Below the pieces are notes generated by a model. That model saw only the letters and a list, made by a program, of their open reading frames with translations. It was not told the origin of the DNA and did not search any database. Below, piece after piece: positions 1 through 64,000 of a DNA stretch of 64,000 nt; the first letter of the stretch is position 1; each line of letters begins with the position of its first letter. The DNA is taken from positions 124,001 to 188,000 of the forward strand of contig JARICA010000008.1 in assembly GCA_029264305.1 (NCBI GenBank), in the 5' to 3' direction. This DNA is from Faecalimonas sp. GTDB lineage: Bacteria; Bacillota; Clostridia; Lachnospirales; Lachnospiraceae. The translations under genes were made by a program, and so were the position numbers.

Positions 1-1
1 C

Positions 2-226
2 TTATCGCCAGAATATAGTTTAGTAGAATGGAAAATACCTAGCAAGTGGGCAGGAAAGACTCTATTGGAATTGCGTATAAGAGAGAGAAAAGGAATTAAT
101 GTTGTTGGGATTATTCATGATGGAAAGGTGAATCTTTCTTTTGAGCCAACCGAACCACTTCCAGAAGAAGGAATTATTATTTTGATTGGTTCAAATAAGG
201 TATTACAGAAACTAAAAGAGGAGTAA
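2..226 (+). CDS. TrkA/KtrA-type K+ uptake regulatory subunit, C-terminal fragment
   Basis: Only the last 74 codons are present; the gene is cut by the left window edge, and an open frame runs from base 2 to the TAA at 224-226. The translated tail (LSPEYSLVEWKIPSKWAGKT... INVVGI ... PLPEEGIIILIGSNK) has the layout of an RCK_C/TrkA_C domain, the ligand-binding half of cytosolic RCK proteins that gate TrkH/KtrB potassium channels. The stop lies 4 nt before the next ATG, and its GAGGAGTAAGG end doubles as that gene's ribosome site, so the two genes are co-transcribed. The NAD-binding half is not visible, so subtype (TrkA or KtrA) stays open. Confidence 0.75.
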   Translation, partial: LSPEYSLVEWKIPSKWAGKTLLELRIRERKGINVVGIIHDGKVNLSFEPTEPLPEEGIIILIGSNKVLQKLKEE

Positions 227-230
227 GGAC

Positions 231-1004
231 ATGATTACAAGTACAAGCAATGGGCAAGTAAAAGAATTGCTACAATTGCAAAAGAAGAGTAAGGTGAGGA
301 ATGAAAGAAATATTTTTGTTGTTGAGGGTATAAAAATGTTTCTTGAAGCACCAAGAAATCGTATTGAAAAGGTGTTTATTTCTGAAACACTATTTAATAA
401 GAAGAAACAGGAATTAGATTTAGAGGGATTAAAAGTAGAGATTTTGTCGGATAAAGTATTTTCGTATGTGTCAGATACGAAAACACCACAAGGAATTTTG
501 TGTATAGTTAGACAAAAAAAGACAAAACTGGAAGAAATTTTCAGACAAAAACAAGCTCATTTAATGATTTTAGAAAATTTGCAGGATCCGGGGAATTTGG
601 GAACAATTGTCAGAACGGCAGAAGGGGCTGGTGTGAGTGGAATTATTCTAAGTAAAGATTGTGTGGATATTTATAATCCCAAAACAATTCGGTCTACAAT
701 GGGGTCCATTTATCGTATGCCATTTTTGTATGTAGAAAATTTAGAAAAGACAATTGAAGAAGTGAAAAAACAGAAGATTAAAGTGTATGCAGCACATTTG
801 CAAGGAAAAAATAATTATGATGAAGAAAATTACAAAAGTGGATGTGCTTTTTTGATTGGCAATGAAGGAAATGGATTGAGTCAAGAAATCGCAGAAATGG
901 CTGATATTTGGGTGAAAATCCGTATGCATGGGCAAGTGGAATCTTTGAATGCGGCAATTGCTTCGTCGATATTGATGTTCGAGGTGTGTAGACAGAGACG
1001 ATAA
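231..1004 (+). CDS. TrmH/SpoU-family RNA 2'-O-ribose methyltransferase
   Basis: A 257-residue SPOUT-class enzyme predicted to transfer methyl from S-adenosylmethionine to a ribose 2'-OH of rRNA or tRNA in the cytoplasm. An N-terminal substrate-binding domain (about 1-95) precedes the trefoil-knot SpoU domain. The three family motifs are visible: NLQDPGNLGTIVRTAEGAG near residue 120, LIGNEGNGLS near 208, and the knot motif VESLNAAIASSILMFE near the C-terminus. Length matches the RlmB/TsnR-like group. It follows the TrkA-type gene by 4 nt, a neighbour pair I recall from Lachnospiraceae. The exact target nucleotide cannot be read from sequence. ATG 231 is supported by the upstream GAGGAGTAAGG. 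Confidence 0.9.
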   Translation: MITSTSNGQVKELLQLQKKSKVRNERNIFVVEGIKMFLEAPRNRIEKVFISETLFNKKKQELDLEGLKVEILSDKVFSYVSDTKTPQGILCIVRQKKTKLEEIFRQKQAHLMILENLQDPGNLGTIVRTAEGAGVSGIILSKDCVDIYNPKTIRSTMGSIYRMPFLYVENLEKTIEEVKKQKIKVYAAHLQGKNNYDEENYKSGCAFLIGNEGNGLSQEIAEMADIWVKIRMHGQVESLNAAIASSILMFEVCRQRR

Positions 1005-1022
1005 TTTTTTTAGACATGGGGG

Positions 1023-1051
1023 TTGACAAGAAAATCTTTTAGTGTTAGTAT
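1023..1051 (+). promoter_or_regulatory. Candidate sigma-A promoter P1 of the cell-wall hydrolase gene
   Basis: TTGACA (1023-1028), 17-nt spacer, TAGTAT (1046-1051). It starts just after the methyltransferase stop codon. If used, the WalR-like box lies inside its transcribed leader. Confidence 0.5.
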
Positions 1052-1066
1052 GCTCCAAGACAGATT

Positions 1067-1083
1067 TGTAACAAAATTGTAAC
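1067..1083 (+). promoter_or_regulatory. WalR (YycF)-type operator
   Basis: TGTAAC-AAAAT-TGTAAC is an exact match to the published WalR consensus TGTWAH-N5-TGTWAH. A TATAAT (1112-1117) follows 28 nt after the second half-site, which puts the box around -40 to -57 of that promoter, a position typical for activation. The gene served encodes a peptidoglycan hydrolase, the classic WalR target type. No walR gene lies in the window. Confidence 0.55.
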
Positions 1084-1111
1084 AAATCGTAATTAAAACG
1101 CATTATTTGGG

Positions 1112-1117
1112 TATAAT
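1112..1117 (+). promoter_or_regulatory. Candidate -10 element P2 of the cell-wall hydrolase gene
   Basis: TATAAT without a good -35 at 17 nt upstream, as expected of an activator-dependent promoter. It lies 49 nt before the ATG at 1161. Confidence 0.45.
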
Positions 1118-1160
1118 AATATTAACAAATCAAACCAGATAATGACTCAGGAGGTTATAT

Positions 1161-2198
1161 ATGAAACGAGAGATTATGAAAGTGACTGCATGTCTTTTAC
1201 TTACAACTTGTCTTGTAATTCCAGCGGTATTTACAAGTGAAGCAGCAGATGCACAATCAGAAACTCAAGGGATTGTAGAACTATTAGGGGATAAGCCAGT
1301 GTTAGATGATATTACTGTTAGTTTACCAGAGGTTGCAGCTGTTGCGGTAGAAACACAGGAATTTAATCAGAAAGCATTAGCAAACACAGACGGAGAAATG
1401 TCAATTTATGCAGAAGCAAATGAAAATAGCGAATTAGTTGGAAAGGTATATCGCAATACAATTATGAACATTGAAGAAGCAGGGGAGATGTGGTCTAAAG
1501 TTTCTTCAGGTGATGTGGTAGGATATATAAAAAATGATTATCTTGTACTTGGGACAAAAGCAGTGGAAAGAGCGAAATCAGTCTGTCCAGCTAAAACTAC
1601 AGTAAATGGAAAAGAATATTCTGTTGTAGGAACAGACGGAAAACAGTTAACATTAAAAGGGGCAGATAATGCACAGCTCACTGTTTCTGTAAATGAAGCA
1701 AAGGTTACAAGAAATACGCAGAATGGAAAGACTATGAAGCAAATTGCGGAAGAGGAAGCAAGAAAGAAAGCTGAGGAAGCAAAGAGAAAGGCTGAAGAAG
1801 AGGCAAAGAGAAAAAAAGCTGAACAAGCAGCTGCTTCACAGAAAAGAAATGCACCAATGTCCGTATCAACAAGTGATAGAGATTTAATGGCAGCAATTAT
1901 TTACTGCGAAGCAGGAATAGAACCATATCAAGGAAAAGTTGCAGTTGGAGCTGTTATTATGAATCGTGTAAGAAGTGGAAGATTTCCAAATACAATCTCA
2001 GGTGTGATTTATCAAAGAGGACAATTTGGTCCAGCGATTACAGGAAAATTAGGTCGTGTACTTGCGTCTGGAAAAGCAACAGCAGAATGTTATAAAGCAG
2101 CTGATGCAGCGTTAGCAGGAGAAAATCCAATTGGAAATCGTTTATTCTTTGGAAATGGAAATACAGGATATAAAATTGGAAGTCATTACTTCCATTAA
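1161..2198 (+). CDS. Secreted SH3-domain cell-wall hydrolase, SleB/Hydrolase_2 type
   Basis: 345 residues, exported. A signal peptide (about 1-29, ending at SEA) leads to an SH3b-like domain (about 73-127, 'MSIYAEANENSELVGKVYRNT'), a highly charged Lys/Glu/Ala coiled segment (about 196-226), and a C-terminal Hydrolase_2 domain starting at 'DLMAAIIYCEAGIEPYQGK'. The Glu of YCEAG is the presumed catalytic acid of this lytic-transglycosylase-like family, which cuts peptidoglycan. Family members act in spore germination (SleB, CwlJ) or in vegetative wall turnover; SH3 plus coil and the WalR-type box upstream favour a vegetative role, but that is inference. The ATG at 1161 has CAGGAGG 8 nt upstream. 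A hairpin terminator follows. Confidence 0.88.
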   Translation: MKREIMKVTACLLLTTCLVIPAVFTSEAADAQSETQGIVELLGDKPVLDDITVSLPEVAAVAVETQEFNQKALANTDGEMSIYAEANENSELVGKVYRNTIMNIEEAGEMWSKVSSGDVVGYIKNDYLVLGTKAVERAKSVCPAKTTVNGKEYSVVGTDGKQLTLKGADNAQLTVSVNEAKVTRNTQNGKTMKQIAEEEARKKAEEAKRKAEEEAKRKKAEQAAASQKRNAPMSVSTSDRDLMAAIIYCEAGIEPYQGKVAVGAVIMNRVRSGRFPNTISGVIYQRGQFGPAITGKLGRVLASGKATAECYKAADAALAGENPIGNRLFFGNGNTGYKIGSHYFH

Positions 2199-2213
2199 AA
2201 ATAAAGGTGAAAC

Positions 2214-2250
2214 AAGAGGTTAGTTCAATTTTGAACTGACCTCTTATTCT
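2214..2250 (+). terminator. Rho-independent terminator after the cell-wall hydrolase gene
   Basis: AAGAGGTTAGTTCAA / TTGAACTGACCTCTT stem, 15 bp with one G-T pair and a 2-nt loop. The following T tract is short (ATTCTTTAG). Confidence 0.7.
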
Positions 2251-2333
2251 TTAGAAATCTTTAGAATTTTATTTCTCTTCTTTCAGAAAAAGTATTGTAG
2301 AATAGATATATCAAAAATGAAGGTGGGATCATT

Positions 2334-2777
2334 ATGAAGAATTATAGAAAAGCAATAGTAGCTGTTTTTAATATCTTAAGACGTTATCTCTGCTTTGCAG
2401 CGGCGGATGTTATATTAGGAGATGGGACTTCATTATTACAACCGTCGACAAAAACAGAATATATTTTGGCAGGATTAGCTGTATTTGTTTCTGGTATAAT
2501 AGAGTATGAATATTGGAAAGCACGAGAAAGTGATAGAGGATCTTCACTTTTAGAAGTTCCGAAAAATTTAAAACAAAAAATAATTTTCAGTATTTGGGTT
2601 TTGATGAAAGTTTTATATAATTATCTTATTATCGGAGCATTGCAAATTATTTTTCTAAAAAATGACAGTTTTTTAAAACCAGATATAAAGGGTGAATATT
2701 TTACGGTATGCATTATTATTTTATGCTTCTTTATAATTACATATTTTTACCAGAGAAAGAAAAGGGATATGGTATAA
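2334..2777 (+). CDS. Small polytopic membrane protein, unknown function
   Basis: 147 residues with about four hydrophobic segments (near 5-30, 45-65, 80-110 and 120-142) and a basic C-terminus (YFYQRKKRDMV), so an integral membrane protein with the tail inside. I do not recognise a family. AAGGTGGG lies 7 nt upstream of the ATG. It stops 28 nt before the chosen start of the response regulator and may form an operon with that two-component system, so a sensing or immunity-type role is conceivable, but nothing in the sequence shows it. Confidence 0.6.
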   Translation: MKNYRKAIVAVFNILRRYLCFAAADVILGDGTSLLQPSTKTEYILAGLAVFVSGIIEYEYWKARESDRGSSLLEVPKNLKQKIIFSIWVLMKVLYNYLIIGALQIIFLKNDSFLKPDIKGEYFTVCIIILCFFIITYFYQRKKRDMV

Positions 2778-2778
2778 T
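2770..2778 (+). promoter_or_regulatory. Extended -10 promoter before the response regulator
   Basis: TGGTATAAT (TG-N-TATAAT) spans the last codons of the upstream gene. Transcription from here would begin near 2785, leaving a short leader to the ATG at 2806, which argues against a start at 2779. Confidence 0.4.
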
Positions 2779-2805
2779 ATGAAAAAAGCGAAAGAAGGGG
2801 AGCAT

Positions 2806-3525
2806 ATGCGGAGAAGTAAAATCATGGTTGTCGATGATGATGCAGATATTCGTCAGGCATTAAGAGTGCTGTTAGAAAAGGAAAACTACGAGGTGGAAGA
2901 AGCGGATAATGGGGAAACAGCATTGGAATTATTGGACGAAACAGTTGACTTGATGATTTTGGATATAATGATGCCTGGAAAGGATGGACTTGCTACTTGT
3001 AAAAAAGTGAGAGAAACATATACATTTCCGATTTTATTTCTTACTGCGAAAACAACAGAAAATGACAAATATATGGGATTTTCAAGTGGTGGAGATGATT
3101 ATCTGACAAAGCCCTTTTCTCAAATAGAAATTTTATCGAGAATTTCAGCGATGTTAAGGAGATATTGTATTTATCAAGGGAAAAGGGTGGAAGAAAACTA
3201 TATTTGTATTAAAGATTTACGGATTGATAAAACTGTATCTTGTGTTTATCAAGGGGAAAGAGAAATTCTTCTTACTAATACAGAGTATGAACTGTTACTT
3301 TTTATGGCAAAGAATCCTAACAAAGTTTTTACACTTGAAGAATTATATGAGAATATATGGAATGAACCATATCACTTTTCTGTGAATGCTACTGTGATGG
3401 TGCATATCCGAAATTTGAGACGTAAGTTACATGATACATCACAGGCATCTAAATATATTAAAAATATTTGGGGAAAGGGTTATGCGATTACTGATGAAAG
3501 AAATGAGAAAAAAGTATCTAAATAG
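2806..3525 (+). CDS. OmpR/VanR-family response regulator
   Basis: 240 residues from ATG 2806, which has AAGAAGGGG just upstream. The ORF-track start at 2779 lies against a -10 element and lacks a ribosome site. The receiver domain (about 1-115) shows the acidic pocket 'VVDDDADIR', the phospho-acceptor in 'LMILDIMMPGKDG', and the switch Lys in 'DDYLTKPFS'. A winged-helix DNA-binding domain follows (about 140-235: 'TNTEYELLLFMAKNPNKVFT', 'VHIRNLRRKLHD', 'WGKGYAI'). Closest in style to VanR-type regulators of Clostridia. It overlaps the kinase gene by 44 nt, so the two are translationally coupled. Target genes are unknown; no vancomycin-resistance genes are nearby. Confidence 0.92.
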   Translation: MRRSKIMVVDDDADIRQALRVLLEKENYEVEEADNGETALELLDETVDLMILDIMMPGKDGLATCKKVRETYTFPILFLTAKTTENDKYMGFSSGGDDYLTKPFSQIEILSRISAMLRRYCIYQGKRVEENYICIKDLRIDKTVSCVYQGEREILLTNTEYELLLFMAKNPNKVFTLEELYENIWNEPYHFSVNATVMVHIRNLRRKLHDTSQASKYIKNIWGKGYAITDERNEKKVSK

Positions 3526-4798
3526 AGAGTTGTTCGTTTTGAGTCTGTTATCTTTTGGTATTTCTATATTTGTGTATGTTCTTCTTCTTTTTTCTTCTTC
3601 ATATTTCATTACAAGGTATTATAATACAGCGGAACATATCGAAAAGTTAGAAAAGAAATATGTTGAAGACTTGCAAAATTACATTACGAGAGAAAAAATT
3701 ACTGTTCAGAGCATTGGAAAAATTGATGATTGGGTATTTGACAAGGAAGATGTATTTCTTAAAATTTTTGTAAAGGGAAACATTATTTATGATGCCATGT
3801 ATGGACAAACAGATAACATTGTCGATGGAATAGAAAAAAGAGAACATTTTGGGAGAATGAAGAATTATGAATTGATATTAGGTTTAGAAAAGGCGGAGGT
3901 AGTTCTGTTTTGTTATGATTTTTCGGCAGAAAATTATGCGATGTATATTTCTCTGTTTACTTCTTTCCTTGTTTTCTTTATCGTTATGGTAGTTGGGGTT
4001 CGTAGGAAAATCACATATCTTGTTACAATACAGAAAGAACTGAATATGCTGTTGGAAGATTTAGATTGTTCTGTGAGCCTGTGGGGCAATGATGAGATTA
4101 CAGATGTGGCTCGAGGTATAGATGCGTTGAGATTATCAGTTAAAGAGAAAATGGAAAAAGAGAAAATGGCCTATGAAGCGAACCAGCGTTTAATCGCTTC
4201 CCTTTCTCATGATATTAAAACACCGCTGACAACTGTGATTGCGTACTTAGAGTTAGTGAAAAGTGGGGAATATGAAGATGAGAAATTGCGTAAATATGTT
4301 GGGATTTCTTTAGACAAGGCAAATCACTTAAAAGAATTGACAAATGAACTGTTTGAACATTTTCTTCTCCATGGCGGAGAAGAGCAAGTTATTTTTGAAC
4401 AGGTAAACGGAAATGAATTGATTATGCAATTGTTTGAGGAAAATTTATTTGATTTGGAAATGCAGGGGGCAGATATACGACGGGATGTAAGTGATATTAC
4501 ATCAACTTTAGAAGTGAATGTTCGTTTTGTGTATAGACTTTTTCATAATTTGTTTTCTAATTTGGAAAAGTACGGGGATTTTTCTAAGCCAATTTTTATT
4601 CGCTATGCAGTGGAAAATAATTATCTTGTACTTTCTATGCAGAATACAAAAGCGAAAAAGCAAGATCAAAGAGAATCAGCAAAAATAGGATTGCATAATT
4701 GTGCTGCAATTATGGAAAAACATAAAGGGACATTTGAAGTAGTAGAGAACGATAATATATTTTGTATCAGACTTGCTTTTCCGATAATTAAAACATAA
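3482..4798 (+). CDS. VanS-like sensor histidine kinase
   Basis: About 439 residues from ATG 3482 (GGGGAAAGGG upstream); the track start at 3431 sits deep in the regulator gene. Two membrane segments (about 17-40 and 160-185) flank a roughly 110-residue extracellular sensor region. The HisKA domain carries the phospho-accepting His in 'ASLSHDIKTPLTTVIAYLEL'. The ATPase domain has an N-box (VYRLFHNLFSNLEKYG) and a divergent glycine box ('AKIGLHNCAAIMEKHKG'), a pattern seen in VanS-type kinases of Clostridia. It phosphorylates the upstream regulator. The ligand cannot be inferred; the sensor region resembles nothing I can name. Confidence 0.88.
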   Translation: MRLLMKEMRKKYLNRELFVLSLLSFGISIFVYVLLLFSSSYFITRYYNTAEHIEKLEKKYVEDLQNYITREKITVQSIGKIDDWVFDKEDVFLKIFVKGNIIYDAMYGQTDNIVDGIEKREHFGRMKNYELILGLEKAEVVLFCYDFSAENYAMYISLFTSFLVFFIVMVVGVRRKITYLVTIQKELNMLLEDLDCSVSLWGNDEITDVARGIDALRLSVKEKMEKEKMAYEANQRLIASLSHDIKTPLTTVIAYLELVKSGEYEDEKLRKYVGISLDKANHLKELTNELFEHFLLHGGEEQVIFEQVNGNELIMQLFEENLFDLEMQGADIRRDVSDITSTLEVNVRFVYRLFHNLFSNLEKYGDFSKPIFIRYAVENNYLVLSMQNTKAKKQDQRESAKIGLHNCAAIMEKHKGTFEVVENDNIFCIRLAFPIIKT

Positions 4799-4813
4799 TA
4801 GTTATAATTTTTA

Positions 4814-4842
4814 TTGAAAAACAAAATAAAATATAGTAATAT
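4814..4842 (+). promoter_or_regulatory. Promoter of the SPFH gene
   Basis: TTGAAA (4814-4819), 17-nt spacer, TAATAT (4837-4842), in the 87-nt gap after the kinase stop. Confidence 0.55.
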
Positions 4843-4885
4843 AAAAAACAACAACAATATTTTCAGAAAATAAGGAGGGGTTTCT

Positions 4886-5836
4886 ATGTATTACGAAAAT
4901 AGTGGCATAGGAATGGGAGCAATTATTGGAATTGCTTTATTAATTTTAGTTATACTAATATTGGTTTCCTGCATTAAGGTTGTCACACAGGCGCAGGCAT
5001 TAGTTGTAGAACGATTGGGAGCATATCAAGCAACTTGGGGCGTAGGTTTACATTTTAAAATACCGATTATTGAGCGCGTAGCAAGAAAGGTAGATTTAAA
5101 AGAGCAGGTAGCTGATTTTCCACCACAGCCTGTTATTACAAAAGATAATGTTACAATGAGAATAGATACAGTTGTATTTTATCAAATTACAGATCCAAAG
5201 CTTTTTTGTTATGGAGTAGCAAATCCACTTATGGCAATTGAAAATCTTACAGCGACAACACTTCGTAATATTATTGGTGATTTGGAATTAGATGAAACAC
5301 TTACTTCCAGAGAGACAATCAATGCGAAAATGAGATCTTCACTTGATGTGGCAACAGATCCATGGGGAATTAAAGTAAATAGAGTAGAGTTGAAAAATAT
5401 TATTCCTCCAGCTGCTATTCAAGATGCAATGGAAAAACAGATGAAAGCAGAGCGTGAAAGACGTGAATCAATTCTTCGTGCAGAAGGAGAAAAGAAATCT
5501 ACAATTCTTGTTGCAGAAGGAAATAAAGAATCTGCGATTCTTGATGCTGAAGCAGAAAAACAAGCAGCAATTTTAAGAGCTGAGGCACAGAAAGAAAAAA
5601 TGATTAAAGAAGCTGAAGGACAGGCAGAAGCAATTTTGAAAGTACAGCAGGCCAATGCAGATGGTATTCGCTTCTTGAAAGAAGCAGGAGCAGATGAAGC
5701 TGTATTAACAATGAAGAGTTTAGAAGCTTTTGCAAAAGCAGCAGACGGAAAAGCAACAAAGATTATTATTCCATCAGAAATCCAAAGCATTGCAGGATTG
5801 GTTAAATCTGTGACAGAAATTGGATCAGAAAAATAA
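4886..5836 (+). CDS. SPFH/Band 7 membrane scaffold protein, stomatin/QmcA-like
   Basis: 316 residues. One N-terminal membrane anchor (about 9-29) is followed by the Band 7 domain (about 30-190: 'VVERLGAYQATWGVGLHFKIP', 'VVFYQITDP', 'TTLRNIIGDLELDETLTSRE'). A long Ala/Glu/Lys helical segment (about 190-265, repeated 'AEGEKKSTILVAEGNKESAIL') is the oligomerising coil of the family. SPFH proteins form large membrane-bound rings and are linked to membrane domains and control of membrane proteases. There is no NfeD-like partner here. AAGGAGG lies 7 nt upstream of the ATG. Monocistronic, with its own promoter and terminator. Confidence 0.92.
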   Translation: MYYENSGIGMGAIIGIALLILVILILVSCIKVVTQAQALVVERLGAYQATWGVGLHFKIPIIERVARKVDLKEQVADFPPQPVITKDNVTMRIDTVVFYQITDPKLFCYGVANPLMAIENLTATTLRNIIGDLELDETLTSRETINAKMRSSLDVATDPWGIKVNRVELKNIIPPAAIQDAMEKQMKAERERRESILRAEGEKKSTILVAEGNKESAILDAEAEKQAAILRAEAQKEKMIKEAEGQAEAILKVQQANADGIRFLKEAGADEAVLTMKSLEAFAKAADGKATKIIIPSEIQSIAGLVKSVTEIGSEK

Positions 5837-5845
5837 GTATATAAA

Positions 5846-5879
5846 GAAAGGGGTATGTTTAGCATATCCCTTTTGTTGT
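5846..5879 (+). terminator. Terminator after the SPFH gene
   Basis: AAAGGGGTATG / CATATCCCTTTT stem with a short loop and TTTTGTTGT. Confidence 0.65.
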
Positions 5880-5904
5880 ATGTGCATATATAAGGAGGTT
5901 TGAA

Positions 5905-7788
5905 ATGAAGCCGGTGATTGATTTAGATAAAGAATATGCAATTATGTTAGATGGAGGAGGAGCAAGAGGAGCATATCAGATTGGAGCATGGAAAGCATTA
6001 CGGGAGGCAGGAGTGAAAATCAATGCAGTGGCAGGGACGTCTGTAGGGGCGTTGAATGGAGCTTTCATTTGTATGGATGATGTGGAAAAAGCTGAGAAAG
6101 TGTGGAGTGAGATTACATTTTCAAAAGTCATGGACGTGGATGATATATGGATGGAAAAATTATTCAAAAAGGAAAATGCTTTGACAGAAGTATTAAGAGA
6201 ACTATGGAAGATAGTGTCTGAAGGTGGAGTTGATGTGACGCCTCTTCGGGAGTTGATTCATAAAAATATTGATGAGAAAAAAATACGTGAATCTGGAAAA
6301 GAATACTATATTATGACATTTTCTGTGACAGATATGAAAGAATTAGATTTAAGTATAAAAGATATTTCAGAGGGGTTATTGGAGGATTTTTTATTAGCGA
6401 GTGCATATCTGATCGGATTTAAAAATGAAAAATTACATGGAAAAACCTATATTGATGGAGGGGTAATCAATAATGTACCATTAGGTTCCCTTGTAAATCG
6501 GGGGTATAAAGACATTATTCAAATTCGTATTTTTGGACCAGGAAGAGAACCTAAAGTACATCTTACAGAAGATATACAGGTATATAAAATTTTGCCCCAT
6601 GTAAAATTGGGAAGTATTATTGAGTTTGATAAAAAAAGAAGTAAACAAAATATAAAAATAGGATATTATGATGCACAGAGAATGCTTTATGGATTGAAAG
6701 GAAGCATTTACTATATTGAACAAACACAAGAAGAATGCTATTATAAAACGAGAATTTTGCGCTTGTCAGAAAAAGAACGCCTGGAAACAGCTTTTGAACT
6801 TCGTATGGGAGTGGGGTATACAGAAGAGGAATTGTATTTGACGATGTTGGAAGCCAGTGCAAAATTATTACATATACAAAAGTATAGGATATATACCGAA
6901 GAAGAATTATATGAGCAGATTTGTACGCGATATAAATGGAGAAAAGAACAGAAAGAATTTCCTAAATTTGTTTCATTACTTGTAAGAATAGGAAGGGATT
7001 ATGTGACGGATTTGATGAAAATAAATACAAAATGGGCAGGAAATACAATATATTCGTATGAGGAAATTGATTCCACCAATACTGAAGCATTGCGTTTGGC
7101 AGAAAAGAAGGAAAAACATGGAACTCTTGTGATAGCAAAAAAACAATATGCAGGACGAGGGAGAAGAGGAAGAATTTGGGAGTCTGAAGAGGAAGAAAAT
7201 ATTTATATGTCTCTTTTGTTACGCCCAAAGTTTTCGGCTGATTTGGCTCCAATGCTTACTTTAGTCATGGCATATAGTGTAGCGAAGGTTTTGCGTGAAC
7301 AGGAAGGTTTAGATGTAAAGATTAAGTGGCCAAATGATCTGGTTATTGGGAAAAAGAAAATTTGTGGTATTCTTACCGAGATGAAAATGGAAGAAAAAAA
7401 TATTTCGTCGGTAATCATAGGAGTCGGAATCAATGTAAATATGGAAAAATTTCCGGTAGAGCTTCGAGACAAAGCGACGTCTCTTAAAAATGAAAGTGGA
7501 AGAAAGTTTTCTTGTACAGATTTGATTGCAAAGATTATGGAATGCTTTGAAAAAAAATATGATTGCTTTTCAGAGGTGAAAGATGTATCTTTTATTAAAG
7601 AAGAATACAATGAAATGTTAATAAATTGTGGGAAAGAAGTACGTATTTTGGAACCACAGAATGAATATGAGGCAATTGCCATAGGGATCAATGAAAAAGG
7701 TGAATTGCTTGTAGAGAAAGAAACCGGAAAAATTGAGAATGTTTTTGCGGGAGAAGTTTCAGTGAGAGGAATGTATGAATATGTATAA
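5905..7788 (+). CDS. Fusion protein: patatin-like phospholipase + biotin-protein ligase (BirA)
   Basis: 627 residues in one uninterrupted frame. Residues about 8-300 are a patatin-like lipase: oxyanion loop GGGARG (17-22), nucleophile elbow GTSVG (Ser46) and the dyad Asp in 'YIDGGVINNVP' (about 182). After a roughly 60-residue linker, residues 375-627 are a biotin ligase: 'DSTNTEA', the biotinyl-AMP loop 'AGRGRRGRIWES', 'KWPNDLVIGKKKICGIL', 'VGIGVNVN'-like 'IGVGINVN', and the C-terminal SH3-like cap ('VFAGEVSVRG'). The N-terminal DNA-binding domain of repressor-type BirA is absent, so it should biotinylate carboxylase carrier protein without acting as a regulator. Joining acyl-lipid hydrolysis to biotin loading of acetyl-CoA carboxylase is suggestive of lipid metabolism, but that link is inference. 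It overlaps the next gene by 14 nt. Confidence 0.9.
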   Translation: MKPVIDLDKEYAIMLDGGGARGAYQIGAWKALREAGVKINAVAGTSVGALNGAFICMDDVEKAEKVWSEITFSKVMDVDDIWMEKLFKKENALTEVLRELWKIVSEGGVDVTPLRELIHKNIDEKKIRESGKEYYIMTFSVTDMKELDLSIKDISEGLLEDFLLASAYLIGFKNEKLHGKTYIDGGVINNVPLGSLVNRGYKDIIQIRIFGPGREPKVHLTEDIQVYKILPHVKLGSIIEFDKKRSKQNIKIGYYDAQRMLYGLKGSIYYIEQTQEECYYKTRILRLSEKERLETAFELRMGVGYTEEELYLTMLEASAKLLHIQKYRIYTEEELYEQICTRYKWRKEQKEFPKFVSLLVRIGRDYVTDLMKINTKWAGNTIYSYEEIDSTNTEALRLAEKKEKHGTLVIAKKQYAGRGRRGRIWESEEEENIYMSLLLRPKFSADLAPMLTLVMAYSVAKVLREQEGLDVKIKWPNDLVIGKKKICGILTEMKMEEKNISSVIIGVGINVNMEKFPVELRDKATSLKNESGRKFSCTDLIAKIMECFEKKYDCFSEVKDVSFIKEEYNEMLINCGKEVRILEPQNEYEAIAIGINEKGELLVEKETGKIENVFAGEVSVRGMYEYV

Positions 7789-8122
7789 TCAAGAAGAAAA
7801 AACAGTATTGTGTGCATCAAATGCATATGAAAAAAAATATTATTTTAATCCAGATTTTGAGGCACTTCCAAGTAGGATAAAAGATGAATTGAAAATTATG
7901 TGTGTATTGTATACAGAGGAAATTGGAGGAATTCTTGCACTAGAATTTGAAGAAGATGGAACTCTTGTATTTGAAGTATCTTCAGAAGAAAATGATTTTC
8001 TTTATGACGATATCGGAAGTCAATTAAAAATTAAAGAGTTGCAAAGAACAAAAGAGGATTTTCTCCGTTCCTTAGAACTATATTACAAAGTGTTTTGTTT
8101 AGGAGAGGAAATCGGGGAATGA
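7775..8122 (+). CDS. DUF6145-like conserved cytoplasmic protein
   Basis: 115 residues, acidic, with no signal peptide or membrane segment. Features such as 'CASNAYEKKYYFNPDFEALP', 'YTEEIGGILALEFEEDGTL' and 'YDDIGSQLKIKELQR' resemble a small family I recall from Lachnospiraceae (DUF6145); no function is known to me. Its start overlaps the fusion gene by 14 nt (an in-frame ATG at 7781 is also possible) and its TGA overlaps the dusB ATG as ATGA, so all three are translationally coupled. Confidence 0.7.
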   Translation: MNMYNQEEKTVLCASNAYEKKYYFNPDFEALPSRIKDELKIMCVLYTEEIGGILALEFEEDGTLVFEVSSEENDFLYDDIGSQLKIKELQRTKEDFLRSLELYYKVFCLGEEIGE

Positions 8123-9084
8123 TGCTAAAAATCGGAAATGTAGAATTGGAAAATCAATATATTTTAGCTCCGATGGCAGGTGTGACGGATTTACCTTTTC
8201 GCTTGTTGTGCAAAGAACAAGGAGCAGGTCTTCTTTGTATGGAGATGGTTAGTGCAAAAGCGATTCAGTATAAGAATAAAAATACACAAGCCCTTTTGAA
8301 AATTCATCCAGAGGAAAAACCCGTTTCTTTGCAATTATTTGGATCGGATCCAGATGTGATGAGTGAAGTGGCAAAAAGTATTGAAGAATTACCATTTGCT
8401 ATTTTAGATATAAATATGGGATGTCCTGTTCCTAAAATTGTAAAGAATGGAGAGGGTTCTGCTCTTATGCAAAATCCAAAATTAGTGGAACAGATTGTGA
8501 AGAAAGTGTCCGCTGCTATTCAAAAACCAGTAACAGTGAAAATTCGTAAAGGATTTAATGATGAATCGGTAAATGCTGTAGAAATTGCAAAAATTATTGA
8601 GGCGAGTGGTGGAGCAGCTATTGCTGTGCATGGAAGAACAAGAGAACAGTATTATTCTGGAAAAGCAGATTGGGACATTATTCGTCAAGTAAAAGAGGCG
8701 GTTTCTATTCCTGTTATTGCAAATGGAGATGTGACTTGTGGAGAAGATGCTATAGAAATTCAAAAACAAACAAATTGTGATGGGATTATGATTGGAAGAG
8801 GGGCACAAGGAAATCCATGGATTTTTTCTGAATTGCTTTACTATGAAAAATATGGCGAGATGCCAAAACGTCCTACTGCAGATGAAGTGAAAAAGACAAT
8901 GTTAAAACATGCTGAGTTACAGATGAAATATAAAGGTGATTATCTTGGAATACGTGAAATGCGAAAACATATTGCATGGTATACAACGGGAATGAAAAAT
9001 TCTGCAAAATTGAGAGATGATATTAATCGAGTGGAAAGTTTTGAAGAATTAAAAACATTACTGGATAAAAGATTAATTGATTAG
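8119..9084 (+). CDS. dusB: tRNA-dihydrouridine synthase DusB
   Basis: About 321 residues from ATG 8119, which overlaps the upstream TGA and has GGAGAGGAAATCGGGG before it; the track start at 8095 lacks a ribosome site. A flavin TIM barrel reduces uridines in the tRNA D-loop using NADPH. Signatures: 'APMAGVTDLPFRLLC', the catalytic-Cys loop 'NMGCPVPKIVKNGEGSALM', 'VHGRTREQYYSGKADW', 'IANGDVTCGEDA' and FMN-phosphate motif 'IMIGRGAQGNPWIF'. A helical C-terminal domain binds tRNA. The start sequence groups it with the DusB/NifR3 branch. Last gene of the patatin-birA operon. Confidence 0.95.
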   Translation: MMLKIGNVELENQYILAPMAGVTDLPFRLLCKEQGAGLLCMEMVSAKAIQYKNKNTQALLKIHPEEKPVSLQLFGSDPDVMSEVAKSIEELPFAILDINMGCPVPKIVKNGEGSALMQNPKLVEQIVKKVSAAIQKPVTVKIRKGFNDESVNAVEIAKIIEASGGAAIAVHGRTREQYYSGKADWDIIRQVKEAVSIPVIANGDVTCGEDAIEIQKQTNCDGIMIGRGAQGNPWIFSELLYYEKYGEMPKRPTADEVKKTMLKHAELQMKYKGDYLGIREMRKHIAWYTTGMKNSAKLRDDINRVESFEELKTLLDKRLID

Positions 9085-9097
9085 TAAAACTATATAA

Positions 9098-9147
9098 AAA
9101 ATATCCTGTTTATAGAGCAAAAAGCACTATACCAGGATATTTTTTTG
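9098..9147 (+). terminator. Terminator after dusB
   Basis: AATATCCTG / CAGGATATT outer stem with an inner TATAG/CTATA pairing, followed by TTTTTTT. Confidence 0.75.
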
Positions 9148-9184
9148 TATAACTTTTCTTATAGATAAATTTTATTGTTAGTAT

Positions 9185-9190
9185 TATAAT
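9185..9190 (+). promoter_or_regulatory. Candidate -10 of the sialidase gene
   Basis: TATAAT 68 nt before the sialidase ATG. I see no good -35, so recognition may need an activator. Confidence 0.3.
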
Positions 9191-9257
9191 AAAAAAGAAT
9201 GAAAAAACATCAAATTATTAATTGTTTTGCACAAAACATATAATAGGGAGTGGGAAA

Positions 9258-12200
9258 ATGAAAAAGAAAAGAATTTTATCATTGTTACTTGCGGCGACGT
9301 TAACCTTTAGTAGTATGCCAATGGTCTTGGCAAAAGAAGGGGTTAAACCATCCGATCAAACAACAAAAGAACAACCCTTTTGGGCAGGAACAGGAGAAAG
9401 CGATAAATTTCGTATTCCATGTTTAGTGTCATTGGATGATGGAACTTTGGTAGCTGGTTGTGATGCTAGGTGGACAACGCACATGGATGGGGGAGGATTG
9501 GATACAATTGTGTCCTATTCAAAAGATAAAGGGAAAACATGGAATTATACATTTGCCAATTATTTAGGGGATAATGGAAATGAACACAACGTCAATTCTA
9601 CAGCTTTCATTGATCCAGCAATGGCAACAGATGGGAAAAAGGTATATATGATTGCTGATTTATATCCAGCAGGGTATGCTTTAAACGGAGCAAAGAAATC
9701 GCCACTTGCCGGAAAGAGCCATGATGATAAAGGAAATATTCTTTTAGCAGATGCAAGAGGCTGGAATGATGTATGGTGTGGCGAACGTACAAAACCTGAA
9801 AATTATACATATCGTTTAGTGAAAAATACAAAAGAAAATAAAAATGATGCATACTTTATTCAAGATAAAGATGGAAAAACAGTAGAAGGTTATACGGTTG
9901 ATGCTTATTTTAATGTGAAAGGAAAAGACGTAAATGCGAATCTTTTTGAAGCGGGTTCGCCGTTTCAAGTGTGGCCTACAGACTATCTTTATTTGACGAC
10001 ATCAGAGAATGGAGGGAAAACATGGTCTGTGCCTTCCATCTTAAATTTAAGAAAAGACAATGAACAATCGCTTCTTGTAGGTCCTGGGCGAGGAATGGTA
10101 ACTTCAAAGGGGAGAATTGTATTTACAGCGTATGAATTTACAGGTGGGGACAAAAATAGTACAGCAATCTACTCTGATGATGGAGGAAAAACATGGAAAC
10201 GAGGAAAATCTGTATCTAGACAAAGCTCTGAAGCGGTTATAACGGAAGCCGATGGGAAATTGTATATGTTCACACGTCATGGTGGGTATTATGTGTCAAC
10301 AGATTGGGGAGAAAATTGGTCTGAACGAAAAAATATGGGGATAACTTATAATTTAAGTTGTCAATTAACAGCAATCACTTATCCGAAAAAAATTGACGGT
10401 AAAACAGCTATTCTTTTTGCGGCACCTTCTAATACCGGAAGTCGTGCAGCAGGAAAAATATTTGTGGCTTTAGTACAAGAAGATGGAACGTTAAAATGGA
10501 CATATGAATATAGTGTGAATGGCTCAGAGTATTATGCGTATTCTTGTTTGGCCGTATTGCCAGATGGAACAGTTGGGCTATTGTATGAAAATGGTTGGAC
10601 AGAAATCACATATACGAGTTTAGATATTGAAGAGATTGTAAAAGGTGGAGTAGTCGGAAATATTTGGTGTACGGATGAAACTGGAAAAGGTGTATCTTCC
10701 GTTACTATGAAATCCAATGTAACAAAAACATTTACTGTAAATGGAGTGAAAGAAAATGCAGAAGTGACTGTAGATTCGGATAATCCATTGGCAGTAAAGG
10801 GAGTATATGAAAAGGGTAAATTAACAGTAACCTCGCAAAAAGTTAAGGGGTTAGAACAGGCAGTTGTCACTGTGAAATCTGGAGAAGCAAGTACAAAAAT
10901 ACGTGTAAATGTGACAGACAGTGAACATTATGAGATTGTAAATCTTCGTGTAGGTGATACAAAAACTTATACGGATAAAACAGGAAATTATAGTGATGAT
11001 ACATTAGAAAGTTTGAACAAAAATATCGCTGATATTACGTTAGAAGGAGAAAACGCAAAAGAAGTAGAAAATGTAAGTAAGGCGAAACTTGCAACAGCAA
11101 ATGGAAAATTTGATGGACAAGAAACAATATTAGACTCGTGTTTATTTACATTTCAATCAGTAAATGGCAAGACAAATACATATACAGTTTCAGCGAAAAG
11201 TGGGGAAACAACGGTGTATTTAAGCCACAAAAATGCACCGAGCAAATGTGCATGTACAACAACATCTGCAAATATTCAATTGGAGCAGAAAGAAAATGAA
11301 ACATTTGCATTGGCCGATACTTCAGCAGGAAATAATGGAAAGTATTTATATTTTTGGAAAGGTGATACTTCAAAATTACATTTTGATCGAAACAGTTCAG
11401 CAGATAACAATTGTACGTTTGAATTATACAAAAAAGTAGAAAAAGAACAATCAGATATTCCTGGATATAAGAAAGTAACAAAATTATCAGAAATAGCAAG
11501 TGGGGAAAGATATCTTATCGCTTCTAAGGCAACAGATGGAACAAATTATGTATTACATCCATCAAATACAACAAGTAGTTTTAATCATGTTGCAAAAGTA
11601 GTGAAACAACAGATTGAAATGAAACCGGAAGCGGAAATTCAACTGGGAACAAATGCGCAGTTTAGCGGAGAGAAAAAGAAAATCAGCAGTAGTCTATTTA
11701 CATTTGATAAAAAAGATAATGGGAAATTTGTGATTTCTGCAATAACAGAAAAAGGAGAGAAAGTATATCTTACTCCAAAGACAGCGACATCAGCAAATAC
11801 ACCATTTACAAAAACAGGTGCAGATCTTACAGTGACTAAGGAAAATGATGGAGTATTTAGTTTCAAACAAGATGGGGAAGGACATAGTGGAGGATATTTA
11901 TACTTCCATAAAGAAGCAGGAAAATTATACTTTGATAGAAACGGAAGTACACATGATAACTGCAAGTTTTCTATTTATAAAGCATCGCAAACTGCAAAGG
12001 ATAGTGAAATTTTAGGGTATGTAAAAGTAAAGGATGTATCTGAAATTGAAAATAACGGACAATATTTAATTGGCGTAAAAGCAGCAGATGGAAAAAATTA
12101 TTTACTTAATCCTTCTCAGGAAACAGAAAAATACGCTTATGTTGCAAAAGTGACTGGTAATTTGTATGAAGGACAGTCAGAAAAGGCTAAAACAACAATA

Positions 12201-13442
12201 ACTATTACAGGAAAAGCAGAGGGAAAAACAGAAGAAACCATTGGAAAAACAACATATTACATTATTGTAAAGAATGAAAAAGAAGAAATAACACTTAAAG
12301 TGGGAGAAACATATAAAATTTCTGGAAAAGTTGTTCAGGTAAAAGGTGATGCGAATAGTATTAAAACAAAAGAAAATAACGGTGTAGCACCTTATAAAGC
12401 AATTGACAAATTAGAAGAGGGTACATATTTATTTGGAAATAGTACACACATTATGTTAAATACATCAAGTACAGAAGGAAATCCAACAGGTTTGGGTATG
12501 AAACGAGCAAACTTACATACGGGTACATATGCAGAATCTTCTTGGACTATCGCAAAAGCAGAAAATGGTTACACAATGAAAGATGTGAATGGAAAATACA
12601 TAAATATTGATAATCAAAATGTAACCTTAAAAGATACGCCACAAGTGCTCACTATAGTAAAACGAAATCAAGGAGGATTTGCAGTTTCGAATAACGGAAA
12701 ATATTTAAATAATTGGGCCCAAGCAAATAATAAAGTGGCAGCTTATGCAAGTGATGACAATGCATGGAATTTTTATACAGCATCTGCAGGTACGGAAGTT
12801 ACTGCTGTAAATGTAGGTAAGGTAGAATTGATTACAAATGGAATTACATATTCGATTCAGATTGTAGATGAACCAAGTATTTGCCAGCATAGTTGGGGAA
12901 AATGGACTGTAGTTGTTGAACCAAGTTGTACAAAAGAAGGAAAAGAGGTTCGCGTTTGTGAAAAATGTGGATTAGAAGAAAAAAGAGTAGTGAAACCAAA
13001 TAAACATACAGAAAAACTTGTAAACAAAAAAGCACCAACTTGTGCAGAGGAAGGGTATACAGGAGATCTTGTGTGTGCAGTATGTGGTGAAATGCTACAA
13101 AAAGGAAAAACTATTGAAAAAGCAGAACATAGTTTTGAAAATGCTAAATGGGAGATTATAAAGCAACCGACTTACACAGAAAATGGAGAAAAAACAAGAA
13201 TTTGTGAAGTGTGTGGAGCAAAAGAAACCCAAATAATACCGATGCTTGAAAAAGTTGAAAGTAATACGGGAAATAATCATTCGGATAAAGTGACTACGCA
13301 ACCAAAAGATCCAGTACAGAAAAACAATACAGCGGGAGTAAAAACAGGTGATCATGCACCAATTACAATGTTACTTATGCTAGTATTAGGAGCAGTAGGA
13401 ACATTTGGAGGAACCATAGTTTATAAAAGAAAAAAGAAATAA
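9258..13442 (+). CDS. Wall-anchored GH33 exo-alpha-sialidase, multidomain
   Basis: 1394 residues from ATG 9258 (GGGAGTGGG upstream; the track start at 9222 gives no export signal). A signal peptide (1-26) precedes the sialidase propeller: 'FRIPCL' near 50, 'AGCDARW', four Asp-boxes (SKDKGKTW, SENGGKTW, SDDGGKTW, STDWGENW) and the nucleophile region 'YAYSCLAVLPDGTVGLLYE' near 426. It should release terminal sialic acid from mucin or other host glycans outside the cell. Next come an Ig-like part, two copies of a roughly 200-residue module ('SSLFTF'...'YLYFHKEAGKLYFDRNGS'), a ricin-like stretch, and three short CxxC modules (about 1208-1330). The tail VKTGDHAP + hydrophobic stretch + KRKKK is a sortase signal. 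Linkage preference is not readable. Confidence 0.92.
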   Translation: MKKKRILSLLLAATLTFSSMPMVLAKEGVKPSDQTTKEQPFWAGTGESDKFRIPCLVSLDDGTLVAGCDARWTTHMDGGGLDTIVSYSKDKGKTWNYTFANYLGDNGNEHNVNSTAFIDPAMATDGKKVYMIADLYPAGYALNGAKKSPLAGKSHDDKGNILLADARGWNDVWCGERTKPENYTYRLVKNTKENKNDAYFIQDKDGKTVEGYTVDAYFNVKGKDVNANLFEAGSPFQVWPTDYLYLTTSENGGKTWSVPSILNLRKDNEQSLLVGPGRGMVTSKGRIVFTAYEFTGGDKNSTAIYSDDGGKTWKRGKSVSRQSSEAVITEADGKLYMFTRHGGYYVSTDWGENWSERKNMGITYNLSCQLTAITYPKKIDGKTAILFAAPSNTGSRAAGKIFVALVQEDGTLKWTYEYSVNGSEYYAYSCLAVLPDGTVGLLYENGWTEITYTSLDIEEIVKGGVVGNIWCTDETGKGVSSVTMKSNVTKTFTVNGVKENAEVTVDSDNPLAVKGVYEKGKLTVTSQKVKGLEQAVVTVKSGEASTKIRVNVTDSEHYEIVNLRVGDTKTYTDKTGNYSDDTLESLNKNIADITLEGENAKEVENVSKAKLATANGKFDGQETILDSCLFTFQSVNGKTNTYTVSAKSGETTVYLSHKNAPSKCACTTTSANIQLEQKENETFALADTSAGNNGKYLYFWKGDTSKLHFDRNSSADNNCTFELYKKVEKEQSDIPGYKKVTKLSEIASGERYLIASKATDGTNYVLHPSNTTSSFNHVAKVVKQQIEMKPEAEIQLGTNAQFSGEKKKISSSLFTFDKKDNGKFVISAITEKGEKVYLTPKTATSANTPFTKTGADLTVTKENDGVFSFKQDGEGHSGGYLYFHKEAGKLYFDRNGSTHDNCKFSIYKASQTAKDSEILGYVKVKDVSEIENNGQYLIGVKAADGKNYLLNPSQETEKYAYVAKVTGNLYEGQSEKAKTTITITGKAEGKTEETIGKTTYYIIVKNEKEEITLKVGETYKISGKVVQVKGDANSIKTKENNGVAPYKAIDKLEEGTYLFGNSTHIMLNTSSTEGNPTGLGMKRANLHTGTYAESSWTIAKAENGYTMKDVNGKYINIDNQNVTLKDTPQVLTIVKRNQGGFAVSNNGKYLNNWAQANNKVAAYASDDNAWNFYTASAGTEVTAVNVGKVELITNGITYSIQIVDEPSICQHSWGKWTVVVEPSCTKEGKEVRVCEKCGLEEKRVVKPNKHTEKLVNKKAPTCAEEGYTGDLVCAVCGEMLQKGKTIEKAEHSFENAKWEIIKQPTYTENGEKTRICEVCGAKETQIIPMLEKVESNTGNNHSDKVTTQPKDPVQKNNTAGVKTGDHAPITMLLMLVLGAVGTFGGTIVYKRKKK

Positions 13443-13454
13443 ACAGTAAATATT

Positions 13455-13505
13455 AAAACAGGGCAATCTTACCTTTTATAATGAAGGAAAGATTGCTCTG
13501 TTTTC
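13455..13505 (+). terminator. Terminator after the sialidase gene
   Basis: AAAACAGGGCAATCTT / AAGATTGCTCTGTTTT, a long stem with an 18-nt loop and a T-rich 3' arm. Confidence 0.7.
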
Positions 13506-13530
13506 TACTCTTATAAAAAGGGGCAAAATC

Positions 13531-13559
13531 TTGACAATCCCTTGTTTCTAGAGTATAAT
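13531..13559 (+). promoter_or_regulatory. Consensus promoter of greA-lysS
   Basis: TTGACA (13531-13536), 17-nt spacer, TATAAT (13554-13559): a perfect sigma-A promoter. Downstream, in the leader, lies an inverted repeat CATGAAA-AA-TTTCATG (13596-13611). Confidence 0.85.
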
Positions 13560-13647
13560 ACAGAAATTGTCAAAGTATATTCAAATGAAGAAATACATGA
13601 AAAATTTCATGAAATAATAAAATGGTAAATCAAGGGAGGCAGTTAAG

Positions 13648-14130
13648 ATGGCAGACAAAAAGACTATTCTTACTTACGCTGGATTAAAGAAACTTGAAGA
13701 TGAATTAGAGAATTTAAAAGTTGTAAAACGTAAAGAAGTAGCAGGAAAAATTAAAGAGGCAAGAGAACAAGGTGACTTGTCTGAAAATGCAGAATATGAT
13801 GCGGCAAAGGATGAACAAAGAGATATTGAAGCTCGTATTGAAGAATTAGAAAAGATTTTGAAAAATGCAGAAGTTGTTGTAGAAGATGAAGTGGATTTAG
13901 ATAAAATCAGCATCGGATGTACAGTAACAGTATACGATAATGAATTTGAAGAAGAAATGGAATTCAAAATTGTAGGTTCAACAGAAGCAAACAGTCTTGA
14001 AGGAAAAATTTCTAACGAATCACCAGTAGGAAAAGCATTGCTTGGGAAAAAAGTAGATGATGTAGTAGAAGTAGAAACACAAGCAGGTGTGATGGAATAC
14101 AAAGTGTTAAAAATTGAAAGGTCAATTTAA
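13648..14130 (+). CDS. greA: Transcription elongation factor GreA
   Basis: 160 residues, the usual length. An N-terminal antiparallel coiled coil (about 1-78) enters the RNA polymerase secondary channel; its tip carries the conserved acidic loop '[18 protein letters not shown]', whose acidic residues direct Mg2+-dependent cleavage of backtracked RNA. A globular FKBP-like C-terminal domain follows ('[22 protein letters not shown]'). ATG 13648 has AGGGAGG upstream. It is co-transcribed with lysS, 17 nt away. Confidence 0.97.
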
Positions 14131-14147
14131 TTAAAGGAGTGGGAAAA

Positions 14148-16094
14148 GTGGCAGAACAAAAGAATGCACAGGAACAGGATATTAATCAGTTAAGAAAAGT
14201 ACGCCGTGAAAAATTGGCAGACTTACAGGAAAACGGGAAAAATCCGTTTGTTACTACAAAATATGATGTAACGCATCATAGTATGGAAATCAAAGATAAT
14301 TTTGAAGAAATGGAAGGAAAAGATGTATCCATCGCAGGACGTATTATGTCTAAACGAGTTATGGGAAAAGCATCTTTCTGTAATATTCAAGATTTACAGG
14401 GAAATATCCAGTCTTATGTTGCAAGAGATAATGTAGGAGAAGAGTCTTACAAAGATTTCAAAAAAATGGATATTGGGGATATCGTAGGAATTAAAGGTGA
14501 TGTATTCCGTACAAAAATGGGAGAAATCTCTATACATGCACAGGAAGTAACTTTGTTATCAAAAAGTCTTCAGATTCTTCCAGAGAAATTCCATGGTTTG
14601 ACAAATACAGATTTACGTTACCGTCAAAGATATGTAGACTTAATTATGAATCCTGATGTCAAAGATACATTTATTAAACGTTCTAAAATTATTAGTGCAA
14701 TTAGAAAATATTTAGATGGTCAAGGATTTATGGAAGTGGAAACTCCAATTTTAGTTTCAAATGCAGGTGGAGCAGCAGCAAGACCTTTTGAAACACATTT
14801 TAATGCGTTAAGTGAAGATTTTAAACTTCGTATTTCTTTAGAATTATATTTAAAGAGATTGATTGTTGGTGGTTTGGAACGTGTATATGAAATTGGACGT
14901 GTATTCCGTAATGAAGGGTTGGATACAAGACATAATCCGGAATTTACATTAATGGAATTATATCAGGCATATACAGATTATAACGGAATGATGGATTTAA
15001 CAGAAAATCTTTATCGCTATGTAGCACAGGAAGTTCTTGGAACAACAAAAATCTGTTATAACGGCGTGGAAATGGATTTAGGAAAACCATTTGAAAGAAT
15101 TACAATGGTAGATGCTGTTAAGAAATATGCAGGTGTTGATTGGAACGAAGTTCATACATTAAAAGAAGCTAGAGCATTAGCGAAAGAACATAAAGTTGAA
15201 TACGAAGAACGTCATAAAAAAGGTGATATTCTTGCGTTATTCTTCGAAGAGTTTGCAGAAGAACATTTAATCCAGCCTACATTTGTTATGGATCATCCAA
15301 TTGAAATTTCTCCATTAACAAAGAAAAAACCAGAAAATCCAGAGTATACAGAACGTTTTGAATTCTTTATGAATGGTTGGGAAATGGCAAATGCTTATTC
15401 AGAATTAAATGATCCAATCGATCAAAGAGAACGTTTCAAAGCACAAGAGGAATTACTTGCACAAGGTGATGAAGAAGCAAATACAACAGATGAAGACTTT
15501 ATGAATGCTTTGGAAATTGGTATGCCTCCAACAGGTGGTATTGGTTTTGGAATTGACAGAATGTGTATGTTGCTTACAGATTCAGCAGCAATTAGAGATG
15601 TATTATTGTTCCCAACAATGAAGTCACAGGGCGCTTCTAAGAATGAAGCACATAATGCAACACAGATGGCTTCAACAGTTGCAAATACAGTAGAAGAACA
15701 AGAAGCTAAGGTTGAAATTGATTTTTCTAAAGTAGAAGTAGAACCACTTTTTGAAGATATGGTTGATTTTGATACATTTAGTAAATCAGATTTCCGTGCA
15801 GTAAAAGTAAAAGAATGTGAAGCAGTTCCGAAGAGTAAAAAACTTCTTAAATTCGTTTTAGATGATGGAAGTGGAGAAGATAGAGTTATCTTAAGTGGTA
15901 TTCATGATTACTATGAACCAGAAGATTTGGTTGGAAAGACACTTATTGCAATTGTGAACCTTCCACCAAGAAAGATGATGGGAATTGATTCTTGTGGTAT
16001 GATTATTTCAGCGACTCACCTTGAAGAAGGAAGAGAAGGATTGAATGTTCTTATGGTAGATGATAGAATTCCAGCAGGTGCAAAATTATACTAA
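14148..16094 (+). CDS. lysS: Class II lysyl-tRNA synthetase with C-terminal tRNA-binding domain
   Basis: 648 residues from GTG 14148, 7 nt after AAAGGAGT; the track start at 14139 is a GTG inside that ribosome site. Residues about 55-160 form the anticodon-binding OB domain, and 170-500 the class II catalytic core with motif 2 '[21 protein letters not shown]' and motif 3 '[14 protein letters not shown]'. Normal bacterial LysS ends near 500. Here about 110 further residues (from '[21 protein letters not shown]') match the EMAP-II/MetG-C/CsaA type of tRNA-binding OB fold, with '[17 protein letters not shown]'. This should raise affinity for tRNA in cis. A terminator follows. Confidence 0.95.
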
Positions 16095-16151
16095 GATGCA
16101 TTTGATGTAGAAAGTAATATAGAGCAAAAAAATTGTATAATTCGTAGAGTG

Positions 16152-16187
16152 AATGGACAGTCCTAGAATGGGATTGTCCATTTTTTA
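16152..16187 (+). terminator. Terminator after lysS
   Basis: AATGGACAGTCC / GGGATTGTCCATT stem with one G-T pair, then TTTTTT. Confidence 0.8.
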
Positions 16188-16244
16188 GAAAAAATATAAT
16201 ATTAAATGAAAAGTAGACTATGCTTAGAAAGAGGTGTTTGAGAA

Positions 16245-16892
16245 GTGGATGTTTCGTATAGTTTGATTTTGAGTTCTCAAGGAATCCAAACATATGTGGG
16301 AAGCCAATTGATTCAAAAATCATTAGATTTTTTAGGGAAAAACTTAAAAGAAGAAAAAATCTTACTTGTTACATATCATACAGATTTAAGGAAGAAAATG
16401 GTAGTAGAAGCTTGTGTACATTTTGGATTTTTGAAAGAAAATATCATTTTTGCTGAAGAGTTAAAAGACGATCTTCAGCTTTTGGAAAAAATATTATATG
16501 TGTATGTTGGTGAAGGGAATGTGTTTGAGACGTTATATTATATACAACAAAGAAAAATAGAACCTTTTATCAGAAAGATAATAGAGCAAGGAGGGGTGTA
16601 TATTGGAAGTAGTGCAGGAGCAATGGTAGCAGGAGATGACATTGGGTTAGGGAACGAGTTTGAAACGAATACGCCTATGTTACAAGACTTGAAAGCACTT
16701 GGACTATTTTCGGGAACAATTATTCCACATTATAGTTATCGAAATTTGAAACAATTTGAGAAAAATATGGATGCTACGATTCTACAACAGTATAAAAAGA
16801 TATATTCTGTGGATGATGGAGAAGTATTTTTGGTTAAAGTGAAAAATGATAAGATTTTGTTAACCAAAAGATTTCGAGTAGAGAATGGGTAA
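16245..16892 (+). CDS. Peptidase S51-like protein (dipeptidase E/cyanophycinase fold)
   Basis: 215 residues from a GTG start with AAAGAGGTG upstream. The class-I glutaminase-like fold shows the nucleophile elbow 'GVYIGSSAGAMVAGDDI' (Ser near 125) and the preceding 'VYVGEGNVFETLYYI', equivalent to the GGGN(T/V) loop of peptidase E and cyanophycinase. Substrates of the family are N-terminal Asp dipeptides or multi-Arg-Asp polymer; which applies here is unclear. No signal peptide, so cytoplasmic. Stands alone between the lysS terminator and the Rrf2 gene. Confidence 0.8.
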   Translation: MDVSYSLILSSQGIQTYVGSQLIQKSLDFLGKNLKEEKILLVTYHTDLRKKMVVEACVHFGFLKENIIFAEELKDDLQLLEKILYVYVGEGNVFETLYYIQQRKIEPFIRKIIEQGGVYIGSSAGAMVAGDDIGLGNEFETNTPMLQDLKALGLFSGTIIPHYSYRNLKQFEKNMDATILQQYKKIYSVDDGEVFLVKVKNDKILLTKRFRVENG

Positions 16893-16970
16893 TATATTAA
16901 GTGATAAATGAAAATGATAAGAAATTTGATGTTTAATAATGGTATTGTATAAACAATAAGGAAAAAACAC

Positions 16971-16999
16971 TTGTAAATTATAAAAAAACATGCTATCAT
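16971..16999 (+). promoter_or_regulatory. Promoter of the Rrf2-family regulator
   Basis: TTGTAA (16971-16976), 17-nt spacer, TATCAT (16994-16999). Confidence 0.5.
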
Positions 17000-17003
17000 A
17001 TAT

Positions 17004-17021
17004 ACCATACCAAGCAATGGT
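17004..17021 (+). promoter_or_regulatory. Candidate autoregulatory operator of the Rrf2 gene
   Basis: Inverted repeat ACCAT-ACCAAGCA-ATGGT at the expected transcription start. A further ATGGTAT lies upstream near 16939 inside a loose palindrome (GTTTAATA...TATAAAC). Rrf2 proteins commonly repress themselves; the site is inferred. Confidence 0.3.
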
Positions 17022-17044
17022 TGTAATTGGAAGGAGTAGAAATT

Positions 17045-17479
17045 ATGCAATTTTCTTCACAGACAGAATATTCCATTCGCATTTTACTGTATCTTGCATG
17101 TCAGCAAGAGAAAGGAAAGAAGTCTGCATCGATAAGTACTATTAGTGAGGCGTTAGGGATTAATCGAAATTATCTTCCTAAAATTTTAAGACCCCTTAGA
17201 GAACATAAACTATTACAATCTGAGGCGGGGAGCCAAGGTGGTTTTTCACTAGCGATAGATCCGCAGAAAATATCTTTATTAGATATTTTTGAGGTGACGG
17301 AGGGAGTTATAAAGATAAACCCATGTCTTGATGATTCGATACCTTGCAATTTGAATCGAGATGATGTTTGCCCAGTAAGAAAAATTTATTTGGATTTTCA
17401 GCAGGTGTTTGAAGAACACTTTGGAAGCAAAACATTGGCAGATCTTGTGGCAGAGGAATTCACTATGCAGAAAAGTTAA
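17045..17479 (+). CDS. Rrf2-family transcriptional regulator
   Basis: 145 residues from ATG 17045 with GGAAGGAG upstream. The N-terminal winged helix is typical of the family ('SSQTEYSIRILLYLACQQ', 'ISEALGINRNYLPKILRPLREHKLL', 'GSQGGFSLA'). Three Cys in the effector region ('NPCLDDSIPCNLNRDDVC') match the spacing seen in Fe-S or redox-sensing members (IscR, NsrR). It may sense iron-sulphur or oxidative/nitrosative state; no target operon such as isc/suf lies next to it. Only a 23-codon ORF and a terminator follow. Confidence 0.9.
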   Translation: MQFSSQTEYSIRILLYLACQQEKGKKSASISTISEALGINRNYLPKILRPLREHKLLQSEAGSQGGFSLAIDPQKISLLDIFEVTEGVIKINPCLDDSIPCNLNRDDVCPVRKIYLDFQQVFEEHFGSKTLADLVAEEFTMQKS

Positions 17480-17505
17480 GTATATGATGAAAGGAGTTAA
17501 CGAAT

Positions 17506-17577
17506 ATGATGAAGTTAACGAAATTTAAATATATAGGTAAACAGGCAGACGGGATAAGTCTGCCTGTTTTTGCATAA
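17506..17577 (+). CDS. Possible 23-codon peptide overlapping a terminator
   Basis: ATGATGAAG... encodes MMKLTKFKYIGKQADGISLPVFA with GAAAGGAGT correctly spaced upstream, and the stop lies just past the hairpin. The ribosome site is as strong as those of real genes nearby. It could be a small protein, a leader peptide affecting termination, or the decayed start of a lost gene. I do not recognise the sequence. Confidence 0.25.
   Translation: MMKLTKFKYIGKQADGISLPVFA
17539..17571 (+). terminator. Terminator of the Rrf2 transcript
   Basis: AAACAGGCAGAC / GTCTGCCTGTTT, perfect 12-bp stem, 7-nt loop, then T residues; it lies inside the 23-codon ORF. Confidence 0.8.
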
Positions 17578-17656
17578 CTTCAATTTAAATACTATTGCCT
17601 GTTAAAAAATAAATGGAGGTAAAAGACACTATAAAATCGGAATAAGGAGGAAATTT

Positions 17657-20600
17657 ATGAAAATTAGAAAAGTTAAGTTTTTAAGTATGTTGCTTGTTAT
17701 GGTGATGATTATTAATATGTTACCATTATCAGTGTTTGCTAAAGATGTCTATGATCAAAATATTTTGGGAGTGGGAACTCAATCTGAGAATAAGTATCTA
17801 GATTATATGTCTCGAAAAAATTCAAAAGAACATGTCTTACGTTTTAATAAAATGTCCCTTACAAATTATTGGATGACGAAGGATGATAATCAAACAAAGT
17901 ATGTTGTTTTTTGTTTTAATGAAAAGAAATCTGCCCCAAATCGTACAATGTATTTGAAAAAGTTTGAAAATGGTACAGAAAATGAATTTGCAAGTCTTGC
18001 AGCAGATCCTATAAAAGGACGTCTTGGAAGTACTTATGTTCGTAATTCTGTTATGTGGGCAACTTATTTGGGATACCCAGGAAATAAAGGTGTCTGTAAT
18101 AATCAATCCTTCATAGATCGTGCGATAGATTTTTATCATATCCCAGATGAATATGCAGAAGATGCGGTGCGTTTAGCGACACAGATGGCAGTTTGGCTAT
18201 TTACTGACTATAACACTGCACTTGATAAATTTTGGAGTCCGATTAAAGCAGATGGAAGTTTAGGAAAAGGAAATTGGGATCGAATTAAAATTTGTGATAA
18301 GTATGATACTTCTATGGGAGATCCTATTACTTACCTTGCGGCAGATATTGCGTATCAAGCCTATGATAATAGTGGAGATGCTCCAAAGGATATGGTGCTC
18401 GATCTTTACATTCCTAAATCAGAAGAATACCGTGATTATAAGCAAAATCTTCTTGTTACGTATTATAAAGAAATGAAAATTGAGAGAAAACCTGTGAAAG
18501 TTACGCTAGATGTGCAGAAAAAAATGGATAACGGTCGAAAAGTAACGGACAAAGAATTTTCTTTTGATTTTGTTGGAAGAGATAGCAAACAAGATTACAA
18601 TCAAAAGGTTTATAACAATTCTAATGGGAAAATTATGATTCCAGAGCTTACGTTTACTGAACCTGGAAAATATCAATTTTATATTCAAGAAAATAAAGGG
18701 AATAATCCAGATGTAGAATATGAAACTAGTAAATTTCCGATTACAGTTACTGTTGAGGGTGTAAGAGATTTGAAAACACGAGTTTCTTATGGAGAACAAG
18801 GAAAAGATCAACTTGTTATTACTAATAAAGTCAAATTACCACAACTTGGTCAGTTAAGAATAGGTAAGACTGTTGCAGGAGAAGGTGCCGATTCCAGTAA
18901 ACAGTTTGATTTTACGGTAACATTGAAGGATGCACAAGGGAATCTTGTTTCTGGAAACTTTGGGGGATATACTTTTAGTAAAGGAATTGCCAATGTAAAA
19001 GTTAGTCAAAATAAACCGGTGACAATTACAGATATTCCAGCCGGAATAACATATACAGTAACAGAAAATCTTTTGCCAGAGAATAGTGACTATACTCTAA
19101 CCTCCTCAAATAACCTTACAGGTACTATTCGAGAAAATAATGTAGCAGAGGCAGAGTTTTTAAATACTACAAAACCAATTCAGCTTTATGGAAAACTTAA
19201 GATTAGTAAAGTAGTGAAAGGAGTTCCTAGCGGACAGAAAATAGATAAGTTTACCTTTACGGTGAAGTTAGACAATCCGAAAGCAGACGTTTCAAAAGTA
19301 ACGGGTGCTACATTTAAAAATGGAGAAGCGACGGTATCAGTGGCTGCGGGAGGTTCAATTATTATTACTGGCTTACCAGCTGGAGTTGGTTATACTGTAA
19401 CAGAGCGTACTTTAGATGGGTATGCTGTGACATCTACAGGGTCTACAGGATATATTGTTGCGAATCAACAAAAAGATGTTAATTTTGTAAATACATATTT
19501 GAATACCGGAGAGTTGACGGTTCAAAAAGTGATTGAGGGTTCTGGGGCATCAGATGCTGATGTTTTCAAATTTAAATTAACACTAAGCAATGACGAAGGA
19601 TTGCTTACGAACAAAACTTGTATAGTGAAATTTGAAGATGGTTCCAAAGTAACTAAACAGATTGTGAATGGGGAACTAGAATTTGCCATTAAAGGAAGTG
19701 GTTTTGCCACTATTACAGACTTGCCAGTTGGTGTACACTATCAAGTTGCAGAAAAACAAGCCGATGGTTCTTTTACAAGTACACAAGATAATATTGTTGA
19801 AAACGGATATAAACTTACAAGTGTGACAGGAAATGGACAGACTACTATAGCTGAAAAGACAATGAAGGTTGTCTTTACAAATACAAAGCATTTGCAAAAA
19901 GGATATTTGCAGATTTTTAAGGCTATTGAAGGAAGCAAGAGCGATAAGAATGATGAATTTGGTTTTCGGATTACATTAAAAAATAAGAGTGGAGTGCCTT
20001 TGTCAGGTACATATTTAAACCAGGATGGAGAAAAAATTAATTTTGATTCTTCAGGAGTGGCTGTTGTTGCAACAAAAGGAGGAAAAGGTTCTATACTTCC
20101 TTCGGTAAGAATTAAAGATTTGCCAGTGGGAACTCGATATAGCGTGGAAGAATTTACAGGTGTGCCAGGAGAGTACACAGCCATTGCGGGAAATGTTGTA
20201 AAGGATGGATATGTGCTGAAAAAAATTATTGGAAAAGCATCTGGCACAATTGGTGTAGGAAAAAATTCAATGACCTTTTTAAACCGAAAAGCAGACACTT
20301 CGCTCACAATTCAGAAAAAGATTGCAGGAGATCATTGGACAGATGATATTTTTACTTTTAGTATTAGACTTTTAGGAAATGGAGCAAGATTTAACGGAGT
20401 TCGAGATGGAGTGACATTTAAAAATGGATATGCTGAAGTAAATATTCAAGGTGCAGGTACAAAAATGATTACGGGTATTCCAGAATCGAATTATACTATT
20501 GCTGAGAAACCGGTGAAAGGTTGGAATATACCAAAGCAACAATCAGGAACGTTGACTGATGGAATTCCTAAAACAGTTGTTTTTGAAAATGTTAAGGAAA

Positions 20601-21469
20601 AAATAGCACCTGCAGTAGTATCATTGCAGGCGAGAAAACTTTTTGATGGTCAAGTTCCAGCAGAAGGAGAATTTACTTTTATATTAAAAGATGGAAACGG
20701 AAAAACGATAGATATCAAAAATAACGGAGTTGATGGAAAAATTTTATTTGATTCGATACCGATACAAGAAATAGGTGTGTATACTTATAATATTTCTGAA
20801 GAGCCTGGAAATTCTGAACTTATCTCTTATGATTCAACAGTCTACACAGCAGTGGTTCGTGTTACTAAGGATGAGCGTAGTCATAGCTTAAAGGCAGAAG
20901 TGACATACCAAAAAAATGAAGGAGAGGTTGTTTCTGAATTGGTTTTTGAAAATAAAACGATTATTCCTGAAACAACATCTGTAAAAGTAGAGAAAAAATG
21001 GAATTTGGATGATGGTGGTACAGCAACTTCTTATGTGACGGTAGCATTGTTGAAAGATGGTGTTAGATATGAAACGATTGAACTGAGCGAACAAAATGGT
21101 TGGACATACACTTGGGAAAATTTGAGCAAAGATAATGTATGGACGGTTGAAGAGGTAGATGTTCCAGAAGGATTCCAATCTTCTGTGGAGAAAAAGAATA
21201 AAACATTCGTTATTATTAATGATGATATTCCAGAAAAGCCAACGAAACCAGAAAAACCAGAGGAACTAGAAAAGCCAACAAAACCAGAAAAGGCAAATAC
21301 AAGTATGAAAAAGGAAGAACCAAGAAAAGAACGTGTATCAGTAACTCGTGTTTCTGTTCCGAAAACAAATGATATGAGCCATGTATATATGTGGATGGTG
21401 ATGAGTATGGTTTCTTTAAGTGGAGTCGGAATTGTTCTGTTGAGAATTAAGAAAAGAAAAAGAAATTAA
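17657..21469 (+). CDS. Thioester-domain surface adhesin with pilin-like repeats and PKTND sorting signal
   Basis: 1270 residues. A signal peptide (1-28) leads to a thioester-type domain: 'YVVFCFNEKK' (Cys86) and 'ATQMAVWLF' (Gln176) fit the Cys-Gln pair that forms an internal thioester in streptococcal and clostridial adhesins and can bond covalently to host protein amines. An isopeptide-linkage (FctA/SpaA-like) domain follows ('VTLDVQKKMDNGRKVTDKEFSF' ... 'LVITNK'), then about five DUF5979-like beta repeats of 105-140 residues ('ITGLPAGVGYTVTER', 'FVNTY'), another linkage domain, and a Cna-B-like domain ('SVKVEKKWNLDDGG'). A Pro/Glu/Lys wall-spanning stretch precedes VPKTND + hydrophobic helix + KKRKRN. 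It is probably anchored by the sortase encoded next. AAGGAGG supports the start. Confidence 0.85.
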   Translation: MKIRKVKFLSMLLVMVMIINMLPLSVFAKDVYDQNILGVGTQSENKYLDYMSRKNSKEHVLRFNKMSLTNYWMTKDDNQTKYVVFCFNEKKSAPNRTMYLKKFENGTENEFASLAADPIKGRLGSTYVRNSVMWATYLGYPGNKGVCNNQSFIDRAIDFYHIPDEYAEDAVRLATQMAVWLFTDYNTALDKFWSPIKADGSLGKGNWDRIKICDKYDTSMGDPITYLAADIAYQAYDNSGDAPKDMVLDLYIPKSEEYRDYKQNLLVTYYKEMKIERKPVKVTLDVQKKMDNGRKVTDKEFSFDFVGRDSKQDYNQKVYNNSNGKIMIPELTFTEPGKYQFYIQENKGNNPDVEYETSKFPITVTVEGVRDLKTRVSYGEQGKDQLVITNKVKLPQLGQLRIGKTVAGEGADSSKQFDFTVTLKDAQGNLVSGNFGGYTFSKGIANVKVSQNKPVTITDIPAGITYTVTENLLPENSDYTLTSSNNLTGTIRENNVAEAEFLNTTKPIQLYGKLKISKVVKGVPSGQKIDKFTFTVKLDNPKADVSKVTGATFKNGEATVSVAAGGSIIITGLPAGVGYTVTERTLDGYAVTSTGSTGYIVANQQKDVNFVNTYLNTGELTVQKVIEGSGASDADVFKFKLTLSNDEGLLTNKTCIVKFEDGSKVTKQIVNGELEFAIKGSGFATITDLPVGVHYQVAEKQADGSFTSTQDNIVENGYKLTSVTGNGQTTIAEKTMKVVFTNTKHLQKGYLQIFKAIEGSKSDKNDEFGFRITLKNKSGVPLSGTYLNQDGEKINFDSSGVAVVATKGGKGSILPSVRIKDLPVGTRYSVEEFTGVPGEYTAIAGNVVKDGYVLKKIIGKASGTIGVGKNSMTFLNRKADTSLTIQKKIAGDHWTDDIFTFSIRLLGNGARFNGVRDGVTFKNGYAEVNIQGAGTKMITGIPESNYTIAEKPVKGWNIPKQQSGTLTDGIPKTVVFENVKEKIAPAVVSLQARKLFDGQVPAEGEFTFILKDGNGKTIDIKNNGVDGKILFDSIPIQEIGVYTYNISEEPGNSELISYDSTVYTAVVRVTKDERSHSLKAEVTYQKNEGEVVSELVFENKTIIPETTSVKVEKKWNLDDGGTATSYVTVALLKDGVRYETIELSEQNGWTYTWENLSKDNVWTVEEVDVPEGFQSSVEKKNKTFVIINDDIPEKPTKPEKPEELEKPTKPEKANTSMKKEEPRKERVSVTRVSVPKTNDMSHVYMWMVMSMVSLSGVGIVLLRIKKRKRN

Positions 21470-21479
21470 ATAGATTTTG

Positions 21480-21520
21480 GGAATGTTACACTGAATAATT
21501 GGTGTAACATTCTCTTTTTA
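21480..21520 (+). terminator. Terminator after the adhesin gene
   Basis: GGAATGTTACAC / GTGTAACATTC stem, then TCTTTTTA. Confidence 0.8.
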
Positions 21521-21621
21521 TATAAACCTATTTAATAAAATTTGTAATCACACATTTTTAAAAATGCTATAAAAGATTTGGAGATATTTTATATTTGCTA
21601 TATTTTATTATATATAATTTG

Positions 21622-21630
21622 TGGTATAAT
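21622..21630 (+). promoter_or_regulatory. Extended -10 promoter of the sortase gene
   Basis: TGGTATAAT, 36 nt before the ATG. No clear -35. Confidence 0.45.
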
Positions 21631-21665
21631 AAGTTTCTAAGCAAAAACATAAAGAAGGAGTATAT

Positions 21666-22490
21666 ATGGACGCAAAAGAAAAACGAAAATTACACAGACA
21701 AAAAATGAAAGAAGAAGGGAAATATCAAAACAAGAAAAAGCAAGGCAAAAAGAAAAATTCTATTTTTAGTACGATTATTTTGATTGTGGCTATTTGTGTG
21801 TTTTGTTACTCCGCTTTTCAACTATATCAGATTTTTTCTTCTTATAAAAAAGGGAATGATGAATATGATAAAATCAAGAATTTAGCAATCACAGTAGAGC
21901 AAACTAAGAAGGGTGAAGAGAGATTCACAGTCGACTTTAATAAATTATGGGAGATTAACCCAGATACAGTAGCATGGATTCGCTTTGAGGAACCGTCAAG
22001 AATTAACTATCCTGTAGTACACAGCAAGGATAATCAAGAATATTTGAAAAAACTTTTTGGTACAGGAAAGAACACCTACGGCACATTATTTGTAGATAAA
22101 GATAATTCTGGAAATCTTCAAGATAGAAATACAATTATTTATGGACATCGTATGAAGAGTGGTTCGATGTTTGGACAATTAGAGAAATATATGGAAGAAT
22201 CATTCTATAAGGAACATCCATATTTCTATATGTATACTCCTGATGGAAAAGAATCAAAATATCAAGTTATTTCGGCAGCTGTAGTAAAAGATACTTCGAA
22301 AACATATACAAAAACTTTTAACAGTGATGAGGAATTTATGAATTATATAAATTATGTACGTTCTATTTCGAATTATCAAACAGATGCTGAAGTGACAAAG
22401 GATTCACATATTGTCAGCTTATCTACTTGTACAATTGATAGTAATGAAGATCGATTTGTATTACAGGCAGTAAAAATTAGTGAGAGATAG
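21666..22490 (+). CDS. srtB: Class B sortase
   Basis: 274 residues, membrane-anchored with a long Lys-rich cytoplasmic start and one TM segment (about 35-55), i.e. type II orientation. The sortase barrel shows 'TVAWIRFEEPSRINYPVVHSKDNQEYL' (class B signature), catalytic His in 'IIYGHRMKSGSMF' (about 160), Cys in 'VSLSTCTID' and Arg in 'NEDRFVLQAVK'. It cleaves a sorting signal and joins the protein to peptidoglycan or to another subunit. The adhesin immediately upstream ends VPKTND, close to the NPQTN/NPKTN motif of class B enzymes, and is the best substrate candidate. AAGGAG precedes the ATG. Confidence 0.92.
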   Translation: MDAKEKRKLHRQKMKEEGKYQNKKKQGKKKNSIFSTIILIVAICVFCYSAFQLYQIFSSYKKGNDEYDKIKNLAITVEQTKKGEERFTVDFNKLWEINPDTVAWIRFEEPSRINYPVVHSKDNQEYLKKLFGTGKNTYGTLFVDKDNSGNLQDRNTIIYGHRMKSGSMFGQLEKYMEESFYKEHPYFYMYTPDGKESKYQVISAAVVKDTSKTYTKTFNSDEEFMNYINYVRSISNYQTDAEVTKDSHIVSLSTCTIDSNEDRFVLQAVKISER

Positions 22491-22498
22491 GAGAAAGT

Positions 22499-22696
22499 AT
22501 GTTGGGAAAATGGGAGTATGAGGTAGGCGATATTGTAAAGTTAAAAAAGAAACATCCTTGTGGAAGTTTTGAGTGGGAAATACTTCGCGTAGGCGCAGAT
22601 TTCCGGTTGAAATGTAAAGGTTGTGGTCACCAAATTATGATAGCGCGAAAGATTGTAGAGAAAAATACGAAAGAGTTGAAAAAAGGCTTGAAATAA
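22499..22696 (+). CDS. DUF951 family protein
   Basis: 65 residues, basic. The sequence 'YEVGDIVKLKKKHPCGSFEWEILRVGADFRLKCKGCGHQIM' is the full DUF951 signature, including Cys in HPCG and CKGCGH that may hold a metal. The function is not established; family members often sit beside rpsF-ssb-rpsR, as here. It begins 8 nt after the sortase stop with GGAGAAAG, so it can be read from the sortase transcript. Confidence 0.9.
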   Translation: MLGKWEYEVGDIVKLKKKHPCGSFEWEILRVGADFRLKCKGCGHQIMIARKIVEKNTKELKKGLK

Positions 22697-22716
22697 CCCT
22701 TTAAGTATGGTAAGAT
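22688..22716 (+). promoter_or_regulatory. Promoter of rpsF-ssb-rpsR
   Basis: TTGAAA (22688-22693), 17-nt spacer ending in TGG, TAAGAT (22711-22716). It overlaps the DUF951 stop codon. Confidence 0.6.
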
Positions 22717-22741
22717 ACCAAATTGTGATATATTAAATAAA

Positions 22742-22780
22742 TCCTTGTTCTCGCAGACGAGGACCAAAAGACCATAAGGA
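22742..22780 (+). promoter_or_regulatory. rpsF leader hairpin covering the ribosome site (S6:S18-type element candidate)
   Basis: GTTCTCG-CAGA-CGAGGAC forms a 7-bp tetraloop stem. An outer TCCTT (22742-22746) can pair with AAGGA (22776-22780), the Shine-Dalgarno of rpsF, leaving an 11-nt 3' bulge CAAAAGACCAT. Autoregulation of rpsF by S6:S18 through such leaders is known in bacteria; the assignment here is by position and architecture. Confidence 0.5.
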
Positions 22781-22789
22781 GGTAGAAAC

Positions 22790-23077
22790 ATGAACAAATA
22801 TGAATTAGCTGTTGTTGTTAGTGCAAAAATCGAAGACGAAGCTAGAACAGAAACAATCGAAAAAGTAAAAGAAATTATTGCTCGTTTCGGTGGTAACGTG
22901 ACAGACGTTGATGAATGGGGTAAGAGAAGATTAGCTTACGAAATTCAGAAAATGAAAGAAGGATTTTACTACTTCATTCATTTTGAATCTGATTCAACTG
23001 TTCCAGCAGAAGTAGAAAGCAGACTTCGTATCATGGAAAATGTAATCAGATTTTTGTGCATCAGACAGGACGCATAG
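22790..23077 (+). CDS. rpsF: 30S ribosomal protein bS6
   Basis: 95 residues, the normal size. 'MNKYELAVVVSAKIEDEART', 'FGGNVTDVDEWGKRRLAYEIQKMKEGFYYFIHFE' and 'RIMENVIRFLCIR' are bS6 hallmarks. It binds 16S rRNA in the platform together with bS18, encoded two genes on. AAGGAGG is 9 nt upstream and can be masked by the leader hairpin. Confidence 0.97.
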   Translation: MNKYELAVVVSAKIEDEARTETIEKVKEIIARFGGNVTDVDEWGKRRLAYEIQKMKEGFYYFIHFESDSTVPAEVESRLRIMENVIRFLCIRQDA

Positions 23078-23098
23078 AAAGAAGAAAGAGGCAATCGT

Positions 23099-23533
23099 AT
23101 GAATAAAGTAATTTTAATGGGACGTTTGACAAGAGACCCTGAGGTCAGATATTCGCAAGGTGCCAATGCAACTGCAGTGGCTAGATACTCATTGGCAGTT
23201 GATCGCCGTTTTAAAAGAGATGGAGAGCCGACAGCCGATTTTATTAACTGTGTTTCTTTTGGAAGATCAGCAGAATTTGCTGAGAAGTATTTCCGTCAAG
23301 GTTTGAAAGTAGTAGTAACAGGCCGTATTCAAACAGGAAGTTACACAAATAAAGACGGAGTAAGAGTTTATACAACGGACGTAGTTGTAGAAGAGCAAGA
23401 ATTTGCTGAAAGTAAAGCTGCAAGCGAAAATAGTGGTTATCAGGCAAGTCCTATGCCGTCACCAAGTGCAGATATTGGTGATGGATTCATGAATATTCCG
23501 GATGGAATTGATGAAGAATTACCATTCAGTTAA
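23099..23533 (+). CDS. ssb: Single-stranded DNA-binding protein
   Basis: 144 residues. An OB-fold domain (1-105: 'MNKVILMGRLTRDPEVRYSQG', 'DFINCVSFGRSAEFAEKYFRQGLKVVVTGRIQTGSY') is followed by a short flexible linker and the acidic protein-docking tip 'GIDEELPFS'. It coats ssDNA and recruits replication and repair partners. 21 nt after rpsF in the conserved rpsF-ssb-rpsR operon. Confidence 0.97.
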   Translation: MNKVILMGRLTRDPEVRYSQGANATAVARYSLAVDRRFKRDGEPTADFINCVSFGRSAEFAEKYFRQGLKVVVTGRIQTGSYTNKDGVRVYTTDVVVEEQEFAESKAASENSGYQASPMPSPSADIGDGFMNIPDGIDEELPFS

Positions 23534-23602
23534 ATGACGATTAATTAACGTAGATATTTCATTATGTATAATGGAAAGAGAAGAAATTAGGAGGTAATTA
23601 AA

Positions 23603-23866
23603 ATGGCTTACGATAAAGGTAATAAAGCAGATTCTCCAATGAAGAGAAGAGGCGGACGCAGAAGAAAAAAAGTTTGTGTATTCTGTGGTAAAGAAAACCA
23701 CGAAATCGACTACAAAGATGTAGCAAAATTAAGAAAATATATCTCTGAAAGAGGAAAAATTCTTCCAAGAAGAATCACAGGAAACTGTGCAAAACACCAG
23801 AGAGCACTTACAGTGGCAATTAAGAGAGCAAGACACTTAGCATTAATGCCATACGTACAGGACTAA
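23603..23866 (+). CDS. rpsR: 30S ribosomal protein bS18
   Basis: 87 residues. '[49 protein letters not shown]' is the complete bS18 core; the CVFC and C...H residues correspond to the zinc-type (C+) version. It forms a heterodimer with bS6 on the platform. ATTAGGAGG precedes the ATG. Confidence 0.97.
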
Positions 23867-23877
23867 TTTGAACAAAG

Positions 23878-23913
23878 AGAGTTATGATAAATTGTTATCA
23901 TAACTCTTTTTTT
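23878..23913 (+). terminator. Terminator of the rpsF-ssb-rpsR operon
   Basis: AGAGTTATGATAA / TTATCATAACTCT, perfect 13-bp stem with ATTG loop, then TTTTTTT. Confidence 0.9.
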
Positions 23914-24044
23914 GTGTAGATATAAATAGAATGAAAAGCGATTTTGAGATGCTTTTTAGTGCAAAGTATAGAGGGGAAGAATAGATAAGCAAAAAAATAT
24001 AATAAAAATACATAGTTTTTCTGTTCAGAATAGCAAATCTATTG

Positions 24045-24050
24045 TATAAT
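24045..24050 (+). promoter_or_regulatory. Candidate -10 of the GH2 gene
   Basis: TATAAT 47 nt before the ATG; a weak TGTTCA sits 17 nt upstream. The 230-nt gap before the gene holds otherwise only the rpsR terminator. Confidence 0.35.
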
Positions 24051-24096
24051 ATAGCAAGGTTTGAAAAAAACTAGAGTTTAGGAGAGGAGAAAAGAA

Positions 24097-27000
24097 ATGA
24101 ATAGGTTTACAAAAGGAACAGCACGTTTCGGAGCAACTTTGCTCACAGCCGTTTTGACAATGTCTTGCTTATCACCATTAGCAACAACGAATGCGAATGT
24201 AGAAGTAAGAACACAGTCTCAAACACAGATGAGTTCGGATAAAGAAGTTGTGTACATGAACACATTGAATAATGTGACAGAACGTACACAAAATTTTGAC
24301 GCGAACTGGAAATTTTATTTAGGTGATGCGGGAAATGCTCAAACAAGTAATTTTGATGATTCCAAGTGGAGAAATATTTCTTTGCCACATGATTACAGTA
24401 TTGAGCAAGCATATTCTCAGCAAATGGAAGCAGAAAGTGGGTATCTTCCTGGAGGAACAGGTTGGTATCGTAAGCATTTCACTGTAGGAAATGAGTTAAA
24501 AGGAAAAGAGATTCGTCTTAATTTTGATGGCGTTTACATGAATTCTACAGTATATATTAATGGTGAAGAATTAGGAACACATCCATATGGATATACGCCA
24601 TTCTCATTTGATTTGACAAAACACATCAAATTCGGTGAGGAAAATGTTATTTCGGTTAAGGTTGATCATAAAACACCTTCAAGTCGTTGGTATTCAGGAA
24701 GTGGTATTTACAGAAGTGTAAACTTAACAGTGACAGATGCTGTAAATATTGCTTTAAATGGAACAAAGGTAGAAACACCTGAACTTGCAACAAATCAGGC
24801 ACAGGTAAAAACAAAAGTAAGAACAACTGTAGAAAATGATGGTACAGAAGCAAAAGATGTTATTTTGACACATAAAGTGTTTGAAAAGAAAAATCCAAAT
24901 ACTGTTATTGGAACAACAACGACATCAAAAGAAACAATTCAGGCGAATGGCAAAAAGGATATTAATGCAGAATTTACTGTAAATAATCCAAACTTATGGG
25001 ATACAGAACACCCAAATCTTTACACAGTTCGTACAGAAGTAAAAGTAGGAGATAAGGTTGTTGATACATATGACACAGAGTATGGTTTCCGTTATACAGA
25101 ATTTAATAAAGACAGAGGATATTATTTAAATGGAAAACCTGTAAAATTAAAAGGTGTTTGTATGCATCATGATCAAGGAGCATTAGGTGCTGTAGCAAAT
25201 CGTCGTGCAATTGAACGTCAAGTTGAAATTTTACAGGAAATGGGTTGTAACTCTATTCGTGTAACACATAACCCGGCTGCACAAAACTTGATTGATGTTT
25301 GCAATGAAAAAGGTATTTTAGTTGTAGAAGAAATTTTTGACGGTTGGCATCATGCAAAAAATGGAAATACCGAAGACTTTGCAAAATACTTTGATAAAAA
25401 AATCGGAGAAAACAATACAGTGTTAGGCGCAACACCAAATATGACATGGGCGGAATTTTCTTTAAAATCTACTTTGAGAAGAGATCAGAATGCACCATCT
25501 GTTATTATGTGGTCTTTGGGAAATGAAATCCAAGAAGGCGCTGGATATAGTGATTATGATGAAAAAGTACCTTACTTAATTAAATGGGCAAAAGATGTAG
25601 ATACAACTAAAGAATTAACTATTGGGAGTAATCAAGTAAAAAACGAACCTACTAATACTGGAGATACAGAACATTCTAAAGTTGCTGATAAGATTACAGA
25701 AGCTGGTGGAAGTTCAGGAACAAACTATAGTAAAAATACAGGATATGAAGATTTAAGAAAAAAACATCCTAACTGGAAGATCTATGGTTCAGAAACGGCA
25801 TCTTCTATTAACAGTCGTGGTGTATATCATACAAAAGGAAGAGATGATTCTACACAAGAATTAACATCTTATGATAAATCAACAGTAGGTTGGGGAGCAT
25901 TGGCTAATGATGCATGGTATGATGTAATTACACGTGATTTTGTTGCAGGAGAGTATGTATGGACAGGATTTGACTATATTGGTGAACCTACTCCATGGAA
26001 TGAAACAAAAGCAGGTCCAAAGGGACATTGGCCATCACCAAAGAACTCGTTCTTCGGTATTATTGATACAGCAGGAATGCCAAAAGATTCTTATTATTTA
26101 TATCAGAGTCAATGGAATGATAAAGTAAACACACTTCATGTATTGCCTACATGGAATAAAGATGGAATTATTTTAAATAATGGAAATGCAGAAGTGGCTG
26201 TATATTCAGATGCTCCAAAAGTAGAACTGTGGTTGACACCAAAGGGAAGCACGATAGCGAAAAAAGTTGGAGAAACACAGACAATAACAAAGAAAAATAC
26301 ACCAGTAGGACATAGTTATTATGAAAATGAAAATACAAAGAAACTTTATCGTACCTGGAATGTGAAGTATGAAGAAGGCACATTGGAAGCTAGAGCCTTT
26401 AATGAAAAAGGAGAGCGTATCACAAAAACAGAAGGACGTTCTTCTGTAACAACAGCGGGACCGAAAGCAAAATTGCAAGTAAAAGCAGATCGGAAAGAAA
26501 TCAAAGCAAACGGAAAAGACCTATCTTATTTGCAGATTGATGTAACAGATGCAAATGGAAATATTGTACCGAATGCAGATGATAAAGTAAAAGTTGAAGT
26601 GACTGGAAATGGAACTTTAGTAGGGTTAGATAATGGATGGCAAACAGATCATGATTCTTATAAAGGAACAGAGCGCAGAGTTTATAACGGCTCAGGAATT
26701 GCTATTATACAGTCTACAAAGAACGCTGGTGATATTACGGTTAAAGTCTCAGCTAATGGATTAGGAGAACAGACAATTACTTTAAAAACAAAAGCAGATG
26801 CAACTAGTGGACAGCAGAAAGTTGTTGTAGATAGTTTCTTTATGACAAAGAACTATTATGTTAAAGTTGGAAACAAACCAAGTTTACCAGAAAAAATCGA
26901 AGTAAGATATTCGGATGGGAAGAAAGAACAGAAAGCAGTTCAATGGGGACAAATTACAAATGAACAGATAAATAAAGCAGGGGCTTTTGCATTGGATGGA

Positions 27001-29655
27001 ACTGTAGATGGTAAATATAAAGTATCTGTAAGAGTCAATATGATTGATGAAGTGGGTGGCTTATTAAATTATTCTACAGCTGTTAAAGTTGGAACGAAAC
27101 CAATATTGCCAGAAGCAAGAACAGCATATTTAAGTAATGGAGAAGTGTTGGATGTTGCGTTCCCGGTGAAGTGGGAAGAAAAAACTGCACAAGACTATAA
27201 TAAAGTAGGTGTAGTCATAGTGAACGGTACAGCAAATGTGTTAGGGAAAGATGTAAAAGTAACGGCAAATGTTCGTGTGGCGAATGAAGATGTAGCAATT
27301 GGTGATAGTGTTTCAGGACAGGCAAGTATTTTAAAACAAGATATTCCAGAGAATATGCAATCAGATACATTAGCAGCAATTAAGGATGGAAAACTAGGGA
27401 AAGATGCAAACGCTGAAGGTGGAACAAATAAAAGTGTTTGGACGAACTATAAGTATTCACAAGCAGGAAACAATAAGGCTACAATTACTATGGGATATGA
27501 TACACAACAGGTTATTGGGGAAATAGTTATTCACTTTTTTGAAGATAGTTATAGTGCAAGGTTCCCAGCAGCTAATACAACAAAGATTTCGGTTTCGGAA
27601 ACAGCAGATGGTCCTTGGACGACTGTAACAGCAAAAGAACAGATTGGTGAAGCTAGAGATGGTATTAAAGCGTATACTTATCAATTAAATGCACCTGTTT
27701 CCGCTACATATATTAAATTTGAAGTAACGAATAAGGATGTTAATTTAGGAGATCATAAACCTTGTACTGGTATTACAGAAATTGAATTAAAGAAAGCAAC
27801 AACTTCCTTTAAGACAAACACAACTGCTGAATTAAGCAAATTAGCAGTAAACAATGTAGAGTTGACAGCAGAACAACTTGCATCTGGAAAATATACAACA
27901 TCAGCACTTGTTGCTACAGTTGTAGCAGAAGGAAAAGACAATGCAGCAGTAACTGTTCTTCCAAAGAACAAAGAAAATCAAGTAAAAATTATTATTGAAT
28001 CAGAAGATCATAAAACGACAAAAACATTTACAATCTTCTTAAATGATAAAGATCCTGATGTTTTCTATCCAAATAAAGACATTACAGCTTCTTCACCATC
28101 AGTATTAACAGGTCCTACAAATAATGAAGGGAAAGTTGAATATGTGCTAGATGGAGATGTAAATACACATTGGCATACAAATTGGAAAACAAATGAGGCA
28201 GATAATGTAGATCACCGTGAAATTACATTGACATTACAAGAAGCAACTACAATTAATGCGATGAATTATCATCCACGTGTATATAATGGTGGAAATGGTC
28301 GTGTAACAAAATATAAAATTTTGTATAGTGTAGATGGAACTACATTTAAAGACACAGATGTATGTGCGGAAGGAACTATTTCTAAGGATAAAGCAGATTG
28401 GACATTACTTGAATTTACAAAACCTGTAAAAGCAAAAGCATTCAAATTAATTGGTGTCGAAACATATGCAGATTCAGGAAATAACAAGCACATGGCAGTT
28501 GCAGAATTACGTTTAAGAATGCAGAGAGAAACAACAGATATCTCAAATGCTGAAAATAAAGTAGTGCTTGACCCTATCGCAAAACAAAAAGTAGATGTGG
28601 TAGATGAAAATCATCCAGTAGAACCACAAGTAACTGTAAAACAGAATGGAACAGCATTAACATATGGAATTGACTACAAGGTAAGTTATGCAAATAATAC
28701 AGCAGTGGGAACAGCGAAAGCAATTGTAACAGGTATTGGAAAATACTCAGGAACATTAGAAACAACTTTTGAAATTGAAAAGAATCCAGTTTCATTAAAG
28801 AGTATTGCAGTAAAAACTGCTCCAAAACAGGATTACCATGTAGGAGATAAATTCAATCCGGAAGGATTGGTATTAACTGTATTCTACAGTGATGCTACAT
28901 CATCAGAAGTTGCTTATACAGCAGAAACAAAAGGTAAATTTACATTCAATCCTTCTTTAGAAAAAGCTTTAGCTACTACAGATAAAGTTGTAACGGTAAC
29001 TTATGAAGGAAAAACAACAGAAATTCCAGTAAATGTTACAGAAGGAACAACATCTTCTGTAAGAAAAGATTTAGAGGAAAGAGTGAAATTTGCACAATCA
29101 ATTACTCCAAACGGATATACAGCAGATAGTTATAAAGTGTTTAAAGATGCGTTGAAAGCAGCAGAGGCAATGTTAGCAAATACAAATGCTACAGATGCAC
29201 AGTTACAGAAAGCATTAGATAACTTGAATGCAGGAATTAATGGATTGAAAGAAGAGTCGGTAAAACCAAATCCGAATCCAAATCCAGACAATAATGGAGA
29301 ACGCGATGAACTTCGTGCAAAATTACAGAAATTCTATGATGAGTGCTTAACATACTACAAAGAGGGTAACTATTCTAAAGAAAATTGGAATCGTTATCAA
29401 GATGCAATGACACAGGCAAAAGAAGCTTTAGAAGATAAAGATGCAACAAAGAAAGAATTAAAAGATGCACTTTCAAACTTAATTGATGCAACAAAACATT
29501 TGAACTCTGAAGGAAAAGGAGAAGGAAATGTTCCTACTCCACCAACTAATGTAAAAACAGGAGATCAAGCACCAGTTAAAATGATTGTTGGATTGATGGT
29601 AATTGCAGTTGTAGCAATTGTAGGTGTTATCATTTACAAAAAGAAAAGAAAATAA
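24097..29655 (+). CDS. Wall-anchored GH2 beta-galactosidase, multidomain
   Basis: 1852 residues. After a signal peptide (about 1-34) come the GH2 sugar-binding domain ('FDANWKFYLGDAGNAQ', 'PGGTGWYRKHF'), the Ig-like domain, and the TIM barrel with 'LKGVCMHHDQGALGA', acid/base Glu in 'VIMWSLGNEIQEG' (about 475) and the probable nucleophile Glu in 'IYGSETASS' (about 563). DUF4982-like and GH2 C-terminal domains follow, two Ig-like bacterial domains, a galactose-binding-like domain, a CBM32-type F5/8C domain (about 1327-1475, 'NTHWHTNW'), and two three-helix FIVAR-like modules (about 1650-1805). The tail is VKTGDQAP + hydrophobic + KKKRK. It should remove terminal beta-galactose from host glycans at the cell surface; linkage choice is unknown. 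Confidence 0.92.
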   Translation: MNRFTKGTARFGATLLTAVLTMSCLSPLATTNANVEVRTQSQTQMSSDKEVVYMNTLNNVTERTQNFDANWKFYLGDAGNAQTSNFDDSKWRNISLPHDYSIEQAYSQQMEAESGYLPGGTGWYRKHFTVGNELKGKEIRLNFDGVYMNSTVYINGEELGTHPYGYTPFSFDLTKHIKFGEENVISVKVDHKTPSSRWYSGSGIYRSVNLTVTDAVNIALNGTKVETPELATNQAQVKTKVRTTVENDGTEAKDVILTHKVFEKKNPNTVIGTTTTSKETIQANGKKDINAEFTVNNPNLWDTEHPNLYTVRTEVKVGDKVVDTYDTEYGFRYTEFNKDRGYYLNGKPVKLKGVCMHHDQGALGAVANRRAIERQVEILQEMGCNSIRVTHNPAAQNLIDVCNEKGILVVEEIFDGWHHAKNGNTEDFAKYFDKKIGENNTVLGATPNMTWAEFSLKSTLRRDQNAPSVIMWSLGNEIQEGAGYSDYDEKVPYLIKWAKDVDTTKELTIGSNQVKNEPTNTGDTEHSKVADKITEAGGSSGTNYSKNTGYEDLRKKHPNWKIYGSETASSINSRGVYHTKGRDDSTQELTSYDKSTVGWGALANDAWYDVITRDFVAGEYVWTGFDYIGEPTPWNETKAGPKGHWPSPKNSFFGIIDTAGMPKDSYYLYQSQWNDKVNTLHVLPTWNKDGIILNNGNAEVAVYSDAPKVELWLTPKGSTIAKKVGETQTITKKNTPVGHSYYENENTKKLYRTWNVKYEEGTLEARAFNEKGERITKTEGRSSVTTAGPKAKLQVKADRKEIKANGKDLSYLQIDVTDANGNIVPNADDKVKVEVTGNGTLVGLDNGWQTDHDSYKGTERRVYNGSGIAIIQSTKNAGDITVKVSANGLGEQTITLKTKADATSGQQKVVVDSFFMTKNYYVKVGNKPSLPEKIEVRYSDGKKEQKAVQWGQITNEQINKAGAFALDGTVDGKYKVSVRVNMIDEVGGLLNYSTAVKVGTKPILPEARTAYLSNGEVLDVAFPVKWEEKTAQDYNKVGVVIVNGTANVLGKDVKVTANVRVANEDVAIGDSVSGQASILKQDIPENMQSDTLAAIKDGKLGKDANAEGGTNKSVWTNYKYSQAGNNKATITMGYDTQQVIGEIVIHFFEDSYSARFPAANTTKISVSETADGPWTTVTAKEQIGEARDGIKAYTYQLNAPVSATYIKFEVTNKDVNLGDHKPCTGITEIELKKATTSFKTNTTAELSKLAVNNVELTAEQLASGKYTTSALVATVVAEGKDNAAVTVLPKNKENQVKIIIESEDHKTTKTFTIFLNDKDPDVFYPNKDITASSPSVLTGPTNNEGKVEYVLDGDVNTHWHTNWKTNEADNVDHREITLTLQEATTINAMNYHPRVYNGGNGRVTKYKILYSVDGTTFKDTDVCAEGTISKDKADWTLLEFTKPVKAKAFKLIGVETYADSGNNKHMAVAELRLRMQRETTDISNAENKVVLDPIAKQKVDVVDENHPVEPQVTVKQNGTALTYGIDYKVSYANNTAVGTAKAIVTGIGKYSGTLETTFEIEKNPVSLKSIAVKTAPKQDYHVGDKFNPEGLVLTVFYSDATSSEVAYTAETKGKFTFNPSLEKALATTDKVVTVTYEGKTTEIPVNVTEGTTSSVRKDLEERVKFAQSITPNGYTADSYKVFKDALKAAEAMLANTNATDAQLQKALDNLNAGINGLKEESVKPNPNPNPDNNGERDELRAKLQKFYDECLTYYKEGNYSKENWNRYQDAMTQAKEALEDKDATKKELKDALSNLIDATKHLNSEGKGEGNVPTPPTNVKTGDQAPVKMIVGLMVIAVVAIVGVIIYKKKRK

Positions 29656-29675
29656 AGTTTGAATAAAATCAGCAG

Positions 29676-29708
29676 AATCCCGTTTCGGAAATGAAACGGG
29701 ATTTTTGT
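29676..29708 (+). terminator. Terminator after the GH2 gene
   Basis: AATCCCGTTTC / GAAACGGGATT, perfect 11-bp stem, then TTTGTG. Confidence 0.85.
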
Positions 29709-29721
29709 GTATAAAAAATGA

Positions 29722-29750
29722 TTGTGGAGAGACATAACCTATGGTATAAT
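29722..29750 (+). promoter_or_regulatory. Promoter of the first GH20 gene
   Basis: TTGTGG (29722-29727), 17-nt spacer with TG at the extended -10 position, TATAAT (29745-29750). Confidence 0.65.
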
Positions 29751-29797
29751 CCGACTGTTATTTAAAAAATATTTAACAGAAAAGGAGATTTGAATTT

Positions 29798-31525
29798 ATG
29801 AAAGTATTCAAAAAGTTACTTGCAGTAACACTTGCTCTAGGAATTACTGTGGGAGCAGGGGTTGCAACTGGTAAGACAACAGAAGTAAAGGCAGCAGAAC
29901 AAGCAAACTTAAAAAGCGTTTTCTCAATTGACGCAGGAAGAAAATATTTTTCTTTAGAGCAATTAAAGACAATTGTAGATAAAGCGTATAAAAATGGTTA
30001 TACTGATGTTCAAGTTTTATTAGGAAATGACGGACTTCGTTTATTATTAAATGATATGTCTTTAAAAGTAAATGGAACAACATATAGCAGTGATGCTGTT
30101 AAAAATGCAATTTTAGCAGGTAATAAATCATACTATGATGATCCAAACGGAAATGTGCTTACACAATCTGAAATGGATAGTCTACTTGCATATGCAAAAG
30201 AAAGAGGAATGAATATTATTCCAGTAATCAACAGCCCTGGACATATGGATGCAATCTTAGTTGCTATGGAAAAATTAGGAATTGAAAACCCACAGTTTGA
30301 AGGTTCTGTACGTACAGTAGACCTTAAAAATGAAAAAGCAATTGCATTTACAAAAGCATTAGTAGCAAAATATGTAAATTATTTTTCAAAATCATGTGAA
30401 ATTTTCAACTTTGGTACAGATGAATATGCAAATGATAAAAATACTGGTGGTTGGGCAAACTTACAGAGAACAGGTTTATATAGAGAATTAGTTAAATATG
30501 TAAATGATTTAGCTAAAATTGTAAAAGATGCAAAAATGACACCAATGTGTTTCAATGATGGTATTTACTATAAGAGTACAGAGAAGTTTGGAACATTTGA
30601 CAAAGATATTATTATTTCATACTGGACATCAGGATGGGGGGGATATGATGTAGCAAAACCTAAGTATTTTGCAGAAAAAGGTCATAAAATCTTAAATACA
30701 AATGACGGTTGGTACTGGGTATTAGGAAACTACAGCAAAGAAGAACATAAAAATGGTTATATCTATGATAGTGCTGTGAAAAACATTAAAGAAAAAAGCT
30801 TTACAGCAGTAACAGGTGCAGCTGAAGGAGATCAACTTTCTCTTATCGGAAGTATGCAGTGTGTATGGTCTGATTATCCATCAGAAAAATATGAAGAAGA
30901 TAAAGTACTTGGTTTAATGGACTTATTCTCTGAAAAACACAGTAACTATTTAGTACGTCCAGCAGATTATACAAAAGTAGATGCAGCTATTGCTAACATT
31001 CCTTCTGATTTAAGTGTGTATACAGAAGAAACTGTAAATGCACTTAACGAAGCAAAAAATGCTGTTGTAAGAAACAAAAGAGTAACAGAACAGAATGTTG
31101 TTGATGGGTATGCAAATGCAATCAATACAGCAATTGATGCTTTAGTTTACAAAACAGCAGATTATACAAAAGTAGATGCAGCTATTGCAAAAGCAAATGC
31201 ATTAAACAAAGCAGATTATAAAGATTTTTCAAAAGTAGAAAAAGCAATTAAAGCAGTAAAACGTGATTTAGATATTACAAAACAGGCTGAAGTAGATGCT
31301 ATGGCAAAAGCTATTGAAGATGCTATTGCGACATTAGAGAAAAAAGCACCTACAGTTAACGGAAACACAAACGGAACAACTGGTGGAAATACAACAACTA
31401 GTGGAACATCTGGAAGTGTTAAGACAGGAGATACAACAAATATGATGTTATGGGTAATGTTATTGGTTGTGTCAGCTGGAGCAGCTGGAGTTTTCTACGT
31501 AAAACAACGTAAAGTAAACAGATAG
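29798..31525 (+). CDS. Wall-anchored GH20 beta-N-acetylhexosaminidase (StrH-like)
   Basis: 575 residues. The signal peptide (1-34) is followed by a GH20 barrel (about 40-385) that closely resembles the catalytic repeats of pneumococcal StrH: 'FSIDAGRKYFSLEQLKTIVDKA', 'VLLGNDGLRLLLNDM', 'PVINSPGHMDAILVAMEKLG', the catalytic Asp-Glu pair in 'NFGTDEYAND' (about 207), 'MCFNDGIYY' and 'NTNDGWYWVLG'. It should remove non-reducing beta-GlcNAc from N- or O-glycans by the substrate-assisted mechanism. Two FIVAR-like helical repeats (about 388-520) begin with the same 34 nt. The tail VKTGDTTN + hydrophobic + KQRKVNR is a sorting signal. It has its own promoter and terminator. Unlike StrH it has one catalytic domain. 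Confidence 0.9.
   Translation: MKVFKKLLAVTLALGITVGAGVATGKTTEVKAAEQANLKSVFSIDAGRKYFSLEQLKTIVDKAYKNGYTDVQVLLGNDGLRLLLNDMSLKVNGTTYSSDAVKNAILAGNKSYYDDPNGNVLTQSEMDSLLAYAKERGMNIIPVINSPGHMDAILVAMEKLGIENPQFEGSVRTVDLKNEKAIAFTKALVAKYVNYFSKSCEIFNFGTDEYANDKNTGGWANLQRTGLYRELVKYVNDLAKIVKDAKMTPMCFNDGIYYKSTEKFGTFDKDIIISYWTSGWGGYDVAKPKYFAEKGHKILNTNDGWYWVLGNYSKEEHKNGYIYDSAVKNIKEKSFTAVTGAAEGDQLSLIGSMQCVWSDYPSEKYEEDKVLGLMDLFSEKHSNYLVRPADYTKVDAAIANIPSDLSVYTEETVNALNEAKNAVVRNKRVTEQNVVDGYANAINTAIDALVYKTADYTKVDAAIAKANALNKADYKDFSKVEKAIKAVKRDLDITKQAEVDAMAKAIEDAIATLEKKAPTVNGNTNGTTGGNTTTSGTSGSVKTGDTTNMMLWVMLLVVSAGAAGVFYVKQRKVNR
30960..30993 (+). repeat. 34-bp direct repeat, copy 1
   Basis: CAGCAGATTATACAAAAGTA... is identical to 31155-31188, 195 bp (65 codons) away. 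It opens each FIVAR-like module of the GH20 protein. Confidence 0.85.
31155..31188 (+). repeat. 34-bp direct repeat, copy 2
   Basis: Second copy; same reading frame as copy 1, so loss or gain of a module by recombination would keep the frame. Confidence 0.85.
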
Positions 31526-31538
31526 AATTAAAATACAG

Positions 31539-31580
31539 AAAAGACGTGGTGATTTTTAACAAAAGCCCACGTCTTTTTTT
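31539..31580 (+). terminator. Terminator after the first GH20 gene
   Basis: AAAAGACGTGG / CCACGTCTTTT stem with a 17-nt loop, ending in TTTTTTT. Confidence 0.8.
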
Positions 31581-31615
31581 GTGCGTTTTGTGGTATATGC
31601 TATGGTAAGAACATT

Positions 31616-31624
31616 TGATATAAT
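31616..31624 (+). promoter_or_regulatory. Extended -10 promoter of the GH20/GH-A operon
   Basis: TTGATATAAT (TG-A-TATAAT) 52 nt before the ATG; no good -35. Confidence 0.4.
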
Positions 31625-31675
31625 TAGAAAATAGGTAAAAGTTATGCGAAAAGCAGAAGGGAAAGGTAAAGGTAT

Positions 31676-34600
31676 ATGAAAAAGAAACAAGTAGTAAGTG
31701 GACTACTGTCTGCTGCTATGGTCATGAATGTAGCTTTAGTAGATATGGGACCAGTGCAGGCGGCAACACAGACGAATTTGGCGTTAAACAGACCTGTTAC
31801 AGCAACGAGTTATGAAAGGCCAAATCAAGAGCCGGAAAAGACATCTCCTCAGAAAGCAGTTGATGGAAATTTTGATACAAGATGGGGAACTGCAGAAAAT
31901 AAAGCTGTAAATGAAAGCATCGAAGTGACATTGGATGGAGTTCAGACTGTAAAACAGATCAATGTACATTTTGAAAGAAATGACGCTGAACAGAATATTA
32001 AAAAATTTAAAGTCGAAATTAAAAATGAGAAGAATCAGTATGAAGAAGTATATAAGAATAGTGGGGAAAGAGCTAAAGGTTTAGAAATTATTAAATTGAA
32101 AACTGCGAAAAAAGCTAAAACTGTTAAAGTAACAATTTTAGATGCTGACGGTGGCCCATTGAAGTGGTTAAATGTTGGAATTCGAGAAATTGAAGTGTTT
32201 GAAAATGAACAAAAGGACATTGTGACTACACAAAATGTAAATCATGTAAAATCAGCAGAAATGGTTGCATCTAGTGTGGAAAAGGATAGCAATGGAAAAC
32301 CACATCCATCATTGGTAGAAACAAATGCAAATGATGGGAAAGAGAATACTCGTTGGGCTAGTGATTATACGGAAGTAAACAAACAGAGCTTAACAGCGAA
32401 ATTTTCAAATCCTACTAGTGTAAAACATGTACGTGTTCGTTTCCATAAGAGAGATGTAAATCCTGGAGATTCTAATGTAGAACAATTTAAGTTGAAATAT
32501 AAAGATATTAATGGAGAAGAAAAGGAAGCAAAACAGGTTTCGGTTTCAAAGTTAGGTGATAATAGAGGATATGCAACTGAGGTAGATATTGTTTTAGAGA
32601 ATCCAATCGTTGCACAAGAATTGAAAATTAGTGATTTTGTTGCAAATGCAAAAGATTATAATAATATCAGTGTTGTAGAATTTGAAGCATACTCTAACCA
32701 ACAGTCTCAAAAACCTTCAGGAAATACATTGGATAGTGTTATTGCAAGCTTAAAAGGTGGAAATGTAGAGAAAGATGTAACACAGTTTGCATTACCACAA
32801 GTGCCAGAAGGATTTAAAATTGAACTTAATGGTGCTGACTTTGAACAGATTATTGCTAAAAATGGAAAAGTACAACATCCATTAACAGATAAATTAGTGA
32901 AAGTTTCTTTTAAAGTAACTGACAATAAAGGAAACTCAAAAGTTACAGGGGATTATGATTACACTGTAAAAGGACTACATGAAAAAGTAAATGGAAAGAA
33001 TGCAAAACCAGTTGTTATTCCAGAAATTCAAGAATGGTATTCTAATTCTGATAAAAAAATTAGCACAAACAGTTTGACAAAGGTAGTTTACAACGATGAA
33101 AAATTAAAACCAATTGTAGACGAATTTGTAAAAGACTACAAAGACTTTTCTGGAAAAACATTAACAGTTTCAAAAGGAACAGAAGAAAAAAATGCATTTA
33201 ACTTTAAGTTGCAAGCTCCAGATGAACTTCTTGGAGAAGAAGGCTACAAAATGGACATTAAAGAAGATCGTATCAATGTAGATTCTGTTAGCATAACAGG
33301 AAATATGTATGGTATGCAGACTATTTTGCAGATGTACAAAGAAAATGCAAACGAATATAAAGTAGGACAGATGAGAGATTATCCTCGTTATCAAACACGT
33401 GGATTATTGCTTGACGTAGCAAGAAAACCAGTTTCTTTGGAAATGATGAAAGAAATCACAAGAACAATGCGTTATTACAAAATGAATGACTTCCAAGCTC
33501 ATTTATCAGATAACTATATTTTCTTGGAACAGTATGGTAATGGAGCAAAAGAAAACGAAGCGTTTAAAGCATATGAAGCATTCCGTTTGGAATCAGGTTT
33601 GAAAAATGCAAAAGGAGAATCTCCAACAGCAAAAGACTATTCTATTTCAAAGGAACAATTCAAAAAATTCATTCAAGAAGAACGTGCGTTAGGAATGAAA
33701 GTTGTTCCTGAAATTGATGTACCTGCACATGCTACATCATTTACAAAAGTATGGCCAGAATTAATGGTGAAAAATAAGGTTTCTTCGCTAAAAGGAGATA
33801 GACCGTTAGTTGACCACTTTGATTTAACAAAACCTGAAGCAACAAAGAAGATTGAACAAATTTTTGATGATTATACAAAAGGAAGTAATCCAACTTTTGA
33901 TGATAAAACAACAGTACACATTGGTGCCGACGAATTCTTATATAGTTATAAACACTATAGAAAATTTGTAAATGAATTTGTGCCGTATGTGAAAAAGACA
34001 AACCCAGTTCGTATGTGGGGTGGATTAAGTTGGATTAAAGACAATCCAATAACTCCGATTGAGAAAGATGCGATCGATAATGTTGAGATGAATTTATGGT
34101 CAAAGGATTGGGCAGACGGTAAGGAAATGTATGATATGGGCTATAAATTAATCAATACAATTGATAGTTATGGCTATATGGTACCAAACGGAACGTTTAA
34201 TCAAGGTGCTTATGGGGATTTGCTTAATGTAAATAGTGTGTTTAATGGTTTTGAACCGAATAAAGTTTTTATGAAGAATGGACAATCATACAATGTTCCT
34301 TCAGGGGACGATCAGATGCTCGGAGCAGCATTTGCCATTTGGAATGATAATATCGATAAATCTGCTTCAGGTTTAACAGAATCTGATTTATATTGGAGAT
34401 TCTTTAATGCATTACCATTCTATGCAGAAAAAACATGGGCAGCTACAGGAAAAGAAAAAGAAACTGCGGATAAATTAGCAAAACTTGCACAGGACAAAGG
34501 AACAGGTCCAAATACAAACCCATATTATCAAGAAGATAAAAAAGGTGATAATTACGCAGAATATAAATTCGAAAACAACCTAAATGATACTTCTGCAAAC

Positions 34601-36268
34601 AAACGTGATTTAAAAAATGGTAAAAATGCAGAAGTACAAAATGGAAAATTACATTTAAAAGATAAAGAAAGTTATGTAACATCTCCTGTGGAACAGTTAG
34701 GAAATGGAAATGCTCTTTCTTTTGATATTAAATTAAACAAACCTTCAAAACCAGGAGATATTCTTTTTGAAGAAACAGCACCATACGGAACTCATGATAT
34801 TCGTGTAATGGACAATGGAAAACTTGGATTTACAAGAGAATTATATGATTACTACTTTGATTATGAACTTCCAGTAGGAAAACAAGTGAAACTTCAGATT
34901 GTAGTTACACAACAAAAAGCAAAATTATATGTAGACGGACAGTTTGTAAGCGATGCAAAAGGAAGATTCTTCCATAATAACATGGTGAAGAAAGATAATA
35001 TTTCAAATGCAACATTTGCTCTTCCATTAGAAAGAATTGGTTCGAAAACAGATTCTATTGAAGCTGAAATTGATAATGTTTTAGTTACAACAGCACCTGT
35101 AGAAAAAGATGAATATAACAAAGCAGCATGGACAGGAAAAACAAATTCAGAAACAAAAAATGGTGGAGAAAAAGAGGGCGAACTTACAAAAGCATTTGAT
35201 AAAAAATCAAATACACACTGGCATTCAAATTGGAAAGGTGCTACAGATAAAGTTGAAGATGTAAATGGTAAAAAAGGAAATCATGATAAAATTTGGGCTG
35301 AAATTGATTTCCACAAAGGATATACAATTAACCAGTTCTCATTCACACCAAGAACAGATTCGAAGAGTGGTTATGTAACAAGAGCTTCATTATATGTGAA
35401 GAATTCTGCAGATGGTCAGTGGAAAGAAGTTGCAAAAGATCAAAAATTTGCAAATGATGGTTCAAAGAAAACATTTAATTTCCCAACACAAGAAGTGTTT
35501 GGAGTGAAATTTGAAGCAACACAGTCAAGTGACGGATGGGTAACTGTATCAGAATTTGACATGGCAAATGCACCTCAAAGAATGTGTACTGTATTTGTAC
35601 AAGCTGAAGAAGGTGGTAAAGTAGAAGGAAATAAAGAAGTTGCTTTAGGAGAAAATGCAACTGTAACAGCAACAGCAAATGCAGGTTACAGATTTGCAGG
35701 ATGGTATCGTTCAAATGGAGAAAAAGTTTCTGATGAAGCAAAATACACATTTAAGGTAACAGATAATACTGCATTAACTGCTAAATTTGAAAAAACAGAT
35801 GCACCTGTTGATCCAGAAACAAAATATACAGTAGCAGTACAGACAGCAGATGAAACAATGGGAACAGTTTCAGGTGCAGGAGAATTCAACAAAGGAGATA
35901 ATGCAACTGTAACAGCAAAAGCAAAAGAAGGATATAAGTTTGTTAACTGGACGGTAGATGGAGTTGAAGTTAGTACAGAAGCAACATATACATTTGAAGT
36001 AACAAAAAATGTAAGTTTGATTGCTAACTTTGAAAAAGTAGGAGAAGAAAAACCGGAAAAACCAGAAAATCCAGATAATAATAAACCGGTAAACCCAGAT
36101 AACAAACCAGGAACACCAGATAACAAACCGGCAAAACCAAATAATAAACCGGCAACATCTACTAATAAACCTGTTAAAACAGGTGATGAAGCACCAGTTC
36201 TTCCATTAGCAGCAACAATGGCAGGATTAGGAGCAGCAATTGCACTTTTATTCAAAAAAAGAAAATAA
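31676..36268 (+). CDS. Wall-anchored GH20 family hexosaminidase / lacto-N-biosidase-like enzyme, multidomain
   Basis: 1530 residues. Signal peptide (1-29), two F5/8C (CBM32-like) domains (about 33-180 and 190-340), a GH20 N-terminal domain (about 440-560), and the barrel opening 'RYQTRGLLLDVARKPVSLEMM' with the catalytic Asp-Glu in 'VHIGADEFLYSY' (about 751) and 'LGAAFAIWND'. A LamG-like lectin domain follows (about 960-1140), a third F5/8C domain ('NTHWHSNWKG'), two InlB-B-type repeats ('ENATVTATANAGYRFAGWY', 'DNATVTAKAKEGYKFVNW'), a Pro/Asn/Lys stretch and VKTGDEAP + hydrophobic + KKRK. GH20 covers beta-hexosaminidases and lacto-N-biosidases; the size and lectin modules resemble bifidobacterial LnbB, but substrate is not proven. 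It shares a transcript with the next gene 15 nt away. Confidence 0.88.
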   Translation: MKKKQVVSGLLSAAMVMNVALVDMGPVQAATQTNLALNRPVTATSYERPNQEPEKTSPQKAVDGNFDTRWGTAENKAVNESIEVTLDGVQTVKQINVHFERNDAEQNIKKFKVEIKNEKNQYEEVYKNSGERAKGLEIIKLKTAKKAKTVKVTILDADGGPLKWLNVGIREIEVFENEQKDIVTTQNVNHVKSAEMVASSVEKDSNGKPHPSLVETNANDGKENTRWASDYTEVNKQSLTAKFSNPTSVKHVRVRFHKRDVNPGDSNVEQFKLKYKDINGEEKEAKQVSVSKLGDNRGYATEVDIVLENPIVAQELKISDFVANAKDYNNISVVEFEAYSNQQSQKPSGNTLDSVIASLKGGNVEKDVTQFALPQVPEGFKIELNGADFEQIIAKNGKVQHPLTDKLVKVSFKVTDNKGNSKVTGDYDYTVKGLHEKVNGKNAKPVVIPEIQEWYSNSDKKISTNSLTKVVYNDEKLKPIVDEFVKDYKDFSGKTLTVSKGTEEKNAFNFKLQAPDELLGEEGYKMDIKEDRINVDSVSITGNMYGMQTILQMYKENANEYKVGQMRDYPRYQTRGLLLDVARKPVSLEMMKEITRTMRYYKMNDFQAHLSDNYIFLEQYGNGAKENEAFKAYEAFRLESGLKNAKGESPTAKDYSISKEQFKKFIQEERALGMKVVPEIDVPAHATSFTKVWPELMVKNKVSSLKGDRPLVDHFDLTKPEATKKIEQIFDDYTKGSNPTFDDKTTVHIGADEFLYSYKHYRKFVNEFVPYVKKTNPVRMWGGLSWIKDNPITPIEKDAIDNVEMNLWSKDWADGKEMYDMGYKLINTIDSYGYMVPNGTFNQGAYGDLLNVNSVFNGFEPNKVFMKNGQSYNVPSGDDQMLGAAFAIWNDNIDKSASGLTESDLYWRFFNALPFYAEKTWAATGKEKETADKLAKLAQDKGTGPNTNPYYQEDKKGDNYAEYKFENNLNDTSANKRDLKNGKNAEVQNGKLHLKDKESYVTSPVEQLGNGNALSFDIKLNKPSKPGDILFEETAPYGTHDIRVMDNGKLGFTRELYDYYFDYELPVGKQVKLQIVVTQQKAKLYVDGQFVSDAKGRFFHNNMVKKDNISNATFALPLERIGSKTDSIEAEIDNVLVTTAPVEKDEYNKAAWTGKTNSETKNGGEKEGELTKAFDKKSNTHWHSNWKGATDKVEDVNGKKGNHDKIWAEIDFHKGYTINQFSFTPRTDSKSGYVTRASLYVKNSADGQWKEVAKDQKFANDGSKKTFNFPTQEVFGVKFEATQSSDGWVTVSEFDMANAPQRMCTVFVQAEEGGKVEGNKEVALGENATVTATANAGYRFAGWYRSNGEKVSDEAKYTFKVTDNTALTAKFEKTDAPVDPETKYTVAVQTADETMGTVSGAGEFNKGDNATVTAKAKEGYKFVNWTVDGVEVSTEATYTFEVTKNVSLIANFEKVGEEKPEKPENPDNNKPVNPDNKPGTPDNKPAKPNNKPATSTNKPVKTGDEAPVLPLAATMAGLGAAIALLFKKRK

Positions 36269-36283
36269 AGTAAGGAGAGGGAA

Positions 36284-39200
36284 ATGAAGAATCGAGTAAT
36301 TAAAAAATTATTATGCTCGGTACTTGCGTTTGGGATGATTGTCCCAAACGCTTTTCCTGTTTATGCCGAAGAAGCGGCAAAAACAGATTTAACAGCCGAG
36401 TTAAAAGATTATTGGAATTTTGATTCCTTGACAAGTAATCAAGGAGAAAAAACAACTGCAACAGTGCATGGAAATGCTAACATTGTAGAAAGTGGAGATA
36501 AAACATTTGGGAAAGTACTTCGATTTGGTGGGGGTGCAGACAATTATTTAAGATTAGACAACTACATCAACACAGGAAGTGGTTCTACATCATTTTCTAT
36601 GTGGTATCGTTACGATACTACTATTACAGGTGATGATGCAAATAAGGCTACCGTTTTATTGCAACATGAAGGAGAAGGTCGTTCTTTACTAACTTTACAG
36701 GGAGATGGAAAATACAATACATTTATTAATAAACAGAATGTAACTTCTAAAAATGTTGTGGAAAAAGGACAGTGGCAACATATTGTTGTAACCTTTGATC
36801 AGAGTGCAAAAAAAGTTAAATATTATATTAACGGAGAAAAAGATAGTGAACAAGCACTTGGAAATGAAGTGGTGAACAAAGTTTTACCATTGCGGTTAGG
36901 TGCACATAAAACACCGGGGACTACTGATCCTCATGCGATGCGTGGTGATGTAGATGAATTCCGTGTATATAATAAAGCGTTGACAGATGCGGAAGCAAAA
37001 GCTTTATATGATGAAAAAGCTCCAAAAGTAGATGATGTGAAATTGACAGTAGATTTGAACAAGGTAAATCAGACAATCGAACCAGAAACTATTTTTGGTA
37101 TTAATCATCGTTATGCTTTTAATGGTTATGGAACATTTGATTCTGAAAAAATGAAAATCAAAGATGATTTCAAATCGTTATATGAACAAGCAGGATTTGG
37201 TTCTATTCGTTATCCAGGAGGAACGATTTCAAACTTGTTTAACTGGAAGACAACTTTAGGAAGCAAAGAAAACCGTAAAAAACAAATTCATGGTTTTTAT
37301 AATAATCAGAATCAAAATGGTATTGAACCAAACTTTGGTATTAAAGAAATAGGCGATTTTGCAGATGAAGTGAATTCGGAAATTGTTTATGTATATAGTT
37401 TGGGACGCGGTAATGCTATGGATGCTGCAGATTTAGTAGAATATCTGAATGCAAAAGTTGGCACAAATCCAAATGGCGGAATTGATTGGGCACAAGTTCG
37501 TGCAAAAAATGGACATAAAGACCCTTACAATGTACGTTATTTTGAAATCGGAAATGAAATGCAGCAGGCTTATGGAAAAGATGCTGACGGTACAACATCA
37601 CAAGGATATTGGACACAATATGTAGAAGGTGGAGCAGAAAAAGCATACACAGAAGGTGGAGTTGCAAAATTTGTACAAAGATATGCTGTTGATGAAGAAA
37701 ACTGGAATAAAGTTGCATCAAGAACAGATGGAAAACCAAATTTAGTTAGATATTTACGATACGCAAATGTAAACCCTGGAAAGATGGAAAACGGGAAAAT
37801 TGTTGCTGATCCTGAATTTAAGGCAGTAAATGATGGAGTACAGGTTTATGTCGGAGTAGATGGAAAATTAACAGAATGGAAAGTGGTAAACTCTTTTGAA
37901 AATTCAAAGGAAAATGATACACATTGTGTTGTAGATTATAGTACAGGTGCTATCCATTTTGGTGATGGAAAACATGGTAAGATACCAGAAGCTAATCAAA
38001 ACGTATATGCAACTTATAGTGTAAAGAGAGAAGGTTTCATTGACGTATCAAAAGCAATTAAAAATACGACAAACAAAATCAATGAAATTGAAGGAACAAA
38101 ACATAAAGCAAACGTATATACAAGTTATGAATCAAAAGGATTCATTCAGCATATGAATGATTTACATGCCAATGATTGGTATGACGGAATGACAATTCAT
38201 CCATATTCAGGTACAGTACAAGGAAATACTGCGGAAGCATTTTATGATGACGCGATGAAAAAAGCAGAAACAAAAGGTGTGGATCATGTAAAAGATTATG
38301 TAAAAATGTTACCTGAAGGAAAAGTACCTGTCATTAGTGAGTATGGTATTTTCAGAAATACACAACCACAAGTGCGTTCTCAAACACATGCGGTATATAT
38401 TGCAAAAGTATTAATGGAATATGTGAAATTGGGAAGCCCATATATTCAGAAACATTGTTTGGCTGACTGGTATAGTTCTGGTGGAGATTCACTTGGACCA
38501 ACTCAGCAGGCAGTTATCCAAGTTGTTCCACAGACAAATGCAAATACAGGAACAGGAGAGGGAGAATTTAAGTTTTTCTCAACTCCATCAGCTCGTGTGT
38601 TTGAAATGTTAAATGGGGGATTTGGAGAAAAAGTTGTAGATGCACAGTTTGATGTTGTGCCAACAATGAGCAATGGGGTAAAAATGTTATCAGCTCTTGC
38701 AAGTAAAGATAATAGTGGAAATATTTATGTAGCGATGGTGAATGTTGATCGCAAAAATGACCGCAACGTTGTATTAAACATACCAAATTATAATTTAGCA
38801 GGACATAAAATTGAATTACAAACATTGAGTTCAAAAACAATTACAGATGAGAACACATTGGCGAACCCAGAAACTGTAAAAGTGAATAGAACAAATATGG
38901 TGGCTACAGAAACTCAAAGTATTACTGTACCAAAACACTCATTTGTTGTGGCAAAAATTTGTAGTAATGTAAATAAAACAGCTCTTCAGAAAAAAGTTGA
39001 TGAAATTAATACATTAAATAAAGCAAACTATACTAATTTTGCTTCTGTAGAAACAGTATTAAATAAAGCAAAAACAGTTTTAGAGAATTCCTCTGCTACA
39101 CAAGATGAAGTAGATAGAATGCTTAAAGAACTAACAGACGCTCAAGCAAAACTTACTTTGAAAAAAGCAAACTATGCAAAAGTGGATGAAGCAATAAAGA

Positions 39201-39757
39201 AAGCAAATGCATTAAACAAAGATGATTTTGTTGATTTTAGCGAAGTAGAGAAAGCTTTAAATGCCGTTGTACGTGATTTAGATATTACAAAACAGGCGGA
39301 AGTAGATGGAATGGCTAAAGCCATTGAAGAAGCTATTAAAGGTTTAACAAATAAGCCAGCACCTAAACCAGAAAAACCTTCTAAGGAAGCGTTGGAAAAT
39401 GCTTTGATGGAAGCGAAAAAGTTAAATGGAAAAGATTATAAGGAAGATGGTTGGAAGGTATTTGTAAATGCATTAGAAGTTGCACAGTCAGTATATGAAA
39501 ATGAAGATGCAACAGAACAAGAAATTGCAGATGCAGTAAAACAATTAAAAGATGCTCAAAATAAACTTGTAAAAGTAGAAGTAGAAAAGCCAGAAGAGAC
39601 ACAGAAACCACAAAAACCAGATAAGAAACCAAATAATGAGCAGCATGACAAAACAGATACAACAAGTAAGCCAGTGAAAACAGGAGATACAGCACCGATA
39701 CTTCCATTGATGATTATGGGACTTGGAGCAGTCTTAGTTGTATTAAAAAAACACTAA
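36284..39757 (+). CDS. Wall-anchored LamG + clan GH-A glycoside hydrolase of uncertain family
   Basis: 1157 residues. A signal peptide (about 1-29) leads to a LamG/concanavalin-like domain (about 40-245). A TIM barrel (about 250-800) has 'IFGINHRYAFNGYG', 'GFGSIRYPGGTISNLFNW', acid/base Glu in 'RYFEIGNEMQQ' (about 424) and nucleophile Glu in 'PVISEYGIF' (about 685). That arrangement is clan GH-A, nearest in feel to GH51/GH39-type arabinofuranosidases, with a C-terminal beta domain ('IYVAMVNVDRKNDRNVVLN'). Three FIVAR-like helical modules (about 900-1100) and VKTGDTAP + hydrophobic + KKH close the protein. An unusual insertion with 'VQVYVGVDGKLTEW' lies between the two catalytic Glu. As operon partner of a GH20 enzyme it probably acts on the same host glycan. 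Confidence 0.78.
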   Translation: MKNRVIKKLLCSVLAFGMIVPNAFPVYAEEAAKTDLTAELKDYWNFDSLTSNQGEKTTATVHGNANIVESGDKTFGKVLRFGGGADNYLRLDNYINTGSGSTSFSMWYRYDTTITGDDANKATVLLQHEGEGRSLLTLQGDGKYNTFINKQNVTSKNVVEKGQWQHIVVTFDQSAKKVKYYINGEKDSEQALGNEVVNKVLPLRLGAHKTPGTTDPHAMRGDVDEFRVYNKALTDAEAKALYDEKAPKVDDVKLTVDLNKVNQTIEPETIFGINHRYAFNGYGTFDSEKMKIKDDFKSLYEQAGFGSIRYPGGTISNLFNWKTTLGSKENRKKQIHGFYNNQNQNGIEPNFGIKEIGDFADEVNSEIVYVYSLGRGNAMDAADLVEYLNAKVGTNPNGGIDWAQVRAKNGHKDPYNVRYFEIGNEMQQAYGKDADGTTSQGYWTQYVEGGAEKAYTEGGVAKFVQRYAVDEENWNKVASRTDGKPNLVRYLRYANVNPGKMENGKIVADPEFKAVNDGVQVYVGVDGKLTEWKVVNSFENSKENDTHCVVDYSTGAIHFGDGKHGKIPEANQNVYATYSVKREGFIDVSKAIKNTTNKINEIEGTKHKANVYTSYESKGFIQHMNDLHANDWYDGMTIHPYSGTVQGNTAEAFYDDAMKKAETKGVDHVKDYVKMLPEGKVPVISEYGIFRNTQPQVRSQTHAVYIAKVLMEYVKLGSPYIQKHCLADWYSSGGDSLGPTQQAVIQVVPQTNANTGTGEGEFKFFSTPSARVFEMLNGGFGEKVVDAQFDVVPTMSNGVKMLSALASKDNSGNIYVAMVNVDRKNDRNVVLNIPNYNLAGHKIELQTLSSKTITDENTLANPETVKVNRTNMVATETQSITVPKHSFVVAKICSNVNKTALQKKVDEINTLNKANYTNFASVETVLNKAKTVLENSSATQDEVDRMLKELTDAQAKLTLKKANYAKVDEAIKKANALNKDDFVDFSEVEKALNAVVRDLDITKQAEVDGMAKAIEEAIKGLTNKPAPKPEKPSKEALENALMEAKKLNGKDYKEDGWKVFVNALEVAQSVYENEDATEQEIADAVKQLKDAQNKLVKVEVEKPEETQKPQKPDKKPNNEQHDKTDTTSKPVKTGDTAPILPLMIMGLGAVLVVLKKH

Positions 39758-39758
39758 T

Positions 39759-39803
39759 AAAATGGGACGTAATGATTTGATGTAATCATTACGTCCCATT
39801 TTA
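39759..39803. terminator. Bidirectional terminator between the convergent GH-A and PLD genes
   Basis: AAAATGGGACGTAATGATT / AATCATTACGTCCCATTTT, perfect 19-bp stem with a 6-nt loop and A/T runs on both sides. Confidence 0.9.
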
Positions 39804-41228
39804 CTATAAAAACCTTCGTATTGGTAAAACGATCACTCTAAGTACACCGTAAAAAATTTTCTTTCCAATACTTAATTTCTTTTCTTTATAATTTTTTCCG
39901 TAAGTATATTCACCGTTCTTTTCCATTGTCTTACTGTAAGTTTTATCTCTTTCTGCTTCTTTGCGAATAATAGAATTCAATTCAGGACAATCCACGGCAA
40001 GCATCAATTCCGTATCCTGATACGTGCTTCGCATATCGAAATTATAAGAGCCGACGATACTTAAGCGTTCGTCAAGAAGAAGGGCTTTTGTATGACAAGA
40101 ATATTTTCCCATAAATTCATATACTTTTATGCCGGTTTTTTGGATTTTTTCTTTTTGATTTAGGTAGTCTGTGCATCCCCAAGGATTTGCACCACTAGCA
40201 ACATCGTTTGTGATAATTTCTACTGGAATTCCTTTTTTGTTTAAATCAGTAAATCCTTGATACATTTCTTTTCCACAGATAATGTAAGGTGTGTAAATCG
40301 TTACATGAGTAGAGTCAAGCATTAACTGTTGTAGTGAATACCAAAGGAGAGGTTCTTTGTTTTCAGTTTCAATTGGATTGCTTAAAAGAGTGATTTTGTT
40401 AGTTGGTAGAGTTAATTCTTCAAAGTTCCATTTCTCGTATGCTTGTTTGTAAGTTTTGCGTAAGTAGTCATACCTATTTTCTAAATCTTTTTTTGCTTTT
40501 ATTATATTAGAAGTTTCTTTTTGACAAAGATAGTTTTTGCTATCTGGTAATGCCCAAACACTTTCAAAATAAGAACGTAATTGAGAGAGAGAAGAAGTAT
40601 TCTTTTCTTTTGTATTGTATACAAAAAGTTCTCGGTCAATGTTTTTGGAAGAAGAATAATCTCCTAAAAATAAGTTTGTTGTATTTCTTCCGCCAAGAAG
40701 ATACATCTGATGATCAATAATGACATATTTATCATGAAGGCGTGCCTGTAAATCATAAGGTTTTAGTAGGTTAATTGGATTGTAGATGCGTATAGAAATA
40801 TTCGGATAGGAGGCAAGAGCCTGAAAATATTCGTTTCCATACAGATCAAGAAATCCACTACATCCATCAACAATAACACGAACAGAAACCCCTCTCTTTG
40901 CTGCATGAATTAATGCGGACATAACATCTTTTCCAGATTTAGAAGGGTTAAAGTCGAATGTTGATAAAATGACTTCTTCTTTTGCACTTTCAATCATGTT
41001 TAACCGATATAAAAGAGCATCAGAATTATCATTAATATAAGAAACTCTTTCACTTCCGACTGTATCGCTGTAAAACTCTTTTGAATGAAACTGACGTTGA
41101 TAACCAACGGAAACTTTTTTGTGGGAAACATAAGGAATAACCAAAAGTGAAATGTATATGATAAGTAAAAATAATAAAAGTTTTCTAGGGGATAAATATT
41201 TGAATAAAATAAAAAATTTTTTCTTCAT
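39804..41228 (-). CDS. Membrane-anchored phospholipase D family protein (cardiolipin synthase-like)
   Basis: 474 residues with one N-terminal TM segment (about 17-36). Two HKD motifs are present: 'RLHDKYVIIDHQMYLLGGRN' (about 164) and 'SCHTKALLLDERLSIVGSYN' (about 390). Two such motifs form one active site in cardiolipin synthases and other PLD-family phosphatidyltransferases. The single anchor and the extended loop between motifs differ from the usual two-TM Cls, so a related phospholipase or ClsB/ClsC-like role is possible. Convergent with the glycosidase operon and divergent from the YbaN-like gene. AAAGGAG lies 14 nt before the ATG, a rather long spacing. Confidence 0.85.
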   Translation of the reverse strand: MKKKFFILFKYLSPRKLLLFLLIIYISLLVIPYVSHKKVSVGYQRQFHSKEFYSDTVGSERVSYINDNSDALLYRLNMIESAKEEVILSTFDFNPSKSGKDVMSALIHAAKRGVSVRVIVDGCSGFLDLYGNEYFQALASYPNISIRIYNPINLLKPYDLQARLHDKYVIIDHQMYLLGGRNTTNLFLGDYSSSKNIDRELFVYNTKEKNTSSLSQLRSYFESVWALPDSKNYLCQKETSNIIKAKKDLENRYDYLRKTYKQAYEKWNFEELTLPTNKITLLSNPIETENKEPLLWYSLQQLMLDSTHVTIYTPYIICGKEMYQGFTDLNKKGIPVEIITNDVASGANPWGCTDYLNQKEKIQKTGIKVYEFMGKYSCHTKALLLDERLSIVGSYNFDMRSTYQDTELMLAVDCPELNSIIRKEAERDKTYSKTMEKNGEYTYGKNYKEKKLSIGKKIFYGVLRVIVLPIRRFL

Positions 41229-41321
41229 GTTATATACTCTTTCTCCTTTGTATTTTCTATTCGATTAGAATATTATAAATCTGCATAAAAAGAAAGTAAA
41301 CAGTTACTTATGAATTATGAG

Positions 41322-41350
41322 TTGACAATTCGATACACTTGGGTTAGAAT
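41322..41350 (+). promoter_or_regulatory. Promoter of the YbaN-like gene
   Basis: TTGACA (41322-41327), 17-nt spacer, TAGAAT (41345-41350). Confidence 0.7.
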
Positions 41351-41389
41351 TGACTAACAAAAAATAGTTTACAATACATGGAGGTAGAA

Positions 41390-41758
41390 ATGAAATTTAT
41401 TTGGCTTACGATTGGTTTTGTTGCAATGGCACTAGGATGTGTGGGAGTTGTATTGCCTGTTCTTCCAACCACTCCTTTTCTTTTAGTAGCATCTTTTTGT
41501 TTTGCAAAAGGTTCGGATCGTTTTCACAATTGGTTTATAGGAACGCAATTATACAAGAAACACTTGGATAGTTTTGTTAAGGAAAGAAGTATGACATTAA
41601 AAACAAAATGGTGTATTTTACTTCCTGCTTCTTTGATGTTAGTCATTGCTATGTTAATGATGCAAAATATATATGGGAGAATTTTTATTGTCTTTTTAAT
41701 TATTTTTAAGTATGTTTATTTCTTTACAAAGATTCAGACAAAAAAAGAGGAAATATAG
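41390..41758 (+). CDS. YbaN/DUF454 family inner membrane protein
   Basis: 122 residues from ATG 41390, which has GGAGGT just upstream; the track start at 41378 overlaps that site. Three hydrophobic segments. The family signature 'GCVGVVLPVLPTTPFLLVASFCFAKGSDRFHNWF' is complete, then 'LKTKWCILLPASLMLVIAML'. Function of DUF454 is unknown. Monocistronic, divergent from the PLD-family gene. Confidence 0.9.
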   Translation: MKFIWLTIGFVAMALGCVGVVLPVLPTTPFLLVASFCFAKGSDRFHNWFIGTQLYKKHLDSFVKERSMTLKTKWCILLPASLMLVIAMLMMQNIYGRIFIVFLIIFKYVYFFTKIQTKKEEI

Positions 41759-41801
41759 AGGAAATATAGAGAAAATGCCCATAAAAATCAAAGAATAAGA
41801 C

Positions 41802-41830
41802 TTGACTAGCATTCGTCTGTGTGATAAACT
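41802..41830 (+). promoter_or_regulatory. Promoter of rpmG-secE-nusG-rplK-rplA
   Basis: TTGACT (41802-41807), 17-nt spacer, TAAACT (41825-41830); the same TAAACT -10 appears at rplJ. A leader hairpin GGTAGT-CTCGCAA-ACTACC (41875-41893) lies between it and rpmG. Confidence 0.55.
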
Positions 41831-41935
41831 GAACAAGCGAATGGAAGTAGGTCTTTTTTTTATGCCTAAAAATAGGTAGTCTCGCAAACTACCGGTAACT
41901 ATGAAATTAAGAACAGAAAAAGCGAGGTGGAAGTT

Positions 41936-42085
41936 GTGCGCACAAGAATCACATTGGCATGTACAGAATGTAAACAACGTAACTACAATATGACAAAGGA
42001 TAAGAAAACACATCCTGATCGTATGGAAACAAAGAAATACTGCAAGTTCTGTAGAACACACACATTACACAAAGAAACGAAATAA
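41936..42085 (+). CDS. rpmG: 50S ribosomal protein bL33
   Basis: 49 residues, too short for the ORF track. A GTG start 7 nt after GAGGTGG reads [25 protein letters not shown]..., then [17 protein letters not shown]. The two CxxC pairs (ACTEC and YCKFC) mark the zinc-binding form. Its place before secE-nusG is conserved in Firmicutes. Confidence 0.95.
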
Positions 42086-42109
42086 TCGTTTGTGAAAGGA
42101 CGTGACAGT

Positions 42110-42316
42110 ATGGGCGAAAAGTCTAGTAAGGAAAAGGCTCAGAAGAAAAGTTGGTTCAAAGGTCTTAAAGCGGAATTTAAGAAGATTATTTGGCCAGACA
42201 AAAAAACAGTTGCAAAAGAAACGACAGCAGTTGTTACAGTTTCATTATTGTTGGCAGTAGTAATCTCGATAATTGATGTAATCGTAAAATACGGAGTCGA
42301 TTTCTTGATAAAATAA
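42110..42316 (+). CDS. secE: Preprotein translocase subunit SecE
   Basis: 68 residues from ATG 42110 (AAAGGACG upstream; the track begins at a GTG at 42092). An amphipathic start with 'WFKGLKAEFKKIIWPDKKTVAKET' and one C-terminal TM helix ('VVTVSLLLAVVISIIDVIVKYG') are the minimal bacterial SecE, which clamps SecY in the translocon. 32 nt before nusG. Confidence 0.96.
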   Translation: MGEKSSKEKAQKKSWFKGLKAEFKKIIWPDKKTVAKETTAVVTVSLLLAVVISIIDVIVKYGVDFLIK

Positions 42317-42348
42317 TGACTGTGAATAATAATGGAAGGTGAGTTTTT

Positions 42349-42864
42349 ATGTCAGAGGCAAAATGGTATGTAGTTCATACTTATTCAGGGTATGAAAACA
42401 AAGTAAAAGCAAACATTGATAAGACAATTGAGAACAGACACCTGGAAGACCAAATCTTAGAAGTAAGAGTTCCAATGCAAGATGTAGTGGAATTGAAGAA
42501 CGGAGTACAGAAAGCAGTTTCTAAAAAAATGTTCCCAGGATATGTTATGATTCATATGATTATGAATGATGATACTTGGTATGTTGTAAGAAATACAAGA
42601 GGGGTAACAGGATTTGTTGGCCCTGGGTCAAAACCGGTTCCGCTTACGGATGAGGAAATGGCTCCGTTAGGTATCCAGAAAGAAGAAATTGTTGTTGACT
42701 TTGAAGAAGGCGATACAGTTACAGTTGTTGCCGGAGCGTGGGAAGGAACAGTTGGAGTAATTCAAGCAATGAACACGCAAAAACAAAGTTTAACTATCAA
42801 TGTAGAATTATTTGGTCGTGAAACGCCAGTAGAAATTAGTTTTAAAGAAGTTAAGAAAATGTAA
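42349..42864 (+). CDS. nusG: Transcription termination/antitermination factor NusG
   Basis: 171 residues. The NGN domain (1-110: '[20 protein letters not shown]', '[30 protein letters not shown]') contacts the RNA polymerase clamp; the KOW domain (about 118-171: '[21 protein letters not shown]') links to ribosome or Rho. Normal length, with AAGGTGAG before the ATG. Confidence 0.97.
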
Positions 42865-42873
42865 CAAGAATAA

Positions 42874-42901
42874 GTGGGAGGGAAATCCCCGCAAATACCA
42901 C
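42874..42901 (+). promoter_or_regulatory. L1-binding mRNA site upstream of rplK
   Basis: GTGGGAGGGAAATCCCCGCAAATACCAC: GTGG pairs with CCAC around an inner GGG-AAAT-CCC hairpin, with the 3' side carrying CAAATACCAC. This copies the L1 site of 23S rRNA helix 76 (GGUGGGAGG ... GAAAUACCACC). It ends 1 nt before the AAGGAGG of rplK, so L1 binding would block translation. Confidence 0.7.
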
Positions 42902-42917
42902 AAGGAGGTACACAAAA

Positions 42918-43343
42918 ATGGCAAAAAAAGTACAAGGTTATATTAAATTGCAGATTCCTGCTGGAAAGGCAACTCCGGCACCACCTGTTGGTCCAGCTTT
43001 AGGTCAGCATGGTGTAAATATTGTTGAATTTACAAAACAGTTTAACGCAAAAACAGCAGATCAAGGTGACTTGATTATCCCTGTTGTTATTACAGTTTAC
43101 AATGACAGAAGTTTTAGTTTTGTAACAAAAACACCACCTGCAGCAGTTCTTATTAAAAAAGCTTGCAACATTAAATCAGGTTCAGGTGTTCCAAATAAAA
43201 ACAAAGTTGCTACAATTACAAAAGCACAGGTACAGGAAATTGCTGAGATGAAAATGCCAGACTTAAATGCTGCTACAATTGAAGCTGCAATGAGCATGGT
43301 AGAAGGTACTTGTCGAAGCATGGGTGTAAAAGTAACAGAATAA
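42918..43343 (+). CDS. rplK: 50S ribosomal protein uL11
   Basis: 141 residues, standard length. '[38 protein letters not shown]' is the N-terminal linker to the stalk base, and '[12 protein letters not shown]', '[19 protein letters not shown]' form the rRNA-binding C-terminal domain. It lies at the GTPase-associated centre. AAGGAGG is preceded directly by a 23S-like L1 site. Confidence 0.98.
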
Positions 43344-43358
43344 TTGTAAACATAGAAT

Positions 43359-43386
43359 GTGGGAGGGCTCGCTCCCGATATTACCA
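43359..43386 (+). promoter_or_regulatory. Second L1-binding mRNA site, upstream of rplA
   Basis: GTGGGAGGGCTCGCTCCCGATATTACCAC has the same plan as the rplK site: GTGG/CCAC outer pairing, GGGAG/CTCCC inner stem, and a 3' internal loop GATATTA. It ends 3 nt before the AGGAGG of rplA. Confidence 0.7.
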
Positions 43387-43402
43387 CTAGGAGGTTATTT
43401 AA

Positions 43403-44092
43403 ATGAAAAGAGGAAAGAAATATACAGAAGCTGCTAAGTTAATCGATAGAGGAAACCTTTATGATAAAGACGAAGCTATCGCATTAGTAAAAAAATCAGC
43501 AGTTGCAAAATTCGATGAGACAATCGAAGCGCACATCAGAACAGGTTGTGATGGACGTCACGCAGATCAACAGATCCGTGGTGCTGTAGTATTACCACAC
43601 GGAACAGGTAAAACAGTTCGTATCTTAGTATTTGCTAAAGATGCTAAAGCAGAAGAAGCTAAAGCAGCAGGAGCAGATTACGTAGGAGCAGAAGATTTAA
43701 TTCCAAAAATTCAGAACGAAAACTGGTTTGAATTTGACGTAGTAGTTGCTACACCAGATATGATGGGTGTTGTAGGTCGTCTTGGACGTGTACTTGGACC
43801 AAAAGGTTTAATGCCAAACCCAAAAGCAGGTACAGTTACAATGGATGTTACAAAAGCAATCAACGATATTAAAGCAGGTAAGATTGAGTACAGATTGGAC
43901 AAAACAAACATTATCCACGTGCCAGTTGGAAAAGCTTCTTTCACAGAAGAACAATTAGCGGACAACTTCCAGACGCTTATCGATGCGATCAACAAAGTTA
44001 AACCAGCAGCTGTTAAAGGACAGTACTTAAAGAGCGTAACTTTAACATCTACAATGGGACCTGGAGTAAAATTAAATCCAGTTAAACTATAA
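43403..44092 (+). CDS. rplA: 50S ribosomal protein uL1
   Basis: 229 residues. '[14 protein letters not shown]', '[35 protein letters not shown]' and '[32 protein letters not shown]' are complete uL1 signatures. It forms the mobile stalk that moves E-site tRNA and typically represses its own mRNA, for which two sites are visible just upstream. Confidence 0.98.
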
Positions 44093-44118
44093 GATATTAC
44101 ATCGAGAATAAATATAAC

Positions 44119-44158
44119 AAAAAGAACTATTGCAAAAGTATTTGCAATAGTTCTTTTT
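44119..44158. terminator. Bidirectional terminator between rplA and the AGCS symporter
   Basis: AAAAAGAACTATTGCAAA / TTTGCAATAGTTCTTTTT, 18-bp stem with AGTA loop; works for both convergent genes. Confidence 0.9.
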
Positions 44159-44165
44159 ACTTGTC

Positions 44166-45563
44166 TTATTTCCAATGATCTGTATTTTTTAAACCAATCT
44201 TTTTAGCTTTAAAAACAGGATTTAATCCTTGTTTCTTTTGTTCGGTATAGTCATCAAGTACTTTGAAAGCAATGTTGCCAAGTACGAAGATAACAAGAAT
44301 ATTTTCAATTGCCATAAATCCCATTAAGATATCTGCGATATTCCAAACTGTACTAAAATCAGCTTGTGCTCCAAAGAAAATTGCAATCAAACAAGAAATG
44401 CGGAAAAGAAAAAGCAAAACTTTATTATCTTTGATGAAAAGAATATTTGATTCTGCATAATAATAATTTCCGATTAAACTTGTAAAAGCAAAAGCAAAAA
44501 TGGAGAAAGTGATAAAATGTATACCGATTTTCCCTACATTTGCTTGAAGAGCAGCTTGTACATAAGGAATACCATCTAATTTTCCGGTAGTTCCTTCTAC
44601 ATTGGAAAGTAGTAAAATAAAAGCAGTTGTTGTGCAAATCAAAAGTGTATCAATAAACACAGAAATTACTTGTACCATTCCTTGCTTTACCGGATGAGAA
44701 ACTTCTGCGGAAGCGGAAGCGTTCGGTGCACTTCCCATACCGGCTTCGTTTGAAAAAAGGCCTCGCTTAATACCGATTAGAATTGTGCTTCCGGCAAATC
44801 CCCCGAAAATTGCTTTGAAATTAAACGCACCTTCTAAAATTTCAGAAAACATTTTTGGAATTTGATTCCAATTCATTAACGTAATAACAATTCCCATAAG
44901 AATATAAATTCCAGCCATAATAGGTACAATGACTGAAGTAATAAAACTTATACGATGTACGCCGCCGAAAATAACGAATGCAGTCGCAAAGGCGATGATC
45001 AAACCAACGATTGCAGGTAAAATGCTTTTGCTATAATTAGGAATGTAATATTCAAGAGCAGAAGACATATTGTAAGTTTGCAATCCATTGAAACCATATG
45101 CAAAACAAGCAATCAATAATATAGAAAAGAGTACCCCCAAATATCGCTTTCCTAGTGCTTGTTCAATGTAATAAGAAGGGCCGCCTCGAAAAGTTTTACC
45201 ATCTTTTACTTTATAAACTTGAGCTAGTGTGCTTTCTACAAATGCAGAAGCTCCTCCGACAAGTGCCATAATCCACATCCAAAATACAGCTCCAGATCCC
45301 CCAGCAACAATAGCCGTTGCGATTCCAGCGATATTTCCTGTTCCAACACGAGAAGCAGTAGAAATCATAAGTGCTTGAAATGAAGAAACTGATTTTTTAG
45401 TATTTCCTGATTTTTCTTTAAGAGCATGAATGGCATCTTTAAATAATCGGAATTGTACAAATTTTGTACGAAAAGAAAAATAAAGACCTGCTATAACGAG
45501 CAGAAAAATAAGAATGTAACTGTAAAGAAAGTCATTTAGACTTGATAAAAATTGATTAAACAA
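44166..45563 (-). CDS. Sodium:alanine/glycine symporter, AGCS family (AlsT-like)
   Basis: 465 residues, about 10-11 TM helices. Family signatures: '[30 protein letters not shown]', '[17 protein letters not shown]', '[33 protein letters not shown]'. It imports small neutral amino acids with Na+. The start is a TTG (complement of 45561-45563) 7 nt after AAGGAGG on the minus strand; no nearby ATG fits. It lies inverted between rplKA and rplJL, which form one uninterrupted block in most Firmicutes. Confidence 0.92.
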
Positions 45564-45702
45564 ATGTTGTCCTCCTTAATTATTTGTTATCCAGAGTGAT
45601 AGCATGGCAAAGGGGGATATTTCATTAAAACATACTTTCTCTGTAAAATATGGTTAAGTGTAATATAAAGTAAAAATAAAGTCAAGAAAATTTTATTTAC
45701 CA

Positions 45703-45731
45703 TTGACATTGTGTGATAAGCATGCTAAACT
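45703..45731 (+). promoter_or_regulatory. Promoter of rplJ-rplL
   Basis: TTGACA (45703-45708), 17-nt spacer, TAAACT (45726-45731); an alternative TATACT begins at 45731. Confidence 0.65.
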
Positions 45732-45740
45732 ATACTAGTA

Positions 45741-45822
45741 ACTGCCGAAGACAGTAGGTGCCGTAAGGCATAAGTTGAGAACGCCTACCGAGGAGATATG
45801 AATTCTTAAATCGAATTTACAC
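45741..45822 (+). promoter_or_regulatory. Ribosomal protein L10 leader RNA
   Basis: 'GAAGACAGTAGGTGCCGTAA' ... 'AACGCCTACCGAGGAGAT' matches the conserved core of the L10 leader, with the GTAGG(T/C)...CCTAC stem and the kink-turn-like GAAGA/GAG region that binds L10(L12)4. Its end (GAGGAGAT) can pair with the 5' arm of the following terminator, the usual attenuation switch. Confidence 0.85.
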
Positions 45823-45856
45823 AATCTCTTTGTCTTAGGATAAAGAGATTTTTTTA
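45823..45856 (+). terminator. Attenuator terminator of the rplJ-rplL operon
   Basis: AATCTCTTT / AAAGAGATT with a 10-nt loop and TTTTTT, 44 nt before rplJ. It is controlled by the L10 leader rather than being an operon end. Confidence 0.8.
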
Positions 45857-45900
45857 TTTATCGGCGGTGCAAGCAAAATCTATAAGGAGGTGCACCATTC

Positions 45901-46437
45901 GTGGCAAAAGTTGAATTAAAACAACCAATCGTACAGGCAATCGCAGAAGACATCGCAGGTGCTCAGTCAGCAGTATTAGTTGACTATCGTGGTTTAACTG
46001 TAGCAGAAGATACAGAATTACGTAAACAGTTGAGAGAAGCAGGTGTTATCTACAAAGTTTGCAAAAACACAATGATGAAAAGAGCTTTTGAAGGAACTGA
46101 GTTTGCAGGTCTTGAAGAATATTTAGAAGGACCAAGTGCTTTAGCAATTTCTAAAGACGATGCAACAGCTCCAGCAAGAATTCTTTGCAAATTTGCAAAA
46201 GACGCTAAAGCGTTAGAAGTAAAAGGTGGGGTTGTTGAAGGTACAGTTTATGATGTTGCTGGTATTCAGGAATTATCAAAAATCCCTTCAAGAGAAGAAT
46301 TACTTTCAAAATTACTTGGAAGTATCCAGTCACCAATTACAAACTTTGCTCGTGTTATTAAACAAATCGCTGAACAGGGTGGAGAAGCAGTAGAAGCTCC
46401 AGCTGAAGAAGCAACAGAAGCTCCAGTTGAGGAGTAA
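45901..46437 (+). CDS. rplJ: 50S ribosomal protein uL10
   Basis: 178 residues from a GTG start with AAGGAGG 11 nt upstream. 'AEDIAGAQSAVLVDYRGLTVAEDTELRKQLREAGVIYKVCKNTMMKRA' is the rRNA-binding domain, and the C-terminal helix anchors bL12 dimers. An Ala/Glu-rich tail ('APAEEATEAPVEE') lengthens it slightly. It represses its own operon through the upstream leader. Confidence 0.98.
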   Translation: MAKVELKQPIVQAIAEDIAGAQSAVLVDYRGLTVAEDTELRKQLREAGVIYKVCKNTMMKRAFEGTEFAGLEEYLEGPSALAISKDDATAPARILCKFAKDAKALEVKGGVVEGTVYDVAGIQELSKIPSREELLSKLLGSIQSPITNFARVIKQIAEQGGEAVEAPAEEATEAPVEE

Positions 46438-46478
46438 TTAAAAAAATAAGAAAATAAGAATTAGTGGAGGAAAATCAA

Positions 46479-46856
46479 ATGGCAAAATTAACAACAGCTG
46501 AAATGATTGAAGCAATCAAAGAATTATCAGTATTAGAATTAAATGAATTAGTAAAAGCATGTGAAGAAGAATTCGGAGTATCTGCAGCAGCAGGTGTAGT
46601 AGTTGCAGCAGCAGGTGGAGACGGAGCTGGAGCAGCAGAAGAAAAAGATGAATTTGATGTTGAATTAGTATCAGCAGGAGCATCTAAAGTTAAAGTAATC
46701 AAAGTTGTTCGTGAAATCACAGGACTTGGATTAAAAGAAGCTAAAGAAGTTGTAGATGGAGCACCAAAAGTACTTAAAGAAGGTGTTACTAAAGCAGAAG
46801 CTGAAGAAATCAAAACAAAATTAGAAGCAGAAGGAGCAGAAGTTAACTTAAAATAA
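46479..46856 (+). CDS. rplL: 50S ribosomal protein bL7/bL12
   Basis: 125 residues from ATG 46479 (GTGGAGG upstream; the track's GTG at 46464 overlaps that site). Dimerisation helix, Ala/Gly-rich hinge, and the factor-binding C-terminal domain ('[44 protein letters not shown]') are all intact. It recruits translation GTPases. A terminator follows. Confidence 0.98.
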
Positions 46857-46868
46857 TTTCTGTTTTTG

Positions 46869-46905
46869 AAAGGCGCTTGAGAATTTATTCTCAAGTGCCT
46901 TTTTT
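46869..46905 (+). terminator. Terminator of rplJ-rplL
   Basis: AAAGGCGCTTGAGAA / TTCTCAAGTGCCTTTTTT with one G-T pair. Confidence 0.85.
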
Positions 46906-46964
46906 GCGTTTCTAGGATTTCCTTTTGTTTTTAATCCGTTTTTTATAAATATAAATATAACCTA

Positions 46965-46993
46965 TTGACTTATTGAATTCGATGTTATAAAAT
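46965..46993 (+). promoter_or_regulatory. Distal promoter of the opp operon
   Basis: TTGACT (46965-46970), 17-nt spacer, TAAAAT (46988-46993). The ARG-box-like palindrome starts 10 nt later. Confidence 0.5.
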
Positions 46994-47003
46994 ACATTAA
47001 AAA

Positions 47004-47017
47004 TGCATAAAAATTCA
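47004..47017 (+). promoter_or_regulatory. ARG-box-like operator (ArgR/AhrC) before oppA
   Basis: TGCATAAAAATTCA differs from the ArgR core palindrome TGAATAAAAATTCA at one base and lies at the start region of the distal promoter. ArgR/AhrC repress amino-acid and peptide uptake genes in several Firmicutes; binding here is inferred. Confidence 0.4.
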
Positions 47018-47075
47018 TAAAAGAACAAAAAGAGATGAAAAAAGAGAAAAAAATGAAAAACTTTCACAATTTCAC

Positions 47076-47104
47076 TTGACTTCTCGTTGAAGTTCTACTA
47101 TAAT
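47076..47104 (+). promoter_or_regulatory. Proximal promoter of the opp operon
   Basis: TTGACT (47076-47081), 17-nt spacer, TATAAT (47099-47104), 42 nt before the oppA ATG. Confidence 0.75.
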
Positions 47105-47145
47105 GCCACTTTAAAGAGGTAAAGCAAAAAAAGGAGGAGAAAATT

Positions 47146-48798
47146 ATGAAAATGAAAAAACTTGTAGCGCTATGTCTAGCAGGTGCAATGGCAATTTCAG
47201 TAGTAGCCTGTGGTAGCGGAAACAAAGGTGGAGACTCTAAAACAGCAGGAGCTTATCCAGGAACAAAAGATAAAGATATGGTAACTGTTGATTTAAGAAC
47301 AGAACCAGCGGAGTTAAACTCTATTAAGACATCAGATGTTCCTTCAGGAGATATCTTAAGAATGGTTATTTCAGGGTTATATAAACTTGATAAGGATGAC
47401 AAACCTGTACCTGAACTTGCAGAAGATACAAAGGTAAGTGAAGACGGAAAGACTTACACAATGAAATTGAAAAAAGGTGTGAAATGGTCTAACGGAGAAC
47501 CAGTAACTGCACATGACTTTGTATTTGCATACCAAACAATTTCTAAAAAGGAAACTGGTTCAGTATATGGATTTATCGTATACCAGAATTTATTAAATGG
47601 GCAGGAAGTATTTGATGGAAAGAAAGCTCCTTCAGAATTAGGAGTAAAAGCATTGGATGATTACACATTGGAAGTTACATTTGTTAACCCAATCCCATAT
47701 GCATTACATTTATTCTCATTCTCATCATTCTATCCTTTAAATCAAAAAGCATATGAAGAAATCGGTGCTGATAAATATGCAAAAGATGCAGATAAAATTG
47801 TAACAAACGGTGCTTACAAAGTAGAAGAATGGGTACACGATGATCACATTACTTTAGCGAAAAATGAAGAATACTACAATGCAAAAGAAGTAAATATTCC
47901 AAAAGTAAAATACTTAATGTTAAAAGATGCAAATGCTCGTATGAATGCATTTAAAGCTGGTCAGATCGACGTTATTAACGTTGGTGGAGAACAATTGGAA
48001 CAAGCGAAAAAAGAAGGTATGAAATTAACATCTTATGTTGATAACAGTAACTGGTACTTCCAATTTAACACAAAGAAAAAAGAATTAAGCAATGCTAAAA
48101 TTCGCCAGGCACTTGGAATGGCAATTGACACAGAATCTCTTTGTAAGAATGTAATCAAAACAGGGGCTACACCAGCAACAGGAGTTGTTCCATCATCTAT
48201 CGCAGGTGCAGACGGAAAGAAATATGCAGAAGTACTTGGTGATATTACAGAATACAACACAAAGAAAGCAAAACAGTTGTTTGAAGAAGGCTTGAAAGAA
48301 ATTGGAATGACAGCAGATAAATATAAAATTTCATTCTTAACAGAAGATAGTGCAGGGGCACAGAAAGAAGCAGCGTTCTATCAGGAACAATGGAAAAAAG
48401 CATTAGGAATTCAAGTGGAAATCACACCAATGCCATTTAAAGCAAAATTAGCAGCAATGGATAGTGGAGAATTTGATATTGTTTTTGCTGGTTGGTCACC
48501 AGACTACAATGACCCAATGACATACTTAGATATGTTTGCAACAGGAAATGGTAATAACTATGGTAAATATTCTAATCCAGAATATGATAAATTAATCGCA
48601 GATGCAACAAAAGAAGTTGATAAAGTGAAACGTCAGGGAATGTTAATGGAAGCTGAAAAATTAGTATGCCAGAAAGATGCAGCAATTTATCCTTTATACT
48701 TCCAGTCAGTAACATATACAGTATCTGACAAATTAGAAGGAATGACTCGTACAGGATTCCAAGAATTTGACTTTACAGATGGTGCTAAGATTAAATAG
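47146..48798 (+). CDS. oppA: Oligopeptide ABC transporter substrate-binding lipoprotein
   Basis: 550 residues, family SBP_bac_5. A lipoprotein signal with lipobox 'SVVAC' (Cys22) anchors it outside the membrane. Conserved features: 'LRTEPAELNSIKTSDVPSGDILRMVISGLYKLD', 'LKKGVKWSNGEPVTAHDFVFAYQ', 'IRQALGMAIDTE', 'FAGWSPDYNDPMTYLDMFATGNGNN'. It captures peptides for OppBCDF. AAGGAGG is 8 nt before ATG 47146. A 253-nt structured gap separates it from oppB, probably allowing higher OppA levels than permease. Confidence 0.94.
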   Translation: MKMKKLVALCLAGAMAISVVACGSGNKGGDSKTAGAYPGTKDKDMVTVDLRTEPAELNSIKTSDVPSGDILRMVISGLYKLDKDDKPVPELAEDTKVSEDGKTYTMKLKKGVKWSNGEPVTAHDFVFAYQTISKKETGSVYGFIVYQNLLNGQEVFDGKKAPSELGVKALDDYTLEVTFVNPIPYALHLFSFSSFYPLNQKAYEEIGADKYAKDADKIVTNGAYKVEEWVHDDHITLAKNEEYYNAKEVNIPKVKYLMLKDANARMNAFKAGQIDVINVGGEQLEQAKKEGMKLTSYVDNSNWYFQFNTKKKELSNAKIRQALGMAIDTESLCKNVIKTGATPATGVVPSSIAGADGKKYAEVLGDITEYNTKKAKQLFEEGLKEIGMTADKYKISFLTEDSAGAQKEAAFYQEQWKKALGIQVEITPMPFKAKLAAMDSGEFDIVFAGWSPDYNDPMTYLDMFATGNGNNYGKYSNPEYDKLIADATKEVDKVKRQGMLMEAEKLVCQKDAAIYPLYFQSVTYTVSDKLEGMTRTGFQEFDFTDGAKIK

Positions 48799-48829
48799 TT
48801 CTATATAAGTGAATATATCATGAGGAAGG

Positions 48830-49020
48830 AAAGAGGGAGTTTTATCTTGAGGAAACAGAAGATAACCCCTCTTTGTTCCGAAAAACCGTACCTGTACATT
48901 TGTGGCGGTTATCATAGTGACATGAAGAACAATTTCACAAGTTCTTCATGTTGCTTATGTAAAGTACAAATAACGGCAATAGAAACGTACAGGAAAATGT
49001 TTTGTGCCTTACATAAGCAA
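48830..49020 (+). ncRNA. Structured RNA element between oppA and oppB (candidate)
   Basis: Three strong hairpins fill the gap: A, AAAGAGGG...ATCTT / AAGATAAC-CCCTCTTT (48830-48874); B, ACATGAAGAAC / GTTCTTCATGT (48920-48951); C, a perfect 12-bp TTGCTTATGTAA / TTACATAAGCAA enclosing 46 nt (48951-49020). Further possible pairs are AACCG/CGGTT (48884-48910) and CCTGTAC (48891-48897) with GTACAGG (48987-48993). None is followed by a T run, so these are not ordinary terminators. Probable roles: processing or mRNA stability to set the OppA/OppB ratio, or a regulatory RNA. No known class is recognised. Confidence 0.5.
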
Positions 49021-49051
49021 TATGAAAAAAGAGATGAAGGAGATGAATTAG

Positions 49052-50005
49052 GTGTCGAATCGAATTAAGTTTATATTAAAAAGAATAGTATATTCGTTCA
49101 TTACAGTTGTTGTTCTGATTGGATTCACATTTACATTGATGCATATGTTGCCAGGAGATCCGTTCTCAGGAGGAAAGGCGATTCCGGAAGCGACAAAAGC
49201 AGCATTATTTGAAAAATACGGATTGGATAAACCAATACTTGTTCAGTTTTTTATTTATTTAGGAAATGTGTTTAAGGGAGATTTAGGAGTCTCACTTCCA
49301 GACGGACGTCAAGTTACAGATATTATTGCACAAGCTTTCCCAGTTTCATTTGAATTAGGAATGCGTGCCTTGATTTTTGCGTTTATCCTTGGTATTTTGC
49401 TTGGGGTAGTAGCAGCAGTAAAACGAGGAACAGTATGGGATAGTGCTTCAATGTTTTTTGCGCTTGTAGGTGTATCCGTTCCATCATTTATTATTGGTTC
49501 AATCTTACAATATTTTTTGGGATTGAAATTGTATCAATCTACTGGCGTAGAAGTATTTGCAATCATGGGATGGGAATCAGCAAATGCGAAGATTCTTCCA
49601 GCGTTTGCTTTGGCGTTTAGTTCGATGGCGACAATAAGCCGTTTGATGCGTACAAGCATGCTTGATGTATTGAATTCAGATTATATTAAAACAGCGAAAG
49701 CAAAAGGGTTAAGTAAAAAAGCAATTATTTGGAAACATGCAGTACGTAATGCGATTATGCCGGTTATTACAGTAATGGGACCATTAGTTGCAGCAGTTTT
49801 AACAGGAGCATTCGTTGCAGAAAATATTTTCGCTATTCCAGGTCTTGGAAAATATTTTGTACAATGTGTACAGACAAATAATTACCCAGTTATCGCTGGT
49901 ACTACGATTTTCTATGGTTCATTCTTGATTTTAGCAAACCTTGTCGTAGACTTGATTTATGGTTTTGTCGACCCGAGAGTAAAACTGACTGGTGGAAAGG
50001 AGTAG
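49052..50005 (+). CDS. oppB: Oligopeptide ABC transporter permease OppB
   Basis: 317 residues from a GTG start with GAAGGAG upstream. Six TM helices. 'FTLMHMLPGDPFSGG' near the start and the EAA loop 'YIKTAKAKGLSKKAIIWKHAVRNAIMPVITVMGPLV' are diagnostic of the DppB/OppB permease type. It pairs with OppC in the membrane. Its stop lies 7 nt before the oppC ATG. Confidence 0.96.
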   Translation: MSNRIKFILKRIVYSFITVVVLIGFTFTLMHMLPGDPFSGGKAIPEATKAALFEKYGLDKPILVQFFIYLGNVFKGDLGVSLPDGRQVTDIIAQAFPVSFELGMRALIFAFILGILLGVVAAVKRGTVWDSASMFFALVGVSVPSFIIGSILQYFLGLKLYQSTGVEVFAIMGWESANAKILPAFALAFSSMATISRLMRTSMLDVLNSDYIKTAKAKGLSKKAIIWKHAVRNAIMPVITVMGPLVAAVLTGAFVAENIFAIPGLGKYFVQCVQTNNYPVIAGTTIFYGSFLILANLVVDLIYGFVDPRVKLTGGKE

Positions 50006-50012
50006 TAGCACG

Positions 50013-51014
50013 ATGAGATTGAAAAAAGAAAAAGCATTGGAAGTAGCGCAGATGCCACGCAAAGCATATGATGTGAGCGGAACGATTCCGGCAGAAGCGT
50101 TTGAAGAAATTGGAACAGATGCAAGTAGTATGGAATCTATTGCTCGTCCGTCTGTTAGTTTTTGGAAAGATGCATTTAACCGTGTAAAGAAAAGTAAAGT
50201 GGCAGTAGTCTGTCTTGTTCTTTTGTTAATATTAGTTTTAGGAGCTATTTTTGTACCAATATTTAGTACGTTTGATTATTCGACACAAAATGTTGCCTTT
50301 GCTAATCAACCAATGATGAGTGCAGATCCAGTAAGTGGTAAAGTACATCTTTTTGGAACAGATGCACTTGGGAGAGATGTATTTGTACGTGTTTGGATGG
50401 GAGCGAGAGTATCCTTAACAGTTGCCATTGTTGTAGCTTTAATTGACTGTTTTATCGGTGTTATCTATGGTGGTATTTCCGGTTATTTTGGAGGCGCAGT
50501 TGATAATGTGATGATGCGTATTGTAGAAATTATTAGTGGTATACCATATTTGATTATCGTTATTCTTTTGATGACAGTATTACCTCGAGGAATTGGAACA
50601 ATTATTGTTGCGTATTCTTTGACAGGATGGACGGGTATGGCAAGACTTGTTCGTGGTCAGGTGGTAAGCCTTGGAGAACAAGAATTTGTTGTTGCAGCTA
50701 AATCAATGGGAGCGAAACCAGCAAGAATTATTTCTAAACATTTAGTACCAAATATTTTAAGTGTTATTATTGTAAACATTACATTGGATATTCCAGCGGT
50801 TATCTTTACAGAAGCCTTCCTTTCTATGTTAGGGCTTGGTATTGCACCACCGAAAGCTTCATGGGGAATTATGGCAAATGATGGAATTTTAACATTCCAG
50901 ATGTATCCGGGATTATTAGTTGTCCCTGCGATATTTATCTGTATTACGATGCTTTCTTTCAACTTGTTGGGAGACCAGCTTAGAGATGCATTCGATCCGA
51001 AATTAAGGAGGTAA
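50013..51014 (+). CDS. oppC: Oligopeptide ABC transporter permease OppC
   Basis: 333 residues from ATG 50013 (AAAGGAG upstream; the track start at 49992 lies in oppB). A cytoplasmic N-terminal extension of about 60 residues precedes 'SFWKDAFNRVKKSKVAVVCLVLLLI'. 'HLFGTDALGRDVFVRVWMGARVSL' and the EAA loop 'FVVAAKSMGAKPARIISKHLVPNI' mark OppC/DppC. Confidence 0.96.
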   Translation: MRLKKEKALEVAQMPRKAYDVSGTIPAEAFEEIGTDASSMESIARPSVSFWKDAFNRVKKSKVAVVCLVLLLILVLGAIFVPIFSTFDYSTQNVAFANQPMMSADPVSGKVHLFGTDALGRDVFVRVWMGARVSLTVAIVVALIDCFIGVIYGGISGYFGGAVDNVMMRIVEIISGIPYLIIVILLMTVLPRGIGTIIVAYSLTGWTGMARLVRGQVVSLGEQEFVVAAKSMGAKPARIISKHLVPNILSVIIVNITLDIPAVIFTEAFLSMLGLGIAPPKASWGIMANDGILTFQMYPGLLVVPAIFICITMLSFNLLGDQLRDAFDPKLRR

Positions 51015-51020
51015 CTAGAA

Positions 51021-52019
51021 ATGGAACGTATTTTGAATATAGAGGATTTACATGTTTCCTTTGATACATATGCAGGAGAGGTTCATGCAGTTAGAGGCGT
51101 TTCGCTTCATGTTGATGAAGGAGAAGTGCTAGCAGTTGTAGGAGAAAGTGGTTGTGGAAAAAGTGTAACTGCACAGACAATTATGAAATTAAATCCTATG
51201 CCTCCGGCAAGAATTAAAGAAGGAAAAATTGATTTATGTGGAAAAGATGTTGTTGCGATGAATGAAAAAGAAATGCAAGACATTCGTGGCCAATTAGTTA
51301 GTATGATTTTCCAAGATCCGATGACTTGTTTAAATCCAACGATGAAAGTTGGAAAACAACTTACGGAGACTTTAAAAAAACATAAGAAAATTTCAAAAGA
51401 AGAAGAAAAAGCTGAAGCAATTAAATTGTTGAATATGGTACAGATTCCAAATGCGGAAGAACGTGTAAATCAGTATCCGCATGAGTTTTCAGGTGGTATG
51501 CGTCAGCGTGCTATGATTGCGATGGCATTAGCTTGTAAGCCGAAATTATTAATTGCTGATGAACCTACAACGGCATTAGATGTTACGATTCAGGCTCAGA
51601 TTATGAAGTTGCTTGCAGAATTAGGAAAACAGACAAAAACAGCAGTTATTTTGATTACACATGATTTAGGTGTTGTAGCTAATCTTGCTGATCGTGTATC
51701 TGTTATGTATGCAGGGAAAGTAGTGGAAGAAGGAACGGTAAGAGATATTTTTTATCGTTACGCACATCCATATACAGAAGCATTATTAAAGAGTCTTCCT
51801 ACAGTAGATACAAAAAAAGATGAACAACTTGTATCTATTCCGGGAACACCACCGGATTTATACGCTCCACCAAAGGGATGTGCATTTGCAAGCCGTTGCG
51901 AAAAATGTATGAAAATTTGTAAGAAAAATCAGCCTCCTGTATTTGAAGTGGGCGAGGGACATAAAGCTTCATGCTGGCGTCTACATCCGGATTTTCCAGG
52001 TAAAAAGGAGGAAAATTAG
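51021..52019 (+). CDS. oppD: Oligopeptide ABC transporter ATPase OppD
   Basis: 332 residues. Walker A 'GESGCGKSV', signature 'EFSGGMRQRAMIAMALACKPKLLIADEPTTALD', then 'ITHDLGVVANLADRVSVMYAGKVVE' and the C-terminal oligopeptide-transporter extension with clustered Cys ('GCAFASRCEKCMKICKKNQPP') that binds an Fe-S cluster in related Dpp/Opp ATPases. Overlapping ribosome site AAGGAGG in oppC's end. Confidence 0.97.
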   Translation: MERILNIEDLHVSFDTYAGEVHAVRGVSLHVDEGEVLAVVGESGCGKSVTAQTIMKLNPMPPARIKEGKIDLCGKDVVAMNEKEMQDIRGQLVSMIFQDPMTCLNPTMKVGKQLTETLKKHKKISKEEEKAEAIKLLNMVQIPNAEERVNQYPHEFSGGMRQRAMIAMALACKPKLLIADEPTTALDVTIQAQIMKLLAELGKQTKTAVILITHDLGVVANLADRVSVMYAGKVVEEGTVRDIFYRYAHPYTEALLKSLPTVDTKKDEQLVSIPGTPPDLYAPPKGCAFASRCEKCMKICKKNQPPVFEVGEGHKASCWRLHPDFPGKKEEN

Positions 52020-52021
52020 TC

Positions 52022-52972
52022 ATGGAGAAATTAATTACACTAGAAAATGTATCGAAACATTTCCATGTAGGACGTAAACAAACATTAGTTGCAGTAAATA
52101 ACGTAAACATGGATATTTATAAAGGTGAAACACTAGGAGTTGTAGGTGAATCAGGTTGTGGAAAATCCACATTAGGACGAACAGTTATGGGGATTTACTC
52201 TCCAACTTCTGGAAAAATCACATATAATGGAGAAGAAGTAAAAGTCAAGAAAACAAAAGACCGTTACGAATATTCTAAAAAAGCGCAGATTATTTTTCAA
52301 GATCCATATGCTTCATTAAATCCTCGTATGACAGTAGGAAGTATTATTGCTGAAGGTATGGAAATTCATAATATGTATGACAAAGAAACACGTCAGAAAC
52401 GAGTATATGAATTGTTGGAAACTGTAGGATTAAATAGGGAACATGCTAACCGTTTTCCTCACGAATTCTCAGGTGGACAAAGACAACGTATAGGAATTGC
52501 TCGTGCGTTAGCAGTAGAGCCTGAGTTTATCGTTTGTGATGAACCGATTTCTGCTCTTGATGTTTCTATTCAGAGTCAAATTATTAACTTGTTAAAGAAT
52601 CTTCAAGAAGAGCATGGGTTTACTTATATGTTTATTGCTCATGATTTGAACATTGTAAAATATATTTCAGACAGAATAGCTGTTATGTACCTAGGCAACC
52701 TCGTGGAGCTCGCAGATAGTGATGAAATCTACGAACACACGTTGCACCCATATAGTCAGGCGTTATTGGATGCGGTACCGATACCAGACCCGGAAAAAGA
52801 GTCTTTGAAAGAAAGAAAACTCTTGTCTGGAGACGTACCAAGTCCAATTAACCCTAAACCAGGCTGTCCGTTTGCTGGACGTTGTCCAAAAGCAACAGAA
52901 GCTTGTAGAACGACATCCCCTGAATTGAAAGAAGTAAGACCAAATCATTTTGTGGCATGTCACTTATATTAA
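52022..52972 (+). CDS. oppF: Oligopeptide ABC transporter ATPase OppF
   Basis: 316 residues. Walker A 'GESGCGKSTLGR', signature 'EFSGGQRQRIGIARALAVEPEFIVCDEPISALDVSIQ', and the Cys-containing tail 'GCPFAGRCPKATEACRTTSPEL'. It forms the ATPase heterodimer with OppD; their genes are 2 nt apart. A terminator ends the operon. Confidence 0.97.
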   Translation: MEKLITLENVSKHFHVGRKQTLVAVNNVNMDIYKGETLGVVGESGCGKSTLGRTVMGIYSPTSGKITYNGEEVKVKKTKDRYEYSKKAQIIFQDPYASLNPRMTVGSIIAEGMEIHNMYDKETRQKRVYELLETVGLNREHANRFPHEFSGGQRQRIGIARALAVEPEFIVCDEPISALDVSIQSQIINLLKNLQEEHGFTYMFIAHDLNIVKYISDRIAVMYLGNLVELADSDEIYEHTLHPYSQALLDAVPIPDPEKESLKERKLLSGDVPSPINPKPGCPFAGRCPKATEACRTTSPELKEVRPNHFVACHLY

Positions 52973-52991
52973 AGGAATAGAGAATAGATAA

Positions 52992-53027
52992 AATAGAGTT
53001 ATAGTAACTGTAACTCTATTTTTGTTT
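52992..53027 (+). terminator. Terminator of the opp operon
   Basis: AATAGAGTTA / TAACTCTATT stem with a 9-nt loop, then TTTGTTT. Confidence 0.8.
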
Positions 53028-53055
53028 AGAAAAATATATAGTTGTAAAAAATCTC

Positions 53056-53084
53056 TTGACAAGCCTAAAATCGTATGATACAGT
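53056..53084 (+). promoter_or_regulatory. Promoter of rpoB-rpoC
   Basis: TTGACA (53056-53061), 17-nt spacer, TACAGT (53079-53084; the exact -10 frame within GATACAGT is uncertain). It implies a leader of about 120 nt before rpoB. Confidence 0.5.
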
Positions 53085-53214
53085 TAAAAATGCACTATTG
53101 TGGATAATCATGCCCACATAATGCGATGAAAATCGGTAAGAAAGCCGTTTTTCATTGTATATTACGAGGAAAATAACATGAGAGCCAAATAAATATACAA
53201 GGAGTGAAACGTCA

Positions 53215-56200
53215 ATGGAGAAAAACAGAATTCGTCCCATCACAAATGGAAAAAGTTCTCGCATGAGCTATTCTAGACAAAAAGAAGTGCTTCAAATGCC
53301 TAACTTAATCGAAGTTCAGAAAGATTCATATCAATGGTTTCTTGATGCAGGATTAAAAGAAGTCTTTGAAGATATTTCTCCGATCGCTGACTACAGTGGT
53401 CATTTGAGTTTAGAATTTGTTGATTTTACATTATGCGAAGATGATGTGAAGTATACAATTGAGGAATGCAAAGAACGTGATGCAACATATGCGGCACCGC
53501 TTAAGGTGAGAGTAAGACTTTATAATAAAGAAACAGATGAGATTAACGAACATGAGATTTTCATGGGAGATTTACCACTGATGACAAAGACAGGTACATT
53601 TGTTATCAATGGAGCAGAACGTGTTATCGTAAGTCAGTTAGTGCGTTCGCCAGGAATTTACTATGCAATCGCTCATGATAAGGTTGGGAAAGAATTATAT
53701 TCTTCCACAGTAATTCCAAATCGTGGAGCGTGGTTAGAATATGAGACAGACTCCAATGACGTTTTCTATGTACGTGTAGATAGAACGAGAAAAGTACCTA
53801 TCACAGTGCTCATTCGTGCATTGGGATATGGAACTAATGCGGAAATTTTAGAGTTGTTCGGTGAAGAACCTAAAATTCAAGCAAGTTTTGGAAAAGATAC
53901 AGCAGAAAGTTATCAGGAAGGTCTTTTAGAATTATATAAAAAGATTCGTCCAGGAGAGCCTCTTGCAGTAGATAGCGCAGAAAGTTTAATTACAAGTATG
54001 TTCTTTGATGCAAGACGTTATGACTTAGCGAAAGTAGGCCGTTATAAATTTAATAAAAAATTAGCATTGAAAAATCGTATTGCAGGTCAAGTTGCAGCGG
54101 AAGATATTGCTAGTGCAATTACAGGTGAAGTACTTGTAGAAGAAGGACAGGTTATTACAAGAGAATTGGCTGAAGCAATTCAAAACGGAGCCGTTCCATT
54201 TGTATGGGTAAAAGGTGAAGAACGTAATATCAAGATTCTTTCTAACATGATGGTAGAGTTAGAAAGTGTTGTGGATATAAATGCAGAGGAATTGGGAATT
54301 GCAGAATTAGTATACTATCCTGTATTGGCTAATCTTTTAGAAGAAACAGGTGGCGACATTGACGAATTAAAAGAAGCAATCCGTAAAAATATTCATGAAT
54401 TGATTCCAAAACATATTACAAAAGAAGATATTTTGGCATCAATTAACTATAATATTCATTTGGAATATGGAATCGGAACAGATGATGATATCGACCACTT
54501 AGGTAATAGACGTATTCGTGCGGTTGGTGAGTTGTTACAGAACCAATACAGAATTGGTTTATCTAGATTAGAGAGAGTTGTTCGTGAAAGAATGACAACT
54601 CAAGACTTAGAAGGAATTTCTCCTCAGTCACTTATTAATATTAAACCTGTAACAGCAGCAGTGAAGGAATTCTTCGGTTCTTCACAGTTATCACAATTTA
54701 TGGATCAGAATAACCCTCTTGGTGAATTGACACATAAGAGACGTTTATCAGCACTTGGTCCTGGTGGTCTTTCAAGAGATAGAGCTGGATTTGAGGTTCG
54801 AGATGTTCACTATTCACATTATGGAAGAATGTGTCCAATCGAAACTCCTGAAGGTCCTAACATCGGTTTGATTAACTCTCTTGCTTGTTATGCAAGAATT
54901 AATGAGTATGGATTCGTAGAAGCGCCATATCGTAAAATCGATAAAACAGATCCGAAAAACCCAGTTGTAACAGAAGAAGTTGTTTATATGACAGCGGATG
55001 AGGAAGATAATTATCATGTAGCACAGGCAAATGAGCCTCTTGATGCAGAAGGACATTTCATTCATAAGAATGTATCAGGTCGTTATCGTGAAGAAACACA
55101 GGAATATGAAAAGACAACATTTGATTACATGGATGTATCGCCTAAGATGGTATTTTCTGTGGCGACTGCACTTATTCCTTTCCTTGAAAACGATGACCCT
55201 ACTCGTGCGTTAATGGGTTCCAACATGCAACGTCAGGCAGTGCCTCTTCTTATGACAGAAGCACCAGTTGTTGGAACAGGTATGGAAACAAAAGCAGCTG
55301 TCGATTCAGGTGTTTGTATCGTTGCTGAACAAGCAGGGGTTATTGAACGTTCTACATCAAAAGAAATTGTAGTAAAACAAGATGATGGAGTAAGAAAAAC
55401 ATATAAATTAACAAAATTCTTACGTAGTAACCAAAGCAACTGTTATAATCAGAGACCAATCGTTGTTAAGGGAGAAAGAGTAGAAGAAGGTCAGGTAATC
55501 GCAGACGGACCATCTACATCAAACGGTGAAATGGCACTCGGTAAAAACCCACTGATTGGATTTATGACATGGGAAGGTTACAACTACGAAGATGCTGTTT
55601 TATTAAGTGAAAGATTAGTACAGGATGATGTGTATACATCAATCCATATTGAAGAATATGAAGCAGAAGCACGTGACACAAAACTTGGACCTGAAGAAAT
55701 CACAAGAGATATCCCAGGTGTAGGTGATGATGCATTGAAGGATCTTGATGATAGAGGTATTATCCGTATCGGTGCAGAGGTTCGTGCAGGTGACATTTTA
55801 GTTGGTAAAGTAACTCCTAAAGGAGAAACAGAATTAACAGCAGAAGAAAGACTACTTCGTGCAATTTTCGGTGAGAAAGCAAGAGAAGTAAGAGATACTT
55901 CCCTTAAAGTACCTCACGGAGAATATGGTATAGTTGTAGATGCGAAAGTGTTTACAAGAGAAAATGGAGATGAATTATCACCTGGTGTAAATCAAGCAGT
56001 TCGTATTTACATTGCACAGAAGAGAAAGATTTCTGTAGGAGATAAAATGGCTGGTCGTCATGGTAACAAGGGTGTTGTTTCCCGCGTATTACCAGTAGAA
56101 GATATGCCATTCTTACCAAATGGTCGTCCTTTGGACATCGTATTGAACCCACTTGGTGTGCCTTCACGTATGAACATTGGACAGGTGCTTGAAATCCACT

Positions 56201-57045
56201 TAAGTCTTGCGGCGAAAGCATTAGGATTCAACATTGCTACACCTGTATTTGATGGTGCAAACGAGGTTGATATCATGGATACTCTTGATTTGGCAAATGA
56301 TTATGTCAACTTAGAGTGGGAAGAATTTGAAGCAAAACATAAAGATGAATTGTTACCAGAAGTTTTAGAATACTTGTCAGAAAATAGAGAACATAGAAAA
56401 TTATGGAAAGGTGTTCCACTTTCAAGAGATGGTAAAGTAAGATTACGAGATGGTAGAACAGGAGAATACTTTGATAGTCCTGTAACTATCGGACACATGC
56501 ACTATTTGAAATTACATCACTTAGTAGATGATAAGATTCATGCACGTTCAACTGGTCCTTACTCATTAGTAACTCAGCAGCCTCTTGGTGGTAAAGCCCA
56601 GTTTGGTGGACAGAGATTCGGTGAAATGGAAGTTTGGGCATTGGAAGCTTATGGTGCATCTTACACATTACAGGAAATTTTGACAGTGAAATCGGATGAT
56701 GTTGTTGGTCGTGTGAAAACATACGAAGCAATTATTAAAGGTGAAAATATTCCTGAGCCAGGTATTCCTGAATCATTTAAAGTACTTCTGAAAGAGTTAC
56801 AATCACTTGGACTTGATGTAAGAGTGCTTCGTGATGACAATACAGAAGTAGAAATTATGGAAACAATAGATTACGGTGAAACAGATTTACACTCAATTAT
56901 TGAGGGAGATAGAAATTATACGCCGAACGATGAATCTTACGGCGAACATGGATTTAGCCAAAAAGAATTTGAAGGCGACGAGTTAATAGATATTGAAGAA
57001 GAACCTGAACAGATCGAATTTGAGGAAATTCTTGACGAAGAATAG
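53215..57045 (+). CDS. rpoB: DNA-directed RNA polymerase subunit beta
   Basis: 1276 residues, complete. '[23 protein letters not shown]', the rifampicin-pocket region '[43 protein letters not shown]', '[14 protein letters not shown]'-type '[19 protein letters not shown]' and '[23 protein letters not shown]' are present. The rifampicin cluster keeps wild-type Asp-Gln, His-Lys-Arg and Ser residues, so no resistance change is visible. An acidic C-terminal tail of about 60 residues follows. AAGGAG precedes the ATG. 14 nt before rpoC. Confidence 0.99.
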
Positions 57046-57059
57046 AAGGGAGTGCCTAT

Positions 57060-60000
57060 ATGTCAGCAACAAATAATGAAGCAACATACCAGCCAATGAC
57101 TTTTGATGCTATTAAGATTGGTTTGGCATCACCTGAAAAGATTTTAGAATGGTCAAGAGGTGAAGTAACAAAACCGGAAACAATTAACTATAGAACATTG
57201 AAACCGGAAAAGGACGGTCTTTTCTGCGAAAGAATTTTCGGACCAAGCAAGGACTGGGAATGCCATTGTGGAAAATATAAGAAAATCCGTTATAAAGGGG
57301 TTGTCTGCGACCGTTGTGGAGTAGAAGTAACAAAAGCAAGTGTTAGACGTGAGCGCATGGGGCATATTGCCCTTGCTGCTCCAGTATCACATATTTGGTA
57401 CTTTAAAGGAATTCCAAGCCGTATGGGCTTAATTCTTGATATTTCTCCAAGAACATTGGAAAAGGTATTGTACTTCGCATCTTACATTGTATTAGATAAA
57501 GGTGAGACAGATTTACAGTATAAACAGGTATTATCAGAACAAGAATATCAGGAAGCAAGAGAAAAATGGGGAAGCGCTTTCCGTGTAGGAATGGGTGCGG
57601 AATCTATCCAGGAATTGTTACAAGATATTGATTTAGATAAAGAGTATAATGAATTGCAAGGTGGATTAAAAGGAGCAACAGGACAGAAACGAGCAAGAAT
57701 CGTTAAACGTTTAGAAGTTGTTGAGGCATTCCGTGAATCAGGAAACAAACCGGAATGGATGATCTTGAATGCAATTCCAGTACTTCCACCTGATTTACGT
57801 CCGATGGTACAGTTAGATGGTGGACGTTTTGCAACATCTGACTTAAATGATTTGTACAGAAGAATTATTAATAGAAATAACCGTTTAAGAAGACTTCTTG
57901 AGTTAGGTGCTCCAGACATTATCGTTCGTAATGAAAAGAGAATGCTTCAAGAAGCTGTAGATGCTTTAATTGATAACGGACGCCGAGGACGTCCAGTAAC
58001 TGGACCGGGAAATCGTCCATTGAAATCTTTGTCAGATATGTTAAAAGGTAAATCAGGACGTTTCCGTCAAAACTTACTTGGAAAACGTGTCGATTATTCA
58101 GGACGTTCGGTTATCGTAGTAGGACCAGAACTTAAAATTTATCAGTGTGGTCTTCCAAAAGAAATGGCTATTGAGTTATTCAAACCTTTTGTAATGAAAG
58201 AACTTGTAGCCAACGGAACAGCACACAATATTAAAAATGCTAAGAAAATGGTTGAAAGACTTCAGACAGAAGTTTGGGATGTGTTAGAAGATGTTATTAA
58301 AGAACATCCGGTTATGTTAAACCGTGCCCCTACTCTTCATAGACTTGGTATTCAGGCATTTGAACCAATACTTGTAGAAGGTAAGGCGATTAAACTTCAT
58401 CCACTTGTGTGTACAGCGTTTAATGCCGATTTTGATGGTGACCAGATGGCTGTGCATCTTCCATTATCAGTAGAAGCACAAGCAGAATGCCGTTTCTTAC
58501 TTTTATCTCCAAACAACCTTTTGAAACCTTCAGATGGTGGTCCGGTAGCTGTTCCTTCACAGGATATGGTACTTGGTATTTATTACTTAACGCAGGAAAG
58601 ACCAGGAGTAAAAGGGGAAGGTAAATTCTTTAAGAGTTTAAATGAAGCAATTTTAGCATATGAAAATGAAGTAATTACACTTCATTCAAGAATAACAATT
58701 CGTGTAACAAAAACACTTCCAGATGGAAGAACAATGAGTGGAAATGTAGAATCTACATTAGGACGTTTCTTATTCAATGAAATTATTCCACAGGATTTAG
58801 GCTTTGTTGACAGAAGTATTCCTGGAAATGAACTTCTTCTTGAAGTAGACTTCCTTGTAGGAAAGAAACAGAACAAACAGATTCTTGAAAAAGTTATTAA
58901 CACACATGGTGCAACAGTTACAGCAGAAGTGTTAGATAGAATCAAGGCGACAGGATACAAATATTCTACAAGAGCGGCAATGACTGTATCTATTTCAGAA
59001 ATGACTGTGCCACCACAGAAACCTGAAATGATTCAACAGGCTCAAGATACTGTAGATAGAATTACAAAGAACTTTAAACGTGGTTTGATTACAGAAGAAG
59101 AACGTTATAAAGAAGTTGTAGAAACATGGAAAAACACTGATGATGCTTTGACAAAAGCACTGTTAGATGGTTTGGATAAATACAACAACATCTTTATGAT
59201 GGCTGACTCAGGAGCCCGTGGTTCTGATAAACAGATTAAACAGTTAGCTGGTATGCGTGGTTTGATGGCTGATACAACAGGTCGTACAATCGAACTTCCT
59301 ATCAAATCAAACTTCCGTGAAGGTCTTGACGTATTGGAATACTTTATGTCAGCCCATGGTGCAAGAAAAGGTCTTTCTGATACTGCTCTTCGTACAGCCG
59401 ATTCAGGATACTTAACAAGACGTCTTGTTGATGTATCTCAAGATTTAATTATCCGTGAAATCGATTGTGTGGAAAAAGGTGCAGCAATTCCAGGTATGTA
59501 TGTAAAAGCATTCATGGATGGAAATGAAGAAATTGAAAGCTTGCAAGAACGTATTACAGGACGTTATGTATGTGAAACAATTTATGATAAAGATGGAAAT
59601 ATTATTGTAAAAGCAAACCATATGGTTACACCAAAACGTGCAGAAAATGTAATGAAATATGGTGTAAGTAAAGATGGTGGACCAATTACAGAAGTAAAAA
59701 TTCGTACTATTTTAACTTGTAAATCACACATCGGTGTTTGTGCAAAATGTTATGGAGCAAACATGGCAACAGGAGAACCAGTTCAAGTTGGAGAAGCTGT
59801 TGGTATTATTGCCGCACAGTCTATCGGAGAACCTGGTACACAGTTGACTATGCGTACATTCCATACAGGTGGTGTAGCCGGTGGAGATATTACACAGGGT
59901 CTTCCTCGTGTCGAAGAACTTTTTGAAGCAAGAAAACCAAAAGGACTTGCAATTATTACAGAATTTGGTGGAACTGCTACAATTAATGATACAAAGAAAA

Positions 60001-60725
60001 AACGTGAGATTATCGTTACAAATAATGAAACAGGCGAATCAAAAGCATATTTAATTCCATATGGTTCTAGAATTAAAATTCAGGACGGAGCAGTACTTGG
60101 GGCTGGAGATGAACTTACAGAAGGTAGTGTAAATCCTCATGACATTTTGAAGATTAAAGGATTACGTGCTGTACAGGATTACATGATTCAAGAAGTACAA
60201 CGTGTATATCGTCTTCAGGGTGTAGAAATCAATGATAAACATATCGAAGTTGTTGTACGTCAGATGTTGAAGAAAATCCGTATTGAAGAAAACGGAGATT
60301 CAGAATTCTTGCCGGGAACAATGGTAGATGTACTTGATTTTGAAGATGTGAATGAACAATTAATTGCAGAAGGAAAAGAGCCAGCAACAGGAGAACCAGT
60401 TATGCTTGGTATTACAAAAGCTTCCCTTGCAACAAATTCATTCTTGTCAGCAGCTTCTTTCCAAGAAACAACAAAAGTTCTTACAGAAGCAGCAATCAAA
60501 GGTAAAGTTGATCCATTGATTGGTTTAAAAGAAAATGTTATCATCGGTAAACTAATTCCAGCAGGTACAGGTATGAGAAAATATCGTGATGTAACGTTGG
60601 ACACAGGAAAAAAACCAGAAGATGAAGTTGAGTTGCTTGAAGAAGACTTTGAAGATTTCGATCTAGTGGAAAACATGGAAGAAGTGGAAGAGTCATTAGA
60701 AGAACTCGAAACAATAGAGGAATAA
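57060..60725 (+). CDS. rpoC: DNA-directed RNA polymerase subunit beta'
   Basis: 1221 residues, complete. N-terminal zinc ribbon '[22 protein letters not shown]', the catalytic Mg motif '[12 protein letters not shown]', bridge/trigger-helix region '[21 protein letters not shown]', second zinc site '[13 protein letters not shown]' and '[24 protein letters not shown]'. An acidic tail ('[21 protein letters not shown]') ends it. No long insertion is seen. GAAGGGAG supports the start. Confidence 0.99.
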
Positions 60726-60730
60726 AAAAC

Positions 60731-60759
60731 AGAGCCAAGTGATTCACTTGGCTCTTTTT
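60731..60759 (+). terminator. Hairpin terminator between rpoC and the NCS2 permease gene
   Basis: AGAGCCAAGTG / CACTTGGCTCT with ATT loop and TTTTTA. The ribosome site of the next gene starts only 2-3 nt later, so permease expression needs read-through or a promoter inside rpoC. Confidence 0.85.
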
Positions 60760-60774
60760 ACAAGGAGGAAATAG

Positions 60775-62115
60775 ATGAAAGAACAACAGAAAAAAGAAGT
60801 CTGTGTGGAAAATATTTATAAACTGGACGGGAGAGTTCCTGTATCAAAAGCGATTCCATTCGGTTTACAACATATTTTGGCTATGTTTGTGGCAAACCTG
60901 ACTCCAATTATTCTGATTGCAGCTGCATCGGGAGTAAGTGCAAAACAACAGGCAATTTTATTACAAAACGCTATGTTTATGGCAGGAATTGCAACATTAA
61001 TTCAGTTATATCCGCTTGGGCGTATAGGGGCAAGACTTCCTATTGTAATGGGAGTAAGTTTTACGTTTGTTACGTTACTATCTTATATAGGTACACAATA
61101 TGGATATGCAACTGTGGTTGGTTCGGTTATTGTAGGGGGAATTTTAGAAGGTGTATTGGGACTTTTAGCGAAGTACTGGCGAAAAATTATTACACCACTT
61201 GTTGCCGGAATTGTTGTAACAACGATAGGATACTCGCTTTTATCAGTAGGAGTTCGTTCTTTTGGTGGTGGTTATACAAAAGAGTTTGGCTCTGCAAAAA
61301 ATCTTCTCATTGGGACAGTTACATTATTTGCTTGTCTTTTATTTAATATCATTGCAAAATCCTTTTGGAAACAATTGTCTGTACTATTTGGACTTGTTGT
61401 AGGATATCTCTTATCCCTTGCACTTGGTGTTGTGGATTTGTCGAAGATTTTTGACGGGGGATTTATTGCGATTCCAAGACTTCTTCCAGTTACACCAGAG
61501 TTTAATATAAATGCAATTATAGCGGTGTTCATTATTTTTATGGTTTCTGCTGCGGAAACCATTGGAGATACATCAGCAGTTGTAGCTACTGGACTTGGTA
61601 GAGAGGTAACAGAAAAGGAAATTTCAGGTTCTCTTGCTTGTGATGGTTTCCTAAGTTCGATTACAGGACTGTTTGGATGCCCTCCGATTACATCTTTCAG
61701 TCAAAATGTTGGACTTGTTGCGATGACAAAAGTTGTTAATAGATTTACTATTATGATGGGGGCAATTTGTATGATCTTGGCAGGATTTTTTCCACCAATT
61801 GCAAATTTCTTTTCATCTCTTCCAGAATCTGTTTTAGGTGGATGTACGATTATGATGTTTGGTACAATTATGGTAAGTGGTGTGCAGATGCTTGCAAGAG
61901 CAGGATTTTCTCAAAGAAATGTTATTATCACTGCAATTTCATTGGCTATCGGAATTGGTTTTACAACAGCAAGTGAAGCAGATATCTGGAGAATTTTTCC
62001 TCAGATGGTAAGAGATATTTTTGGAGGAAACTGTGTGGCAATCGTATTTGTTGTTTCTATTTTGTTAAGCCTTTTACTTCCAAAGGACATGGAGGTAGAG
62101 AAACTAGGACAGTAA
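60775..62115 (+). CDS. NCS2-family purine/xanthine permease
   Basis: 446 residues, about 12-14 TM helices. 'PFGLQHILAMFVANLTPIILI', 'GARLPIVMGVSFTFV', the substrate-site helix 'AAETIGDTSAV', and 'FGCPPITSFSQNVGLVAMTKVVNR' are NCS2 signatures; ETIGD with 'SFSQNVG' points to the purine (xanthine/uric acid) branch rather than uracil permease. It imports nucleobase with H+ or Na+. CAAGGAGG precedes the ATG. Leads a two-gene unit with the DUF1275 gene. Confidence 0.92.
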   Translation: MKEQQKKEVCVENIYKLDGRVPVSKAIPFGLQHILAMFVANLTPIILIAAASGVSAKQQAILLQNAMFMAGIATLIQLYPLGRIGARLPIVMGVSFTFVTLLSYIGTQYGYATVVGSVIVGGILEGVLGLLAKYWRKIITPLVAGIVVTTIGYSLLSVGVRSFGGGYTKEFGSAKNLLIGTVTLFACLLFNIIAKSFWKQLSVLFGLVVGYLLSLALGVVDLSKIFDGGFIAIPRLLPVTPEFNINAIIAVFIIFMVSAAETIGDTSAVVATGLGREVTEKEISGSLACDGFLSSITGLFGCPPITSFSQNVGLVAMTKVVNRFTIMMGAICMILAGFFPPIANFFSSLPESVLGGCTIMMFGTIMVSGVQMLARAGFSQRNVIITAISLAIGIGFTTASEADIWRIFPQMVRDIFGGNCVAIVFVVSILLSLLLPKDMEVEKLGQ

Positions 62116-62133
62116 TAAGAAGGAAGTGTAAAA

Positions 62134-62796
62134 ATGAAAAAACAGATGTCGGAATCAATCAGACTTGGAGTGGTGCTTGCCATTGCTGGAGGTTTTATGG
62201 ATGCTTATTCTTATATGTGTAGAGGAAAAGTATTCGCAAATGCGCAGACGGGGAATATTTTGTTACTTGGTATTCATCTGTCAGAACAAAATTGGAGTGT
62301 TGCTTTAAGGTATACTGTTCCAATAATAGCGTTTGCAGTGGGAATTGCTCTTTCTGATTTGATACGACTTAAATTAAAAGAAAAAAGTCTTTTACATTGG
62401 CGACAGATTTCTATTTTAATTGAGGCGGTTGTGTTAGCAGGAGTATGTTTTCTCCCGCAGAAGTATAATCTTTGGGCGAATAGTATGACTTCCTTTGCCT
62501 GTGGTATACAGGTTGAAAGTTTTCGCAAAATTCACGGAAATGGAATTGCAACAACAATGTGTATTGGCAACTTACGGAGTGCAACACAAAATATGTGTGA
62601 ATATTGGCATACGAAAGAAAAGAAAAAATTGAAAAAAGGGTTTCTCTACTACGGTGTAATTCTATGTTTTGTACTTGGAGCAATATTAGGAAATGTGTTT
62701 GTTGAAGTATTACGGGAAAAGGCAATAATGATATGTTCAGGAATTTTGTTTATTGGATTTATTATGATGTTCGTAGATTGGGAGAAAAGTAGATAG
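62134..62796 (+). CDS. YoaK/DUF1275 family membrane protein
   Basis: 220 residues, about six TM helices. 'AIAGGFMDAYSYMCRGKVFANAQTGNILLLG' and 'SFACGIQVESFRKIHGNGIATTMCIGNLRSATQ' are the family hallmarks. Function is not established. It starts 18 nt after the permease, with AGAAGGAAG upstream, so the two are co-transcribed; a nucleobase link is only contextual. Confidence 0.9.
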   Translation: MKKQMSESIRLGVVLAIAGGFMDAYSYMCRGKVFANAQTGNILLLGIHLSEQNWSVALRYTVPIIAFAVGIALSDLIRLKLKEKSLLHWRQISILIEAVVLAGVCFLPQKYNLWANSMTSFACGIQVESFRKIHGNGIATTMCIGNLRSATQNMCEYWHTKEKKKLKKGFLYYGVILCFVLGAILGNVFVEVLREKAIMICSGILFIGFIMMFVDWEKSR

Positions 62797-62830
62797 AAAA
62801 ACTGTCGGAGTGATGTCCGACAGTTTTTTT
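62797..62830. terminator. Bidirectional terminator
   Basis: AAAAACTGTCGGA / TCCGACAGTTTTTTT with a 6-nt loop, between the convergent DUF1275 gene and the minus-strand ORF. Confidence 0.9.
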
Positions 62831-62832
62831 AA

Positions 62833-63393
62833 CTATTTCCATTTGTTTTTCGTAAGCCATTCGTTGACTTGCTCTAAGTTGTTAGGAAAGACTGAAAATG
62901 TTTTTGCAAAATCTTTGGTTGATTTTTCGGAAAATGCGAAAAGTACGGTTTCAGAATTTCCTGTAGTATCAATAGAGTGTAATTCTTTTGCGGGAATACC
63001 CAGCAAAAAGTTTTTAAGATTTCCAGTAAATGTGACAAGAGTAGACGGAGAAGAAGTAGTATCTTCGATAGAAATATATTTCCTTTTAAGATTATGGCTA
63101 TAAAAGTCAGTAGTATATATCTCTTTTTGTGCATGTGAAACAGTTATTTTACCTTGTATAAAGGTTTCTTTATTGTGAAAAGGATATGTTCCTATTTCAA
63201 AATCAATAGTTGCTGTTACAGGTAAATGTTCTTGATTTTTATCTGTTAGCAAAAAGCCGTATAGGGTATGTGATTTCTTTTCGATCTTTGGAGTTTTAAA
63301 GGAATGATACACAAATTGCGCAACACATAAAACTATAATAATTAAAAGGATAGAAAAGAAAATGATAATAAATTTTTTAAAGGTTTTTTTCAT
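62833..63393 (-). CDS. Unknown membrane-anchored extracellular protein
   Basis: 186 residues. One N-terminal TM/signal-anchor (about 8-30) follows a basic start; the rest is a hydrophilic, probably beta-rich outside domain ('LPVTATIDFEIGTYPFHNKETFIQGKITV') with no Cys. I do not recognise a family. AAGGGGGATAC precedes the ATG on the minus strand. It follows the DtxR-type gene on the same strand 97 nt downstream but a terminator separates them. Confidence 0.65.
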   Translation of the reverse strand: MKKTFKKFIIIFFSILLIIIVLCVAQFVYHSFKTPKIEKKSHTLYGFLLTDKNQEHLPVTATIDFEIGTYPFHNKETFIQGKITVSHAQKEIYTTDFYSHNLKRKYISIEDTTSSPSTLVTFTGNLKNFLLGIPAKELHSIDTTGNSETVLFAFSEKSTKDFAKTFSVFPNNLEQVNEWLTKNKWK

Positions 63394-63466
63394 ATGTATC
63401 CCCCTTTTCCTATTGTTGCGAATCTAACTTAATTGTTAAATTTCCTACTTTATGTGATATAGGATA

Positions 63467-63492
63467 AAAAAGGAACATTAAGTTCCTTTTTT
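63467..63492 (-). terminator. Terminator of the DtxR-family gene
   Basis: AAAAAAGGAAC / GTTCCTTTTTT with a 4-nt loop; overlaps the stop codon on the minus strand. Confidence 0.75.
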
Positions 63493-63856
63493 AATGTACG
63501 TGTTGTTTAATTGCCTCAAAACTTTCTTTGCTGATAACGTGTTCAATCTTACAAGCATCTTCAGATGCGATTTCTTCTGACACCCCTAGTCTAACAAGCC
63601 AATCTGTAAGAAATCTGTGTCGTTCGTAAATCATTTCAGCTATTTCCCTTCCAGTATCTGTAAGATAAATAAAACCTGCATCAGTCACAGTGATGTGATT
63701 TTTCTCCCGAAGATTTTTCATTGCTACACTTACACTGGATTTCTTAAATCCAAGTTCATTTGCTATATCTACAGAACGGACAACAGGAAGGGTTTTACTT
63801 AACACTAATATCGTTTCTAGATAGTTTTCAGCAGATTCATTAATTGCTGTTTTCAT
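63491..63856 (-). CDS. DtxR/MntR-family metal-dependent transcriptional repressor
   Basis: 121 residues. N-terminal winged helix ('ESAENYLETILVLSK', 'VDIANELGFKKSSVSVAMKNLREKNHI') and dimer/metal domain ('RHRFLTDWLVRLGVSEEIASEDACKIEHVISKESFEAI'). The metal ligand set reads DACKIEH, i.e. Cys where MntR has Glu99, like the EACRWEH of iron-type DtxR/IdeR; Asn replaces MntR Asp8. This favours Fe(II) over Mn(II), an inference. There is no SH3-like C-terminal domain. AAAGGAG lies before the ATG. Its targets (often feoAB or mntH) would be outside the window. Confidence 0.9.
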   Translation of the reverse strand: MKTAINESAENYLETILVLSKTLPVVRSVDIANELGFKKSSVSVAMKNLREKNHITVTDAGFIYLTDTGREIAEMIYERHRFLTDWLVRLGVSEEIASEDACKIEHVISKESFEAIKQHVH

Positions 63857-63906
63857 AAATAAAATTCTCCTTTGCCTATAAAAATATAATTAAATTTATT
63901 TGTTTC

Positions 63907-63935
63907 AGTATATCATATTAGGGTGGAAAATACAA
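63907..63935 (-). promoter_or_regulatory. Promoter of the DtxR-family gene
   Basis: On the minus strand: TTGTAT, 17-nt spacer, TATACT, ending 51 nt before the ATG. The remaining bases to 64000 show no gene I can support. Confidence 0.55.
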
Positions 63936-64000
63936 ATCGAATACATTTTGAATAGGAAAGATTGTAAAGTTTATAAATCTTTAATTGCTTTTTTTTCTCA

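What the first reader, a model, noticed from the sequence alone, without database searches (positions are those of the whole stretch)
17657..22490. Thioester adhesin paired with its own class B sortase
The protein has a signal peptide, a Cys86...Gln176 pair in the right motifs for an internal thioester, isopeptide-type pilin domains, about five tandem beta repeats and a sorting signal, and is followed by a sortase of the spore/pilin-like class B. Thioester adhesins can bond covalently to host proteins; few are described from gut commensals. This looks like a self-contained covalent attachment system.
Basis: partly seen in the sequence, partly recalled or inferred. Interest (0 to 1): 0.65.

Follow-up and report, generated by a model that had tools for sequence, protein, structure and literature searches.

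The report
Thioester surface adhesin beside housekeeping sortase
A Lachnospiraceae-type bacterium carries a long wall-anchored adhesin whose tip probably bonds covalently to its target, a known kind of protein; the sortase gene next to it looks like the cell's general-purpose anchoring enzyme, not a private partner.

Summary
The two genes are real and in place. ORF 17657-21469 (1270 aa) is a complete TIE-type adhesin: signal peptide, class I-like thioester domain, FctA-like domain, five DUF7601 repeats, second FctA domain, Cna_B domain, sorting signal SVPKTND. Gln176 lies in the conserved TQxxPhiW helix, whose Gln is not the bond former. Colinear alignment to C. perfringens CpTIE (Cys138-Gln267, PDB 5a0g) gives Cys86-Gln263. 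The stalk is well supported: Lys, Glu and Asn are invariant in all five repeats, and one repeat folds confidently (pLDDT 92) with S. pyogenes Cpa as best structural match.

The 'own class B sortase' claim fails. The sortase is a conserved housekeeping-type SrtB about 300 bp upstream of rpsF-ssb-rpsR in related genomes that have no adhesin gene beside it. It groups with those sortases, not with adhesin-linked ones. A strong predicted terminator separates the two genes. It is the only non-pilus sortase found in the genome, and at least 13 other proteins carry KTGD signals. Most likely: a monocistronic covalent adhesin anchored by the general SrtB alongside glycosidases. New member of a known kind. 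Thioester geometry could not be modelled here.

The parts
17657..17740 (+). signal peptide, residues 1-28 (cleavage after SVFA)
   Evidence: sequence
17741..18481 (+). thioester domain (TED, class I-like), residues 29-275
   Evidence: Pfam PF08341 30.2 bits; NF012162 35.8 bits, just under its cut-off of 40, 40.2 in the genome search; PDB 5a0g E=1.3e-8
17912..17914 (+). Cys86, predicted thioester Cys ([YFL]C motif, VVFCFN)
   Evidence: aligned to CpTIE Cys138
18182..18184 (+). Gln176, TQxxPhiW helix Gln; NOT the predicted bond former
18443..18445 (+). Gln263, predicted thioester Gln (YKQNLLV)
   Evidence: aligned to CpTIE Gln267; motif PhiQzetaPhiPhi
18482..18844 (+). FctA/Spy0128-like isopeptide domain 1, residues 276-396 (candidate K288/289, E345, N390)
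18845..20614 (+). five DUF7601 (CnaB-like) isopeptide repeats, residues 397-986; triads K404/E470/N503, K518/E583/N612, K624/E699/N742, K755/E832/N876, K887/E950/N978
   Evidence: PF24547 228.8 bits, 5 stretches; invariant K, E, N; AlphaFold pLDDT 91.6; Foldseek to Cpa
20615..20971 (+). FctA-like domain 2, residues 987-1105 (K994/E1048/N1099)
   Evidence: PF12892, TIGR03786 84.1 bits
20972..21232 (+). Cna_B domain, residues 1106-1192
   Evidence: PF05738 49.8 bits
21353..21466 (+). cell-wall sorting signal SVPKTND, hydrophobic span, KKRKRN tail
17541..17573 (+). terminator-like hairpin upstream of the adhesin gene (GGCAGAC...GTCTGCC then T run)
   Evidence: fold -20.2 kcal/mol, z -5.7; not listed by the pattern scan
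21479..21514 (+). intrinsic terminator between adhesin and srtB
   Evidence: 16 pairs plus T tail; fold -20.6 kcal/mol, z -6.9
21666..22490 (+). class B sortase SrtB (274 aa), conserved housekeeping type linked to rpsF-ssb-rpsR

Best explanation
The protein at 17657-21469 is a wall-anchored TIE-type adhesin. It is secreted by Sec (inferred from the signal peptide). Its N-terminal class I-like thioester domain forms an internal Cys86-Gln263 thioester (inferred from alignment). An exposed amine, probably a lysine on an unidentified host or bacterial surface protein, attacks the thioester and leaves an amide bond (inferred by analogy with SfbI). The head sits on a rigid stalk of eight domains, most or all stapled by Lys-Asn isopeptide bonds (strong sequence evidence for the five repeats and the FctA domains; weaker for Cna_B). 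The C-terminal SVPKTND signal is cleaved by the cell's general SrtB, which links the protein to peptidoglycan (inferred). SrtB is not a dedicated partner: it also serves the KTGD-signal proteins, including the sialidase-like and other glycosidases encoded around it.
For: TED, DUF7601, FctA and Cna_B all above curated cut-offs. Head matches the crystal-proven thioester domain CpTIE with Cys and Gln colinear. K, E and N invariant across five repeats, the triad reported for DUF7601 in PMC12617251. Confident repeat model with best matches to Cpa. srtB lies 294-437 bp before rpsF in six of nine other same-genus genomes, and at 267 and 350 bp in two other genera, with murA-like or other genes upstream instead of a TED gene. 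All nine same-genus genomes have the sortase, yet only one has any TED. Sortase tree puts the target with these, away from pilus, fused or TED-paired sortases. Terminator between the genes. Only four sortases found in the genome: two class C and one class B inside pilus operons, plus this one. KTGD signals on at least 13 proteins. C. difficile precedent: its single SrtB acts on (S/P)PXTG and is proposed as a housekeeping sortase (PMC4155245).
Against: No structural proof of Cys86-Gln263 proximity: the head model had pLDDT 38 and is uninformative. Lys precedes Q263 where the weak motif has a hydrophobic residue. The sorting motif has Asn where other proteins have Gly, and C. difficile SrtB did not cleave NPQTN, so anchoring by this SrtB is not certain. 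The draft genome (23 contigs, 99.98% complete) leaves a small chance of an unseen sortase.
Confidence: 0.8

Rival explanations
1. Dedicated pair: SrtB evolved with and chiefly anchors or polymerises this adhesin.
For: Adjacent genes on the same strand, 196 bp apart. The adhesin has a variant signal (KTND). Across the family 10 of 64 TED matches lie within 5 kb of a SrtB match (hand count), including five in one reading frame with it (three read), so TED-SrtB association is a recurrent theme.
Against: srtB conserved at the rpsF site without any TED gene beside it; terminator between the genes; sortase groups with housekeeping ones, not with TED-linked sortases.
Confidence: 0.07
2. The adhesin is a tip or ancillary subunit handled by the class B sortase of the FCT-like pilus operon on contig C10 rather than by the adjacent SrtB.
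For: Stalk repeats resemble Cpa. A pilus operon with a Cpa-like protein, signal peptidase, FctA-like pilin, class B sortase and FctB-like pilin exists in the genome. KTND departs from KTGD.
Against: That operon has its own Cpa-like protein with an IPETG signal; SVPKTND resembles KTGD-type signals such as TVPKTGD.
Confidence: 0.08
3. The head no longer forms a thioester and acts as a non-covalent adhesin or structural protein.
For: K262 precedes Q263; the second alignment segment is weak (3.1 bits); no usable structural model.
Against: Cys motif, TQxxPhiW helix and the QNLL strand are all kept at colinear positions.
Confidence: 0.1

Closest known systems
CpTIE of Clostridium perfringens (PDB 5a0g/5a0d)
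   Same: Closest solved head; Cys138 and Gln267 align to Cys86 and Gln263; same TQxAVW helix.
   Different: Longer spacing between the bond formers here (177 vs 129 residues).
Cpa (Spy0125) pilus adhesin of Streptococcus pyogenes
   Same: Thioester head plus CnaB-like isopeptide domains; the DUF7601 repeat model matches Cpa best.
   Different: Here a single long gene with no pilin gene beside it; not shown to be a pilus tip.
BaTIE, SfbI and FbaB thioester adhesins
   Same: Overall TIE architecture: secretion signal, TED, isopeptide stalk, wall signal (PMC4450167, PMC6194298).
   Different: BaTIE has a class II TED; SfbI and FbaB are fibronectin-binding proteins, and no such repeat family was matched here.
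Clostridioides difficile SrtB
   Same: Class B sortase proposed as general wall sortase for PXTG-type signals (PMC4155245).
   Different: Here the signals are mostly VKTGD with variants, and the genome also has pilus sortases.

Membership tests
TIE / TED adhesin (PF08341) | profile match over curated cut-off | tested here: met
   30.2 bits vs 22
TIE / TED adhesin (PF08341) | [YFL]C motif Cys | tested here: met
   F85-C86, VVFCFN
TIE / TED adhesin (PF08341) | TQxxPhiW helix motif | tested here: met
   TQMAVW at 175-180
TIE / TED adhesin (PF08341) | bond-forming Gln in weak PhiQzetaPhiPhi strand motif after the helix | tested here: inconclusive
   Q263 in KQNLL aligns to CpTIE Gln267, but the segment is weak alone and Phi is Lys
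TIE / TED adhesin (PF08341) | internal thioester bond (-17 Da, geometry) | not testable with these tools
   needs mass spectrometry; head model pLDDT 38
Isopeptide (CnaB-like) stalk | Lys, Glu and Asn triad in each domain | tested here: met
   invariant K, E, N in five DUF7601 repeats; by eye in both FctA domains; Cna_B less clear
Sortase-anchored wall protein | C-terminal LPXTG-like motif, membrane span, basic tail | tested here: met
   SVPKTND...KKRKRN; but Gly is replaced by Asn and TIGR01167 is below cut-off (12 vs 15.9 bits)
Class B sortase | TIGR03064 match over cut-off | tested here: met
   193.8 vs 153.75 bits
Dedicated adhesin-sortase cassette | sortase gene present only with the adhesin | tested here: not met
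   sortase in all nine other same-genus genomes, TED in one of them
Dedicated adhesin-sortase cassette | shared transcription unit | tested here: not met
   terminator 21479-21514; prediction, no RNA data

The most novel reading that the evidence does not exclude
The bacterium uses a covalent thioester harpoon to fix itself to a mucus or epithelial protein while sialidase-like, GH2 and GH20 enzymes anchored by the same sortase strip host glycans nearby, so that attachment and mucin foraging form one surface programme; the Asn-bearing signal KTND would set the adhesin apart for special sorting.
Probability: 0.12. Interest if true: 0.55.

Novelty: new member of a known kind. Interest (0 to 1): 0.27.

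Why it matters
Covalent adhesion has been shown mainly for streptococcal pathogens. A class I-like thioester adhesin in a bacterium that also displays glycosidases typical of mucin foraging would be a test case for covalent attachment outside pathogens. The corrected residue pair matters in practice, because a Gln176 mutant would be the wrong test. Recognising the sortase as housekeeping changes what an srtB deletion would mean.

Tried and rejected
Single-sequence AlphaFold of the head (residues 29-289): pLDDT 38, not used. Homologues from the genome search and genome-fetch loci were not sent to the structure tool, because its stated rule does not list them. The search for related loci for the head and for the sortase in genome contigs, and for the head alignment A1 in viral contigs, found nothing, so the organism could not be named. 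Head as protein query in 98 relatives: only itself; no plasmid match; NF012162 in 399 genomes of the phylum: only itself. Foreign origin by base composition not supported: gene G+C 0.347 vs window 0.346. Reading Gln176 as thioester partner: rejected. Reading the sortase as pilus type: rejected.

Full report
What is there. ORF 17657-21469 encodes 1270 residues and ORF 21666-22490 encodes 274 residues. Pfam places in the first a TED thioester domain (30.2 bits, cut-off 22), DUF7601 (228.8 bits, five stretches), DUF5979, FctA and Cna_B. NCBIfam gives the pilin isopeptide repeat TIGR03786 (84.1 bits) and a near-threshold thioester-forming surface protein NF012162 (35.8 vs 40); the genome-wide scan scores the latter 40.2. 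The start MKIRKVKFLSMLLVMVMIINMLPLSVFAKD reads as a signal peptide and the end SVPKTND-span-KKRKRN as a sorting signal. The second ORF is a class B sortase by TIGR03064 (193.8 vs 153.75).

The Gln is misassigned. The defining work on these domains states that the bond-forming Cys is in [YFL]CPhizeta and the bond-forming Gln in a weak PhiQzetaPhiPhi strand motif. A separate TQxxPhiW motif on the central helix has a Gln that is not needed for the bond (PMC4450167; PMC6194298). Q176 is in TQMAVW, so it is the helix Gln. The best solved relative is CpTIE (5a0g, E=1.3e-8), whose thioester is Cys138-Gln267. Chain position 49 is Cys138 (offset 89), so chain Q178 is Gln267. In one search C49 aligns to target C86, Q127 to Q176, and Q178 to Q263. 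The last segment is weak alone (3.1 bits), but its order and sequence fit (VLDLYIP...KQNLLVT against VLNLYLP...QNLLGT). I therefore predict Cys86-Gln263. The low-confidence single-sequence model (pLDDT 38) neither supports nor refutes this.

The stalk. The five DUF7601 repeats are 30-37% identical to the reference repeat and share 13 invariant columns, among them K7, E72 and N101. A survey of isopeptide bonds lists a Lys-Glu-Asn triad for DUF7601 (PMC12617251). An AlphaFold model of one repeat, using only the window's own repeats as alignment, has mean pLDDT 91.6. Lys7 falls on the first strand, Glu72 at the end of a middle strand and Asn101 on the last strand. Its best structural matches are S. 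pyogenes Cpa, then other pilins. Both FctA-like domains show the same K, E and N positions by eye. Distances could not be measured because coordinates are not returned.

The sortase is not its own. The genome (1.95 Mb, 99.98% complete) has four sortase matches. Two class C-like sortases lie in a Spa-like pilus operon, one class B in an FCT-like pilus operon, and one is this gene. All nine other same-genus genomes have a close relative of this sortase (45-63% identical), but only one of them has any TED (several of these genomes are incomplete). In six of those nine, srtB lies 294-437 bp upstream of rpsF, as in the window (299 bp). In the others the contig ends first or the link is not seen. 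The upstream gene there is murA-like (EPSP-synthase family by its sequence, four of the six) or another gene, never a TED gene. Two other genera keep the same link at 267 and 350 bp, and two more have about 1.1-1.2 kb in between. A tree groups the target with these and separates it from the pilus, fused and TED-paired sortases. The solved structures it resembles most are anchoring SrtBs.

Transcription. A 16-pair hairpin with a T tail lies at 21479-21514, ten bases after the adhesin stop, fold -20.6 kcal/mol, z -6.9. Another hairpin, about 17541-17573, precedes the adhesin (z -5.7). The adhesin gene therefore looks monocistronic. This is prediction only.

Substrates. Sorting signals in the genome are mostly (P/G/S/N/A)VKTGD with APKTGD and TVPKTGD variants; LPETG and LPSTG were seen only in the Spa operon. 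Wall-anchored neighbours in the window include a sialidase-like protein, a GH2 beta-galactosidase-like enzyme and two GH20 enzymes. The single SrtB of C. difficile is proposed to play such a general role (PMC4155245). The adhesin's Asn in place of Gly is the one odd point; a related protein in another genus (L141) has VPKTGD in the same setting.

Wider context. TED matches occur in 40 of 150 sampled family genomes, but this head subtype in 7 of 397. By hand count, 10 of 64 TED matches lie within 5 kb of a SrtB match. Five of these share one open frame with the sortase; three of the five were read in full. So association of TED adhesins with class B sortases looks like a real trend, but this locus is not a good example of it. 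No formal chance estimate was computed for that trend.

What is shown and what is inferred. Shown by computation: gene boundaries, domain content, triad conservation, sortase orthology and synteny, predicted terminator. Inferred: thioester formation, covalent bonding to an amine, anchoring by SrtB, and the biological target, which is unknown.

Noticed in passing
L126:3259-8169, L114:4271-9190, L115:1611-6512 (genomes G004, G022, G044; also G037 C9 and G114 C11, not read in full): One reading frame of about 1635 aa joins a thioester domain, nine SpaA-type repeats, a VPQTGDD sorting signal and a class B sortase domain: an adhesin fused to a sortase. Neighbouring genes look to me like a conjugative element; a class II thioester adhesin is known to aid conjugation in B. 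subtilis (PMC8092201).
   Followed up: partly
L009:5154-10572 (G000 C10): Complete pilus operon like S. pyogenes FCT-3 and C. perfringens VR-10B: Cpa-like thioester protein, signal peptidase, FctA-like pilin, class B sortase, FctB-like pilin ending VVKTGD.
   Followed up: partly
L120:5310-9910 (G057) and L146:3016-8161 (G165): Thioester adhesin genes followed directly by sortase genes with no pilin gene seen, in other genera; better candidates for a dedicated adhesin-sortase pair than the window locus.
   Followed up: partly
window 9222-13442 and 24097-39757: Cluster of wall-anchored (VKTGD) glycosidases around srtB: sialidase-like, GH2, two GH20, and a LamG/arabinofuranosidase-like protein; suggests mucin foraging.
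   Followed up: partly
L010:6605-8545 (G000 C3): A third thioester protein (646 aa, TED plus SpaA repeats, EVKTGDD signal) in the same genome.
   Followed up: no
G014 C37, G047 C10, G149 C1, G184 C1: In four genomes a TED protein of about 1434-1453 aa lies 26-27 kb from a SrtB match, a spacing so constant that both may sit on one mobile element.
   Followed up: no

Follow-up and report, generated by a model that had tools for sequence, protein, structure and literature searches.

The gene analysed here lies in a 64,000-nucleotide stretch of DNA from Faecalimonas sp., hereafter the window. It forms a single open reading frame on the forward strand (36284–39757), encoding 1157 amino acids. These coordinates agree exactly with those of the initial annotation, and all motifs quoted there were located in the product. 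From the N terminus, the protein comprises a predicted signal peptide, a LamG jelly-roll module, a GH51-like barrel with a C-terminal beta domain, FIVAR repeats and a sortase-like tail (Table 1). The LamG head had been named before and was confirmed with Pfam; it is present in 36 of 38 scanned relatives, and the C-terminal beta domain (PF06964) was matched in 31 of the 38. The LamG module matches assorted ConA-like jelly rolls in both sequence and fold, and hence we make no substrate call from it. The sortase-type tail suggests that the enzyme is displayed on the cell surface. A sortase gene is present in the same window (21666–22490).

The gene is preceded, after a gap of 15 bp, by a GH20 gene. 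The initial annotation had paired the enzyme with a GH20; this adjoining gene is indeed there, but it is not the single partner, as Pfam identified two GH20 genes and a GH2 (Table 1). Ahead of this glycosidase cluster lies a pilus-like locus (17657–22490), in which the sortase gene comes after that of a large surface adhesin carrying thioester, DUF7601, FctA and Cna_B domains. A 1406-residue protein with a BNR_2 sialidase-like domain (9222–13442) may belong to the same host-glycan set.

Table 1 Features of the gene, its product and the neighbouring glycosidase genes in the window
Feature	Position	Strand	Basis or remark
Whole gene	36284..39757	+	Predicted clan GH-A glycosidase anchored at the surface; family sister to GH51
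Predicted signal peptide, aa 1–28	36284..36367	+	By eye from sequence: basic start, hydrophobic core, VYA site
LamG jelly-roll module, aa 35–245 (Pfam core aa 84–237)	36386..37018	+	Pfam E 3.4e-21; AlphaFold pLDDT 96.7
GH51-like catalytic barrel and C-terminal beta domain, aa 252–892	37037..38959	+	AlphaFold, Foldseek and hhalign (values in text)
N274, invariant Asn at the GH51 invariant-Glu position (FxEH motif)	37103..37105	+	Asn in 38/38 relatives, Glu in 15/15 GH51
E425, predicted acid/base	37556..37558	+	Alignment to GH51 GNE motif
Extra segment particular to the family, between the catalytic Glu residues, about aa 431–605	37574..38098	+	Residue spacing (in text); limits approximate
Phage-baseplate-like core of the insertion, aa 514–580	37823..38023	+	TIGR02243 E 7e-8; phrog_1369 E 2.8e-6; PDB 9gtp E 0.0024 (profile)
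E686, predicted catalytic nucleophile	38339..38341	+	Alignment to GH51 DEW motif
GH51-type C-terminal beta domain, aa 763–886	38570..38941	+	Pfam PF06964 23.3 bits, under cut-off 27
FIVAR repeat, aa 1034–1095, best of two Pfam matches	39383..39568	+	Pfam E 4.2e-10
VKTGD-type sortase-like tail, aa 1131–1157	39674..39754	+	By eye from sequence (VKTGD...KKH)
Upstream GH20 with F5/8-type domains	31676..36268	+	Pfam
Second GH20	29798..31525	+	Pfam
GH2, beta-galactosidase-like	24097..29655	+	GalB model 669 bits, under 900 cut-off

A clan GH-A family, sister to GH51, with an altered active site

The alignment, profile and domain scan took in 38 relatives. Searched against a structure database, the profile matched GH51 structures (E about 5e-31). 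The AlphaFold model of residues 252–892 has a mean pLDDT of 94.2, and GH51 is the top Foldseek family for it, with an E-value of 2.5e-33, a TM-score of 0.77 by target length and 15% identity. Alignment with hhalign to 15 GH51 sequences covered 465 columns at 99.9% probability, indicating full-length homology to the GH51 catalytic and C-terminal domains. The features of clan GH-A are all found in the model and the GH51 alignment: a barrel in which the acid/base Glu follows strand 4 (NE motif) and the nucleophile Glu follows strand 7. The protein had been described as GH51/GH39-like, with structure prediction suggested as a check. Profile search, Foldseek and hhalign bear out the GH51-like, clan GH-A part of that description. 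GH39 structures were absent from the profile matches and from the 50 listed Foldseek hits, and a GH39 origin was dropped. The second Foldseek family was instead GH79 (E-value 1.5e-18, for example the beta-glucuronidase 5g0m), a weaker fold match than GH51 and one with no sequence-profile counterpart.

The tree sets the new sequences apart from GH51 on a long branch, with support of 100/100. As a set, the curated GH51 models (Pfam ASD1_dom and Alpha-L-AF_C, NCBIfam ArfA) do not accept the enzyme: ASD1_dom, a catalytic fragment, scores 24.3 bits against a cut-off of 22.2 over a short stretch only, while the strict ArfA model gives 76 bits against 625. The initial annotation had noted a poor fit to an arabinofuranosidase, and the ArfA score and the loss of a GH51-invariant Glu agree with it. 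We do not file the enzyme as GH51, since it has lost two residues that are invariant there and falls short of the strict model. Strong placement in a characterised GH51 or GH39 subfamily did not emerge from the Pfam, NCBIfam and PDB comparisons; we use 'new family' only in the sense that none of these three resources places the enzyme, CAZy/dbCAN placement being outside the comparison.

The acid/base motif RYFEIGNEMQQ (residues 418–428) includes E425, and the nucleophile motif PVISEYGIF (residues 682–690) includes E686; a further motif, SIRYPGGTISNLFNW, spans residues 307–321. Since E425, E686 and their flanking motifs are invariant in the 38 aligned relatives, which come from both Firmicutes and Actinobacteria, the motifs represent more than chance. 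H639 and Y641, the GH51 His/Tyr pair, and R309 are common to the family and GH51. By contrast, N274 occupies the position of a Glu that we take to contact arabinofuranose in GH51, and the residue preceding the nucleophile, S685, is Ser in 38/38 relatives versus Asp in 15/15 GH51 sequences (DE motif). The retaining machinery thus appears to be preserved and the sugar site changed, given that the catalytic Glu, His, Tyr and Arg residues are kept while N274 and S685 replace GH51-invariant residues. The enzyme probably works in a GH51-type manner.

The catalytic Glu residues are 261 residues apart, compared with 119 for the matching residues in a GH51 relative. The insertion between them that the initial annotation described is therefore real, but measures ~140 rather than ~110 residues. 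It contains the motif VQVYVGVDGKLTEW (residues 519–532), and over it the profile of the 38 relatives matches a phage baseplate J protein (Table 1). Its core resembles phage baseplate J-like proteins, except that here it is one small domain within an enzyme barrel; no further phage genes were recognised in the surroundings of the gene. A divergent Bacilli relative that lacks LamG has the same insertion motif, which makes the insertion look like an old feature of the family. We speculate that the baseplate-like domain shapes the leaving-group side of the active site.

The enzyme thus shares with GH51 alpha-L-arabinofuranosidases (Thermotoga 3ug3, 3s2c) the barrel, the C-terminal beta domain, the two catalytic Glu residues, the strand 6 His and Tyr and the RxPGG motif. 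It differs in its low identity and the two substitutions, and adds the insertion, the LamG head, the surface anchor and host-glycan partners.

Distribution and host-glycan gene company of the relatives

Full-length relatives occur in 4 of 397 sampled genomes of the host's taxonomic family, its own included; the other three share 42–55% identity with the enzyme, and the remaining matches in this sample are partial and GH51-like. One other species of the same genus has a close relative (74% identity). Scanning about 85,000 species yielded 43 loci, an undercount because exact short motifs were required. The holders, mostly host-associated bacteria, include Pseudoflavonifractor, Mediterraneibacter, Roseburia, Thomasclavelia, Allobaculum mucilyticum, Collinsella, Olsenella, Bifidobacterium jacchi, three Streptococcus species, an Aerococcaceae bacterium and Paraliobacillus. 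Plasmid records gave solely partial GH51-like matches. A search for Bacilli relatives, in which an S-layer form like keratanase II was sought, found one divergent protein of 672 residues (L083, 1324–3342) with a GH51-like barrel and the baseplate-like insertion. No host-glycan neighbours were found for it, and with it the family extends past the host-associated clade. Near a Pseudoflavonifractor relative lies a 1795-residue open reading frame (L027, 16544–21928) with zero Pfam matches.

The family keeps host-glycan gene company. In S. zalophi, the GH-A domain is fused to GH95 in one protein, beside a GH20–GH29 protein; in S. hyovaginalis it is fused to GH84, and in Paraliobacillus to GH16, beside a GH123. 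GH84 lies near relatives in six further loci and GH20 in three (L034, L052 and L067). In Thomasclavelia, the genes between the relative and a GH84 encode an antiterminator and a PTS specific for N-acetylglucosamine. Overall, a host-glycan partner occurs in 13 of 43 family loci versus 1 of 20 true GH51 control loci (p = 0.02), a soft test because some query sequences were drawn from family loci and certain loci are closely related to one another. Apart from one GH43, no arabinan-type partners were found at the family loci. Together with the GH20 and GH2 genes in the window, these fusions and partners uphold the host-glycan context first proposed.

In S. pseudopneumoniae, the relative is the last gene of an operon (L039, 991–11947), after an anaerobic sulfatase maturase, a DeoR-type regulator, a mannose-family PTS, a sulfatase without signal peptide, a formylglycine-generating-enzyme (FGE)-like protein and a TauE-type exporter. 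The maturase and the FGE-like protein are two possible sulfatase activators. Searching all family loci with this sulfatase returned L039 only (1/43). Sulfatase maturases are present in 8 of 14 holder genomes versus 8 of 30, a weak enrichment (p = 0.054).

On another contig of the enzyme's own genome (C16), an ABC transporter, a kinase and lacto-N-biose phosphorylase have beside them a sulfatase that lacks a signal peptide, together with its maturase. This cluster is of the lacto-N-biose/galacto-N-biose type (L102, 887–16619), with an epimerase, the kinase, a nucleotidyltransferase, the ABC transporter and the phosphorylase; its sulfatase and anaerobic maturase raise the possibility that sulfated disaccharides are imported. 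The two sulfatases, of this cluster and of L039, share 26% identity, which does not support orthology.

Proposed function and alternatives

Our preferred reading, which we consider likely, is that the enzyme represents an uncharacterised retaining clan GH-A family, sister to GH51, that is surface-anchored and acts on mucin-type host glycans. The GH51-sister part follows from the GH51-like fold, the kept catalytic residues, the separate branch and the invariant sugar-site changes. A host-glycan role is indicated by the GH84, GH95 and GH16 fusions, the GH123, GH20 and GH29 neighbours, the GlcNAc PTS, and the GH2 and two GH20 genes in the window, as well as by the PTS, cytoplasmic-type sulfatase, maturases and TauE exporter ahead of the S. 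pseudopneumoniae relative. Counting against it are the single sulfatase link, the weak maturase enrichment, the soft context control and the LamG-less Bacilli relative. Both the mucin-type substrate and the retaining mechanism are put forward as probable, the latter from the aligned residues.

By alignment, E425 would protonate the leaving group and E686 would form the glycosyl-enzyme intermediate. On mucin-type host glycans, the enzyme may act in concert with fucosidases, beta-galactosidase and hexosaminidases of GH20 and GH84: it would take off a capped, possibly sulfated, beta-galactose-type unit blocking a beta-GlcNAc, which GH20 or GH84 could then remove. A capped or sulfated beta-galactoside as the bond cut is a tentative lead.

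It is also possible, though not probable, that the enzyme is endo-acting, of an endo-beta-galactosidase or biosidase type, releasing Gal–HexNAc disaccharides or longer products for uptake by a lacto-N-biose/galacto-N-biose transporter. Disaccharides can be imported by PTS and ABC systems, and both the phosphorylase cluster of the own genome, with its sulfatase and maturase, and the Paraliobacillus fusion to GH16 would suit such an activity. However, that cluster lies on a different contig, and a GH20 of the window could yield the disaccharide instead. A narrower version of our preferred reading is doubtful: a new clan GH-A family of sulfoglycosidases would free sulfated galactose or sulfated Gal–HexNAc from mucin O-glycans, to be taken up and desulfated in the cytoplasm, and the baseplate-like domain would shape the substrate site.

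A GH79-kind uronidase acting on glycosaminoglycans or glucuronic-acid caps is unlikely. The Foldseek ranking and the S. pseudopneumoniae sulfatase operon would fit it, but neither a glycosaminoglycan lyase nor GH88 was seen in the neighbourhoods annotated, a subset of all neighbours, and the GH84, GH95 and GH29 partners indicate O-glycans. We rejected a true GH51 alpha-L-arabinofuranosidase on dietary plant glycans as quite improbable: although the closest solved fold and sequence are GH51, the active site, the strict-model score and the gene partners all mismatch.

Slightly less probable again is a GH111-kind keratan-sulfate endo-beta-N-acetylglucosaminidase (keratanase II), whose sulfated GlcNAc/Gal substrate would be compatible with the sulfatase operon. 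Keratanase II accepts sugar oxazolines, that is, it uses substrate-assisted catalysis, unlike the GH51-type Glu nucleophile. The report of GH111 from gut mucin degraders (PMC12997984) would suit this assignment, but the same study records GH51 and GH111 side by side as distinct families within single genomes, which argues against it. A catalytically dead, lectin-like relative, suggested by the departures from GH51 at invariant positions, is highly improbable given that both catalytic Glu, the preceding Asn, the His and the Tyr are invariant in the 38 relatives.

The mucinolysome of Limousia has a GH51-annotated enzyme among its mucin glycoside hydrolases (PMC12997984), a likeness to our family at the level of annotation; dockerins are absent from the 38 relatives scanned. 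No mention of the family was found in the literature searched, which dealt with GH51 among mucin degraders and with Allobaculum and R. torques. A GH51 label in mucin degraders may mask a different activity. The family also reuses a phage-baseplate-like domain within an enzyme barrel. Sulfated and capped O-glycans are a hard part of mucus breakdown, and many of the Firmicutes enzymes for them are still to be identified. A rare, mostly host-associated family with GH84, GH95 and GH16 fusions and one sulfatase–PTS operon offers a short list of testable substrates.
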